Source: Lonicera japonica
Taxonomy: Eukaryota; Streptophyta; Magnoliopsida; Dipsacales; Caprifoliaceae
NCBI GenBank assembly: GCA_021464415.1
Contig: CM038465.1
Location: 26,360,990-26,424,989, forward strand
DNA: 64,000 nucleotides
Direction of reading: 5' to 3'
The notes below the pieces were generated by a model that ran no database searches, was not told the DNA's origin, and was given only the letters and a program-made list of their open reading frames with translations. The translations under genes and the position numbers were made by a program. Of this stretch, positions 1 to 64,000 are shown in pieces. Numbering within the stretch: position 1 is the first letter of the stretch; each line of letters opens with the position of its first letter.

Positions 1-3000
1 TCCCAACCAAGGAAGGTTTGATTTTGAGTTTCGGAGAATATGAACTTTTCTAAGGACTCGTTTGGTAAGAACTCGTAAATGAGAGCTCGATTAATTCCAT
101 CAGCACAAAACCCAACCAAACGAACAACGTTGACGTGGTGGATCTGGCCCATCGCTCCAACTTCATTAATAAAATCCTTGCCATTTTCCATGGAGCTTTC
201 AAGGACCTTAACGGCGACAAATATTTCGCTCGAAAGATTCCCTTTGAACACAGTCCCATAAGAACCCTCTCCTAATTTGTCCTTGAAATTGTTCGTTATC
301 CTTTTAATATCAGCAAACAAGTATCTGCTGGGCTTGAGAGCTTTGTAATCCTCCAAAAATCTTTCAACTTTTACTTGGTCCTCTTTCTTTCTTTTGAAAG
401 AGTTGTAAATGAGGTAGAGTGTGATAATTACCAGGCAAAGGAAAATTGCACCAAATACTGCACATGCATGATTAGATATATTTAAAAAGCTTGCATTTCT
501 TTCCTTTTCTAAATGAAGAAATTAACATGGTGTATTGTAGAGCTGTACAATACTACCTCGGTCCCATTTTAAGAGTCACGTTTTCATTCTCCAATAATTT
601 GAAAGAGTATAATTTCAAGCTAGTCAATGCTCAAGAATAAAACTTAGTATATGTATTATGATTCCAAAGGGAATAAGTGATTATTAAATTGGGATAGAGG
701 GACTCTAAAAAGGAAAGACAAAGTAATTAATAACAAACAAAGGTGTATAGTTTGTCTTACCAGTGAATAGTCGTTTCCTTGCAGCAGCTGTAAAAAATAA
801 AAACAATTATAAATATTGTTGTGGTAATGGGGAAAAAATAAAAAAACACAAATTGGACATGTACCCCAATTCTATACTATGATTTTGGAATTGAAGCATG
901 GTTTTAGAATTCTATTGTTTGGCTCATGGTTTTGGAATTCTAAAACCATCAATTTTGTAGGATTGGATTATATACGAAGAGTGGAGTTTTATAATTTCAA
1001 TTCTCATTGAATTCTAAAAAAACAAACCATCAATTACAACCATCCACCCCAACCCCACACCCACTCACCCCAACTTGTTTCCCACCTCCTAACCACAAAA
1101 CACACGGTGCCTCGACAACACCCCTCCCCTCCCTTCCCCACCACACCACCACCTCGTGCCCCACCCCAACCCCTAACCCTACCATTATACATCTACTACT
1201 ATATATACAATAAATATATACATATAAACAGTATATATATATATATATATATAAACTTAGGCTATAAAGAGGATTCACTCACTTTAATTAAAAGAAAGGA
1301 TGACCATTTGAGGGGTAATAAAAATTTGTAAAGATGATCTATTGAGTAGATCAGCTCTGCTAAATTTCATAAAAAAAATTCAGCCTACAAGTGGATGAGA
1401 TGATCATAAAAAATTTCAATGGCCAAAATAAACAAATATATCAATTTTTCAATACAATGAATTCTAGGTGTTGGATTTGTTTTTATATGAAATTTGGTGG
1501 AGGTGACCTACACACTATTTTTATTGCCCCACACATTTTCATTATGAAATTCACCTATTTACCCTTCAAATGGAAATTCCTTCTTTTTGTTAAAGCAAGG
1601 GAATCCCTCTTTATAGTCTAAAACCTATAAGTAATTATATGTAATTATAGTAACTATATGTCTATATATATCTATTGTATGTACATTATAAAAATTTCTC
1701 TGGACTCAGCAGTGAGAATTGTGACAAATGTTCTTCAAGGTCATTGTGTCATTATAATTCCAAATGAATTGTACAAATTAACCAAACAAACAAATTTGTA
1801 ATTCTAATGGAATTCCAAATGAAATCTACATACGATTCAAACAATAGTATTGTAATTCTATTGTATTTAGAATTGCAATTCTATAGAATTATAATTCTAA
1901 TAGAATTCCAAAATTATGTAACCAAACACACCCTTACTAACATGAAAAATGTGCATATATAATATTACCTGCAAGGTGAAAAATCTTTGACGCACCTGTG
2001 AAAAGAAAATGAGATTTATAAAGTAGTTATCATGCTTTTCAACAACATAATAATATATTTCAGAAACATTGTTCTGACATTGTACAAAAACCCTTCTTTT
2101 TCAAATTAAAACAGGCAATTAATTAAATTCTTTTTGAGACGAAATTTCTGGAGATTAATTGATTTTCTGCAATCAAAATCTTTGCTGGAAAATTGGTAGG
2201 AGTGCTGGTACATACACAGTCTAAATAATTAAAGTGCACGTGATGAGTTTCATTGTGGTTTTAGTCCCTCTTTTTTAGCAAACAGCCCATTGACATGTGT
2301 ACTCAACAAAATTTTATATTTTTAGTTCGTCTCTTTGCGCAACTAGCTAGTTTATTGCTTGTCCTAAAACATACCTGTGGGTTTTTTGGGCATTTGCACA
2401 CATTCAAGTTCAGGTTCCCCTGCTGCTGCTGCTGTTGTAGTGTTATAATTCTTCCACCTACACATTTTGCCTTTTGATTCGCACATGCTACAATTTGGTT
2501 CCTTCCAAGACAGCTGACGTTCGCTTTGCGGGTACTCAAACAAACCAAGTCCAGGTGATGAGAAGTTATGGATCTTAACACAATTTGTCAATTCATCATT
2601 CAAAGATCCATAGTACTCTGCATAAATTTGATACCCAGGGCCACTAAGGCAAGGGACGAAGGTTGGAATGTTTCTTTCGGCTGGCGAACAATTGAACAAA
2701 GCAATATCATAGGATGTAATGAAATTGAAAGGAGAAGCAGATAGATTGAGCCTTGGAACCTGTGCCAGAAAGCAATTATGGGGATCATGTACATAAATAC
2801 TTTGTGATATGTAGTCGATTTCGTCAACCACCACCTCTATAGCGACCGGAATTTCGAGCACTGTTTGGTTCATGTGGTTGCAAGATAGCTCGAACCCTGG
2901 GTAGCCGCAATGTTTTAGCTGGTTAGGTTTAAGTCGAAATGGGAATCGAATGGGAGGACCATTTTCCCCGCATTTGGTAATATTACACCCATCATTTGCA

Positions 3001-3080
3001 CCACCCACTCCAAGGCGACCTGCAATAAATAGAAACAAGAAGAAGAAACACCGGAAGAAGTAGTAAGCCATGAATTCCAA
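1..3080 (-). CDS. LRK10L-type receptor-like kinase, 5' part (cut by window edge)
   Basis: Membrane receptor kinase of the LRK10L / rust-resistance kinase Lr10-like family; such proteins are usually linked to defence or stress signalling at the plasma membrane. Exons read by eye: 3080-2375 (signal peptide, then a cysteine-rich GUB_WAK-like ectodomain with CGENGPPIRFPF near the start and a WAK-associated Cys-rich end MCESKGKMCRWKN), 1995-1969 (27 nt), 787-761 (27 nt), then 457 to the window edge. Every junction is phase 1 with GT..AG, so the frame stays open. The last exon holds a hydrophobic membrane segment (FGAIFLCLVIITLYLIY), the family linker FLEDYKALKPSRY, the ATP loop GEGSYGTVFKG and VAVK, and stops in kinase subdomain V at the edge. 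The ATG at 3080 is chosen because it begins the signal peptide. No frame break is seen. The neighbour on the right is a divergent gene of the same family. Confidence 0.88.
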
Positions 3081-3140
3081 AACAAATAAGTAATAGCTGT
3101 CTAGATTGATGATATGTATTAGCTAAAACTGTGCTCAGAG

Positions 3141-3157
3141 AGGATTTTTATATTTTT
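3141..3157 (-). promoter_or_regulatory. Putative TATA box of the minus-strand LRK10L gene
   Basis: On the minus strand the run AAAAATATAAAAATCC lies about 60-75 bases upstream of the ATG at 3080, flanked by a CT/GA-rich stretch. Position and sequence fit a plant TATA box; no experimental support. Confidence 0.45.
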
Positions 3158-3183
3158 CTCTCTCTCGGGAACATTAACTAAAG

Positions 3184-3260
3184 GAGTGGCTAAAAATTTC
3201 AGTTGACTTTATTGACTTGGAGTTTTTCAAAAGATTAGAATCTAAGCGATAATTAACAAG
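3184..3260 (+). promoter_or_regulatory. Duplicated W-box-containing block, copy 1
   Basis: This block, about 100-180 bases upstream of the minus-strand kinase start, contains two TTGAC cores (3203 and 3212). It matches the block at 4752-4823, upstream of the plus-strand kinase gene, nearly base for base. TTGAC(T/C) is the core bound by WRKY factors, which often control defence receptor genes. The duplication is direct; its regulatory role is inferred. Confidence 0.45.
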
Positions 3261-3425
3261 GGTGGAGTGTAAATTCAAAATGTCTCGTAGTGGCCTGTTA
3301 TTTATTGAATTTTTATTTATATTTTTTTGTTAAATTTCTACTCTAAATTCACAAGTCACACGTTTTTCTGCTAATTAATCCATATTTTTTTAGTTGAATG
3401 TTTCAAAATAAGTTTTACTCCAACA

Positions 3426-4497
3426 CAATGTTCTAAAAAACAAGAGGTGTATTCAAGGCGTTTTGGACGGGTGAGGCGAGGCGTAAGCCTCGAGACGGAA
3501 CGAGACGTACGCCTCAATTTTTAGAAGAAAAAATGATAAAATAATAAACCTAACAATATCTAAACAAGAATATATAGTAAATATTACTAAAAAATAAACA
3601 TATAAACAAAAAAATAAAAAATTATCCTTTCCACTCCCCTAATAACTTTATAACAAAAATTACTAGTGCAAAACAGAAAAATATATATTGATTGAAAAAC
3701 TACAAAAAAATATTTAGAAAATATATATATATATATATATTGTGCAACGAAGTAATTAAACATTAACAGCAATTTCGTAACTATGCAAAAAATAAATTGC
3801 ATTTTAGTACTAGCAATACATCTTGATAAATTCTGAGCCCCAACTAACCTTGCTGGTAATTTTGTAATTAAGCAAGTGGTGTAGTACATGCATGGCTGGT
3901 ATAATTTAGTACACGGAGGTAAAGTGTAGTACAGCCTTAACACTTTTCTTGCTCTTTTCTTTATTGGGGGAGGGAAAGTTTGCATCGAACACTTCAAATA
4001 CATAAAAATGGAAAAGCTTTACTTTTTCCTTTTGCATATCAGGAAGAGCAACTTGTTCCAAACTTCAGTGAAGTTCCCATCGATATTGTGCATTCTTGAA
4101 CATATATCAAGTTATCATAACAGTATTTGGCAGGTGTATTTTAAATTTTTAATACTTGGTAGAACTATTTCTTCTTCTTCTTCTTTAGGGAGTTCTTCTT
4201 CTTCTTTTACAAGAGGTTTTTCTTCTTCTTATTCTCAAGAAGTATTAAAAAATAGAAAGAAAAAAAAACTATTAAAAACACCACAAACATGACCCGAGCT
4301 TGTGGTGATTTTAATAATAGAAAGTTAAAAAAAAGAGGGTAAAAACACCCTGTTTATTGAGTCGTCCGCCTCACTCAAATAACTCTCAAGCCTCGGATTT
4401 TTCACATGACTTGTACGCCTCAAGGCATAACTCTTCAGCCTCGCCTCGACTTGCAAGTAGTGGACTCGTACGAGTCGCTTGTTTTTTTAAAACATTG
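3426..4497. mobile_element. Non-autonomous hAT-like DNA transposon
   Basis: A 1,072-base insertion bounded by an identical 8-bp direct repeat CTCCAACA (3418-3425 and 4498-4505), the target-duplication size of hAT elements. Terminal inverted repeats of about 19 bases start CAATGTT and continue as TAAAAAACAAG, with one or two differences between ends. Both ends carry many subterminal GCCTC/GAGGC motifs, as hAT transposase-binding regions often do. The interior is AT-rich with a TTC microsatellite; long open frames inside are low-complexity and I see no transposase. It lies in the shared spacer of the two divergent kinase genes. Confidence 0.72.
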
Positions 4498-4751
4498 CTC
4501 CAACATATCTTATTACTATACTGACTTTGAAGTATAGGGTGAAAACTCAAATTAAAAGTAAAAGTTGAGGCGATAAGTTATGATGGCATTTTGATCAAGC
4601 ATAATACAATTTAACAGCAACTAATGGACATTATTAATAATGAAGTGTAAATACAAAAAATTTAAAATATGAAACACAAACCTAAATATGATCCGAAACA
4701 AAAATAAAATAAAAGAGCGCAAATTCAAAATATCTCAACATTGAACAAATG

Positions 4752-4823
4752 AGAGGCTAAAAAATTCAGTTGACTTCATTGACTTGGAATTTTTCAAAAG
4801 ACTAATCTAAGCTATAATTAACA
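4752..4823 (+). promoter_or_regulatory. Duplicated W-box-containing block, copy 2
   Basis: Second copy of the block at 3184-3260, with TTGAC at 4770 and 4779, about 130-200 bases upstream of the plus-strand kinase ATG. A TATA-like TTTATATAAT follows near 4890. The two copies have the same + strand orientation although the two genes diverge. Confidence 0.45.
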
Positions 4824-5698
4824 ACCACCACTACCTCTAATGGGAATACAGAGCAGGCATATATATATATATATATATACATATTTGCTTTATATAATTG
4901 ACAACCACCACTACCTCTATGGTAAACAATTAGCAAAAACTAGCAGTATAGCATGATGCCAAGATCAAGCTTCATTACTGGCCATGTTTTTGCTCTTCTT
5001 ATTCTTCTTCTTCTTTTCCTTGATGCGTCTTATACCTGTACAGCCAAAACAGAGCAGTGCCCCCCTTCGTCATGTGGAAACATTAGCAATATCAAATATC
5101 CTATTTTTCGATTAAAAAGCGATTATCGTAGTTGTGCTAAGGGTGAAGTTATATTCGAACTGGCTTGCGAGGAGGATAATCGCACCACTCTATCCATACC
5201 TCCGGGGAACAATAAATACTATGTCCAAAATATATCTTATGATTCAACATATTATGCAGAACCTGCTGTAACACTCCAATTGGTAGATGCAGGTCTAGAC
5301 GCGGAGAATTACTGCTCCATTCCTCTCAGTTCTTTTCCATTTTCCAAGCTTCGCGGTCAAGATATTCGACTTAGGGGGTCTTATGTAGATTTTTACACAT
5401 TTAATGATACGTCAGTTTATTTTATGAGTTGTCCAACTCCTATACGATTTTCGAAAACTACTGTAAACGACTCGAACTGTATCAATAATACCTCTTCTGC
5501 TTCCCAAACTAATCATCACCTTTACGCAATGGTCGACCATTATACTTATTTAAGACCACCAGACATTCCAGACTCCTGCAACCTCAGTATTATTTACCCA
5601 ATCACTAGGGATCTGGACTACAACAATCTCTCTATTTCTTATATTCACCAGAAGCTGCTACTGGGCTTTCAAGTCATCATCCGTACTTATACTCCAAC

Positions 5699-7197
5699 GT
5701 ACGTATAATTTCTCAACTATATTTGATTAAAATAAATTTAAACTCTACTTTATTTGATTAAAATAATTAAGCAAAGATTTTAAGCTAGATATACATTAAA
5801 TAAAATTACTTTATTTGGCTAAAACAATTAAACAAAGATTTTAAAATATATTTACATTAAATAAAATGGTATAAGTGTATAACTCCGTATATTTTTATAT
5901 TAGTATTATTATTACTACTCCAAATAAATTTAAACTTTACTTTATTGGCTAAAATAATTAAACAATTTAGAGTTGTGTTGAATTATGTATTTTATATAAA
6001 ACTTCTATATAACTTCATAACAAACATCCCAAGAATGAGGCTATTTAATATATCATATTAAAATTACAAAACTTTTAGCATGATTAGAATTTCGTTCTAG
6101 AACTCACCATAAAGCCATAAAGGTATGTATATTAAACTTTATTTTGCTTGATTGCTTTTAACATTGTAATAAATCAAATTTATATTAGTTTCTATATTCT
6201 AAAACTTATTTGTTTATTTATAATTATGTTTAATGTTTAAATTAAAAAAAATATGAATATATTGTATATGTGTTTCAGTAAAACATTTATGTTAAATTTG
6301 TTTTTTTTACCATTTTTGTTAAATTTGTTTTTTTTTACCATGCTAAACATCATCGGGCTATATAATCTATTATTTATATGAGTGTTATATTATTGTTTGG
6401 TACTGCACATAGTAATCTACATACGTTTAATAGAATTAACTATCTACCAACTCTAAAAACTTAGTAAAAATATATTATCACCTATGTACTAAAAATATTC
6501 AAGGCGACAAATTTTTTCATGTATCTACAACATTTTTCTATAGCTGACCGATTATATGATTTTCTTATAATTATTAATAGAATTTTACACTTGATGCTAT
6601 GTTTGTTTATATGTTATTATTTTTATTTCATACTAATTATTCAATTATTAGTATATAAGTATTTATTAATAGACTTAACGACGTTTGTCAAACACTAAAA
6701 CCATGTGCAACGCATGTGCACAAAATCTAGTGTGTATATATATATGTTTACAGATAACATAAAAGAAAATAAGTCCTCACACCACAGAGTTGCAAGTGTC
6801 CTCCACTTCACCTTGCATTTCCTTTTCAAATACTTAAGATACCCTTACATTTCCTAATTTTTGAAAAAGAAATACACTTAGCCACCATCGGACCCCTGAT
6901 TATTTCATGGGAGCTCGAGTGAGGTCATTGGAGGCCAGCTGACGGTCCAGTAGTGGTTTGTGGTCAGTAGTGGTGCCTACCAACCATAACATATTAGAAG
7001 GGAAGAATAATGTTTATACACATCAGATAGAATTGTCAATACAAAAAATATTAAAAGATAAATAATTTTGCCTTAATCTTGGTCAAACTACTCATTTTGA
7101 ATATAAATTACAAAACATGGACTCATTTTACAAAAATATAATTTGCCTCTTTTTTGGGAAAAAAGATATTATCGTTCAACAACTTGTGAATTTCTAG
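5699..7197 (+). other. First intron of the plus-strand kinase gene, with repeats
   Basis: About 1.5 kb of very AT-rich DNA between the ectodomain exon and the 77-nt exon 2. It contains internally repeated ACTTTATTTG(A/G)(C/T)TAAAA(T/C)AATTAA segments around 5745-5960 and the Helitron-like end at about 6700. No coding sequence seen. Confidence 0.55.
6690..6731 (+). mobile_element. Decayed Helitron 3' end
   Basis: The stretch reads CCATGTGCAACGCATGTG, then a short spacer and CTAG followed by T (6727-6731). This is the layout of a plant Helitron 3' end (GC hairpin then CTAG|T), with the hairpin weakened by changes that look like CpG to TpG decay. The 5' TC end was not found, so the element's extent is unknown. 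Confidence 0.4.
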
Positions 7198-7358
7198 ATC
7201 GTATACACCGTTACACGAGTTTCTTCAAGACATGAGGCAAGATCTTACAAAGTTGCGGCATGATCTGAAGAGAGGTACATCTTTACATGCTCCGTCTCAT
7301 TTGTTTCATAAACTATTACACGCAAATTCCTAGTTAAGAATCGCTATTTCACTATTAA

Positions 7359-7643
7359 GGCTCCGTTTGATTGCAAGGTGGAAAAGAAAACTAAATTAAG
7401 TTAGTTTTGGTGAAAAGATGAAAAATAAGTTGAGTGGTAGATGTGATATCCTCTTAAATTTTAAGTTTTTCCATGAAGATAATTTCTTTGCTTGGTGGTG
7501 AGTAAAAATTTTCCACCAAAAATATTGAAAGATAGATGATATATACTCATAAAATGAGTAACATCTCTCACCTTCTTTTCTATATTTCCACACAAACTAA
7601 CTAAATTTATTTTCCTTTTCCACCTTTGCAATCAAACGGAGCC
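7359..7643. mobile_element. PIF/Harbinger-like (Tourist-type) MITE in intron 2
   Basis: A 285-base element with near-perfect inverted ends GGCTCCGTTTGATTGCAA / revcomp, flanked on both sides by TAA (7356-7358, 7644-7646). A 3-bp TAA/TTA duplication and GGCTCCGTTTG-like ends are typical of Tourist-type MITEs. It lies in the second intron of the plus-strand kinase gene. No coding capacity. Confidence 0.7.
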
Positions 7644-7679
7644 TAAAACTTATAATTACTTACTCTTACACATTTTCAA

Positions 7680-7680
7680 A

Positions 7681-7720
<40 letters not shown>
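7680..7720 (+). repeat. (AAT)n microsatellite
   Basis: About 13 uninterrupted AAT/ATA triplets, next to the MITE and within the same intron. Confidence 0.9.
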
Positions 7721-8519
7721 TACTTTCTCTTAGACAACCTGCCAGTGCATTGTGTTGTGTAGCGTTGCGCTCAGATTATGTTATTTCTTACTCATGCGAC
7801 AAATAATTCTAACACCTACCCCGACCCTATCTACTTTAGAAAAAATAATAATAATAAAGGTCAACTGGTGTATACCTCGCAAAAAATATTAGTGCTATGT
7901 CCGAGCATGTTGTGTTTAAACTCTTTATTTATCATATTTATATCTAAATATGTTCTTGTCATGGATCAAGTGACCGAACCCGTTAAACTATTAACCTGGT
8001 AGCAGATGATGAGTTCTTGTTGTGTTAAGGTCTTGCTTCAACCTCGTCCTATCTGGTTCCATATATATAATGAGTTAAAGTGATAAATATGCGCATGGGC
8101 ACCCTTCCCTTGTTGACCCGCTTTCAAGGGTAAGTTTTACCCCATGGGCATGACAAATGTTATTAAAGCAGTCGCCATATCATGTATGGGACCTGTTATA
8201 ATTAGTTGGCTACGGTACAAACCATAAGCAGCCTTAGTTTCTTCAGCGGTTTTGAAGGGCAAGTTTTGAAAACATTTCAATACTCCTACAGTACTATATA
8301 GCTGTACTCCAATACAACGTTGACCTCCAGAAAGAATTCCAACTTTGTGCAAGGGGGCAAAAAAATATATAAAGAATGAATTATGTGCTTATTTGACCCT
8401 CACCTATTAGTTCTAGAGTACAGGCCATACCCTTGGGCATAACATGATTATTTTTGCAATAATTCAGAATGAGGTCTAACATGAACCATGATAAAATTCA
8501 AAAGATTTATTTTTTTCAT

Positions 8520-9400
8520 TGTAAAAGAGTGAAACAACGCGATAGTGTAATATTCACTCATTCTTTCATTATATTCTACTTTTTACATTGAGATCTTGCA
8601 ACTTTTATCATAAATATCTGTTCATCTATAAATTGATAATATTATAGAGATTGATCTATTAAATAAGACACACAATTATACAAGGTGTTAACATTATAAG
8701 TTGAGAGTCATACTGCCACTCTAAATCAAAAGAGTAACTTTTACTAAGAAATATCATTGGGATTACAAAGAAATAACCTCCCTAAAAATCAATTGATCTT
8801 CATGAGTAATGGCATGAAAAACAAAATGCAAAATGGTCTTCCGTTAAGCGCCGATTGGTACCTGATTGTTTACTTTTTAATTTTTTCAGGCCGCTGGAAG
8901 TGGTTCTTCTGGGACATAATTTTTTTTTTCGTAATGTGATATTGTAATATTCACTCATTCTTTCAATATATTACACTTTTTACTTTGAGATCTTGTAACT
9001 TTTATCATAAATATCTGTTTATCTATAAATTGATAATATTATAGAGATCTATTAAACAAGACACATAATTATACAAGGTGTTAACATTATAAGCTGAGTC
9101 ATACTGCCACTGTAATACAAAAGAGTAACCTTTACTAAGAAATATCAAAGGCATAATAAGACTCATAACCTCCCAAAACATCAATTTATCGATCTGGATG
9201 AATAATGGCAAGAAAAACTAAATGCAAAATAGCATGCGGTTAAGCGCCAATTGGTACCTGATTGTTGACTAAGAAAAAAAAATACAAGGATAAAACGTTG
9301 AATAAATAAATGAGTTTAGACTTCATAGATGTTTATGAGGGACTTATGACTAATTAACTTTTTGCTTCTTTTTAATTTTTTCAGGCGACTGGGATTCGTT
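8520..9400 (+). repeat. Tandem duplication of intron 2 end plus exon 3
   Basis: Two diverged copies, about 8520-8930 and 8935-9400, share blocks such as AATATTCACTCATTCTTTCA, TATCTGTT(C/T)ATCTATAAATTG and AAGCGCC(G/A)ATTGGTACCTG. Copy 2 ends with the real 30-nt exon 3. Copy 1 ends with an exon-like segment (8890-8920) after TTTTTTCAG that still encodes a related Trp-rich peptide, but its GTGAGT donor has become TTTTTT. It is therefore a dead duplicate exon. Confidence 0.65.
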
Positions 9401-10888
9401 CTCCTGGGAAATAAGTGAGTTTTAATTAATTTTACTCACTTGCTCTACCTATAAAAAGTGACATCAACATTTTCTCTTCTATTATCTACTCTACTTAATA
9501 CGAATTTTGCTATTTCTACCAGGAAGCTTGAATGAGGTCGACGCAACGATATGTGAGTTTTCATATTTTTAGCACTTACACTCTGTTTTATCAGCTTCGA
9601 TGGATAGAGAGAAAAAGTAATGAAAAATTTCAGAAGGCACATTAATTAACCACTTGCGTGATCATATCTAAGCTAATATTCAAAGCTAAATTAATCACTT
9701 GAAAATTTTGTCAGAAATGTAGCTTACATTATTTGCTAACTTTTACGTGATTTTCATGAAAACTTAGGTCTATTCTTCATAGTAAGGGCTTCTATAGGTA
9801 TACCATGCTTGATTGCACTTGTGGTGTACCGATGTCGATGAAGACACTTGTCAGTAGATGATACAATCGAGAACTTCCTTCAAAGTCACAATAATTTCAT
9901 GCCAATTAGGTACTCGTATTCCCAAATAAAGGAGATGACCAAAGGGTTCAAGGACAAATTAGGTCAAGGAGGATACGGGTCTGTTTTCAAAGCAAAGCTT
10001 CGAAGTGGCCATCTTGTAGCAGTAAAATTACTAGGAAAATCGTCAAAAGCCAACGGACAAGATTTCATTAATGAAGTTGCCACCATAGGACGAATTCATC
10101 ATGTTAATGTGGTCCACCTCTTTGGATTTTGCGCTGAGGGATCAAAACGAGCTCTTGTCTATGACTTCATGCCTAATGGTTCTCTAGATAAGTTTATTTT
10201 CTTTAAAGGAGAAAATAAGGGCCCTTTGAGTTGGCAGAGAATGTACGATATTGCACTTGGAGTGGCTCGGGGGATTGAGTACATACACCGAGGCTGTGAC
10301 ATGCAAATTCTACATTTTGATATCAAACCCCACAATATTCTACTCGATGAGAACTTTGTCCCAAAAATTTCAGACTTTGGTCTAGCAAAATTGTACTCAA
10401 CGGATGATAGCATCGTTTCTCTCACTGCAGCACGGGGAACGTTGGGATATATTGCTCCTGAATTTTTTTACAAACACATTGGAGGTGTCTCGTATAAGGC
10501 TGATGTTTATAGCTTTGGTATGCTTTTGATGGAAATGGTGGGGAGAAGGAAAAATGTGAACGCATTTGCAGAGCACTCGAGCCAGATATACTTCCCCACG
10601 TGGATTTACGACCACATTAATCAAGGAGAGGACATGGAGTTGGATGATGCAACTGAAGAATTGAAAAGGCTAGTGAGGAAGATGACTATAGTTGCACTTT
10701 GGTGCATACAATTGAAGCCCGTGGACCGTCCTTCCATGAGCAAAGTGTTGGAAATGCTTGAAGGGGAGGCTGAGTTATTGCAAGTGCCTCCGAAGCCTAC
10801 TTATTGTCCACCAGATGACCCAATTGTGGATCACGGGACATCATCATCTTCATCTTTCTCTTTCCTCGAGATCAGCTCAACTAGTTGA

Positions 10889-11017
10889 GCTGTTGAATTA
10901 GCTTTCTTATGCAAACTTAATCAACTACTTTGTAGTCAGTACTCTTGGCATTGTAGTCTTAATAGCCTTTGATAATATGTCTAGACGATATGTATGTAGG
11001 ACTCTTTTCCTCATTAT
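10889..11017 (+). other. 3' UTR region of the plus-strand kinase gene
   Basis: Sequence directly after the TGA stop. It is the start of a block whose downstream part recurs twice further right (from 17716 and 22956). No clear polyadenylation signal stands out. Confidence 0.35.
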
Positions 11018-12680
11018 TTGCTTAGCTTTCACTATGTCATGCTGGTATCTAGAATTTTTAATTTAAAGAAATATTTTGCAAGGGCAAGAGACGTGAAAGA
11101 CTAGTTACAGGACAAAAGGAAGATTGACAATAGTCCTTGCTTCTCCAATAACTATACTAAAAAAAAAATCTTGTTTCAATTCTTATTGCTTTTGTGATAC
11201 ACATATAGTTTTCAACATCAAACCTAGGTTTCACCGGTCCAAATGCTTAACCAACTACCTAGGATAAGTTAGACCATACCACATAAGGTAGAAGAGAGAC
11301 AAGCACATCCAATTCTTTATGTACATGATTTTCAATGTTACATGTGAATTGAGAGATTAAGCTTAATCAAAATCCCCTTTAGACATTCCTTGTTTTTTGT
11401 ATCTATGTAAGATATGACAAACAAATCTACAAGTTTTTATGAGCATGAAATAACATTAGTACAAGTTGACTTTAAGACTCTTGTTCATATCATTACAATC
11501 AAAAAAATTCTATGGAGCAAGGAAAAGTGGATGGGGACTAGCAAAATGTTATGACTTGCGTAATGCATAGATTCCTTCCATGATTGAACCATGAATTTCA
11601 CCAAATACACCATAGTGTGCAAATAAAATCAAATTCATTTCCAAAAACATAAGGTGCACTAGTGTTCTTATATATATATAATCGTTATTGAATTTTATTT
11701 TTTGCGAAATTTCACCTAAAAAATGTGTACAAGAACAAAGAGAGGTTATCCTGGGTAATAGTGTAGCATTGAACAAGTCACAATGACCTAATTCGTGTAG
11801 GCTTTGCTCGAGTTTTGGAGTACGTGTGCAAGTAGAGAAGATCTTTAGATCTGAAGAGCTTGTTGGTATAGTAATGTTATAAATATTTGGAACAAGAACA
11901 TCAGGTACCTAAGAAATACTCAGCCACGAATTCCAAAGTAATAGCCCCCCTCTCTGCTGGCCAATTATTTACTTTTGTAGAAGGATAAGCCCATGGTAAA
12001 AAATCCAATCCAACCCCAAACAATTGAGAATGTAAAACAGAGAACTCCAGGAAATCAATACAAACCAACATGTTAATACACTTTAAAGATCGAGCTCTAC
12101 TAAATTCAATAGTAACCATGTTTCTTAGCAATATAGTTCAAATGGTAATTACAAGATTTTAAACTGCAAAACATAGATTTCTAGTGCGGACCTGGCTTTT
12201 TAGCCACGGTTTTCATTGCCAAAACATTGGGCAAATGTTTTTAGTGACGAAAAAACGTCGCAAAGAGTCCGGTCCTTACGGACCAGTCTGCACTTGAAAT
12301 TTTCTGCATATATATACCAACTTCAAATATGGGTTATTATGTCTAAAATCATCTGGCTTAAAAAGCTCCAACAGCAATACTTAAAAGCCTACAAGTAAGT
12401 GTATCCAAGTGAAGACTATTGATTGCTCTAGTAGTATCATACATGATGGCTTTGTCCAATTTTTTAACCCTTGTTTTTTCTGTCAATTATGCTTAAGATA
12501 AAATGCTATCTATGAGGTAATAAATTGATCAATATGTGAATCCCCAAATAATCTATTTCTATGAGACATTTCATCAAACAACACATGAGCATACTTATAT
12601 AACTTCAATTATTCAAATAAAAATTAGTTACCATCAACCAAAGGGGAGAAAAAACAGATTATGTTGCCAATTAATGAAAT
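11018..12680. repeat. Segmental duplicate block, copy A (kinase 3' flank)
   Basis: From TTATTTGCTTAGCTTTCACT onward this region matches copies B (17716-18296 plus 20431-21640) and C (22956-23800). Shared landmarks: AGTCCTTGCTTCTCCAATAA, CCCCTTTAGACATTCC, AAACATAAGGTGCACTAGTG and GAGAGGTTA(T/C)(C/T)C. Near 11925 a CGAATTCCAAAG segment resembles the start-codon region of the minus-strand kinase (3056-3098), hinting that the block once held the head of such a gene. No open coding region remains. Confidence 0.55.
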
Positions 12681-12689
12681 CCCAAAGAT

Positions 12690-13130
12690 AAAAAAACAAA
12701 ATCAGAGCAAACCAATTCATAAGAACAAAAGAGATACATCACTACACCATTTACCTAAATTAACGACGGCTCTAATTTTGATGTTGGCACGGCATTGGCC
12801 GTTGTAATAATTGCGATTCCGGCAGGACAATTGTTCAATTGTTTTTTTTCTCAAATTAAAATTGAGAAATCAGAGCACGAGGCCCTTAAGCGAGCGAGTT
12901 CTTTTGTCCCCAATTATCATCAATTTCACATGGGCATTCTCCGGCGACTGTTCTCTCTGCGTGCTTCATCAACGACGAGACCACGATGCCCTGATACTCT
13001 CCACCGTTCTTCTCCTCCTTCAGATCCATTCAATTTCCTTCGTCCTTCTTCTCCTTCAGATCCATTCAATTTGCTTCGTCCTTCTTCTTCTCCATCAAAC
13101 CTAGTTCTGAGTTTGCGATTGTAATCCTCC
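12690..13130 (+). other. Unassigned insert in copy A
   Basis: Copy B runs directly from GAAATCCCCAAGAT to TTTGAGTTTGCG, whereas copy A has about 430 extra bases here. They include a 34-base CTTCGTCCTTCTTCTCC-type duplication (13037-13095) and two overlapping open frames of about 100 codons rich in Ser/Pro. This may be an insertion in A or a deletion in B. No function recognised. Confidence 0.35.
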
Positions 13131-13496
13131 TAGATTGAGGTTTGTACGTTTCCAGATTATAATAGCATTCTAATACAGTTTTCTAATGAACAAATTGTTT
13201 GGTTGATTGAACATCGGTGTTTGATTGAATCAATCTCTTAGATTACTTCTGCTATACATATCTTTTCCTCACAATGTGCGAATGACTCCCTCTCTTGTTA
13301 AATTGAGCCCAAAAAGCTATTAGTTAAGTTGAAATTTTTGGTCAAAAGAGTTCCAAAAATCTCTTAGATCATATGAATGCTGATCTAATGAGCACTAATT
13401 TATTTTTGGGTGATGTTATCGGTACCCGGTTTTGCCAAAATACCAAGGTAGTTTTAACACCACAATTTAAAAATTATTGATCATGGCACTCATATA

Positions 13497-13968
13497 GTGG
13501 CATCCTAAATTTAAAGACTGAATCGGTGTCTTGTTATCGAATTTCGACATTTGATTTGGTAACCTTCTAACTTCACTAATATTTGATATCGGCAAAAGGT
13601 TATCAAATTTTAACTTCTAACTCTGTGAATTGCCATTGAATGTTGTCCTTGAAGTCAGCAACTTACTACCGACTTGTACGTTTTGTATTGAGGCAACCAA
13701 TCCTACATGGTGACACCCCAAATTTAAGCACCGAGTCGGTAACTTATTGCCTAACTTCGATATTCGATTCGGTAACCTTCTACCGAATTGACATTCGGCA
13801 ATCTTTGGCCGAGTCAATTTTTAAAAATATTTCATTGACAGTTGATCTCGGTAAAACGTTATCGAATTTTAATCTCAAAATCGTTAAACTGTCACCGAAT
13901 GTTGACTTTTAAATTAGCAACTTACTACCAACTTGTATGTTATATATTGGGGCAACTAACTCCTAATT
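13497..13968 (+). repeat. Two-copy tandem repeat of about 210-260 bp
   Basis: Units starting at about 13497 and 13709 share CCTAAATTTAA/CCCAAATTTAAG, (A)TCGGT, TTATCGAATTT, GAATGTTG and AGCAACTTACTACC(G/A)ACTTGTA. They are diverged but collinear. Short frames inside do not look coding. Confidence 0.55.
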
Positions 13969-14180
13969 TGTAGCCACAACACCGAATGGTTAATATTTTG
14001 GTTGACCCTATAAAAAAATCTAGTTTTAAATTTGTGGTATTCCAACTACAAAAGAGGTGTATAAACATCACCCTTTATTTTTTCTTCATTCATAGTGACA
14101 TAGTTTGAACTTTAAGCACTAGAAAATCTCTAACATGTAAAAGGTGAAAGTGTAAATTTTATGTATTCAACGTATATTTA

Positions 14181-15112
14181 GGGAGCTATTATTGGCACAC
14201 CATTTAACTATGTAACATTCCGTCTTTCTCTAACATTATATTATAAGTACACATTCTTTCTTCCAAACACTCCTAACATTCCATGTAATTTTAAGTTTAA
14301 TTAAGATTAATTTAAAAACGCCCCTTTTGCCTCTCTTTATTATTCTAAGAAATAAATTAAATCATTCCGCCCACCTCAGAAATCTTATATTTAATCTTCT
14401 TCTTTCAACTTCTTTTTTCATGAATGAACCAATCATTCACAGCTTAGTTTGATGCAATACTACTGCTGAATCTTATGTTTACATCTACTTGTAGCATAGT
14501 GTCACCCATTCCCTTCTCTCTGTGTGTGTGTGAGAGAGAGAGAGAGAAAGAGACTACGAAGGTTCACTCGGTTAATTCTGCCATGGATGAAGGTTTACTC
14601 GGTTCCTAGGAACCGAGTGGTGTTCATCATACTCTGCCCAAAGGAACGGAATAAAACAAACGTCACTCGGTCCTAAGGAAACGAGTAGAATTAAAAAAGT
14701 GACCCAAAACTTAACTTTGTTCTTTAGGATCAAATGACCTGTGTTATACTCGGTTCCTTTTGGCCGAGTATGATGAACAACATTCGGTTTCTATGAACCG
14801 AGTAAATATTCTTCATGCTCAGTTTTGTTTTTGTTTTTTTGTCTTTTTTTTTTTTTTTTTCATTTGTTATTATCTAATGATTTATGAATGAAATGAAACT
14901 TAAAGAAGTAACAAAAATATAAGTATCCTATTTCTTTTAGAGAGGGATAATGATTTGGATAGTGGTGGTGATGGTAGCAGCGGTGGCGGTGACGGTACAG
15001 GCGGTGGTGGAAAGGAAAAAGAAAAAGAAGAAAAGGAGGAAGAAAGTATTTATTTAATGGGTTTAATAATTAATTTGAGTTTAAATAATTTAGAGTTAAT
15101 TTAGAGTTATTA

Positions 15113-15157
<45 letters not shown>

Positions 15158-15279
15158 TTTAGTTTAATGTTTTAATCATTAATTAAACATAAAAAAGAGG
15201 TGTGTGTAAATAGAGTAATTAACAATTTTTTTTAAAATGAGTGTTAGAGAGTCATATAATGTGTGTCATTAGCAGCCCC
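14181..15279. mobile_element. MULE-like MITE with internal ACTCGG..CCGAGT palindromes
   Basis: Ends GGGAGCTATTATTGGCACAC and (reverse complement) GGGGCTGCTAATGACACAC are alike and resemble the better-defined element at 24477-24748. The flanks carry an imperfect 8-9 bp repeat (TATATTTA / TATATTAA). The interior has several short palindromes of the type ACTCGG-TTCCTAGGAA-CCGAGT around 14550-14810, a GT/GA microsatellite (14521-14547), a poly-T run and GGTGGTGGCGGT-type triplets. No transposase seen. Confidence 0.5.
15107..15153 (+). repeat. (ATT)n microsatellite
   Basis: About 15 ATT/TTA triplets in a row, inside the MULE-like element. Confidence 0.9.
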
Positions 15280-16039
15280 TATATTAATACAAAATTTAAA
15301 ATTTGAAAAAAATGTGCACCAATAATATTTTTTTAATCTCGTGCGTAAAATTTGAAATAACTAATTATATGCCAATATATGCTATATGAAATTTATGTAG
15401 TTTTTCATAATATTTTGTTGAAATTTTTTATAAAATAATTGATAATAGATCATATTTTGTAGGTCTCAGTAGATTTCAAATATGTAATCTTTATTCAAAT
15501 TAAAAGTAATTATATTTTAAAGTTTTATAGAAAAATTAAGGAGAGATAAAACTGACATGTTAGAGTAAATTGGGATTGCATTTTACACATTCAATTAAAA
15601 CAAAACAAACTTTTAAAAGACTGCTGGAGAAGAAATCATTTACTAGTTTTTTTTTTTTGGGTGAAATTTGAAATATTTTCATTTACAAGTTAGTGTCAAT
15701 TTTACACAAAATAAAAATTTACAAGACATTGGAGATGCTCTTAGGCAATGGACAATATTATTTACACTCCCAAATGTGTTAAAAAAAATTAACTAAAAAC
15801 ACATTTTAACAACCCTTCAATTCCATTGCTTGATTTTAGGAGAGCGTTGAACAACACATTCTCCACATTTGAGTTGAATTTATGTGAATACACTGTAACA
15901 CCCTGCGAGTGATGAGTACTCCCTTGGAGGGGAGGAATTGTAGCTCAGAGGAGGCATCCCACATCGGAAGATGGGGGATCCTTGGAGACCCATATAAGTA
16001 AGATATGATCGCTAATTAAGTACGAGGCCTTCTGTGGAG

Positions 16040-16118
16040 CTCACTGGCTTCGGATCACATAAGAACTCCGAAATTAAGCGAGTAGGTGACCAGAGCAATT
16101 CCAGGATGGGTGACCCAG
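16040..16118 (+). repeat. 5S-rRNA-derived segment 1 (Cassandra left LTR)
   Basis: Resembles plant 5S rDNA internal promoter: GGATCACATAAGAACTCCG, AATTAAGCG (A-box region) and AGGATGGGTGACC (C box). Confidence 0.75.
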
Positions 16119-16257
16119 AACAAAACCCTGAGGGAAAGGGCTGCTCAGTAGGAGTCGAAAGGGCTGCTCGGTAGGAGCCTAGTGGAGCCGCCCAGACGAG
16201 ACAATATCGATCCTCCCACGGTACTGCGTACTCTGATACTAGGGCAAGGCCTTTTGG

Positions 16258-16330
16258 GGGCTCACTACCTTCGGATCTCATGAGAACTTCGAAGTTAAGC
16301 GAGTAGGCAGCCCCCTGGAAAGCTCCCACG
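16258..16330 (+). repeat. 5S-rRNA-derived segment 2 (Cassandra left LTR, partial)
   Basis: Keeps GGATCTCATGAGAACTTCG and AGTTAAGCG, but the C-box region is reduced to CCCCTGGAAAGC, so part of the 5S internal promoter is missing. Confidence 0.65.
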
Positions 16331-16436
16331 AACAAAACCCTGAGGGAAAGGGCTGCTCGGTAGGAGCCGGAGCGAAGCCGCCCAGAGGGGACAATATCGC
16401 CGTTGCGTACTCTGATACTAGGACGAGGCCTATTGG

Positions 16437-16540
16437 GTAACTCACTGGCTTCGGATCTCATAAGAACTTTGAAGTTAAGCGAGTAGTGGGCCAGAGCAAT
16501 CCCAGGATGGGTGACCTCCTGGGAAGCTGGTCGTGAGCTC
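16437..16540 (+). repeat. 5S-rRNA-derived segment 3 (Cassandra left LTR)
   Basis: Full set of landmarks: GGATCTCATAAGAAC, AAGTTAAGCG, AGGATGGGTGACCTCCTGGG. Closest of the five to the plant 5S consensus in the C-box half. Confidence 0.75.
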
Positions 16541-16894
16541 CCAAAAACAAATCCGTGAGGGGAGTAGATGGACTGGCCCTGAGGGGTTGCAGGTCGCACT
16601 TGCCCAAAGCGGACAATATCGTACTGAGGTGGGACATAAAACAAATCTATGAGGGGAGTAGATGGACTGACCTTGAGGGGTTGCAGGTCGCACTCGCCCA
16701 AAGCGGACAATATCGTACTGAGGTGGGACCGGATCGTTACAAATGGTATCAGAGCGGAACCCACAAAGTACGGTGTGTCGATGAGGACGGCGATTCCTCT
16801 GGGGGGGAAGGATGTGACGCCCTGTAAGTGATAAGTACTCCCTTGGAGACCCATATAAGTAAGATATGGTCGCTAATTAAGTACGAAGCCTTCT

Positions 16895-16995
16895 GTGGAC
16901 TGGCTTCAGATCCCATGAGAACTCCGAAGTTAAGCGAGTAGGTGATCAGAGCAATCCTAGGATGGGTGAACCCCCTGGGAAGCTGGTCGTGAGCT
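16895..16995 (+). repeat. 5S-rRNA-derived segment 4 (Cassandra right LTR)
   Basis: Contains AGATCCCATGAGAACTCCG, AAGTTAAGCG and AGGATGGGTGAACCCCCTGG. Confidence 0.75.
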
Positions 16996-17146
16996 CCCAG
17001 GAACAAAACCCTGAAGGAAAGGGTTGCTCGATAAGAGCCGAGTGGAGCCGCCCAGACGGGACAATATCGATCCTCCCCTGTGGGGCTAGACCTTCGGGTT
17101 GAAAGTTGACGGTACTGCATACTCTGATACTAGGACGAGGCCTTTT

Positions 17147-17255
17147 GGGGGCTCACTGGCTTCGGATCCCATGAGAACTCCGAAGTTAAGCGAGTAGGCG
17201 GCCAGAACAATCCCAGGATGGGTGACCCCCAGGGAAGCTGGTCGTGAGCTCCCAG
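17147..17255 (+). repeat. 5S-rRNA-derived segment 5 (Cassandra right LTR)
   Basis: Contains GGATCCCATGAGAACTCCG, AAGTTAAGCG and AGGATGGGTGACCCCCAGGG; the A-box half is nearly the 5S consensus. Confidence 0.75.
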
Positions 17256-17351
17256 AAACAAACCCATGAGGGAAAGGTCTGCCTAGTTGAAGTTAGAGCG
17301 GAGCTACCCAAAGCGGACAATATCGTACTGAGGTAGGACCTGGTCGTTACA

Positions 17352-17715
17352 ACACTCACCTTCATTATGTGGGCTTTATTTGGGAAACACTAAAGCACTC
17401 CTTTACTTGATATTAGACGAGTTATAACCAAACTAAATGTATGTCACTGTACTCACATCTTATTAGGCGAGTCTTACAGGATGTCAATGATAAAGAAGTT
17501 ATCATAAAAGGGGTGTTTGTGACAAATATAAAAAGTGTAAATAACACTGCCATAATTAATAGTTTGCATTTATGTTGTGTTTTGAGTAAATACTATATTT
17601 GGCCATTCAATTATTGGTGTAGTTTTAATTCAATCACTCAATATATAGTTTGATCTAACCCATTCAACTATTTAATTGAATTTTTTTTCCACTTCGTCAA
17701 AATTGACTATTGGCT
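17352..17715. other. Spacer without recognised gene
   Basis: AT-rich sequence between the Cassandra element and segmental copy B. A 70-codon frame is present but has no recognisable features. Confidence 0.5.
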
Positions 17716-19130
17716 ATGACAAAAGTTACGGGACAAAAGGAAGATTAACAACAGTCCTTGCTTCTCCAATAACTACAATAAAAAATCTTGTATTCTTCTT
17801 ATTGCTTTTGTGATGCACATATATTTTTCAAGATCAAACCTAGGTTTTGCCAGTCGAAATGCTTAAACAACTACCTAGGATAAGATATACCACACCACAT
17901 AAGGTAGAAGAGAGAATAGCACATTTAATTCTTTATGTACATGATTTTCAATGATACATATGCACTAAAAGATTAAGCTAAATCAAAATCCCCTTTAGAC
18001 ATTCCCTGTTCTTTGTATCTATCCAAGATATGACGAACAAATCGACAAGTTTTTATGAGCATGAAATAACATTAGTACAAGTTGACTTTAAGACTGTTGT
18101 TCAAATCATTACAATCACAAGAATTGTACGGAACAAGGAAATGCAGAAGGGGCTTAGCAGAATGTTATGATTTCTGCAATGAGCATATATTCGTTCCACG
18201 ATTGAACCACTAATTTTGCCAAATACACCATAGCTTACAAACACAATCAAATTCATTTCCAAAAACATAAGGTGCACTAGTGTTCTTATATATATACTAG
18301 GGTATACCCGTGCCGTCCGGCACGATAAAAAGAATAAAAAATAATAATTAGATAAAATATAATTATGTGAAAAATGTGAGGATCGAAGATGTGTATGATT
18401 GTATATTACTTAGGAATGAAAACAGATAATTAAGGTATTGCAAAAATGAAACATATCTTACTAAAAATATAACCATCCTCACTCGAGATGTGTTTTACTT
18501 GTCCAATTAGACATGAAATCGCATCGACCATTTTATAGCGTAATGATGTTATGAGTGTATTTAAAAGAGAAACAAATATTATATTCGAGACAGATCGAAT
18601 TGTAATATAAAAAATTATCGCCCTAAAATTGCTTCGATCCTTTTATATTGTAATGGTATTATTAGTATATTTAAAAGAAAAAATATTATATTTGAGGTAA
18701 GTTGGACACTAATATAAAAAAATTTCATCCCATATTCAAGGTAGGTTGGACACTTATTTTAAAGTCTATCATTTGAAAATAATTTAAAATTTGATGAGAG
18801 AGAAATATATATTTTCAATAACTAATGAGATAGAAATAGTTTAAGTATACTATTATATTTGTAATGTTTTATAAGTTTTATATGCATAATTTTGTTTTCA
18901 ATAACTAATGAGTTAGAAATAGTTCAATAACTTTTTCTTGAATTTTTTATACATAATTTAATAATCACAATGGATCTTGTTTTGTAGGTGTTGATGAACA
19001 TATTTCAAATATATAAATTTTATTAAAGTTGAATTTGTAAATTTAAAGTTATGGCATTTAAAAGTTTTTTTAAAATTTGATGAGAGAGAAATGTTATAGA
19101 AAAGTAGAGAGATGTATGGAAAATGTCAAT

Positions 19131-19549
19131 TAAATGTGTTTGATTGCCTTAATTTTCTACCCGGAAAATAGTGTACTTTTCCATCTTTTGGTGTTTGATA
19201 GACATTATTTTCTATGATAATTGTAACTTTTTCTAACTTTTGTTGTTTGATAGCTATTATTTTCCATGGAACTTGAACCTTTTTCCATGGAACTTGTATA
19301 TTTTTTACATGGAACTTACCTAAAAAATCAGATTTTTTAAAAACAGTTTCTTTTTTTTTTTAACAAGTTTACTTCATCAAAAAACAGTTTTTTTTTTAAA
19401 ACAGTTTTTAAAATCAGTTTTTAAAACAGTTTATTTTTTTTTAACAAGTTTACTTCATCAAAAAACTGTTTTTTTTTTTTTCAAAACAGTTTTTTTTTTT
19501 AACAAGTTTACTTCATCAAAAAACAGTTTTAAAAATCAGTTTTTAAAAC

Positions 19550-19590
<41 letters not shown>

Positions 19591-20253
19591 GTTTACTTCA
19601 TCAAAAAACAGTTTTTTTTTTTAACAAGTTTACTTCATCAAAAAACAGTTTTTTTTTTAAAACAGTTTTTAAAATCAGTTTTTAAAACAGTTCATTTTTT
19701 TTTTAACAAGTTTACTTCATCAAAAAACAGTTTTTATTTTTAATAAGTTTACTTCATCAAAAAACAGTTTTTTTTTTTTTAACAAGTTTACTTCATCAAA
19801 AAACTGTTTTTTTTTTAAAAACAGTTTTTATTTTTAACAAGTTTACTTCATCAAAAAAACTGTTTTTAAAACATTTTTTTTTTTAACAAGTTTATTTCAT
19901 CAAAAAACAGTTTTTTTTTTTTTAAACAGTTTTTAAAATCAGTTTTTAAAACAGTTTTTTTTTTTAACAAGTTTACTTCATCAAAAAACTGTTTTTTTTA
20001 AAAACAGTTTTTTTTTTTTTAGACCACACTTGTGCTAATTGCCTCGGTCCTTGTGCGAATTGCCTGGAAAATAAAAACCACCTCCCCCCAAAGAAAATAT
20101 TTTCCACCTTTACAAGGAAAAGTACATGAATAGTAAAAAAAGTGGGAGTTTGACTCCATGGAAAATAAATGCAATCAAACACTACAAAAGTAGGAATTTG
20201 GGTGGAAAAGCCATATTTTCCATGGAAAATATGGCCTATCAAACACACCCTAA
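19131..20253. mobile_element. MITE-like inverted-end segment inside the Helitron
   Basis: Left TAAATGTGTTTGATTGCC and right (reverse complement) TAGGGTGTGTTTGATAGGCC are imperfect inverted repeats, with GTGTTTGATAG repeated internally at 19190 and 19240. Possibly an older MITE later swollen by the tandem array at 19340-20015. Boundaries uncertain. Confidence 0.4.
19340..20015 (+). repeat. Poly-T / AACAAGTTTACTTCATC minisatellite
   Basis: At least 11 copies of AACAAGTTTACTTCATCAAA separated by variable T runs and ACAGTTTTTAAAATCAG segments. Spacing is irregular (about 30-90 bases), with one T run of about 28. Confidence 0.85.
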
Positions 20254-21720
20254 GAGTTATATTTGTGTATATGTTTAGTGTGTGAGTAAATGTTAAGTTG
20301 ATTTGACATTTTGTTGTGAGGTATAAAAACGATCAAATGGTCTAAAAGTGTTAACACCATTACAAATTAATATGAGACGTTGGATTGATTTATTATTTTA
20401 TTGCAAAAAATCCTTGTTTTTTAATATAGATAGTTGTTATTGAATTTTACTTTTTGCGAAATATCACCTAATAAATGTGTACAAGTACGAAGAGAGGTTA
20501 TTCTGGGTAATAGTGTAGCGTTAAACAACTCATAATGACCTAATTCATGTAGGCTTTGCTCGAGGTTTGGAGTATGTGTTCAAGTAGAGAAGATCTTTAG
20601 ATCTAAAGAGCTAGTTCGTAGAGAAATGTTATAAATTTTTGGAACAAGAAGAGCAGGTTCCTATAGAAGTACTCAGCAATGAATTCCAGAGTAAATAAGT
20701 AATGGCACCCACTCTGCCTTCGATCGGGTTTCCATCATATCTTGTAAATTTGTCATTAAGCCTTCAAAACATATGAATAAAACAAGGTGTATTAGACTAT
20801 TAGTTGAAAACAAGGTCTATGTGACTAGTAGTGCATATAAATCCTGTAAATAAGAAAAGGCAGCACATAAAACTACATAATGTTACTTCTAGTAAAACTA
20901 AGAGGCTAGATAAGGCATTTTGGTTAAGGCCAAGGGAATTGGAATTTCACAGCCATTGATTACCGTCTTTTTGTAACAAGGCTTATTGTAAAGAGGCCAA
21001 CAAGTCCGCTTCTTCTCCTAGCCAATTATTTAGTTTTGTAGAAGGACAAGCCCACAGAGGAATACCAATCCAACCCCAAACAATTAAGAATGTAAAGTAG
21101 AGAACTCTGGGAAATCAATACAAACCAAGTGTTCAACCATGTTAACATACTTGAGAGATCAAGTTCTACTAATTTCTACACAAAATATGTTTCTTAGCAA
21201 TATAGTTCAAATGCTAATTACAAGATTTTGCTACTCCAAAAATAGATTTTAAAATGCAAAACATATATGTATGTATATATATATACCAACTTCAAATATG
21301 GGTTATTAAGCCTAAAATCATTTAGCTTAATGATTGCACTAATAGTAGCACAGATGCTGGCTTTGTCCAATTTTTTAACCCTTGTTTTTTCTTGCAATTA
21401 TGCTTAAGAAGAAACAAGTAAAATGCTACCTAAGAGGGAGAAAATTGATCGATACGTGAATCCCCACATAATCTATTTCTATGAGACATTTCATCAAACA
21501 ACACATGAGCATACTTATAAAACTTCAATTCTTCAAATAAAAATAAGTTACCATCAACCAAAGGGGAGAGAAAACAGATTATGTTGGAATGCAAATTAAT
21601 GAAATCCCCAAGATCTAGGTTTGAGTTTGCGATTTTAGTCCTCTTAGATTGAGGTTTGTACGTTTCTAGATTCGAACAACATTCAAATACAATTTTCTAA
21701 TTAACAAATTGTTTGGTTGA

Positions 21721-22955
21721 TTGAACATCAGTGTTTGATTAAATTAATCTCTCAGATTTCCTTCACAATGTGCGAATGACTCTTTTTCTTGTTAAATTGA
21801 GATGAAAGAGCCCATAGTTAAGTTAGAGATTTTTGATCAAAAAGTTACAAAAATCTCTTAAATTTTATGACTGCATGCTGCAAATCTAATGCACAGTCAT
21901 TTATTTTTTCCTTATTCATACATGACATAGTTTGTACTTTAGCATCCTCAACTATCGTGTAAAAATTGAAGTGGATTGTATGTTTGGAGTACTTAAATCT
22001 GAAAACTGCATAATGTTTTGGGTTTATTCTTGAATGATTGGCTTTTGTGGGATTAATATACTCATTCTTCTTGAAAGGGAGGATGATAAAGAATTCAAGA
22101 TTTTGCCAAAGAGGGTTCGAACATTTTAATATCAGATTTAAGTGGTTTCAAAGTTGTTTGTTTACTAAAACTTAAATCTGAAAACTTAATTTTTACCACT
22201 TAAAACTTAAAAATTTCATCAAAAGTTTTAAGCGGCAAATTGGCCGCTTAAAACTAAAATATGAATTTTAGATTTAAGTGGTGTAAAAGTTGGTTGTTTG
22301 GTAAAAAAATTAAGTGATTTGCCACTTAAATCTAAAAATTTGCATCTAAAATTTTAAGTGGCAAATTTGCCACTTAAATCTGAAAACTTAATACTCCTTA
22401 CAAAATGCCCATTTTACTCTCATTAAAGCCCTAATCATGTGATCTAAATACACTTATAAGGGCAAAATTGTCATATTTAAAAAAAATCAATTTTCTGATG
22501 TGTTATATTCAAACAAACAACATTTTTTTAGATACAGTTTTCAGAAGCAAATAAACAATTTTTTCAATTTCAGTTTTCAGATGTTTTATCAAACGCCACC
22601 TTAATGATTCAATCTATATTTATACATAACTTAGAATTTAAAAAAAAATGCATTTCAATATATCGTACTTTTTTAATATAAAATTTGAAATAACTAATTA
22701 AATGTCAACATATGCTATAGGTAATTTTAAGTAATTTTTCATAGTATTATGTTGAAATTCTTTATGAAAAAATTTATAATCACAATGAGTTTTATTTTAT
22801 AGGTTTTGATGTGTAGCTAGATTTCAAATTGTAATACAAATAAAAAATTACAAGACTTTTGGAGATGCTTTTAGTTAATAGGCAGTGTTATTTATACCTC
22901 TAAATGTGTCACAAACACCCCTCTAAAATTTAAATAGAAACATATTTTAAAACTC
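21721..22955. other. Gene-free AT-rich stretch with short repeats
   Basis: No coding sequence found. Between about 22130 and 22400 the motif GCCACTTAAATCTGAAAACTTAAT and its inverse recur, suggesting a decayed inverted-repeat element ending near ATCAAACGCCACCTTAA (22610). Confidence 0.4.
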
Positions 22956-23800
22956 TCATTATTTGCTTGCCTTTCGCTATATCATACTGGTGTGTAGAAT
23001 TTTTAATTCTAAGCAATATTTTGTAAAGGCAGGAGATGTAAAAGATTAGTTACAGTAAAAAAGGAAGATTAACAAGAGTCCTTGCTTCTCCAATAACTAT
23101 GCTAAAAAATTATTGTTACCTCTTATTGCTTTTGTGATACACGTACATATAGTTTTCAACTTCAAATGCTTAACTAACTACCTAGAATAAAATACACCAT
23201 AGCACATTATAAGGTAGAAGAGAGAACAGCACACCCAATTTTTTATGTACATGATTTTCAATGATACATGTATATTGAGAGATTAAGCTTAATCAAATCA
23301 CCTTTAGACATTCCCTGTTCTTTGTATCTATCTAAGATATGACGAACAAATATACAAGTTTTTATGAGCATGAAACAACATTAATATAAGTTCGACTATA
23401 AGATTGTTGTTCATATCATTACAATCAAAAGAATTGTACTGAACAAGGAAATGTGGCAGGGGCCTAGCAATATATTACGACCTGTGCAATGAGCATATAT
23501 TCCTTCTAAGATTAACCATGAATTTTGCCAAATACACCAGAGCGTACAAACACAATCAAATTCATTTCCAAAAACAGAAGGTGTGCTTGTGTTCTCATAT
23601 ATATATATAATTGTTATTGATTCATACCTTTTTGCGAAAGATCACCCAATAAATGCGTACAAGAACGAAGAGAGGTTACTCAGGGTACTAGTGTAGCGTT
23701 GAATGAGTCACAATGACCTCATTCGTGTAGGCTTTGCTTGAGTTTTGGATTACATGTGCAAGTACATAAGATCTGTTCGGTCTGAAGGGCTTGTTGGTAG
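22956..23800. repeat. Segmental duplicate block, copy C
   Basis: Begins CTCATTATTTGCTTGCCTTT, matching the 3' flank of the plus-strand kinase gene at 11018, and runs collinear with copies A and B to about 23800. It shows the uninterrupted Helitron target (TATATATATAATTGTTATTG). No coding region. Confidence 0.6.
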
Positions 23801-24467
23801 AGTACGGTAATACCTGACGTTGAAGAAAGGAAAGATTCAACTCTGGAATCCAAGCTCTGTATCAATGGAATCCAAACTCTATGTCAGTGGAATCGAAGCT
23901 CTGCACAGTCATCGTTAACATGAAAAACAGAGCCACGTCAGAGGAAAATTATTCTTTCAGTAGAAGACTAATCTAAAAGAAAATGCATTAAATAAATGCG
24001 TGACTTATTTTTTTTGTTTTTCGGTTAATGATATTAACGTTTCACACTATGATTATAACACTTTGAAATCATCTTTAATAATATTTTATATGAATCTTTT
24101 GGCATATTTTTAATACATTACATACACTTTTTAAAATGTTAAAATACTTATACGGAATACTAATATTATTAATTTTTTATTCAAAAAGAAGGGCACTATT
24201 GCTGGGGTATTTTTTAAGCAAAATACTCGGATACTCAAGAAAAAATAAATTTAGTGTTTGTTATTAAAGAGAGTGAAACTTAAAAACTTCTGTAGAAAAA
24301 AAATATACTTAACAAGTGATAACAAAAATAAATACATATTTTTTCGAAAGTAAAATTTGCTTCGAAAAAACAAAAACAGATTTTGTCAGCTCGATTTCAA
24401 ACTGAAGTTTGTGGGTTTTTCTTATCCTTCTTCTTTAGTTAATGGGCCCTTGCTTTTAGTAATATTG
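23801..24467. other. AT-rich spacer, no gene seen
   Basis: Contains a short threefold repeat (GGAATC(C/G)AAGCTCTG variants) at 23838-23905; otherwise nothing recognisable. Confidence 0.45.
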
Positions 24468-25090
24468 TTAATTATAGGGGGTGCTATTGACACACACCAA
24501 AACACTCATTAACACTCCGTCAGATTTACTCGGCCCTTAGAAATCGAGTATATGTGTACATACTCGGTGTCTAGGGACTGAACCATTTTTGAGTAAATAA
24601 AATTACACTGGCTCGGCCCTTAAGGTCCGAGTATGTGCGCATATATTCGGTCCTTAAGGGCTGAGCCAATGTGCACATACTCGATCCTTAAGGGCCGAAC
24701 CAATTTGGAGTGTTAAAGAGTGTTTTGGTGCATGTCAATAGTAATCCCTTAATTATAAACCGGCCTTATACATATTAGTTTGGTAGTGGGGCTTGTGTCT
24801 CTGCACAGCCTAGACAGCTACATAGCTTGTATTTCTATAAAAAATACTAAAAAAGTAAAGTAATTCAAAAACACAATTTAAAAGTGATTTTCAACTAATT
24901 AAGATCTTTTATTGCTTTGGTTGATATTCATTTAGATTACAACATTTGATATACTTTGTGGATCATATAGCATTTCACATATTTTAACTCCTAATTGGAG
25001 TTTGCACTCCAAATTTTAATTTGTGAAATCATATCCAGCCCAATGAACATTTGCACTAAAGATTGGATGACAGAGTGATGAATAAAAACA
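24440..25090. repeat. Duplicated block, copy 1 (contains the MITE)
   Basis: Outside the MITE this block matches 27955-28260: AATATTGTTAATTA, AACCGGCC, ACATATTAGTTT, AAAACACAATTTAAAA, TTGATATTCATTT and TTTGCACTAAAGA in the same order. Confidence 0.6.
24477..24748. mobile_element. MULE-like MITE with 9-bp target duplication
   Basis: A 272-base element flanked by identical TTAATTATA (24468-24476 and 24749-24757). Inverted ends are GGGGGTGCTATTGACACACA (first 20 bases approximately) and GGGATTACTATTGACATGCA. The interior is made of CTCGG(C/T)CCTTAAGG-(G/T)CCGAG palindromes like those in the 14181-15279 element. A paralogous block at about 27985 shows the site empty (GTTAATTATTAACCGG). Confidence 0.78.
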
Positions 25091-25759
25091 ATTAGTTGAA
25101 AGTTATTTTTAAGTTGTACTTTTGAATTATTTTTTTCCTTTTAGGGCTCACTAGCATTATCCTTTTAATTTCTTTGAGTTTCCACCTCACAATTTGTGCA
25201 TTTGATATTATTTTCTTGACTAAAACGTCCTCGTGGCTTCTCACGTAATATTTTAGTTTCTATTTGTGTTTGCACTCCTTACATCAAAAGTAATACACAA
25301 GGTCTTAATTGCTACCTTAAAACAAGGAATTGCGAGCACTAGCTTTTTACTGAAATATGTCATATTTATGCATATGTTCATGGATAATAAACTTGTAATA
25401 TTTGCTAATTTCTTACATGTTTTTTTTAACAATTATGATGCGAGTTTAAGTTTCTTGACCTTAAATAAACTAGGGTCATTAATTATAACCCTATTTGGCT
25501 ATTTTCTTATTGGCCAAAAGATTCACGTCAATGTCAAATCAACAAATATTAATTTTATCAACATTATAAAAATAAAATAAAATCAGATATGTCCAGATTT
25601 GTTAAATTTGTCGGTTTTCTTTCTCTTCATTTGTAAGAGTTTTTGTCCTCCCTAGCTCCTTTAGGGTGTGAAGGTATTTGTAGAGTAGCACCGATCAGAG
25701 AAGAAGCGAGTAGGTTGACACTTGACTACACAAATATAATTCAAGATTACAAAGATTTA

Positions 25760-26125
25760 GAGTAAACAACTCAAATGACCACTAAATTTTCTATCAAATA
25801 CCATTTTGACCATCAAACTTTAAAAATAACCACTTTGATCATCCAATTTTGGAGTGAGTACCACATTGGCCATTCTTTCTAATTTAGACTGCTAAATTGA
25901 ACGGAATGAAAACATGTGCAAGGTCGATTTGTTACAACATGACCAAAATGACCTTATACAAAGTCAAGTGCCATGCAAATGCATCAAATTTAATATCCAA
26001 ATTGAGCAAAATGGTCAAAGTGATGCTTATTCCAAAATTGGATGGACAAAGTAGTTCGTTTTAAAATTTGATGGTCAAAGTAGTACTAGATTAAAAAGTT
26101 TAGTGACCATTTGGACTATTTACTC
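25760..26125. mobile_element. MULE-like MITE
   Basis: A 366-base element flanked by identical AAAGATTTA (25751-25759, 26126-26134), a 9-bp duplication typical of Mutator-like elements. Inverted ends read GAGTAAACAACTCAAATGAC and GAGTAAATAGTCCAAATGGT. No coding region. Confidence 0.75.
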
Positions 26126-26134
26126 AAAGATTTA

Positions 26135-27570
26135 TATTGCTCTTATGAGAAAGGGGAGTTATCCTCTCGGAGAAGTGGAGGACTATTTAAATGTGAAACG
26201 GACAAAAAGACTAAGAAAAATGGAAAAACTTACTTTTCACCTTTGGATCTCTTCAAACTATTTTCAGCCATACGATCCTTAAATTTAGTAGGCCTCTCAA
26301 TATTTAGACTTGTATGATTTGTATTATACATTTTCATTTTTGAATTCTTTACCTTTCCATGTTTTCTCCTTTCCTTCTGTTGTAATAAGAATTTGTTGTA
26401 AATGAAACGTGTACCTTAGAAAGCAAGCTTGAGAAATGAGCACCTTGTGTGAATACTTGTATTTTTGTTGAAATTCCGAACAAACTCCTCAATCAAATCC
26501 CGAGTTTTGGGAGTAAGGCTCAAACATGAGCACTTTGTGTGAATACTCGTACTTAAATCGCTTGAGTTTAAGCCAAATTTTGTATAACAAACAGATCTAA
26601 ATTAGGAGGAATTTAGCTTGTCAAAAGGCCTCAATATGATGAAGGCAAAACATTTATTTTTACAAATTGATTTTTCTTGCTTTGTCGTTTATTTACGGAT
26701 ATTAGCTATGGACACTACAAATATTTTTGTATTCCAGTTTTTTGAAAAATGTTGTAGCTTAAGAGTACATGTTAAACATGCATATTATGAATAGAAATAA
26801 TAACTTTCTATGTGAGAATCCATGCCTTATTTAAAGTGTATTTAAGCTTTGTTCTTTCTATAAATAGTTGGTTAATATGACCGCTAAAGACACTCATTAA
26901 TATGACTCAAGTAAGTATCACAAAATTATGATCTTAAAAGAGACTTAAAATTTGTTGACCTCCTAAAATAAGGTTTAACACGATCTTCTATTATAATTAC
27001 TTAATTTATTAAATAAAACGGACCTACAATCGTTATTCATTCATGTACTTACTATTGTAACTAATGATAGTAGAGGGCCATTTTAACCTTCATTTTAATA
27101 GGGTCAATAAATCAGCTCTATGCAAAGTTGGATTGTTAGTTTTATTACTTTATTTTAATACCAAAATTATTTATTAGAAAAATAAAATTAAATATGGAAG
27201 TCAAATTTGTCCCCTTTTTGTTTTTTTGAAAAATAGTTGTAGTAGTACTAGTTACATTGCACGTACCCACTTTGGTGTGAGATTAAAATCATGGTCGACT
27301 TGCTTGTATTTGCTCTTTCATGTTTTATATTTTTAAAGAAAATTTAAGTGTTAAAAGCAAACCTACAGAGAAATATTAAAAAACAAATGTGGATTTACAA
27401 AGCGAAATATTATTTACAAGAAATTAAGCATAAAAGGGACTAAACCAAATATAACTAAATAAAATAAAATTAAAGATAGAAACCGGACTATATAAGACAA
27501 TCCATCCAAGAATACTAAACAAAAAATTATCTTGACTCTACTTTTTGCTTTTAATGGACTTGACTCTACT
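26135..27570. other. AT-rich spacer, no gene seen
   Basis: Short frames only. A two-fold repeat TGAGCAC(C/T)TTGTGTGAATACT(T/C) occurs at 26437 and 26527. Nothing else recognised. Confidence 0.45.
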
Positions 27571-27906
27571 TTTAAATCAATGGACCTACAATACTTGAAC
27601 TGCATTATCTAATCGTTTTACAAAGAAAAACCGATAAAATGTACAACTATGCCTACCCAAAAAATAATTCATGTCGATAATGACTTTGCGGATGATTTTT
27701 TATCCCCTTCCTAATCATAACGATAGTCCATAGAGAAAATCAATGGACATACAATAATTAAACCGCATTACCTAGTTGTTTTATAAAAGAAAAAGATAAA
27801 ATGTAAAACTATGTCCGCCCCAAAAAATAATTCATGTGGATAATGACTTTGGGAACTATTTTTTCTCCCCTTCCTAATCTGTAATCATAACCATTGTCCA
27901 TAGAGA
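27571..27906 (+). repeat. Two-copy tandem repeat, about 165 bp
   Basis: Units at about 27571-27738 and 27743-27906 share AATGGAC(C/A)TACAATA, CCGATAAAATGT/AAGATAAAATGT, AAAAAATAATTCATGT and CCCCTTCCTAAT; moderately diverged. Confidence 0.65.
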
Positions 27907-27954
27907 CACTACATGTTATACAATAATTTTTCATTAAGAGTAATGACTTAAGTT

Positions 27955-28260
27955 TCTTTTTTTTTACTCCCTTTAGTTTTACAAATATTGTTAATTATTA
28001 ACCGGCCCTAAAGAACACATACATATTAGTTTAGTGGGGGCCTTGTATTCCTGTAAAAACACAATTTAAAAAAGATTTTCAACTAAATAATATCATTTAT
28101 CACTCTTAGTTGATATTCATTTGGCTTACAACTTTTGGTATACTTTTTGGATTACATGGCATTTCTCATATTTTAACGTTTTCACTCCGCATTTTAATTT
28201 GATAAATGATATACAGCCCAATAAATATTTGCACTAAAGAGTGGAAAAAAAGAATGATGA
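27955..28260. repeat. Duplicated block, copy 2 (empty MITE site)
   Basis: Paralogue of 24440-25090 without the MITE. It runs up to the 3' end of the LINE remnant. Confidence 0.6.
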
Positions 28261-28275
28261 ATAACTGTGAATTTG

Positions 28276-29596
28276 TTTTTTTTTTTTGGGACAACAAAAA
28301 CCAGAACAACAACTACCTCAATCTCTCTAACATATGCCTAATAGAGGGAGGAACAGCAGAAACCCAGTTACACGGGAGAGAATCACGCAACACTGCCTGA
28401 ACAATACTATTGGCTACAACATTTTGATCTCTCTTAACAAAAATAAACTTGAAATCAAAAGCTACCGCAAAACGTTGAATATAAACGACTAAAGCTTCAG
28501 TCACCCAAGGAGGATCAAGGTCAAAAGAAACCAAGGAGATCACAAACTTCAAATCACTGCAAATAACTAACCAGAAATGTTCCTACATGCTTCTTTGATA
28601 GTTATAGCTTCAACCAATAGAGCCAACGATGATGCAACTTTCTTAGCACCTCCATCGCTTAAACGAAGAGCTTTATCAAACAACACACATGTTGCAGCTG
28701 CTTTACCTGAAGCGGCTTCAAAAGCACCATCACACACAAAGAAAAAACATGATGGGCTCGCATTAGAAACAACATTCCAACTAGGAGTAGGATGCTCAGG
28801 ACCAGCCGTCTGGGGAAGAACATGATTGGACGAAACTTCAATATATGAAATCAAATTTTCGGCAGAAAGAACAACCAGAGGCGAAGAGTGCTGCACATCT
28901 TCAAAAACCAGTGCGTTTCTAGCTTTTCAAAGGCTCCAACCAATAATGATGACCCAATCAAAATGATCACCACCATTATTGATAAAGTCATATGTCCATT
29001 TGATAGCTGAGAGTACACTATTAAAAGAGGAACTGTTTATGGCATCAAATTCCTTCCAGACTTCCAAAGCAAACCTGCACCAAAAGATGATATGCTCCAC
29101 TGCTTCAATCTCGATATTACACCGAGAACACAATGGATTCAAATTGCATTTTCATCTCCATAAATTATCCTTTGAAGCAACACACACACACTCTCCACCA
29201 AAACATTGTAATTTTCGGAGGAACGTTCACTTGCCAAATAGCCTTCCACACAGCCTTTGAAGGGTGGTGAAACGACGACGCCGAGCTAGATGAATTTGAC
29301 CTTTTAGACTTCAATGCTTCTAGATAAGCAGATTTAACACTGAACTTTCCAAACGAAGAAAAATGCCAAACCCATTTATCCTTCCCTTCGGTAAATGCAA
29401 TCGGAATACTTTCAATGATTTTGGTTTCTTTGCTGCTAAACAACTAGTTGATTAATCGAGAATTCCACCCATGATTGTTGGGCTGACGCAACTCATTAAC
29501 ATAAACCAATTCACAACCCAAAGGTTTAGGAGATGAAACAAGAAGAGAAGAACTCGAAGGTAACGAAGGATCACCTCAAATTTTCACCTCCTTGCT
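28276..29596 (-). pseudogene. L1-type LINE remnant, 3' part
   Basis: On the minus strand three open pieces in order match the C-terminal end of plant non-LTR reverse-transcriptase proteins. These are a zf-RVT domain (29443-28930; VWKAIWQVNVPPKITMFWWR, then CSRC..VEHIIFWC), and an RNase H-like RVT_3 domain (28896-28310; VCDGAFEAA near its start, FVKRDQNVVANS near its end). Stops and frame changes separate the pieces, so it is dead. A 12-base poly-T on + (28276-28287) is the poly(A) tail of the minus-strand element. The 5' part is missing; the copia LTR begins at 29597. Confidence 0.8.
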
Positions 29597-29879
29597 TGAG
29601 ACAATATTCCATCTAACTCATTTCTTCAAAAGGTCCCTCCCTTCAAAACACAAAATGGAAGAGTACTCAACAATTCTGGGAATAGCTTACTTCCTATTGA
29701 TCAAACTAGGTTTATAAATAGCCTTTTACAATCATAATAGAATGAGAAAAACTAGCTCATGTTTACAACTAATTAACATGATAAGTGCAACTAACTGAAA
29801 TCCTAAATACTAGGGCTTTATTCAAACTGAATGCAAAATCCTAACTGAAATCTTAACAGAAACCTAAATTTTCTCTACA
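29597..29879 (-). mobile_element. 3' LTR of a copia element
   Basis: On the minus strand it begins TGTAGAGAAAATTTAGG (29879), directly after the purine tract ACAGGAGGGAA (29890-29880), and I place its end at TGTCTCA (29597), giving TG...CA and 283 bases. A TATA-like TTTATAAACC lies inside on the minus strand. The left boundary is an estimate; the right one is firm. Confidence 0.6.
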
Positions 29880-30364
29880 TTCCCTCCTGTAAACTAGTTC
29901 CCAGCTGCAACTAGTTTAATTCAGGGACTTGGCAAACTCCCAACTGACTCTGAAACCTTTGAAACACATCCAATGTGAGGGGCTTTGTCATCACATCTGC
30001 CTGCTGATCTTGTGTTCCACAATAAACCAACTCAAACTACTCCTTCTCATGTGAGATCACAAAGAAAATGAAAGCGCACATCAATGTGCTTACTTCGACC
30101 ATGTAACACAAGGTTTTTTGATAGTTTAATTGTGGAACTATTATCACAAAGGATTGTAGTACACTTACTTTGCTCCAGACTTAGTTTCTCAAGTATCCTC
30201 TTTATCCAAATAGTTTGGCTAGCACAAGCAGCTGCAGCCACAAACTCTGCTTCGGTGGTTAAAAGTTCGACTATAGGTTGTTTTCTTGAGGACCAGGAAA
30301 TTGCTCCATATCCCAACATGAAGACATAGCCTGCTGTGCTTTTTCTGTCTTCTAGATCAGTTGC
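29880..30364 (-). pseudogene. copia RNase H C-terminal part
   Basis: Minus-strand coding remnant of Ty1/copia pol (Tork/Tnt1-like by motif). It reads DLEDRKSTAGYVF then SRKQPIVELLTTEAE, HGRSKHIDVRFHF. A stop follows at 30047, after which a shifted frame still shows the family tail (DQQADVMTKPL). It continues the copia fragment that resumes at 49261; the TAT element lies between. Confidence 0.85.
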
Positions 30365-30497
30365 TGTAGACACCCCGATCCGTGACCCCCGCAAGAACCC
30401 TAACGACCTTCGAGAACTGCTGTTTCTGGAGTCCGGGACCCACCCGAAACTGCCCCGGGAGCGTTTGTTGGCCAAACAAACCTGTTTTTAAGGGAAA

Positions 30498-30802
30498 TGT
30501 CGCACGACATTCAAGTATGTCGCACGACAAATGCCTTTTTGGGGGACATGTCGCGCGACAAACACCCCACCACGTAATCATTAAAGTAAATGTCGCGCGA
30601 CAGTCAAGATTGTCGCGCGACATGCAGCCAAATGTCGCGCGACATATGCCCCACCACATCATCATTAAAAAACATGTCGCACGACATGCGCCCCACCATT
30701 TCATCATTAAAGTAAATGTCGCGCGACAGTCAAGTTTGTCGCGCGACAATCCTACCTTTTGGGGAACATGTCGCGCGACATACAGCCAAATGTCGCGCAA
30801 CA
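30498..30802 (+). promoter_or_regulatory. Palindrome array in 5' LTR promoter (11 sites)
   Basis: Sites start at 30498, 30518, 30549, 30591, 30611, 30633, 30675, 30718, 30738, 30769 and 30791. Consensus TGTCGCGCGACA, a perfect 12-bp palindrome with three CpGs. Variants read TGTCGCACGACA (three) and TGTCGCGCAACA (last), each one CG-to-CA step away. Three pairs are spaced exactly 20 bases start to start, two more 22, about two helical turns. The last site ends 15 bases before the TATA box. Confidence 0.85.
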
Positions 30803-30817
30803 TACACCTTTTCAGCA

Positions 30818-30827
30818 CTATAAATAG
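30818..30827 (+). promoter_or_regulatory. 5' LTR TATA box
   Basis: CTATAAATAG, about 450 bases into the LTR, the expected place for the U3/R promoter; the same sequence is kept in the 3' LTR at about 47964. Confidence 0.7.
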
Positions 30828-32142
30828 GCCAACACCTCCCAAGGTTTAAAGACACCAACAGCAGAGCAAAAAACAGCAGTCTTAGAGCAGAGTTGCGGGT
30901 TTATGATCTGATTTTCTGACCTTTCGTCAAGTATTTTATATTATCGTCTTATTTTTGAAGAATTATCGAATCTATTCTCGACACTCGACGTGTCCAGTCT
31001 CGGGAATCGAATTCTCGGAAATATCTGAAGAAGGAGAAGATTATTATCGCCGGAGATCTCTCTGCCGTATTATATTCTCTTTCTTATTATTATTCTCGTC
31101 AGGAAGGTAAATAAAGTTTCTTCTAGTAATTAAATTAGATATTTGACCTGACCGGGAAGGTAAATAAAGGTCGATCCCCGCGACCTGACCGGGCAGGTCG
31201 ATCCCCGTTCTAGTAAGCGAAGTGGCAATATGGTTGTGCTAGGTTTCTAACGCGCTGGAAAATCAGGTTTGTCTGTATACTTTATTTCTGTTGTTTTGTC
31301 CACGTTTTATTTGAATAAACTTATTGCCAAGTAATAAATAGTCTACCATCTTCAGAATAAAAGACCCTGATAAAACCATTTGTAAAACCAGAAGAGTAAG
31401 TAGATTATCGTCCGGATAAAATTCTGTTTTCAAAACCCGGACTGATAAAACTTATCTAGGAATTAAAATCAACATATCCTGTCTTCTCTATAGACTGTGA
31501 CGTGTCTAATAATTCTCCTCAAAGAGTTCTGATTCCACATTAAATTAGTTCCAATACAAGATCCGAACTTTTACAAAAGTAATCACAACACGAGAAAACC
31601 GTCATTCTCTGAGGAAATAATACGGGACACTCTTTCAAAATAAAAGGTTCTTTTATCATTTGTATTTACATCTTTCAATAATAAAAACATCGGATCTCGG
31701 AACACAAAGGTTTCTACCCCTTTCCCGTTTTCCCCCAAAAATTAGGGTTTTCATTTAAAAAAAAGTAGACTGTCAGTAAAAGCATCCAAGTTTTTCAACA
31801 TAGAATAAACATATAAGACCACTAGAGACCGAAAGGGCGGAATGGGTGCTTAACACCTTCCCAAACCGTAATATAGTTCCCGAACCCTATAGAATCCTGG
31901 TTTCGTAGACAAACGTGTAAAGAAAGGCTTATATGTAGCCTTTTCTCTTACACGACCCCTTTTGTCCGTTTTCTCGTAAAACGTACTGGCGACTCTGAGC
32001 GAATCCCTTTGCATCTAGAATAGACGTAGGGACACCCGATATGAATCACTCTAGCAAATGGAACGACGGAATCCGTTCCGACGTTTCAGACGCCCAGCGA
32101 ACGGGGACGAGACCCGGGGGTCGCATTTGCGGATTCTCACAG

Positions 32143-32160
32143 TGGTGACTCTGCTGGGGA
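32143..32160 (+). other. Primer-binding site
   Basis: TGGTGACTCTGCTGGGGA, one base after the 5' LTR end. It starts TGG, complementary to a tRNA CCA end; I do not assign the tRNA. Confidence 0.7.
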
Positions 32161-33279
32161 CATGAGAACTAGGCTCTTATATGTGGACTTTTTGTTTATT
32201 GAATATGTTGATATGCATGCTTTTACTGCTTTCCCTACTTGCCCCCCAACGTGGTGCCTGGATTTTATTGTTGACCTGACCTAGAGGCGCATTAGAGTCC
32301 ATTCATTGACATAGACATATGTTTAGGTTTTCCCCTTTTCTGTTATATATGATTGTAAAGAAATATCTTTTTAAATAAAAATGGCGTTTTCAAAATACAC
32401 CTCGAAGATAAGATATTTGCAATTGACCTTTTGAAAAATCTTGTTTTGCACGCACTTTTACAAATCATGCATTGGTTCTACGAGTGTGAATTTACCCCGA
32501 ACCCTCGGAAGTATTATAAGTGAGTAGGGAGTTGGCTCGCTTGGGCCAACATAAACCGAAAGCATTTACTTCCACTCTCCTTGGCCAAGTACGCCCCCGA
32601 GGTATATCGAGTGACGAGAACACTCACGTACCTAGGAAGTATATCAAAAGATTCTTGCACGTACCCACCCCTGGGTATATCGCGAGGTCTTGCCAAATAG
32701 GAGGGAGCCTGAAAACCTTCACCTTGCATTACACCTGCGCTGCATATTGGAAGAGTCAAGATAGAACACTCTTATATTTTTTTATCAACCGTGAGGATTT
32801 TGTACCACATAGGGCCTTGTCATATATATCTCCCCCAGATATTGGCAAGTACGGCCGGAGGCTGACCAACCTCCGTCGTAGAAACTTACATCGAGGTTAA
32901 ACTCGTTGTGACTTTCCCCGGTACATCTCCCATGAAAAGCAACTCAAGAGGAGAGATATTCCCAATTTTCATAAAATAAAAAAATGTGTTTTTCAAAATT
33001 CGGGACGAGTAGGATAACCCAAGGAGCACTTCGCTGCCTATCCTAAAACTCCCACCGGGAATTCGCTCAAGTTGTTGTTGACGTGTCTTTATAAAACACC
33101 CGAAACTTGGTTATCATTGTTTTTCTTTTCCCGTGGTTCTTTTGGCAAAATGGGTCACATCATAGTCTTCCTTCATCTTCGCCCTTGGTTCCATCTACAG
33201 TCATCGTACGGCAACAGTCTGGAAGGTTGGGCCGGTCGGGATCACACCGGAAGATTAGTAAGACCGAGCACACCGGAAA
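32161..33279 (+). other. Leader of the TAT element
   Basis: Untranslated region between the primer-binding site and the first gag-like ATG at 33280. No conserved domain; the frames in it overlap on both strands and are not convincing. Confidence 0.55.
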
Positions 33280-34779
33280 TGGCTGATAGACGCGAGAATC
33301 CAGAGACAGATCAGAGCCTAGCCGAGGATTCTGCACCACAGCCAGATTTAGCCGAAATGTATCGTTTACTGAGGACCGTCAGCATAAGTCTAGCAAACCT
33401 CACGAATGAGCAACAGAGTACCCGGGTTCGAGTAGAAGAGTTGTCAGCCGGGCGGGTCGCGCCACCAGGGTTTGAACGACTACCACCGAATCGAGATCAA
33501 GGGTAGTCGTCGCAAGTACTTCCCCCAGTTCAAGGAACCAATCCACCTCAAACGAGTCCAGTCACCACAGGTCCCGTTCAAGCAGATCCTAACAACCCGA
33601 ATCAGTGGACCCCAGATTTAGGCCCTACCTATCAGCAACCAGAGCCACCCATCGTCTGGCCACAACCCCAACCGGGCATTGATCCTCAATACCAGCCATG
33701 GCCACAAGTTCTCGCAAGGCCTATTCCACCTCCGATCCCAGTAGCCCCTCCTCATGAATACCCGGACATCAATCGACTTTGGGCAGTGTATGCGAAATCG
33801 GTTATAGCTCGGGAACAGCCCGATGAGGTGTCAAGAGAGAGTGAAGAAATGAAGAAAACTGAAAGAGCAGATGAGGGTTTTGCAAAGGGGGGTTTCTCTA
33901 ATAAAAGGGGCAGACGAGATCACAGATATGAATGCATTCTCCCTTTATCCAGAAGCCAGACTACCTCAGGGATTCAAGCTTCCTTCCATCACCAAATTTA
34001 CAGGGACCACGCCCCCGAAAACTCACCTCCAATCATACATCAGATCCATGCAAGTGTCGGGTTGTGGAGAACCGGAATTAGCTCAGGCCTTTCACATGAC
34101 TCTCACGGGGGCCACCCTGAGATGGTTTTTTGATCTCGAGAGACACCACACGAAGACTTGGGGAGATATTGTCAAAGAGTTCATGAATAAATATGGGTCC
34201 AATGAAGATTTGGAAATTACTCGCAAGCACCTGGAAATGACCAAGCAAGGCGAGAAAGAAAGTTTCAGCGATTTCGTCACACGCTGGAGAGAGATGGCCT
34301 CCCAAATGTCCAAACGGCCTGATGAAGAAGAACAGTTGGAAATCATACAGAGGAATTTTACTCCAGCAGTATTAAGTTGTATGGGAAAGCACGTATTCCC
34401 ACATTTCAGGGCCTTGTTAAGCATGGGGTCACAAGTGGAAGAAGAGTTGGCTAAGAAAGCCGAGAATGATACCAAGAAAGCCTCATACGTAGGAAGAAAG
34501 ATGGCCACTCCAACTGTTAACCAAATAGGCTCATACCCGTATCAACAAAATCCGTTTCAGCAGCCACAACAAGCATCTTCGATGAATTGGCCCGCACAAG
34601 GAGATTCTTCGAGCACTGAAGTTAGGAAAAAAAGGAATTTCTGTACTATTCCCACTTCCCTAGTCAAAAGCTTGGAATTACTCCGAAAAGCTGGACTGAT
34701 CACCCCGCTCAACCCACGTCCTCCACCGAGTCCTATTCCCGTTACTTGGAGAATGAATGAAAACTGTGCATACCATTAA
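33280..34779 (+). pseudogene. gag of the TAT element (broken)
   Basis: Capsid-type protein that would package element RNA. It starts MADRRENPETD at 33280, then a Pro/Gln-rich stretch, then the retrotransposon gag domain (about 33960-34400) with LRWFFDLERHHTKTWGDI and FSDFVTRWREMASQM, and a zinc-knuckle start CAYH near the end. Breaks: TAG at 33504-33506, a frame change between about 33840 and 33920, and TAA at 34777-34779 inside the knuckle (the frame continues with GHDTERC). Confidence 0.85.
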
Positions 34780-37131
34780 GCAGCAGGCCATGACACGGAA
34801 CGCTGCTTGGCTCTTCGTCACCGTATTCAGGACCTCATCGAAGCTGGAACCATTCCCGCACCCGGCGGGCCCAATGTTACCAACAACCCCCTTTCGAACC
34901 ATGCTCCACCTGCAGGAATTAATGCCTTGACCACTGATGAAGAAGGCTTTGACCCCATAGGACTCATTCAAGATGATCCAACCTACCAGGCACCCGTTGT
35001 GTTGCTAGCAAAAGCTCAAGTGGCCCCAGGCCTCAATCCGATAATCGACCAATGGATGGCTAAGATGAGCTTCCTACCCGGGCAGGGTTGTTTAGGAAAG
35101 GACAACCAAGGGATTTCACAACCGCTTGCAATCAAGACCAATCCCGAAAAAGCTGGGATAGGATGGATCCAAGACAGGGAGAAACAACCATGGAAGCCCC
35201 GAGGCTTCCCTAAGGAGACAATCTGTATGACAGAAACCTCCCCCAAAGCCTTCAGTTGGTCGACAGAACCAGAATCATCGGAAGTCTCAGAGGGATCAGA
35301 CTCAGCATCCCTTTGGATACAGCAAATCACCCGGTCAGGAAGGGTGTATCAGCCACCGCTAATGGATGCCGAGAAAACACCATCTCCTAAGGAAGTAGGA
35401 GAAGATCGAGTACTGGAACAGTTGAAGAAAACCCAGGCCCACATCACCATTTGGGGCCTCTTGGTTGCCTCCAAACCGCACAGGACCGCTTTCATCAAAC
35501 TCCTTGATAAGGCTGTCATATCGCCAGACTCTACGCCCGAACAACTGCCAAACATGATTGGGTCACTTACCGTTCAAAGAAGTTTGTCATTTTCAGATGA
35601 AGACTTATCTCCATTGGGGAAGAAACACAGTCTGGCTCTCCACATCACTGTTCGGACTCGAGAAAAAATCCTGCCGCAAGTTCTCATTAATAATGGGTCG
35701 ACTATAAATGTTTGCCCCCTGAAGACCGCCAGATGCCTGGGTATATTGGATTCATAACTTTCTCCATCAGCTGTAACCGTCAGGGCCTATGACAACACCA
35801 GGAGGGCCGTTCTAGGTTCTCTGAAGCTTGATCTCATGGTTGGTCCCGGAAGCTTTCCGGCCGACTTTCAAATCATAGACATTCCCTCCAGTTTTAACTT
35901 GCTATTGGGAAGGGCATGGCTACACGACATAGGAGCACTCCCCTCCTCCTTACACCAGAAGATCAAAATACTATTCGAAGGGAACGTAATCACCATCCAA
36001 GGAGATCCTGAAAGGACCTTGGCAGATCTGGAGTTACCTGTATTGGGCATTGGGAGTCAAAGCATACAGTTGGGAGGCTTTTCTTATGAGCCTCAAGTAC
36101 AAGCTCTCACCACCTAGAGAATCGAGTATCTACCCCCTGACAATATCCCCGGTCTCAGCACCAAGATCACAAAGATGCTGAAAAAGATGAAATACTTACC
36201 CGGAGCCAGTCTGGGAATGGGACAGCTCGGATTGCTTCAAGCCTTGGAACCGGTAACGAGGTACGAAAGGGAAGGTTTGGGTTACCAACACACCAAGAAA
36301 GACGATCAAGAGAATAGGAGCCGAGGGCATCAGTATCCGAGTTTTAGCTATCTGAACGGGTTTTTTGTCAAGGAAGGAGAATACTTCCCTTTTTGCGGCT
36401 TTCAAGAGCCATGGAGAAACAGCGATGGAGATAGCCTTCCGGGATGGGAAATCTTTTATGAAGAGGACCTTTATCTCAAAGAAAGTGTCATACACAGCTT
36501 CTCTACCAAGTTAACGATCGGACTAGAGGAAGAAATTGAAGACAAGGAAGATGAGGAGGAGGAATTGATCGGGGATCTCTTCGACATCATGGCTCTAGGG
36601 GATGACGAGCCAAGAGACAACCCGGTACATTTGATACACGCAGACCCAGACTATCAGGAAAAAGGGGGAAATAGTGAAATTGTAAGGGTGAAAGATAAGA
36701 GTGAGGGTAAGGTTAGGAATGAGTCACTCCTAAATTTACTTTTCAAACTTGTACCTGTAAGCACTGTTATTAATGAGGAAGACTCTATTTTGCGTTATCC
36801 TATTAGTTCCAATTTTGTAATTGCTTATATGGAGTTGGAAAGACTAAATGAACACCCTGAACGGGAGGAACAGCGCATACGAAGTGAAGAGGGGGATACT
36901 CTTATAATTAATCTGGGGACAGGGGAGGAAAAGAAAAAAGTTCGTATTGGGGCAAGTCTAAGTAAAGCGGAAAGAGAGGAATTTACACAAACTCTGAATG
37001 AGTATGTGGATGTCTTCGCCTGGTCCTATGCTGACATGCCAGGTTTGAACAGTCAGATAGTCATGCACGAGATACACACCAAGCCAGAATTCAGACCCGT
37101 CAAACAAAAGTTGAGAAAACTTACGCCATAA
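34780..37131 (+). pseudogene. Gag-pol linker and protease region of the TAT element (broken)
   Basis: Same frame as the gag domain. It holds a retropepsin-like segment: VLINNGSTINVCPLK around 35680-35730, where the family has D in place of the first N of NNGS, so the catalytic Asp appears changed by one G-to-A step; and a flap/hydrophobic end FNLLLGRAWLHDIGA near 35900. A G-patch-like LPGASLGMGQLG follows at about 36195, common in TAT protease-RT linkers. In-frame stops: TAA 35755-35757, TAG 36115-36117, TAA 37129-37131. Confidence 0.78.
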
Positions 37132-38013
37132 TGGTCCCTGAAAGTAAAAGAAGAGGTGATGAAGCAACTGAGTGTGGGGTTCTTGCGGGTGATCAAGTAC
37201 CCTTTATGGTTAGCCAACATTGTGCCCGTTCCAAAGGCAAATGGGAAGGTCCGCATGTGTGTGGATTATCGAGATCTCAATAAAGCCTGCCCAAAAGATG
37301 ATTTTCCATTGCCCAACATCGACTTGATAATAGATAATACTGCCAACCATGCATTAAAGTCATTTGTGGACGGTTTTGTCGGGTATAATCAGATCAAGAT
37401 GCACCCAGATCACCAAGAGAAAACGGCGTTTATCACTCCATGGGGAACCTACTGCTACACCATTATGCCATTCGGGTTGAAGAACGCCGGGGCAACGTAT
37501 CAGAGGGCAGCTACCGCCATCTTCCACGACATGATTCACAAAGAAGTAGAAGTGTATGTGGACGACATGATAATCAAGTCAAAAGAAAGAGAAGGCCATG
37601 TACCAGCTTTACGAGCCTTTTTTGACGGCCTCCGCCAGTACCAGATGAGACTCAATCCGCAGAAATGTGTGTTCGGGGTGACCAAAGGAAAACTCCTAGG
37701 CTATGTTGTCAGTAAGAAGGGAATCGAGGTAGACCCTGCCAAGGTTCGAGCTATCCAAGAAATGCCCGAGCCTCGTACCGAGAAAGAAGTCCGGGGATTT
37801 TTGGGTAATTTGCAGTACATCAGTAGGTTCATCTCTCAGCTCACTCAGACATGCGAGCCCATCTTCAAACTCTTGAGAAAATCTTCACCAGGAGAATGGG
37901 ACGATCAGTGCCAAGAAGCTTTTGATAGAATCAAAGAGTATCTCTCCAACCCCCCCAGTGTTAGCCCCACCACAGACAGGATTGCCACTAATTCTATACC
38001 TAACCGTCACTGA
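37132..38013 (+). pseudogene. Reverse transcriptase and start of RNase H of the TAT element
   Basis: Copies element RNA into DNA. Motifs in order: VPVPKANGKVRMCVDYRDLN, SFVDGFVGYNQI (first catalytic Asp), MPFGLKNAGATYQR, YVDDMI (catalytic Asp pair), LLGYVVS. All catalytic Asp are present. The frame is lost at a run of seven C (37950-37956), one base more than the frame needs, just where the gypsy RNase H begins. Confidence 0.9.
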
Positions 38014-40168
38014 TTCGGCTGCAGGAGCTATGCTAGCCCAACATATGATTGATACCCGAAAAGAGCAAGCCATCTACTACATCAATAAGAAATTATCCCC
38101 ATTTGAGATGAACTACACGCCATTGGAGAAGTCATGCACCGCTCTCGTCTGGGTAACGCAGAAATTACGGCACTACATGTTAGTCTTTCCAGTCATCCTG
38201 GCATCACGAATTGATCCGCTAAAATACCTTTTCGAGAAATCAGCTCTCTCAAATCGTATGGCAAAATGGTTATTCATGCTCTCCGAGTTTGACATCACTT
38301 ACATGACCCAGAAGGCAGTCAAAGGCAAGATCATAACTGATTACCTGGCCCACAATCCAATATTGGGGGACATGCTAGAAGAAGTCGAGTTCCCCGATGA
38401 AACTATCATGAATGTCGAGATCGATGAAGACTGGAAATTATATTTCGACGGGGCCGCCAATCGAAACGGAAACGGGATAGGCATCATTTTGGTCTCTCCA
38501 GATCAAACTCACTCCCCGATATCGTATCGTCTTGATTTCTTCTGCACCAACAACATGGACGAATATGAAGCCTGCATACTCGGGTTAGAAATCGCACTCC
38601 AAAGGGGTATACAGAGAATACAGGTATACGGAGATTCGGCACTAGTGGTCCACCAAGTCCTGAAGGAATGGAAGATCAGAGATGAGAAACTAGTCCCTTA
38701 CCTCGCCCGACTGGAGGATGTCGCAGGAAAGTTCGAACATGCGGAGTTTTATTATGTCCCCAGGTCACAGAACAGTTTTGCTGACGCACTGGCAACCTTG
38801 GCATCTATGATCGATATCCCGGAGGGGATGGAAGAAATAACTCTCACAGTACAAAGGAAATCAGGACCAGCACACTGCATGGCCCTTGAGGTAGAAAATG
38901 AAAAAGAGGGGGACTCGACTACTTGGTTTTATGACATCTGGAACTTATTGAAAAATCATCTGTATCCCGAGCAAACAGATAAGAAAACGCGGGTCACACT
39001 CAGAAGGTTAGCATCCGGGTTCATACTTTGTGCTGGAAGGCTGTATAAGAGGAACTACGACGGGACTCATCTTCAATGTCTCACCGAGGAAGAGTCAGTC
39101 AAAATGATGGATCAGATACACGGAGGCGATTGCGGATCTCATATGAGCGGTCATACACTTGCCCGCAAAATCATCAGACAGGGTTATTTCTGGTCTACCC
39201 TGCAAAACGACTGCATTAACCACGTACGCCGTTGTCACAAGTGCCAAATTTATGCTAAATCCCAGAAGATTCCTCCGAAAGAGTTGTATAACATGACTGC
39301 TCCTTGGCCTTTCGCAACCTGGGGAATCGACGTCATTGGGAAGATTTCGCCCAAAGCCAGCAACGGCCATGAATTCATACTAGTGGCCATCGACTACTTC
39401 ACCAAATGGGTGGAAGCTAAGTCTTACCAGACCTTGGATGCCAAGAAAGTTGCCAGATTCATCAAAAGGAATATCGTCTGCCGGTATGGGGTCCCACACG
39501 AAATTATCTCGGACAATGGCACCCACTTCGAAGGAGAAGCTAATACAGTCATGGAAGAATACGGTATTACCCGACACAGGTCTTCACCACACAGGCCACA
39601 AACCAATGGGGCAGTTGAGGCCGCCAACAAAAATTTGAAGAATATCTTGAGCAAGATGACCGACACCTGTCGAGACTGGCCGGAGAAATTACCATATGCA
39701 TTGTGGGGATACCGCACCACTGAGAGGGTCTCTACTGGGGCAACCCCATTTTCACTTACATACGGGATGGAAGCAGTTCTCCCTGTTGAATTAGAGGTCC
39801 CCTCCCTCAGAGTAATGTTAGAGAATCAAGTTAATGAGCTGGAATGGGTAAAGGCACGTTATGACGAGCTGGCATTGTTAGATGATAAGAGATTGAAAGC
39901 CGCATATCACCACCAAGGGTATCAAAAGAGAATCGCTCGAGCATTTAACCAGAAAGTAAAGACTCGGGGTATCAATAAGGACGACATCGTGTTGAAAGAA
40001 ATTCGAGAACCAGCCAGAGACCCAAGGGGAAAGTTCGGTCAGAAGTGGACAGGACCGTACATCGTCAAAGAGATTGATACAGGGGGTGCCGCTATACTCG
40101 CTGATTTGGACAGACAGTTATTGCATTCCCCAGTCAACATGGATCGACTGAAGAAGTATTATCAATAG
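37957..40168 (+). pseudogene. Dual RNase H and integrase of the TAT element
   Basis: Long open stretch after the frameshift. It starts in gypsy-type RNase H (LYLTVTDSAAGAMLAQ), then a second plant/archaeal-type RNase H (WKLYFDGAANRNGNGIGI, MDEYEACILGLEIAL, VYGDSALVVHQV, NSFADALATLASM), then integrase: an HHCC zinc finger (H..H, RCHKCQIYAK), D in WGIDVIG, D in IISDNGTHFEG, E in NGAVEAANKNL. The C-terminus ends YIVKEI...MDRLKKYYQ with no chromodomain. The dual RNase H is the TAT signature. This part is open but is separated from RT by the frameshift. Confidence 0.92.
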
Positions 40169-40656
40169 ATGTAACATGTATAATAAGAACTACGTAAACC
40201 TGAGCCCCAACTCAAAATAGTGTTTCTAAAAAAATCAAAAGGGGAACGTAGGCAACCTGAGAAGTGACTTCAGGCCCGGTTTAAACATTATGAAGCAATA
40301 AAAGTCCTTTGTTTATTATTAAGGTGGTTCAGAACACCAGAAGTTACAAAGGAGATACATCATACAGAAAGACCTAATCCCTAGGGGTTGGCCAAGGAGG
40401 GTCCTCACTAGCCAAGTCAATTCGAGCCTCGTCCAGAATCTGGTACGCAGAGACAATGCTTTCTTCTGTAGGCTCAGAATCCATGAATCGAAACCACTCC
40501 ATCTGAAAAGGGGTCATCAATCAGCTCATCTTCAAGAGACCCCCAAAGAGAACGGATGATGTCAGCCCGGAGGGGCCTGGAAATACCGAAATAGGCAGGG
40601 TTGAACTGACGAGTCAGTCGAGCACGCCACATTCTCTCCATCGATGAAGAAATATG
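40169..40656. other. Spacer between pol and antisense gene 1
   Basis: About 490 bases between two convergent coding regions; probably holds both 3' UTRs. No gene. Confidence 0.5.
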
Positions 40657-41631
40657 CTAGGTCAAGTACTTAGACTCAGAAGAAAAGTTATGCAGGCCAA
40701 GGGGAATGCCCTGGGGAATGTTAAACTGCCGAAGAAGACGTCCTGGGAGGTAAAAGGAAGTGAACCAGAGTCCACGGAGCCGAATGTAATGCTGCCCCCC
40801 GGTACTAAGCACTATCGCCCTCAGCTTCCACCAAGGAATGTTCCACCGAATGGCCCTAGAATTCTCTGAAAACCATATCGTCCAATCAGAGGAGGACATG
40901 TTCAAGGCACCAAAGAGGGGACGACGAAAGAAGAATGTCGGGTTGTCAAGCTGAACCCCATTAAAGCCCACTGATCGAAAACGCTCCAATAGCCACATGT
41001 ATAGTAAGCGTGGACTTCCCCTGAAGAAGGGAGAAACTCCCCTTTGGACATCATCTAGGCCATTCAGAGTCTCTGCCAGAACTATGGGCACTATGGATTC
41101 CCCATTCCTTGCTTGATGGATCAAGCTCAGAATAGTTAGATTGACACGGGAGGAGCCCGTCACCAGTAGCATATCAGAAACAAGATAAATCAAGGCCGCC
41201 ACAGTACGCCCCGCACTATAAGAAGCTCTCTCCTCGTAACGACGAAAGAACCTCACCATTTTATGGAGGTCAAAAAGCCCGTCAATAATAAAACCATCAC
41301 AAGCCGCTTGGGGAATGGCTAGAAGAGCAATCAGCATGTCTCGAGGACCAATTTCTTCTATGGGAACAGCCATCGGAAGGCGAACGTCAGAATGCAATAG
41401 CCAGGAAAATTCTTCATAAGTCGGGCAGAGCTCGTCTAGTCCAAAACGGAAAAGATGATCGGCAGGACTCCAGAAGTACAGAGCGCCAAGCAAAAAGGAG
41501 AAATCTACAGGACGATGGCACCAGTTCGCTAAAGGACTGAATACACCAAAGTTCAAGCCATTCTCAGAAGATATCAGAGCATCTCGAGCTTCAACGTAAG
41601 AAAAATCAGAATTTGTGAGATAAGAGGACAT
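40657..41631 (-). CDS. Antisense gene 1: DUF7745-like protein, 324 aa
   Basis: Single-exon open frame, MSSYLTNSDFSYVEARD... to TAG at 40657, on the strand opposite gag-pol. It has no stop in 324 codons. The middle (FSFLLGALYFWSPADHLFRF followed by LCPTYEEFSWLL, then a helical stretch and SPRLLYMWLLERF) resembles the DUF7745 region found in plant retrotransposon-linked proteins and plant-mobile-domain relatives; I base this on memory of the pattern. A minus-strand TATA (41680-41671) and two palindromes lie just upstream. Function unknown; no catalytic residues can be named. Confidence 0.7.
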   Translation of the reverse strand: MSSYLTNSDFSYVEARDALISSENGLNFGVFSPLANWCHRPVDFSFLLGALYFWSPADHLFRFGLDELCPTYEEFSWLLHSDVRLPMAVPIEEIGPRDMLIALLAIPQAACDGFIIDGLFDLHKMVRFFRRYEERASYSAGRTVAALIYLVSDMLLVTGSSRVNLTILSLIHQARNGESIVPIVLAETLNGLDDVQRGVSPFFRGSPRLLYMWLLERFRSVGFNGVQLDNPTFFFRRPLFGALNMSSSDWTIWFSENSRAIRWNIPWWKLRAIVLSTGGQHYIRLRGLWFTSFYLPGRLLRQFNIPQGIPLGLHNFSSESKYLT

Positions 41632-41670
41632 TGTGAGAAAGGTGTAAGGATGAAGGAAGGAAGATGGGTG

Positions 41671-41680
41671 TATTTATAGC
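41671..41680 (-). promoter_or_regulatory. TATA box of antisense gene 1
   Basis: Minus strand GCTATAAATA, 40-50 bases upstream of the ATG at 41631, almost the same as the LTR TATA (CTATAAATAG). Confidence 0.6.
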
Positions 41681-41705
41681 AAAAAAGAGGACTCCTGCAC
41701 CTGTT

Positions 41706-41749
41706 TGTCGCGCGACAAACCCATGTCCAGGAGGGATTGTCGCGCGACA
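41706..41749 (-). promoter_or_regulatory. Two palindromes upstream of antisense gene 1
   Basis: Perfect TGTCGCGCGACA at 41706-41717 and 41738-41749, 26 and 58 bases upstream of the TATA box on the minus strand; same motif as in the LTRs. Confidence 0.8.
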
Positions 41750-42076
41750 AACTCCCTTGGTGTTGCTTTGTTTTGAGTTTTTCTTACACGTAAGAGTCGG
41801 TTTTGCTAAAAAATCCACTTTTATATGCATTTGTGCTGACTTTGTTCTTTTGCAGATAACTTCAGTAGCATCACAAAGGTACGATTCCTATTTTATCGGT
41901 CCACGTAATTTATTTTTTCATCATCAGATAAATAAATGCGTAACATTAGACACAATTAAAGATTTTTTATATATAAAACCAATAAAAGAACAGTTTTCTG
42001 CAAAAACCCTGTCTAAAAGTCTAAAAAAATAAAAAACTACATATTTGTCAGGACTAACTAAATACAGGAAGGAAAG
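41750..42076. other. Spacer between the two antisense genes
   Basis: About 330 bases, AT-rich, upstream of antisense gene 1 and downstream of the stop of antisense gene 2. No gene. Confidence 0.45.
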
Positions 42077-45000
42077 CTAATCTAATCGGGAGCGTTTGGA
42101 CACACTCCCACTGTCACCCGAGCCCTCCTCGGGAGTAGGATCGACCTCTGGGACGCCCTGAGCAGAAGGAGCTGCTACCTGCGAAGGCCCTGTCGGCTGG
42201 ACCGGAGCCGTGGACCGGATCACCGAGGACCGTGACCGCCTGGAAGTCCGGCTACTACTCCTCCGAGACTCAGTCCGAATGCGAGAGGAAGACAGAGGGT
42301 CATCTGCCCGCAAGGAAACGTCGATCGCCCTCTGATAGTCCAGCATGTATGTCGTAGGGTTTTGACCAACGTACTGAAGCAGGTTCCAGCTATAAAGGTA
42401 CTGGGAATGCCAAGCCCGTAGATCTGCCACTCGGACGCTCACCCGCTGAAAAGAAAAGAAAGAAGAATCAGCACCAATAAAATAAGTAAGCATGGATATG
42501 AAAAAATATCGAGGAAAGAAAAGTACATACCTCATCATCGGAACGGCCACCCAGGTAGTCAAACGTGTCTCCAGGGAGAGGATACTCGGGCACCGTATAT
42601 CGACGCAAGCCAGCTCCGACATAAGATAAGTCCCGAGGAAGTCTCGGCAAATCTATCGAATGAATGGACGAACTCATCGGCATAGCAGCAGACGTAGACC
42701 CACCCCCCTCATGAATCGGGAACAAAGGAGGACGAGAAGACGAGCCACCAAGACCTGTAGATCTGACCGGAGGACCCTTGGCAGCAGACGGAAGGGGAGT
42801 CAGCGTGGCATAAGTACGAACTCCCGGAGGGTCCATAACGGTCGTCGCCCTCAGAGGCGGGACCCCACTAGAAACAGCAGCAGCAGCAGCAGATGGGGTC
42901 CGCCCAAACTGCTCGTAATCAACCCCGAAGTCTGCAGACTCCCAGGACCGCTCGGGAAAATCACCTCCCCCTCTCTCAGCAGGCTGCCCCTCTCCAGGTG
43001 TGGTCTGAGACGGCTGTTCTGGAACCGCCGCTGTCGCATCTCCCTCGCCACCCTCGGGCCTATCATCACCACCCCCGGGTCCATCATCACCTCCCTCGGC
43101 AGCAGCAGGGACGTCCCTCTCGCCATTAGGATCATCATCATCAGAGTCCAAAATGTTATCCCTCTGATCAGGGATAGGCGGCAAATAACTAGGGACCGTC
43201 CTGGACAAGTGAGTCTGCCCTCGTATGTAGTTGGGATCGCCTCCCAACGCCTGGTACCTCTCATAGAAGACCCGTCCCCGAGTCCCCTTCGGCTCCCTCA
43301 TCAGATAGCGGGCAGCGAAGACAGAATAATCCCCCTCCTCGGTGAACGTCTGGAAACCGAGTCCGTCTACGAGGGCCTGTACCATCACGGGGTCGATCTC
43401 GCCTGTCCACCTCATCTGAACTGGCGGGACTAAAGGAATCCGAGGCCACTGGGCAGGTGAATGCTGGCGAATAACCCTCTCGCCCAGATAGAAGTGAAGG
43501 CCGTACTCATCCCTGATGAGTCGCCTGGTTCTCGAAGCAGTCAGAGAACGGCCATATCCAAAATGGAGATCCAGATCGCCCCAAGGGGCCCACTCAATCT
43601 GAAAAAGAAGAATAAGATTTTATGTCAGTAATTTATATTCTATTTTACTATTTATTGAAAAACAAGGATACTAAAATACTTACCTGCTCCTCCAACAGGT
43701 CGTGGACAGCAGCAGCTCCGGTCTCCCGAGTCCGGTATATATAGGGAGCCCTGTAGTTCCCCGCGATGAATCGGCGGAGAAAGGGAAACTGGTCCTCGTT
43801 CTCAACGAGGAGATCCACCTGGGCGCGACCCAGGCGGGTGTAAGCAACGAACCAACTCTGAAAAGGAAAGATAAAGAATTTCAGCAATAATCGACAGGTG
43901 ATATATGAAGGTCCAAGACAAAGACAAAAGGACTAAAGTATGTACCTCCCACAACAATGAGAAGCCCTTGAGGTTCAGGGCTAAATGGCGAGACACCTGG
44001 TCCATGGCATCATATAGGACTGCGAGAATAAAGCCGCCCCAGTCATAGTCAAACATGAGGCTGAAGTCCCGAAGATAGGGCAACCACCAAAGATGGGCCG
44101 TGTCCCCCCCACGGGCCTCGAATAGGTCATGGAGTGTCAGTAGGAGAAAGACGCGGGCATACTGCCGCGCCTCCTGACGGGTCATCGGCACCCCTGAAGC
44201 AACTAACCGAGCTCTCTCTGTGGCTAGCCGCGTAACCAAGATGCCCCGAGGAATCGTATCACCCGAACTCCGTCGCTCAGGGAACCACCCAAGTGCGCCC
44301 ACGATGCCCTCTGCTGTCAGACGCAAAGAGACGTCGATCTGAATAGGGATCCCCCCTGAACGAATCCCGGTCAGAGCAAAAAGATCAAAGGGTGTCATCG
44401 TCATCTCACCCCAGCTCCAATGGAAGGTGTGAGTAGTATCCCACCAATGGCAAGCCAGTGCCGACACCAAAACTGTCGCCCTAGAAACTCGCTCCGGGAG
44501 GGCGTCGAAGAGGGAGCCAAAAGGAGTCGCAAGGAGCAACTCCTGGACAGGGGCCGGTGCCCGTCGCCACTCCGAAGATATAGTGTTGGGAGAACCCCAA
44601 CCTCGGCCAACCCAATGCAGACAAAAGAGATATGTATATATATGAGAGATATAGGGTTATAGGGATAAATTATGTAATTTTCCAAACCTGAGGGTATTTT
44701 GGTGTAATTATGAGAGTTATAGGGTTATAAGGGTAAATTATGTAATTTTCCAAACCTGAGGGTACTTTGGTGTAATTATGAGAGATATAGGGTTATAGGG
44801 GTTGATTATGTAATTTTACAAACTTGAGGGTATTTTGGTGTAATTATGAGAGTTATAGGGTTATAGGGGTAAATTATGTAATTTTCCAAACCTGAGGGTA
44901 TTTTGGTGTAATTATGAGAGTTATAGAGTTATAGGGGTACATTATGTAAATTTTTCTAAAAGGAACCTAAAGGGTATCACAGGTAAAAAGTACGAGTTTC

Positions 45001-45356
45001 AATAAATCGGACATTATTTCTAGGTAGACATGCATACTAACATTGTTTAAAATACATGCAGGAAACGACAGAAATAATGGAACAGATAAATACACGAAAA
45101 GAAGACATACCAGAGATCGTCGGCGAATCTCGTGAGAAGCAGGCTCCATCAAGAGCCATGGAACATCCGGGACCAGAGCAGCCCGGGTAATATCTGTATA
45201 GACCACCGCCCGACCGCGGTTCACCCCATCATCATCATACCAGTCTAAGTCCTCCCAATCATCGTGATGAGGACTGCAGCGGAGAACGCCCTGAGCGTCA
45301 GTAAAGGTGACCTCTTCCTGGTCACCCTCTAATCGGTCCGGCTGTACAGGATCCAT
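42077..45356 (-). CDS. Antisense gene 2: spliced plant mobile domain protein, ~826 aa
   Basis: Five exons read on the minus strand: 45356-45111, 44569-43946, 43857-43684, 43598-42531, 42445-42077. Donors are GTATGT, GTACAT, GTAAGT, GTATGT; acceptors end in AG, the last three after clear pyrimidine tracts. Every exon is a multiple of three, so all introns are phase 0 and about 826 codons stay open. Exons 2-4 carry a plant mobile domain (PMD, as in MAIL1/MAIN): WDTTHTFHWSWGEMTMTPFD, ALTGI, LFLLLTLHDLF, YLGERVIRQ. Exon 4 then becomes Gly/Asp/Pro-rich; exon 5 ends in a Ser/Arg-rich tail and SKRSRLD. Host PMD proteins act in heterochromatin silencing and are often captured by transposons. The exon 2 acceptor (CGGAG, 44570) is the least certain. 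Confidence 0.78.
44640..44955 (+). repeat. 68-bp minisatellite in intron 1 of antisense gene 2
   Basis: About 4.5 copies of a 68-base unit containing TTATAGGG, TTATGTAATTTTCCAAACCT and GAGGGTATTTTGGTGTAATTA. It lies wholly within the first intron of the PMD gene. Confidence 0.85.
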
Positions 45357-45500
45357 CTATGAGTGAAATAAAACGAGAGAGTCGGAAAAATCGGAAAAGC
45401 AGCAAGGCTTCCGCGCTGAGAGAGAGAGAAAGAGAGAGAAGGAGAAGAGCTAGAGAGAGAAAGGGAAAGAGAAGAATGAGCTGGGATGAGCTCAGCAAGA

Positions 45501-45510
45501 CCTATATAGG
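45501..45510 (-). promoter_or_regulatory. TATA box of antisense gene 2
   Basis: CCTATATAGG, about 145 bases upstream of the ATG at 45356, leaving room for a leader of about 110-120 bases that is rich in CT on the minus strand. Confidence 0.55.
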
Positions 45511-45519
45511 GGATGAGAA

Positions 45520-45585
45520 TGTCGCGCGACAAACAGCCTCATTGTCGCGCGACAAAGGGCCTTGCCACCGAGATGTCGCGCGACA
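45520..45585 (-). promoter_or_regulatory. Three palindromes upstream of antisense gene 2
   Basis: Perfect TGTCGCGCGACA at 45520-45531, 45543-45554 and 45574-45585, the nearest only nine bases from the TATA box. Confidence 0.8.
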
Positions 45586-45589
45586 TATT

Positions 45590-46426
45590 GACCCTTCCCC
45601 TGACTTTTTGACCTTTGTCTCATTTTATCTCTTGCAGGAGGACTTCCGAGAAGCAGTTTTCGAAAAAAATTGCTAAAAACTGCACACCCAGGATGAGAAC
45701 ACGAGGAAAGATTTCCAAATCATCTCTCCGGAGAATGCGAGAACAAGATACAAAGTTTAAAAGTAATCTCTGATCTCCAAAGAAGACCGAGACCATCGAT
45801 GAGAAAAAGAAAAATATCAGGATAAGACGGGAATAGAAAAAATTGAAAGAGTAAAAAAGAGAAAGAACCGGCATGAGCGCCCAGAGCGAGCGAGAGAAAC
45901 AGAAATGCAGAGTGACAGGGAGAGCCACACCAAGAGTGACAGCTAGGCGAAACCGGCTCAGGGCTTCGTTTTGGGTGAGTAAGGCTCCTGATCGCGACAA
46001 AGGGATAAAAGGACTCCTGGTTAAAAACAGAAAAGGCCAGGAAAAGTCTTTCCCAAAAGAGGGAGGAATAAGGACATCGAAAAACAGAAAGCGATGCGGG
46101 CCCACCAATAATGAGAATCAAAAAGAAACCAGAGATCAGAGATTGACCTTTCATACAAATTTTCTTTTCAGCACGATACAGAAGAGATGGTTTGGAAAAA
46201 ACCTCGAATCATCACTCGGTGAAGAATAAGAAAAATTCGAAAACTGCTTTCCGAGGAAAGTATTTTTTCAGTCAAGAGAAAAATGAGAGTAAAACTTCAG
46301 AAAGGCATCCGGGTAAAGATTAGACCTCGAAGAGCTCTTTCCACCCTCATAAGAAATTTCCCTCTCTCACTCTAGCAATCGAAGAGAAAGATAGTCAAAA
46401 AATCCGAAGCCCTCCCCAGAGGCAAT
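45590..46426. other. Purine-rich spacer of the TAT element
   Basis: A/G-rich on the plus strand with several overlapping long frames on both strands. None shows a domain, and the bias alone explains the open frames. No gene called. Confidence 0.5.
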
Positions 46427-46826
46427 CCATTCACATAAGCCCTTTCTACAGGCAAAACATCATCCACCAGTCCTTTCTACAGGCACAAGCCCTCTCCGGA
46501 GGCAATCCATTCACATAAGCCCTTTCTACGGGCAAAACATCATCCACGAGTCCTTTCTACAGGCACAAGCCCTCTCCGGAGGCAATCCATTCACATAAGC
46601 CCTTTCTACAGGCAAAACATCATCCACAAGTCCTTTCTGCAGGCACAAACCCTCCCCGGAGGCAATCCATTCACATAAGCCCTTTCTACAGGCAAAACAT
46701 CATCCACAAGTCCTTTCTACAGGCACAAGCCCTCCCCGGAGGCAATCCATTCACATAAGCCCTTTTTACAGGCAAACCGGTCACCAAGTCCTTTCCACAG
46801 GCACAAGCCCTCTCCGGAGGCAATTT
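46427..46826 (+). repeat. 80-bp tandem repeat, five copies
   Basis: Starts at 46427, 46507, 46587, 46667 and 46747, exactly 80 bases apart. The unit contains CATTCACATAAGCCCTTTCT, ACAGGCAAAACATCATCCAC, AAGTCCTTTC and CCTCTCCGGAGGCAAT; the last copy is degenerate and runs into a TTTC microsatellite. Confidence 0.92.
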
Positions 46827-46855
46827 TCTTTCTTTCTTTCTTTCTTTTACAGGTT

Positions 46856-47340
46856 AAAAAGTCCTCCCAGAGAGGCAAGTGGGGCAAAAAGTCCTCCCAG
46901 AGAGGCACGTGGAGCAAAAAGTCCTTCCGGGGGAAGGCACGTGGAGCAAAAAGTCCTTCCGGGGGGGAGGCAAGTGGAGCAAAAAGTCTTCCCAGAGAGG
47001 CACGTGGAGCAAAAAGTCCTTCCGGGGGAAGGCAAGTGGAGCAAAAAGTCCTTCCGGGGGGAGGCACGTGGAGCAAAAAGTCCTTCCGGGGGGAGGCAAG
47101 TGGAGCAAAAAGTCCTCCCAGAGAGGCACGTGGAGCAAAAAGTCCTTCCGGGGGAAGGCACGTGGAGCAAAAAGTCCTTCCGGGGGGAGGTAAGTGGAGC
47201 AAAAAGTCCTTCCGGGGGGAGGCAAGTGGAGCAAAAAGTCCTTCCAGGGGGAGGCAAGTGGAGCAAAAAGTCCTCCCAGAGAGGCACGTGGAGCAAAAAG
47301 TCCTTCCGGGGGAAGGCACGTGGAGCAAAAAGCCCTCGAA
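46856..47340 (+). repeat. 30-33-bp tandem repeat, about 16 copies, G-box rich
   Basis: Units begin AAAAAGTCCT and come in two forms, ...CCCAGAGAGG... (30 bases) and ...TCCGGGGG(A/G)AGG... (32-33). They end GGCACGTGGAGC or GGCAAGTGGAGC. The CACGTG G-box recurs in about half the units. Open frames on both strands here are repeat artefacts. Confidence 0.93.
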
Positions 47341-47524
47341 AGAGGCAATGAGGTAACAAAAGCCCTCTCCGGAGGCAAAACCAAACACAAAGCCCTCTCC
47401 GGAGGCACTCACGAGCACCTTTTACATACACTCACTCCTTTAGAGTTCATGCGGTAGCCATGGATCATGGTCTCTTCCAGTCGCCTCAATTCCTTGCAAG
47501 CAAGGAGCTTGAGTCGAGAGGGTC

Positions 47525-49260
47525 TGTAGACACCCCGATCCGTGATCCCCGCAAAAACCCTAACGACCTTCGACAACTGCTGTTTCTGGAGTCCGGGACC
47601 CACCCGAACACCCGAAACTGCCCCGGGAGCGTTTGTTGGGCAAACAAACCTGTTTTTAAGGGAAATGTCGCACGACATTCAAGTATGTCGCACGACAAAT
47701 GCCTTTTTAGGGGACATGTCGCGCGACAAACACCCCACCACGTAATCATTAAAGTAAATGTCGCGCGACAGTCAAGATTGTCGCGCGACATATGCCCCAC
47801 CACATCATCATTAAGAAACATGTCGCACGACATGCGCCCCACCATTTCATCATTAAAGTAAATGTCGCGCGACAGTCAAGTTTGTCGCGCGACAATCCTA
47901 CCTTTTGGGGAACATGTCGCGCGACATACAGCCAAATGTCGCGCGACATACACCTTTTCAGCACTATAAATAGGCCAACACCTCCCAAGGTTTAAAGACA
48001 CCAACAGCAGAGCAAAAAACAGCAGTCTTAGAGCAGAGTTGCGGGTTTATGATCTGATTTTCTGACCTTTCGTCAAGTATTTTATATTATCGTCTTATTT
48101 CTGAAGAACTATCGAATCTATTCTCGACACTCGACGTGTCCAGTCTCGGGAATCGAATTCTCGAAAATATCTGAAGAAGGAGAAGATTATTATCGCCGGA
48201 GATCTCTCTGCCGTATTATATTCTCTTTCTTATTATTATTCTCGTCAGGAAGGTAAATAAAGTTTCTTCGAGTAATTAAATTAGATATTTGACCTGACCG
48301 GGAAGGTAAATAAAGGTCGATCCCCGTTCTAGTAAGCGAAGTGGCAATATGGTTGTGCTAGGTTTCTAACGCGCTGGAAAATCAGGTTTGTCTGTATACT
48401 TTATTTCTGTTGTTTTGTCCACGTTTTATTTGAATAAACTTATTGCCAAGTAATAAATAGTCTACCATCTTCAGAATAAAAGACCCTGATAAAACCATTT
48501 GCAAAACCAGAAGAGTAAGTAGATTATCGTCCGGATAAAATTCTGTTTTCAAAACCCGGACTGATAAAACTTATCTAGGAATTAAAATCAACATATCCTG
48601 TCTTCTCTATAGACTGTGACGTGTCTGATAATTCTCCTCAAAGAGTTCTGATTCCATATTAAATTAGTTCCAATACAAGATCCGAACTTTTACAAAAGTA
48701 ATCACAACACGAGAAAACCGTCATTCTCTGAGAAAATAATACGGGACACTCTTTCAAAATAAAAGGTTCTTTTATCATTTGTATTTACATCTTTCAATAA
48801 TAAAAACATCGGATCTCGGAACACAAAGGTTTTTACCCCTTTCCCGTTTTCCCCCAAAAATTAGGGTTTTCATTTAAAAAAAAGTAGACTGTCAGTAAAA
48901 GCATCCAAGTTTTTCAACATAGAATAAACATATAAGACCACTAGAGACCGAAAGGGCGGAATGGGTGCTTAACACCTTCCCAAACCGTAATATAGTTCCC
49001 GAACCCTATAGAATCCTGGTTTCGTAGACAAACGTGTAAAGAAAGGCTTATCTGTAGCCTTTTCTCTTACACGACCCCTTTTGTCCGTTTTCTCGTAAAA
49101 CGTACTGGCGACTCTGAACGAACCCCTTTGCATCTAGAATAGACGTAGGGACACCAGATATGAATCACTCCAGCAAATGGAACGACGAAATCCGTTCCGA
49201 CGTTTCAAACGCCCAGCGAACGGGGACGAGACCCGGGGGTCGCATTTGCGGATTCTCACA
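47525..49260 (+). repeat. 3' LTR of the TAT element
   Basis: 1,736 bases, TGTAGACACC..TTCTCACA, same order of features as the 5' LTR. It carries 10 palindromes (starts 47666, 47686, 47717, 47759, 47779, 47821, 47863, 47883, 47915, 47937), lacking one 22-base unit. A short purine-rich GAGTCGAGAGGGTC precedes it as a possible polypurine tract. Confidence 0.93.
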
Positions 49261-51139
49261 GCTGCATAGTTGCTATCTGCATAACCAACCTGGCCTTCAC
49301 ACCCTCCTTTCTTGTAAAAAACTCCAAGTCCAGTGGTTCCTTTCAAGTACCTCAGTATCCTCTTGGCTGCCGGCAAGTGTAACTCAGTTAGTTTAGCCAT
49401 GTACCTGTTAATCAAGCTTACTGCAAACATCAAGTCCGGCCTTATAGCTGTTAAGTACATTAGACATCCCACCATCTGTTTAAACAAAGTCTCATCAACA
49501 TGAACCCCATTCTCATCTTTAAAGAGTTTACAACCTGGAACAATCGGATTATGAACCGAGTTGCTATTCTGCATCCTAAATCTCTTCAATACCTCCAAAG
49601 CATACTTTCTCCGGCATAAATCCCATCCGACCTTTGCAACACTTCTATGCCAAGAAAAATTCTCATTCTTCCCAAACTGGTCATATCAAACTCACTCAAC
49701 ATGGAATTTTTAAATTTAGTAAACATCAATCATCATTGCCAGTAAATACTAAATCATCTACATATAGACTGACGATGAGAATCTTACCTCCCTTATTTGT
49801 TTTAATGAACAAAGTATGCTCACTATAACACTTCTTGAACCCTTCACTTATGAAATGTGCTTCAATACAACTGAACCAAGCTCGTGGAGCTTTTTTAGTC
49901 CATAGAGGGCCTTTTTCAACCTATATACTTTCTGTGGATTGTTCTTCTGCTCATAACCCTTAGGCTGCTCCACGTACACTTCTTCATTAAGTTCCCCAGG
50001 CAGGAAGGCTGATTTGACATGAAGTTGATAGAGAGTCCACCCTTTCTGAGCTGCTAGACCCACAATCATTCTCACTGTATCCATTCTTGCAACATGTGCA
50101 AACACTTATGTGTAGTCTACCCCTTATTGTTGCACATACTCTTTTGCCACCAAACGAGCCTAGAATTTGTCCACTTCTCCATTCTCCTTGAGTTTGGTCT
50201 TATAGACCCATTTCACTCCAATTTTCATTGCACCGGTAGGCAAATCAGTGAGTTCCCATGTGTTGTTCCTCTTTATAGCCTTTATCTCCATGTCCATAGC
50301 TCTCCTCCATTTATCATGCTTCACTGCCTCCTCAAAATACACTAGATCTGCTGAAGCAAGTAGAGCCAAATTAACATTTTTATCTTCTTCCCCCGAGAGC
50401 CTTTCCCCACTTACATAATCTCTCATCCACACCGGGGGCCTTCTAGCTCTTCCTTCATTAGAACTGGATGATTCTTCTCCATTCTCACCAGTTTGAGGAT
50501 TACCAGCTGTTTCTTCAGTGACTTCTTCTTCCCCACTCACTTCTTCATCATTCTTTTCGGTCACTAAATCATTATCCTTTTCATCACCCCATTATAGATC
50601 AGCCATTACATATTCTTCATAATTCTTATCCCAGCTCCAAGACTTGTCTTCCTCAAACACTACATCCCTACTAACTACAAACTTCTTTGCAACTGGATCA
50701 TAAAGTTTATATGCCTTAAACTCTTCACTTACTCTTAATAGTACACGTGTGAAGCTCTTTGCATCTAGCTTTGTCCTTCTCACATCAGGAATATGGACAT
50801 GTGCCACGCATCCGAACACCCTAAAATGCTCAACTGAGGGTTTGTTTCCACTACAAGCTTCCTCGGGTGTTTGATTCATTACGACCAATGTAGGACTCCA
50901 ATTTAGAACATATATTGTCCAATTTACTGCCTCTGGCCAGAAAGTCTTGGGGATCTTCTTTTTAGATAGCATGCATCGAACCATGTTCATCACTGTTCGA
51001 TTTTTCCTTTCAGCTACTCAGTTCTATTGTGAAGTGTACGCTGTAATCAATTGCCTCTTCATGCCATGTTCTGCGCAAAATTCACTAAATTCAAATGTTG
51101 TGAACTCCCCTCCTCGATCTGTCCTCAAGCATTTTATAT
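49261..51139 (-). pseudogene. copia pol remnant: integrase to RNase H
   Basis: Minus-strand remnant of the copia element whose end lies at 29597-30364. From the right: integrase C-terminal part (51139-50592; KCLRTDRGGEFTTFEF, FWPEAVNWTIYVLNW, FRVFGCVAHVHIP) with stops inside the usual PQQNG motif; then RT (50564-49848; NNTWELTDLP, WVYKTKL, YQLHVKSAFLPGEL, where the first catalytic Asp has become His); YVDD intact near 49760; then SLINRYM and GYADSNYAA up to the TAT insertion at 49261. Gag and the 5' LTR are not in the window; the right end is cut by the element starting at 51140. Confidence 0.87.
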
Positions 51140-51171
51140 GTAACACCCCCGCCTTAATATACAGGGTAACT
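51140..51171 (+). mobile_element. LTR/LARD-like element, left piece
   Basis: TGTAACACCCCCGCC..GGGTAAC, the usual start of a class of long non-coding plant LTR sequences, inserted in the copia integrase. It continues at 56584 after the nested gypsy element; the shared GTAAC is that element's target duplication. Confidence 0.6.
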
Positions 51172-52509
51172 GACGCGATCTCGGATCGTACTCCTAACCA
51201 GGTCGTTTGTGAATCCTTGACCCGTAGTCTATATTGAGACTAGAACCTTGGAATAAGACAAAAAGATGGATAATGAAAACCTAAACCTAACGCTTATAGA
51301 AGCTCGAACCTCGGTATAGTGAACGACGCCACAATCTAGTGTGGATGCTAGATTGATAAGTCAAGAAACACATGAATTAATCAATTCACCATACTCAACA
51401 TGTTCTTAGAGAACACAAAGAGAAAACTCTCCAATCATAATTGTATTCATAACTTAATTTGATTAATAAAACAATATTGTGCCTTCTTTAAATAGGAGTA
51501 AACAAAACAATAGAATCCTAAAACAATAAGGAAACTATTTCCTATTAAAATAGGAATCCTAATAGAAAGGAAACAAACTAGATATTATCTCCTAATTAAA
51601 ATAAAAGACCTATTAAAGAAATAAAGAAGCTGCCAAAATAATAATAAAATTAATTACAATCTTTGCTAGCTGGTCGTGAGAACACGCTAGAAAAATAAGG
51701 CTGAATTTCGGACTTTAAGGCGTGCCCGCGCCTTATCAAAACAGTACTTCTGCCTTTTGGTCACAATCCCCAGCTTTGCATGCCCACGCTTTAGGCAAAC
51801 ACTTCTTCTGATTTCTTCACCTTTTAACTTCGGGCTTTCTTCATCTTAAACTCCAATGCCCAATCTTTTGGAACTCCTTGGAATGCATGATTATCATTCA
51901 AGCTTATTGCATCAAGCATGTGAATTATATGGAATTCCTCTTGAATTTCCATGCTCTATCCTTGTTTGCCATCATGTGTGGATCATCATTTGGAATGCCA
52001 CGAACCACCATGATTGAATAGAAACTGGAGCTAGGCCGGATCATATCATATCCCTCCTCTTCAAGAAGATTCGTCCTCGAATCTGGCCTACCCATCCCTT
52101 GGTTCAACCAATCTTTAACAACTTCGACATTCAAACGCAGCTTTGGAACTTGGAATCTCCCATGCCAATAGAACAAGTACTTCGAATACTTTTCACGCTT
52201 CATTCTCAAGTCAAATTAAAACAGCTCGAATCTACCTTGCCATGAAAATAAATTCTTTGAATATCTTCGACGCTTGATTATCCTTGTAAAGCAAAACCCC
52301 TCGAAGTTTAAATTATGCTGCAATCCCATCCTCTGCAACTTGTTGAAGAATTCTATCAATAGAAAGTTTGGATGGACATCAAAGCGATCCACTCCAATGA
52401 AGTCAATCTTCAACTTAGCTCGAACATTATCTCTTGGCTCTGTAAAGAACTTATTTTCATCAATAGCTTCTTCTCGAGGCTCATGCCTTTGAATTCGAAC
52501 CTCTTGACG

Positions 52510-53037
52510 TTACTCACGAATGTTATTCTTCATTCCAATGCTTTCCAACACTTGTATACCTATTGCACTCACAACAAAGCAAACAAACACAAACTTTTCT
52601 GTGCAAATAGTACACCTTGTTACGTTATCAAATAATCTCCTTACATGCAATACACCTAAAACAACCCTCAAATGTAATGCATGTTCATTCAACCGCTTGT
52701 AGTAAAACAGTGCATCCTCAAAATAGATAACAACAAATCCTATGGTTGGCCTCAAAACATAATTTAACAATCTCATGGATGTATTAGTCAAACCAAACGA
52801 TGCAACTAACCCCACAAATAATCCATATTTTGTTTTGAAACCCAAGAGCTTTTTTGGAATACACAAAAGTATCACTTTTTTTTTGAAACCCAACAACTCT
52901 TTTGGAAAACATCTTTTAAAATCAATTTTGGCAAACTCATGCTTTTGAAACAACCATTCCTTTAGAAGACAGCCTTTTGAATCAAATTTAGAAAACTCAC
53001 AAAACTCATGCCTTAAGGACTGTATTCCATTTACCAA
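52510..53037 (-). pseudogene. Reverse transcriptase fragment of the nested gypsy element
   Basis: Frame containing a gypsy RT core: FGLTNTSMRLLNYVLRP, VVIYFEDALFYYKRLNEH, FVFVCFVVSAIGIQV. The usual YFDD/YVDD box reads YFED and the palm is shortened, so it is inactive. RNase H and integrase are not seen downstream; they seem deleted. Confidence 0.75.
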
Positions 53038-53776
53038 ATTGATTCGGTCGAGGCATTGAAGTGCCTTTATTCCCTTTTCAATTATCTTCCTTGCTTATAT
53101 GACTGTCTTTGGAAACCCTTGCTCTTCATCGCAAATAATCTCCATATTTCTTTCACTCTCTATGGCTGCCATGTTATTCAATTCCTCCGCTATAACCTGC
53201 TTACCTATAACCCTCAAAACCGAACATGCAGACACAATCTCATCTATGCCAAAAGTGCGCTTTCTGAGGTTAGCGGTTAGCACTTCAAAACTCACCATAA
53301 GCAATTGATCATTTAAACCAATCAATAAGCAACAATTCTATTTATTATTATAACATGGCAGTGTGAAATTCCAATGATCAAAACCCTTTAAAACAATTTT
53401 TCCCAACAATGGATTTAAAACTTGATTCTTTAAATTCATTAAAGCATTATTTAAAATCAAAGAATTAGTTACCCATTCAAACAATCCATGCTCAGTTTCA
53501 AATAATTTCTTTGGAGAACAACTTACCAACTCTAACTTAGAAAACTCACCAAAACCTTGCCTTAGAACTTGCTTGCCATGTTCTAACTCCACTTGCCCTT
53601 AGCTTTGGCCAACAATTTCCTGCATTGAAGACAAAATAGAAATTTGCAAATATGGGTTAAATTTGTTAGTATTTAAAAATACCTCCCCACTCATTTTTGT
53701 ACAACAATTCTTTTGTCTCCCCTCAGACTCATTCTCACTAAAGACCACTAAAATTTCCTTTTCTCTCTTTTTTACC

Positions 53777-54808
53777 TCAGCCTCTCTCTTTTATTTTTCT
53801 CTGAAGCTGCCCCTCAATGACTACTATTTGAGTTTCTTTTTTTTCACAATCCTTTTCTTTGCACTCGCCTGAGATCTCACTCTCCATTCTTTTTCTCTCT
53901 ATACTTTCTTTCTTTTTCTCGCCACTTTTTTTCTTTTGCTCACTTTCTCTCTTTTGATCACTCTCCTTTTGTAACTTCATTTGATCTTCATGAGCTTGCT
54001 TTGGTGGCAATGGAACAAGAGTAATGGTTTTCTCATTCATCTTGAAAGAGTACTTATTGAAAATGCCGTTGTAATTGACTTGCCTATGAAGCTGCCATTG
54101 TCAACCCAAAATCATATGGCCGGCTTGCATTGGAACCACATCGCACAAAACTTCATCCTTGTACTTTCCAATGCTAAGAGAAATAAGCACTTGCTTGTTC
54201 AGCCTTATCACTACATTATCATTCAGCCATTGCAACTTATAAGGACACGGGTGCTTGAACGTAGGCAGATTCAACTTCTCAATCATTGTTGTGCTAGCAA
54301 AGTTTGTGTAAACTCCCCCATAAATTATCAAACTACACGCCCTGTCTTGCACAAGACATCTAGTTCGAAACATATTCGCTCGCACGCTTGGGTCACCGGA
54401 TTCAGCTAACAATTCACCTTCAACGGCTTGTTCCTCAATTTCTTCCAACTGGTTAGTTTCCATGACCTTCAATGATAACATAGGCTCAATGGAAGCTGTA
54501 CTCTCCACGGGTTGTTTGGATTTAACTTCATTCGGCATTTGGCTAGGCAATGAGTTGCTCCTCCTCTTAGCTTGCTCATAGGCTGTGGCAACCATCTCCT
54601 CAAACCTACGGCAATCTTTTTCCTCAAACATGGAAGACTTTTTCCTATTGAAACTACTCAAATTTTGTTTTCCCCTTCCCCCGTTAGGAGTTTCACTTAA
54701 CCGCCTGTGCCTTTTAATTTCTAGATTTCTTACTCGTGTGCTATCCTTTTTAAACTCCTCATCACGCCAACTTTGCTCAAAATTAAAATAAGACATTATC
54801 GCTGCCAA
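53777..54808 (-). pseudogene. Gag end and protease of the nested gypsy element
   Basis: Same frame over both halves, broken by a TGA near 54101. The upper half ends in a retropepsin-like region (RCLVQDRACSLIIYGGVYTN, KLNLPTFKHPCPYKLQWL, ISLSIGKYKDEVLCDVVPM); the catalytic DGG reads YGG. The lower half (TITLVPLPPKQ, then a long Lys/Glu-rich stretch) is the linker to RT. Confidence 0.78.
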
Positions 54809-55705
54809 AACAAAGATTAGTACAAATAAATAAATAAAATTTTCTCACAGCACTCCCTTACGTGTTTCACTCAAAAGATGTCACTCTGATTTTACCGCTC
54901 GTGTTTAGCACACAAAATATTGATAACCTCACAATTTCTCTTTGGAACTCTTTTAAACAAGTTGAACAATATGAATTTGTCACAAGTCCCCAACAACCAA
55001 TCGCACACCCGACAATTAGACTGAGTGCCTTCACAATGTAATACTAAAGACTCAAGAAACCAAATTCTAGCAATATCAATGAGCCAAATGATTTTCTAGA
55101 ATTGCTAGAACAATTATAGCAAAATTTCAAACAAAACACCAATGAATATCAAACCCTACGAGTATAGCAATCAAAAATTTCCTAGGGTCTTCTAGATTTT
55201 CCAACCAAACGGAATTTATATGAATTCAAAATCACAAGATAAAACCCAACAATAAGTATTAATGAATAATCTAGTGTTTTAAATTCCCAACTTTCAAAAG
55301 TTCACAATTTGCAAAATCAAATCAATTCGTAGCGCATTAAACCCTAATATCCATAAAACAAACAACTTCTAGGGTTCAAGTAATTTGACCTCTACTATGA
55401 GCAATGGCGCCGCAATATCAAAACCTAAACAATGAACGATTAAATTCTAGGGTTTCAAGAAATTGTTTTTACTGTTCATACCCACTGCTCACGAGACACT
55501 ATTCACAACACTGTTCACACCCACTGTTCACGCAACACTGTTCACGTTTTTTTTCGAAATAAACCCTAAATCAAGATACGGAATCCCAATTCACAAAATC
55601 AAAGACTAGGGCTATGGAATTGAAATAATAATAAAAAAACAAAAGATAGATAACCTAGAGTAAAAGTTTCCTTTGATACCAATGACGCGATCGCTCTGAT
55701 ACCAA
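54809..55705 (-). other. Leader of the nested gypsy element
   Basis: AT-rich untranslated stretch. Next to the LTR the junction GATCGCGTCA-TTGGTATCA is present twice in tandem (55682-55705 and beyond into the LTR end). Confidence 0.55.
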
Positions 55706-56583
55706 TGACGCGATCCCAGATCGTACTCCTAACCAGGTCATTTGTCAATCCTTGACTCGTAGTCTATACTGAGACTAGAACCTTGGAATAGGACGAAAAG
55801 ATGGATAATGAAAACCTAAACCCAACGTTTATAAAAGCGCAAACCTCGGTATAGTGAACGTCGCCACAATCTAGTGTGGATGCTAGATTGATAAGTCAAC
55901 AAACACGTGAATTAATCAATTCACCATGCTCAACATGTTCTTAGAGAACACAAAGAGAAAACTCTCCAATCATAATTGTATTCATAACTTAATTTAATTA
56001 ATAAAACAATATTGTGCCTCCTTTAAATAGGAGTAAATAAAACAATAGAATCCTAAAACAATAAGGAAACTATTTCCTATTAAAATAGGAATCCTAATAA
56101 AAAGGAAACAAACTAGATATTATCTCCTAATTAAAATAAAAGACCTATTAAAGAAATAAAGAAGCTGCCAAAATAATAATAAAACTAATTACAATCTTCG
56201 CTAGCTGGTCGTGAGAACACGCTAGAAAAATAAGGCTGAATTTCGGACTTTAAGGCGTGCCCGCGCCTTATCAAAACAGTACTTCTGCCTTTTGGTCACA
56301 ATCCCCAGCTTTGCATGCCCACGCTTTAGGCAAACACTTCTTCTGATTTCTTCACCTTTTAACTTCGGGCTTTCTTCATCTTAAACTCCAATGCCCAATC
56401 TTTTGGAACTCCTTGGAATGCATGATTATCATTCAAGCTTATTGCATCAAGCATGTGAATTATATGGAATTCCTCTTGAATTTCCATGCTCTATCCTTGT
56501 TTGCCATCATGTGTGGATCATCATTTGGAATGCCACGAACCACCATGATTGAATAGAAACTGGAGCTAGGCCGGATCACATCA

Positions 56584-58048
56584 GTAACACCGGCGATTAA
56601 GGCCCGAAGTGTCGCTAACCCATCTTAGTAGGACTAAGATAAGTGTATAAGAAGAATATAAATCAACAACAATATGTATATCAAGCAACGACAAGCGTGG
56701 GGTACAAAAATAATACTATAACTTGTAAACATGCATCATAGATATACATGGCCCAATTCATATGAACAACAAAAATATAAACAATCTTCGGGTTAGCCGT
56801 GGCTTCCCGGACAAACATATCCATTACAAAAGACAACTATGGTATCAGAGGCTCTACTGCGGCCCAGGTCCCGCCGTATCCTTGCCTTCATTAGACTTCT
56901 CAATACCTGGAAGTATTTTTGTGAAACGGGGTGAGCCATATGCTCAGTAGAGGTAATAATAACAAAGGTATCATATTTAAAACATAATTCAGTTCAAAAC
57001 CATATGTTTAATAAACTATGCATGCATATGCCAATGCAGGTTACCTCCCTTGACCTTAAACCACGTAGCTAGAATATATCACCGCTGAACCATAGTGTAA
57101 CATGGGCCTGACTGCCCGAAAGAATAATCCAATAGTAATCATAAACTGGCCCATCGGCCTCAGAGAATATCATGAAATCATAATCGAGTCGGACCACTAG
57201 TCCACCAATGATATCATAACAACAGAACCATCAGTGCTACTCACCGCTCGCTCTAGACAGCCCACGCTTTGCTACCCTCTAGAGGTTTAGGGATTTTCAA
57301 CCCAAGGGCACCAGGCCCTACTTATTTTTATACCGGTAGGTACAAATTAATTCATAATCCCTTCACCATCGAAGGGTCACAATAGGATCATAGCCAGATC
57401 CATATCAAGATCATATCACATCCAGAATAACATAATGATCATCACAAACTTCCAGCATTATAGATATGAGATATACGCCCAATGTGAAGGGCCATCAGAA
57501 TGGTACAAATATGCCGAGACTCCTCTAAGCATTTGGTTGACACAATGATGATTTGTATAGTATACAAACATGCTATTACATAAATATACCAAGCAATTTA
57601 TGCCATATTCACTCAATTAGATCTTTTTCCGTATCTCTTGGTGTGTATAAACCATCCACAAACCCATTTTATCAACAAACAATATTGACACAACTAAGAG
57701 ATACCATATGTAGTTCAAATAACACTTTATAGCAAGTGTGTATAGCATATCTTGCCTCAAAACATGCAAATATAACCATAAAAATCATAGCACATCATAG
57801 GTCTCCTTACACATAAAGTTTCAACCAAAAACAAGTCAAATATAACGATTATCAAGAAATAAAATCATTTTATCGAGTTTTGAAAGCAAGAGAACCCTTA
57901 CCTCGAAGTTACAAGCCAAAAGGAAAAAAGAAGAGTGAGGATCCTAGCTCCTACCAAACAAATCCTAAGGAGAAAGATGGAGGACCATTGCCACTTACTC
58001 TCTTCAAAATCACTTAGCTTAGCTTACCTAGGCTTGTAATTACAAGAG
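56584..58048 (+). mobile_element. LTR/LARD-like element, right piece
   Basis: Starts GTAACACCGGCGATTAAGGC, continuing the piece at 51140. It includes GGTATCAGAGGCTCTACTG (56842), GTGAAACGGGGTGAGCCATATG (56922, shown in part) and pyrimidine/purine-mixed non-coding sequence, which I know from long non-coding plant LTRs. No protein-coding region. The right end is not certain; it may reach about 59150. Confidence 0.5.
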
Positions 58049-58233
58049 ATACATTAACACATTACTACTACAAAATCTACATAATATATGCTTATCAAAA
58101 AAGGATAAAACTCGGTGATCCTCTATTAAAATAGAATGCAATACCAGGCGGTGGTGGGAAGTCGGAGGCGAAGCGGAGGGTTAAAGTGAACTAGTGAAGA
58201 GGAAAAAAAGAAACTAAGAAGAAGAAAAAATAG
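58049..58233 (+). repeat. 185-bp direct repeat, copy 1
   Basis: ATACATTAACACATTACTAC to AGAAGAAAAAATAG. Matches 58866-59050 with about two differences. Confidence 0.9.
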
Positions 58234-58865
58234 TTCATAAAACTCCATAGATGGTTTATAAATTTGTTTAGCTTATCTTTGATTCATTTATTGATATATT
58301 GAGTGCTTCTTACACTTTATGTGATACTTAGACTCTTTATTTTCTACCATAAGTGATAAACGATGAGTTGACGAATTTATCCCATAAACTTCATTCCGTT
58401 TCATTGTTAGGATTCACTTTATAATTTTCATTCTTTAAATCATGAGATTTCATACACTTGCTTCATGTCAAATCTTTTTATGATGAGTTTGTCATATCTA
58501 TCTCTTGATATAGCTTCAATCCGGGAATGAGTCGCCTAGCGTCGCAACCTTTGCTATTGAGAGATACACCAACATTCCCCATATCTTGAGAAATCTTGTG
58601 TTAAAATCTTTGTATGAGCTAGTGATCACCGTCTTTTAAATCGTAAATAACTTCCACCTACCTTAGTGCTTTCTTATTAATTTTCACAACTGTTTTACAT
58701 TTACGTTGTTCTACAACAAATCCAACTCACACAAAATCTGAAAACCGTAAAATCCGTAATCCATTTCATTCCTTTTCACTTATCCCTGTTGTTCGACACT
58801 CGGACTTCCGAGACTATATTACAACTTGACGTGCCTGCACTTGGGCTACATCGAAGCGCGTTATT
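58234..58865 (+). other. 632-bp insert between the 185-bp direct repeats
   Basis: Non-coding sequence unlike its flanks. It contains GGAATGAGTCGCCTAGCG and ACTTGACGTGCCTGCACTTG, which have the look of retrotransposon leader/LTR sequence. No TG..CA ends, no inverted ends. Confidence 0.5.
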
Positions 58866-59050
58866 ATACATTAACACATTACTACTACAAAATCTACATA
58901 ATATATGCTTATCAAAAAAGGATAAAACTCGGTGATCCTCTATTAAAATAGAATGCAATACCAGGCAGTGGTGGGAAGTCGGAGGCGAAGCGGATGGTTA
59001 AAGTGAACTAGTGAAGAGGAAAAAAAGAAACTAAGAAGAAGAAAAAATAG
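58866..59050 (+). repeat. 185-bp direct repeat, copy 2
   Basis: Second copy of 58049-58233 (differences GGCAGTGG for GGCGGTGG and GCGGATGG for GCGGAGGG). Confidence 0.9.
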
Positions 59051-61493
59051 GAGGAGCAAACATACCTGCTTTGGGAGGGATTAAGTGGAGATGAGAGATT
59101 GAGGAGGGAGGCGGAGGACTAGAGTAGGCGAGGATAAGTTAATTTTTCTTTGTTCTATTTTTTTTTCCAGGGCAAATGGTTGCCAACTGTGCTCTATTTT
59201 TTGGTTTGTTCAATATTTTTTTCCAAAGGGTCGTCTGACCCCTCTTATCTCTTACTCAATCCACCTCTAGACGTAGTGAAAGTATTAGCAGGCATAAAAA
59301 TGGAGGAGAAGGAGTCAGTGTTCGATTCACATCAGTATCATTCAAAAAGAAAGTAAGCAAGAAAATCACATTACATTATAACTTTGAAATAAATAAACAT
59401 AGCGATTTAGTTGAAAGGATGCTCAAGGTATATTTGATGGTGATATAGTATTGAAACTTAACTCAATTATCACTATTAATGAGAGTTAAACTAAAAAGAT
59501 GAAAATCATTGTCAGCCTATTAGCTTTACTGCATGCATTAATTCACACTTTTATTTCAAGGGGTCTAATCTCATATGTTCAAGTCAATAGAAGCTGAATT
59601 CCATGACCCCAGATGAAATATCAATAATTGCATTAGTGATGGAAGGTGTTCTTTGATCAGATGCCTAGGACATTCAGTGATTAAAACGTTCGAATAGAAC
59701 AGGGTGTGACCATTCTTGAAAAGAGCTTTTATAGGAGGCTGTCATGCAAAAATCTCATTCTAGATTTTTTTAAAAATGATTTTTGATGACAGAATATGAT
59801 TTCTTTTAGGGACAATGTACATCATATGGTCATAGTTATATTTTGAAAATTTGATTTTGTCAATGACTTTACTCGAAATGGAGGGTGGGCATTGTTACGA
59901 TCAAATAGAGATTCAAATTGCCTCGTTTGATTTACACGCAATGGGGGAGTATATAAAATAAAGTCTCGATGTTATTTGAAAATTGGCTTGGTCATGTCCT
60001 AAAACACAATCTATTGCACGATGGCTATGCATAGGGACAGGTTAATGTTCCCGGCCCCTTCTAGACACAATCTAAAAGTACGTGATTAAATCATACATGA
60101 AGAGTTGTTTGCCTTAGGCATTAACAATGGAAGTCCCTTAATGGCACAAGGTCAAGGGGAATGAAGATTCCAGATGCTTAGCATATATACTGGCAACCCT
60201 CGAAAGCCAACCACTCTATCATGTTTGGGCTCTAGACGCTGATAGGGTATGCAATGCAAATAACAAGTAATATGTTATGTGAAGTAATATGCATTGGGTT
60301 GTTTGATTTTCAATCTTATTTATGAAAAATATTTTCCTTTTAATTTGTAGTGAAATAACAAATCTAGATGTCCACATCGGCGCGTACATAGATATATTGC
60401 AATTAATCAACAAATCAGACAAAGGATGAAATAAAATTATAAGCTTATACACCGAAAGAACAACCCAATGAATGAATTAATAAATATAAGTACACCATCA
60501 GAACAATTAGCAAACCAAAGAGCGGAAAAGTAAATCCACCAAACAATAATAATAAAAACATCCAAAATAGTAATGTAAATCCATCTACAAAATAGACATA
60601 ACTAAACATATGAGAAAAAACATGGTCTAATCCACTTGGTGACCATTGGTTCCTAGCAGAGTCGCTATTATGTGCATCTCGACCCCTAGGAGGGTCTACC
60701 TTAGCATGCTGCATAGTGGCCGACGCTGCCACACAATTAGTCCTATAAAGGATGTGCGATGATAGTATAAAATAAATAGAATCGCTAATCTGTCTTTCCA
60801 AAAAAGGACTAAGGTAAGAGAACTGATCCGGTTAAAAATAGGAGTTAACCGGTCCATTATTGCTCAAGAAACTAATGAGTTAGACTAAGATATTAAGTTA
60901 CAAATGAGGAAAGAATTATATATCCCTATTCGCCCCTTTCAGATTCCTCATCTCACGTATTGTATTGGACTGCGGAATTTGAGTGCCTACATTACAGCTC
61001 TTTATTTCATCTAAATGTGCCAACCTAAGGGAATTATGGTCTTCTATGTAATTTTTCAAAGTTTGATGTCCTTTTTCTAAATTTTCATGAAAATGAGAGT
61101 CAAAATTCAAATAGACCAAATTCTCCTTGACCATTATAAAAAAGCAAAAAGAAAATGTGCATATATTTAAAAACTCAGGCTCATTTTGATACCAAGATAG
61201 AAAAGTTGGAAATATGCCGTGAGATTAACTCTTTGTTACTAGCTTCTTTCATGAAAAAAATTTCTTTAGGTGGTGAAGAAAAAATTTTCGACAAAATATT
61301 AAAGATGATGGATAACATGTACTTCCAAAAATAAGTATAACATGGAGAACATACCACTACATCTCTAAGCTTATTTTTGATCTTCTCACCCAAATTAATT
61401 GTCGTTTTTTTTTTATTATTTTTTATATCATTTTTCATGTTACAATTAAAAGAGTCTTAAAAGAAAAGAAAATTACGCTTACAACATTTTCCT
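59051..61493. other. AT-rich region without recognised gene
   Basis: Longest frames: 59150-59356 (+, 68 codons), 60445-60801 (-, 118 codons, with a strongly hydrophobic C-terminal half) and 60916-61134 (-, 72 codons). None shows a known domain. The 118-codon frame could encode a membrane peptide but lacks supporting context; I do not call it a gene. Confidence 0.4.
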
Positions 61494-62017
61494 TGACGAA
61501 TGATCGACAGGATTGAGTACACCATGTCACGGGATTAGACTTTATCTAAATCTTAGCCTTAAACCCAAGAAATAGAGAGAACCGAAATACACAAGTGAAA
61601 GAAGAGGAGGCTTCTTATTACACTTGAGAATGCTTTACAACTCTTGGATAGTTTAGAAATGAGAGGTCTTATTTATAGGTTTCCACCTCCTCAATGGATG
61701 GTGGGGATTAAATCTAATCAAGGGCCTAGATCGATTATCTATAATATTGTAGAATATTACAAGGTTCCATACTAATCTATACAATTCTAGAGTATTCTTT
61801 AACTATCCACAATATATAGAGTTCTGGAAGCTTCCAAGGGGTTCTCCATCCCTCCATTTATCTTGTACCTTCCAGCGTGTTTTGAAACCTTCCGCAACAT
61901 AGTTCCTCCGCTCTCTCCTAGAATCTTCCAAAATATCCTTAAGCCTCCACCATTTGTCTCTCACTTTGTGACCGGGACGTGCATGCCAATCCGTACCAAA
62001 TTTGGCGGCACTTGACA
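61494..62017 (-). mobile_element. Possible solo LTR (minus strand)
   Basis: On the minus strand: a TATA box CTATAAATAAG (about 61675), then CTCTCATTTCTAAACTATCC, an AATAAGAAGCC poly(A)-signal-like stretch and CTTGTGTATTTCGGTTCTCTC, the layout of a copia-type U3-R-U5. Candidate ends TGTCAAGTGCC (62017) and CATTCGTCA (61494) give TG..CA, but no matching target duplication was found. Confidence 0.4.
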
Positions 62018-62641
62018 ACCGGCTCGCAACCAACTAAACTCTAAAAATTGAAAATCGTACGTCCTCCTATGATTAACATTCTATAAATTTATAAATAGCT
62101 AGCCACATATATGAATCTAATGGTATATTTAAACATCATCATATATATTAAGATCTCTTCAATTCTTTTTGATTTGTATACTTACTATAACACAACTACT
62201 TTTTAGGGCACGTGGAATGTGAAAATTTTGTAATACGCATACACTAGAAAAATATAAATTTGATGCCAACCAACGAAAAAAGTTTTGAGAGAGAAAGAGG
62301 AGAGATTCCTTATTTCTTTTTGTACGTATATGTTAGTGGCAAATCTAAGGGTACCGGACTTCCAGTTTGGCAGACCAGAATATAAACATAAAAAATAGTT
62401 GACAAGAAGTTTCAAAAAGTGCATTTAATTAACATATTTTTCTCATAGAGTTTTTATAATACAAAAGCATATGTTGACGTGAATTTAGATATATAGGAAA
62501 TGGCTTCCTCTTTCATCTTTTTGTTCTGTCTCCCATTGTAATGGTAGAATCCCTTTTTAACCAACTTTTATTTTTTATATATATATCAGGCATGTTCGGA
62601 CTAGATTCTGTTAGTCATAGAATGTTTTTGCAGTTGCTAGG

Positions 62642-64000
62642 TGATAAGTGTCGAAAATTGTTATTTTAATCCGCAAATAATATTTTGCTATAATATAATT
62701 AATGCTTAAATTATGGAGGATTAATTTTTATTTTGTCTTTTTGTAGGAAAGAAGAAAATTATAATAAAAAGCCTAAAAAAGTGGAAGAAGTCTATTAAGG
62801 ATCAGAAAGAAAGATAAAGAAGAAAGAATATTCCAATTCAACATTCTCTCCTTATTCTCTCTCTTAATTAGAATCCTAATTGAATTCAAAGTTGTTATTT
62901 CTTTTACAATTCTAGTTTCCTAAAGCTTGTAAACTTCTTTCTCTCATTCCTATATATAGACCCATTCTCTACACCTAGAGAGGGAGGAAGAAAAATATAG
63001 AAGAAAAATAGATAGGAAAAATAGATAGAATTTAGATACTATTAGAGAGTTCTAGAGAGAGAAAATCCTCCATATACTAGTTGCCGTGCGGCTGAAATAT
63101 TGAAGGAGAAGAAGTGGACAGCGTAAAGCCGTGCGGCACACGCATGTTCGAGCATCACAAACAGGGACGCTTTCTAGCTTTCTAATTTTTTATAGTTTGT
63201 ATTTAAGTACTTTACTTTTAATTTTAATGATGAATTATTATTTTGTTTTAATGTGTTATTTATTTAATATGCTTGGCTAAATTATCTCCCAAAGGGAAGG
63301 GATGAAACCGCCATGGATGTAATGGGCCTAATGTAATTCTAATTGATTTTTAATTATTCGTGCCGAATTAAAATAGATTCTAAAATTACCATTACTATAA
63401 CGTGTGTTTTCTTTCTAGTACTTTAATTGTTTTTAAGATAAAGGAAGGATCTCTTGTGATCACCAATTTGGGGATACATGCGATGCCTATTTTTGTTTAC
63501 ATTAGTTTTAAAGAAAGAATGATGGTAATTTTGAATTTGTTTATATAGTAGGGATGAATGTTAAAAATATAATTAGATACTTTTTTGTTTATATACATGG
63601 TGGTGGATTCTCTTTCCTTGGGATTTTCTACAATTGATTATTTGCTTGTTGATTTAATTTAATTAGTTTAGTTTAATTTTTAGTTTCTTAGTTTAGATAA
63701 TTTCAAAAAATCAAAATTTAAAAACTGTTTTAATTTGGTTCCTAGAATATTGGATTTAGACAAACTCTCTTACTTTTAAGATATTAGCTTGGATTTGGAT
63801 TGACTCCTACTTATTCGCTATACCCATTTAATTATTTTTTATAAAGTAAGGTTTTATTGTATTTAAGCGCGGAATTAAGCAACGACAAATTATTTATAAA
63901 AATTCCCCTTAAATCACTAGGGTTTGACTTAATTAGAGAACTCACAAGATTCGACCTGAGGAACTTCCAATCAACCCTAGAACTAAATTCAAGACGGTAA
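62642..64000 (+). mobile_element. Possible LTR/leader of a retroelement, cut by window edge
   Basis: Begins TGATAAGTGTCGAAAATTG. A TATATATAG box with a pyrimidine-rich start region lies at about 62950, a GCCGTGCGGC repeat at 63083 and 63129, and the end reads ACTAGGGTTTGACTTAATTAG..GGAACTTCC, all reminiscent of long plant LTR/leader sequence. No coding region. Without the partner LTR this stays tentative. Confidence 0.3.

Follow-up and report, generated by a model that had tools for sequence, protein, structure and literature searches.

The 64-kb window, by which we mean the whole stretch of DNA analysed, contains a Ty3/gypsy retrotransposon bounded by a 5' LTR (30365..32141, + strand) and a 3' LTR (47525..49260, + strand) that differ from each other at 23 of 1729 ungapped aligned positions (K2P 0.0134). 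Between the LTRs the + strand carries a gag open frame (33856..34779, Retrotrans_gag, Pfam 1.8e-10), a reverse transcriptase (RT) open frame (37132..38013, Pfam RVT_1 1.3e-28) and a frame (37880..40168) encoding RNase H, a second RNase-H-like domain and integrase (RT_RNaseH 8.7e-21, RVT_3 6.3e-18, rve 2.8e-9). The pol region has the gypsy order RT-RNase H-integrase together with a second RNase H of archaeal type (PF00078, PF17917, PF13456, PF00665), which is described as the mark of the Tat clade (PMC6317226), and on this domain content we assign the element to the Tat clade of Ty3/gypsy. It is probably Ogre-like, carrying an Ogre-type antisense gene with a plant mobile domain (PMD), a gene reported in 57% of Ogre elements and so typical of them rather than strictly defining (PMC6317226). 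The Retand lineage was rejected as no Transposase_28 (PF04195) was present among Pfam matches at E<=1 in the five AS1 and AS2 open frames scanned.

Two antisense genes, AS1 and AS2, lie on the - strand downstream of pol. AS1 (40657..41631, 324 aa) is PMD-like with a weak match under the Pfam cut-off (PMD 1.3e-4, DUF7745 8.6e-4) and a predicted structure of too low confidence to be used (mean pLDDT 36.8). Its copies elsewhere in the same genome mostly have open frames of 432-449 aa, which indicates that the copy in the window ends early. AS2 is predicted to be spliced, with a first exon (45111..45356) predicted to end at a GTATGT donor, 68-bp tandem repeats apparently within an intron (44634..44973), an open frame with the PMD (43805..44656, Pfam PMD 2e-17) and predicted later exons (42077..43619; frames 42468-43619 and 42077-42652) whose splice sites are unsettled. 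A comparison of the AS2 PMD exon with solved structures returned 0 relatives at E up to 1. dN/dS was 0.05-0.18 for AS1 and AS2 (0.05-0.11 for the AS2 exon around 43100-43601) and 0.05-0.11 for pol. In one comparison of 32 loci, a gap in the alignment removed 1 and stops removed 13 of the 31 that remained. Both antisense genes are under purifying selection, about as strict as that on pol.

The feature that connects these genes with the LTRs is the 12-letter palindrome TGTCGCGCGACA, which has three CpGs per 12 bp and a CGCGCG core. An earlier sequence-only reading had counted 26 sites just upstream of three TATA boxes and none elsewhere in the 64 kb, and our recount confirms this: 19 exact sites and 7 with one mismatch, all within the element, split as 11 in the 5' LTR, 2 upstream of AS1, 3 upstream of AS2 and 10 in the 3' LTR, with zero in the rest of the window. 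Shuffled sequence gave 0 exact sites and 0.53 at <=2 mismatches. The array in U3 of the 5' LTR (30498..30802, 7 exact sites and 4 with one CG-to-CA change) ends 16 bp before the predicted promoter TATA box TATAAATA (30819..30826, +), and that of the 3' LTR (47666..47948, 7 exact and 3 with one CG-to-CA change) ends 16 bp before the same string at 47965..47972 (+). Upstream of AS1 a pair of sites 32 bp apart (41706..41749) stands 27 bp from the predicted TATA box, again TATAAATA (41671..41678, -) and found in 30/30 copies compared, and upstream of AS2 a triplet with gaps of 23 and 31 bp (45520..45585) stands 11 bp from the predicted TATA box TATATAG (45502..45508, -). All three promoters are sequence predictions. 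The closeness of site to TATA box noted earlier is borne out, with distances of 16, 27 and 11 bp in place of the 9-26 bases given there. The motif is common to the LTR, AS1 and AS2 promoters and its flanks differ among them.

All seven variant sites are single CG-to-CA changes (TGTCGCACGACA six times, TGTCGCGCAACA once), as had been claimed, but they represent only four positions, three common to both LTRs and one (30791) confined to the 5' LTR. Presence of the three in both LTRs dates those changes to before insertion, and the variants fit the decay expected of methylated CpG, though they carry no information on methylation-sensitive binding. The LTR array includes a unit that has been duplicated, and a 22-bp repeat carrying one site is missing from the 3' LTR.

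A search of the element's own genome (886 Mb) found 29,561 exact copies of the palindrome and only 1 of the reversed pattern used as a control. All 34 of the site-bearing stretches fetched, from one contig, were pieces of the element family, each belonging to an LTR or to the promoter of AS1 or AS2, a sample compatible with a minority of sites, below roughly 10%, outside it; one set of family stretches comprised 15 LTRs and 3 AS2 promoters. Unrelated DNA bearing the motif was therefore not seen among the stretches fetched. Sites were kept at 65/65 AS1 promoters and 28/28 AS2 promoters examined, mostly the best-scoring parts of 3,982 and 2,907 candidates respectively, so that none of these antisense promoters lacked the motif, though family copies share descent and such counts are not independent. 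For AS2 an 80-aa first-exon query was used, with 150 scored among the 2,907 candidate genome places. One locus (L082) was left out of the promoter set. Where the TATA string matched, its distance to the nearest site was characteristic of each promoter at 15-16 bp for the LTR, 26-29 bp for AS1 and 11 bp for AS2.

Conservation is concentrated on the motif. With gapped cells excluded from the percentages (occupancy 0.91-1.0), motif columns showed 99.0% agreement against 86% for spacers in 50 AS1 promoters and 97.5% against 78-79% in 24 AS2 promoters. CpGs within the motif were retained in 92-96% of cells (283/294 for AS1, 193/210 for AS2) against 40-67% for other CpGs (40/100 and 93/138). Between the window and one diverged copy (L056) only 85/149 four-fold sites of AS1 are alike, and the same two AS1 palindromes are exact in both. 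The spacing of the sites is also restricted, all 191 of 191 gaps below 60 bp falling in classes of 20-23, 30-34 or 41-43 bp, which are close to whole helical turns. Pairs at 20 or 22 bp, which the sequence-only reading had taken as two helical turns, are present within this wider series. Gaps above this length mostly depart from whole turns, and a strict helical-phase rule for the entire array was rejected on account of long LTR gaps of 79-81 and 101-102 bp, which are out of phase, and of one 29-bp gap in an AS2 copy (L119).

Judged from its placement and conservation, the palindrome is a real, selected promoter operator common to the sense and antisense promoters. This reading follows from the arrays, the fixed distance to TATA, confinement to the family in our sample, conservation, the turn-like short gaps and purifying selection on both antisense genes. 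The promoter survey upholds the part of the earlier proposal that concerns one common site, and the conservation footprint shows this site to be under selection. As to what reads it, a PMD protein encoded by the element would be the likeliest single reading. That TGTCGCGCGACA is the operator by which one or both antisense-encoded PMD proteins would co-activate all three predicted promoters we hold at somewhat short of an even chance. A symmetric dimer would bind the palindrome as double-stranded DNA and adjacent dimers would sit on one face of the helix; AS1 and/or AS2 would be the binder and the antisense genes would activate themselves as well as the LTR in a positive loop, these last two being the weakest steps.

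Two known systems count for an element-encoded reader. VANC proteins bind motif arrays private to their own transposon family (Hosaka et al. 2017, PMC5735166), and VANDAL elements share with the present one dense arrays of a short motif, non-coding and near genes, with tandem-repeat turnover (PMC5735166); the array here is likewise largely family-private by the counts given above (34/34 stretches; 29,561 sites against 1). However, VANDALs are DNA transposons with a non-palindromic motif, YAGTATTAY, in which binding by VANC and demethylation have been demonstrated (PMC5735166), and the resemblance is one of logic only. MAIN and MAIL1, PMD proteins encoded by the host itself, are needed for genes with a short promoter motif, termed 'DOWN' (PMC7156037, PMC9899485), a dependence that also favours a PMD reader. 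Against this, their motif, which reads CATGCAGTTT in MORC1 (PMC7156037, PMC9899485), is unlike the palindrome, and according to PMC9899485 it is not established that they contact DNA directly. Also counting against an element-encoded reader are the weak PMD match and low-confidence model of AS1, the AS2 PMD exon without solved relatives, the out-of-phase long LTR gaps and four other PMD genes (L129-L132) whose upstream DNA (1.2 kb) is without the motif. These four upstream stretches, a small negative control rather than a test of coevolution, gave no alignment to the element and no other repeated palindrome except AT runs. By eye L132 resembles a MULE-type gene.

The main alternative, which we consider possible though rather doubtful, is that the reader of the palindrome is a transcription factor of the host. 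On this view the element would have gathered high-affinity host sites at each promoter, and its PMD proteins would act otherwise, for example on chromatin. Comparable LTR arrays usually hold host-factor sites (PMC2829016) and the conservation footprint would suit any binder, but a host factor is expected to have sites in host promoters and every stretch fetched belonged to the element family. In a by-eye count TTTGTCG, with which the IDD site TTTGTCGTATT begins, was present at 8/32 half-sites, but most half-sites are unlike it and IDD/ID1 was rejected as sole reader. CAMTA and ARF were rejected as well, since what we take to be their consensus sites do not match the palindrome.

It is improbable that the CpG-dense palindromes are a host silencing beacon, read through methyl-CpG or small RNA and retained only through their promoter role. 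The motif has three CpGs in 12 bp, and of 51 changes counted where sites had decayed, over 14 stretches, 38 are CpG transitions, as methylation would predict. Palindromic LTR motifs of maize Sireviruses are also reported to accumulate small RNAs (Bousios 2016, cited in PMC10760457), but an element should lose a silencing target and the motif CpGs are instead retained far above others. Action in RNA, in which the self-complementary copies, all lying on a full-length transcript, would pair among themselves and so serve dimerisation or packaging, is very improbable, as pairing does not explain a fixed distance upstream of TATA on either strand. Least credible is that tandem duplication in a young family produced the arrays as a neutral side effect, for although the LTR array holds a duplicated unit and lost one site by a 22-bp deletion between repeats, the flanks differ among three promoters that have the motif in common, and the motif has stayed constant while spacers and four-fold sites have diverged.

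Palindrome arrays upstream of an LTR TATA box are already known from Sireviruses, where CpG-rich palindromic repeats occur in high copy immediately upstream of it and envelope-bearing members have further copies clustered 5' of the extra gene (PMC2829016). Sireviruses are Ty1/copia elements with a CGG-CCG core and their extra gene is envelope-like and sense-placed, in contrast to the gypsy domain order, the CGCGCG core and the pair of antisense PMD genes, each with a predicted TATA box, found here. By database match the Sirevirus motifs are mainly stress-factor sites, and they have no known reader (Bousios et al. 2010, PMC2829016). The new part is the array common to the LTR and the antisense PMD genes; the passages available on the antisense extra genes of Grande (gene23), Retand and Ogre (PMC7264820, PMC6317226, PMC11963269) describe no DNA site common to LTR and antisense promoters, and the motif string matched 1 paper in the literature, an unrelated one.

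In the passages available, reviews call the function of the antisense genes in such retrotransposons unknown. The present family links two of them to the main promoter through one private, selected DNA site and offers a concrete and cheap test of the role of a transposon PMD protein, with a bearing on how MAIN and MAIL1 find their targets. Extending the element-encoded reading, we tentatively suggest that the two PMD proteins may be dimeric activators recognising WTGTCGCGCGACAW that drive their own promoters and the LTR and jointly time the firing of copies, and that the PMD may originally have served to recognise a cognate promoter motif, a role that host genes of MAIN/MAIL type would have adopted later. 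If true, such a self-wired regulon would be a plant retrotransposon counterpart of retroviral LTR transactivation.

Searches were also made in other genomes. A two-site pattern matched 0 stretches in viral contigs, where a pol query gave 11 pattern matches of which 0 were confirmed, and 8 stretches in bacterial and archaeal genomes. Translations of the LTR array were used as protein queries; that of the + strand gave 0 matches out of 96 candidates, and that of the - strand gave 1, the start of an LTR in Lonicera macranthoides (P0006).

The 64-kb window contains 19 exact copies of the 12-mer palindrome TGTCGCGCGACA, and 26 copies when up to 2 mismatches are allowed, the expectation from dinucleotide shuffles being 0 and 0.53 respectively. 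A motif scan bore out the count and placement proposed by the sequence-only reading, with all sites between 30498 and 47948: 11 in the U3 of the 5' LTR (30365..32141), 2 before the antisense gene AS1 (40657..41631, minus strand), 3 before the antisense gene AS2 (about 42077..45356, minus strand) and 10 in the U3 of the 3' LTR (47525..49260). Seven sites are variants and, as had been suggested, every one is a single CG-to-CA change; they represent just four positions, of which three are common to both LTRs. The sites do lie upstream of the TATA boxes of the three predicted promoters, but the nearest-site distances of 9-26 bases first proposed were not reproduced, the measured gaps being 16 bp in both LTRs, 27 bp for AS1 and 11 bp for AS2.

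A genome-wide count of the motif had been set beforehand as a test, and in the 886,079,548 bases of the genome holding the window we found 29,561 exact sites in comparison with a single occurrence of the pattern read backwards. Two samples were fetched, one of 14 stretches covering 50 listed places with exact sites and one of 20 stretches around some of 100 listed places having a G or C flank. All 34 stretches were copies or pieces of the element's family and none was unrelated DNA, although this sample, which lies wholly on one contig (C1) and includes neighbours that are pieces of one copy, limits out-of-family stretches to roughly less than 10% and not to zero. Clusters in the first 14 lay in an LTR or in the promoter of AS1 or AS2, and the second 20, judged with the motif masked, comprised 15 LTR, 2 AS1 and 3 AS2 stretches. 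As G or C accounts for only 5,574 of the 59,122 bases flanking exact sites, a fuller consensus is WTGTCGCGCGACAW. The palindrome was absent upstream of four other plant mobile domain (PMD) genes in four stretches of the same genome, which also contains other multi-copy PMD gene families (PF10536 matches). Separately, eight bacterial stretches (L001-L008) carry the palindrome twice within 42 bases, and two of these eight belong to the same Bacteroidales genome.

Motif loss at the antisense promoters of relatives keeping the genes was not seen: sites were kept in 65/65 AS1 and 28/28 AS2 promoters examined, these copies being part of 3,982 and 2,907 candidates respectively and mostly the best-scoring. 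In a first AS1 set, window included, all 30 promoters had sites and 28 had both at exactly 32 bp; copies L042 and L046 have the proximal site only and L056 has three, 32 bp apart. A further 19 copies all had at least two sites (three in 14), again spaced by 32 bp except in L078 (30 bp), with TATAAATA following after 26-29 bp. At least one exact site was present in each of 12 AS1 copies picked via a search with the protein P0005, whose identity to AS1 is only 36%, and the total of 65 also takes in L014, L024, L122 and L127. The AS2 total is made up of a set of 20, 4 and 3 further copies and the window. Every member of that set has at least two sites and 17 have three, with spacings of 30/31 and 23 bp; the TATA string lies 11 bp beyond the sites in 15 and the strict string is without a match in 5. 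Dozens of AS1 copies have equal scores, at 89-90% identity to the window, as if a sister subfamily with a third AS1 site had recently undergone a burst.

In the protein collection AS1 is closest to the annotated Lonicera macranthoides protein P0001 (LguiA_007186, 89% identity), which makes the host probably a honeysuckle relative. The annotated N-terminus of P0001 is translated AS1 promoter, LSRD and VCRAT matching two palindromes 32 nt apart. Copy L122 of the own genome codes for an N-terminal stretch almost identical to it (97% identity, one stop) and has both palindromes and the TATA box. The public gene model of P0001 begins about 41 codons early, so that the promoter with its palindromes is translated.

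The motifs are better conserved than the adjoining DNA. Among 50 AS1 copies, which are kin-related as are those of AS2 and can be homogenised by template switching, the majority-base share was 99.0% in the motif, 100% in the TATA box and 94% in the leader, against 89% for the motif-TATA gap, 86% for the spacer and 82% for the upstream DNA. For 24 AS2 copies the corresponding values were 97.5% (motif), 97% (TATA), 89% (leader), 88% (upstream), 78-79% (spacers) and 70.5% (motif-TATA gap), the leaders thus being well conserved as well. Motif CpGs were retained in 283/294 cells for AS1 and 193/210 for AS2, other CpGs in 40/100 and 93/138. This contrast with background holds across deep divergence, as the window and L056 AS1 genes differ by a dS of about 1.04, with 85/149 four-fold sites identical, whereas each has the two AS1 sites without a mismatch.

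Spacing was analysed in 27 LTR, 19 AS1 and 20 AS2 copies using sites with at most 1 mismatch. All 191 gaps below 60 bp fell at 20-23, 30-34 or 41-43 bp, and for the 17 distinct combinations of promoter type and gap value the cosine at 10.5 bp averaged 0.73, a descriptive figure only, reached by a fraction of 2e-5 of 50,000 uniform-gap draws. One AS2 copy outside this count, L119, has a 29-bp gap (at most 2 mismatches). The LTR pairs proposed earlier, 20 or 22 bases or about two helical turns apart, fall within this broader range of short gaps. Longer LTR gaps (72, 79-81 and 101-103 bp) are mostly out of phase, indicating phasing within sub-clusters and not across the array.

Both antisense genes matter to the element. 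Across 151 AS1 pairs with dS above 0.05 from 18 stop-free copies, the ratio of summed dN to summed dS was 0.12 (median 0.16, range 0.04-0.51). Against the window, dN/dS was 0.05-0.15 for AS1 (4 copies) and 0.05-0.18 for AS2 exons (8 comparisons), in the company of 0.08 for RT (1) and 0.05-0.11 for RH-INT (4). The window AS1 is truncated early at 324 aa, the open frame in most other copies running to 432-449 aa.

That the 12-bp palindrome is perfect suggests binding by a dimer, the turn-like short gaps several dimers along one DNA face and the fixed TATA distance an activator adjoining the core promoter; because the site is symmetric, one such factor could act on promoters of either orientation. 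Because the motif is confined to one family and two genes under selection share the operator, we favour an element-encoded protein as the candidate reader. PMD protein-DNA motif modules reportedly counteract Polycomb silencing, which serves as a lead only. The MAIN/MAIL1-linked motif, given for MORC1 as CATGCAGTTT in PMC9899485, is unlike the palindrome. Other accounts describe palindromic CpG-rich repeats upstream of TATA in Sirevirus LTRs and, in envelope-bearing Sireviruses, also before the envelope gene (PMC2829016), VANC proteins that bind arrays of their family's own motif (PMC5735166) and an antisense promoter in Grande (PMC7264820). Palindrome arrays are therefore known, but in titles and abstract beginnings, subscription papers being mostly outside reach, we found no description of an operator common to LTR and antisense promoters, and this sharing would be the new part.

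The two LTRs, of 1777 and 1736 bp, have 23 differences over 1729 ungapped sites (K2P 0.0134), which at 1.3e-8 substitutions per site per year would place insertion about half a million years ago; the flanks, GTTGC and GCTGC, are one base off a perfect target duplication. By eye, pieces resembling a Ty1/copia RT-RNase H frame lie on both flanks (30047-30487 and 49134-49685, both minus strand), an indication that the element is nested inside a copia element. Pfam gives the internal order as gag, pol with RT, RNase H, a second RNase-H-like domain and integrase, then the two antisense genes. AS2 has a clear PMD match (2e-17) and AS1 a weaker one (1.3e-4, under the Pfam cut-off) as well as a DUF7745 match, P0001 itself carrying Pfam PMD. 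According to PMC6317226 the Tat clade is recognised by a second RNase H, with PMD reported in 57% of Ogre elements and Transposase_28 in 23% of Retand elements. As a Pfam scan of the antisense open frames did not find Transposase_28, Ogre-like is the best label, assigned by domain content. Tandem arrays occupy 44634-44973 (68-bp units, inside an apparent AS2 intron), 46327-46806 (80-bp units) and 46872-47345 (about 32-bp units), and L023 is among the copies in which the 68-bp array is far longer.
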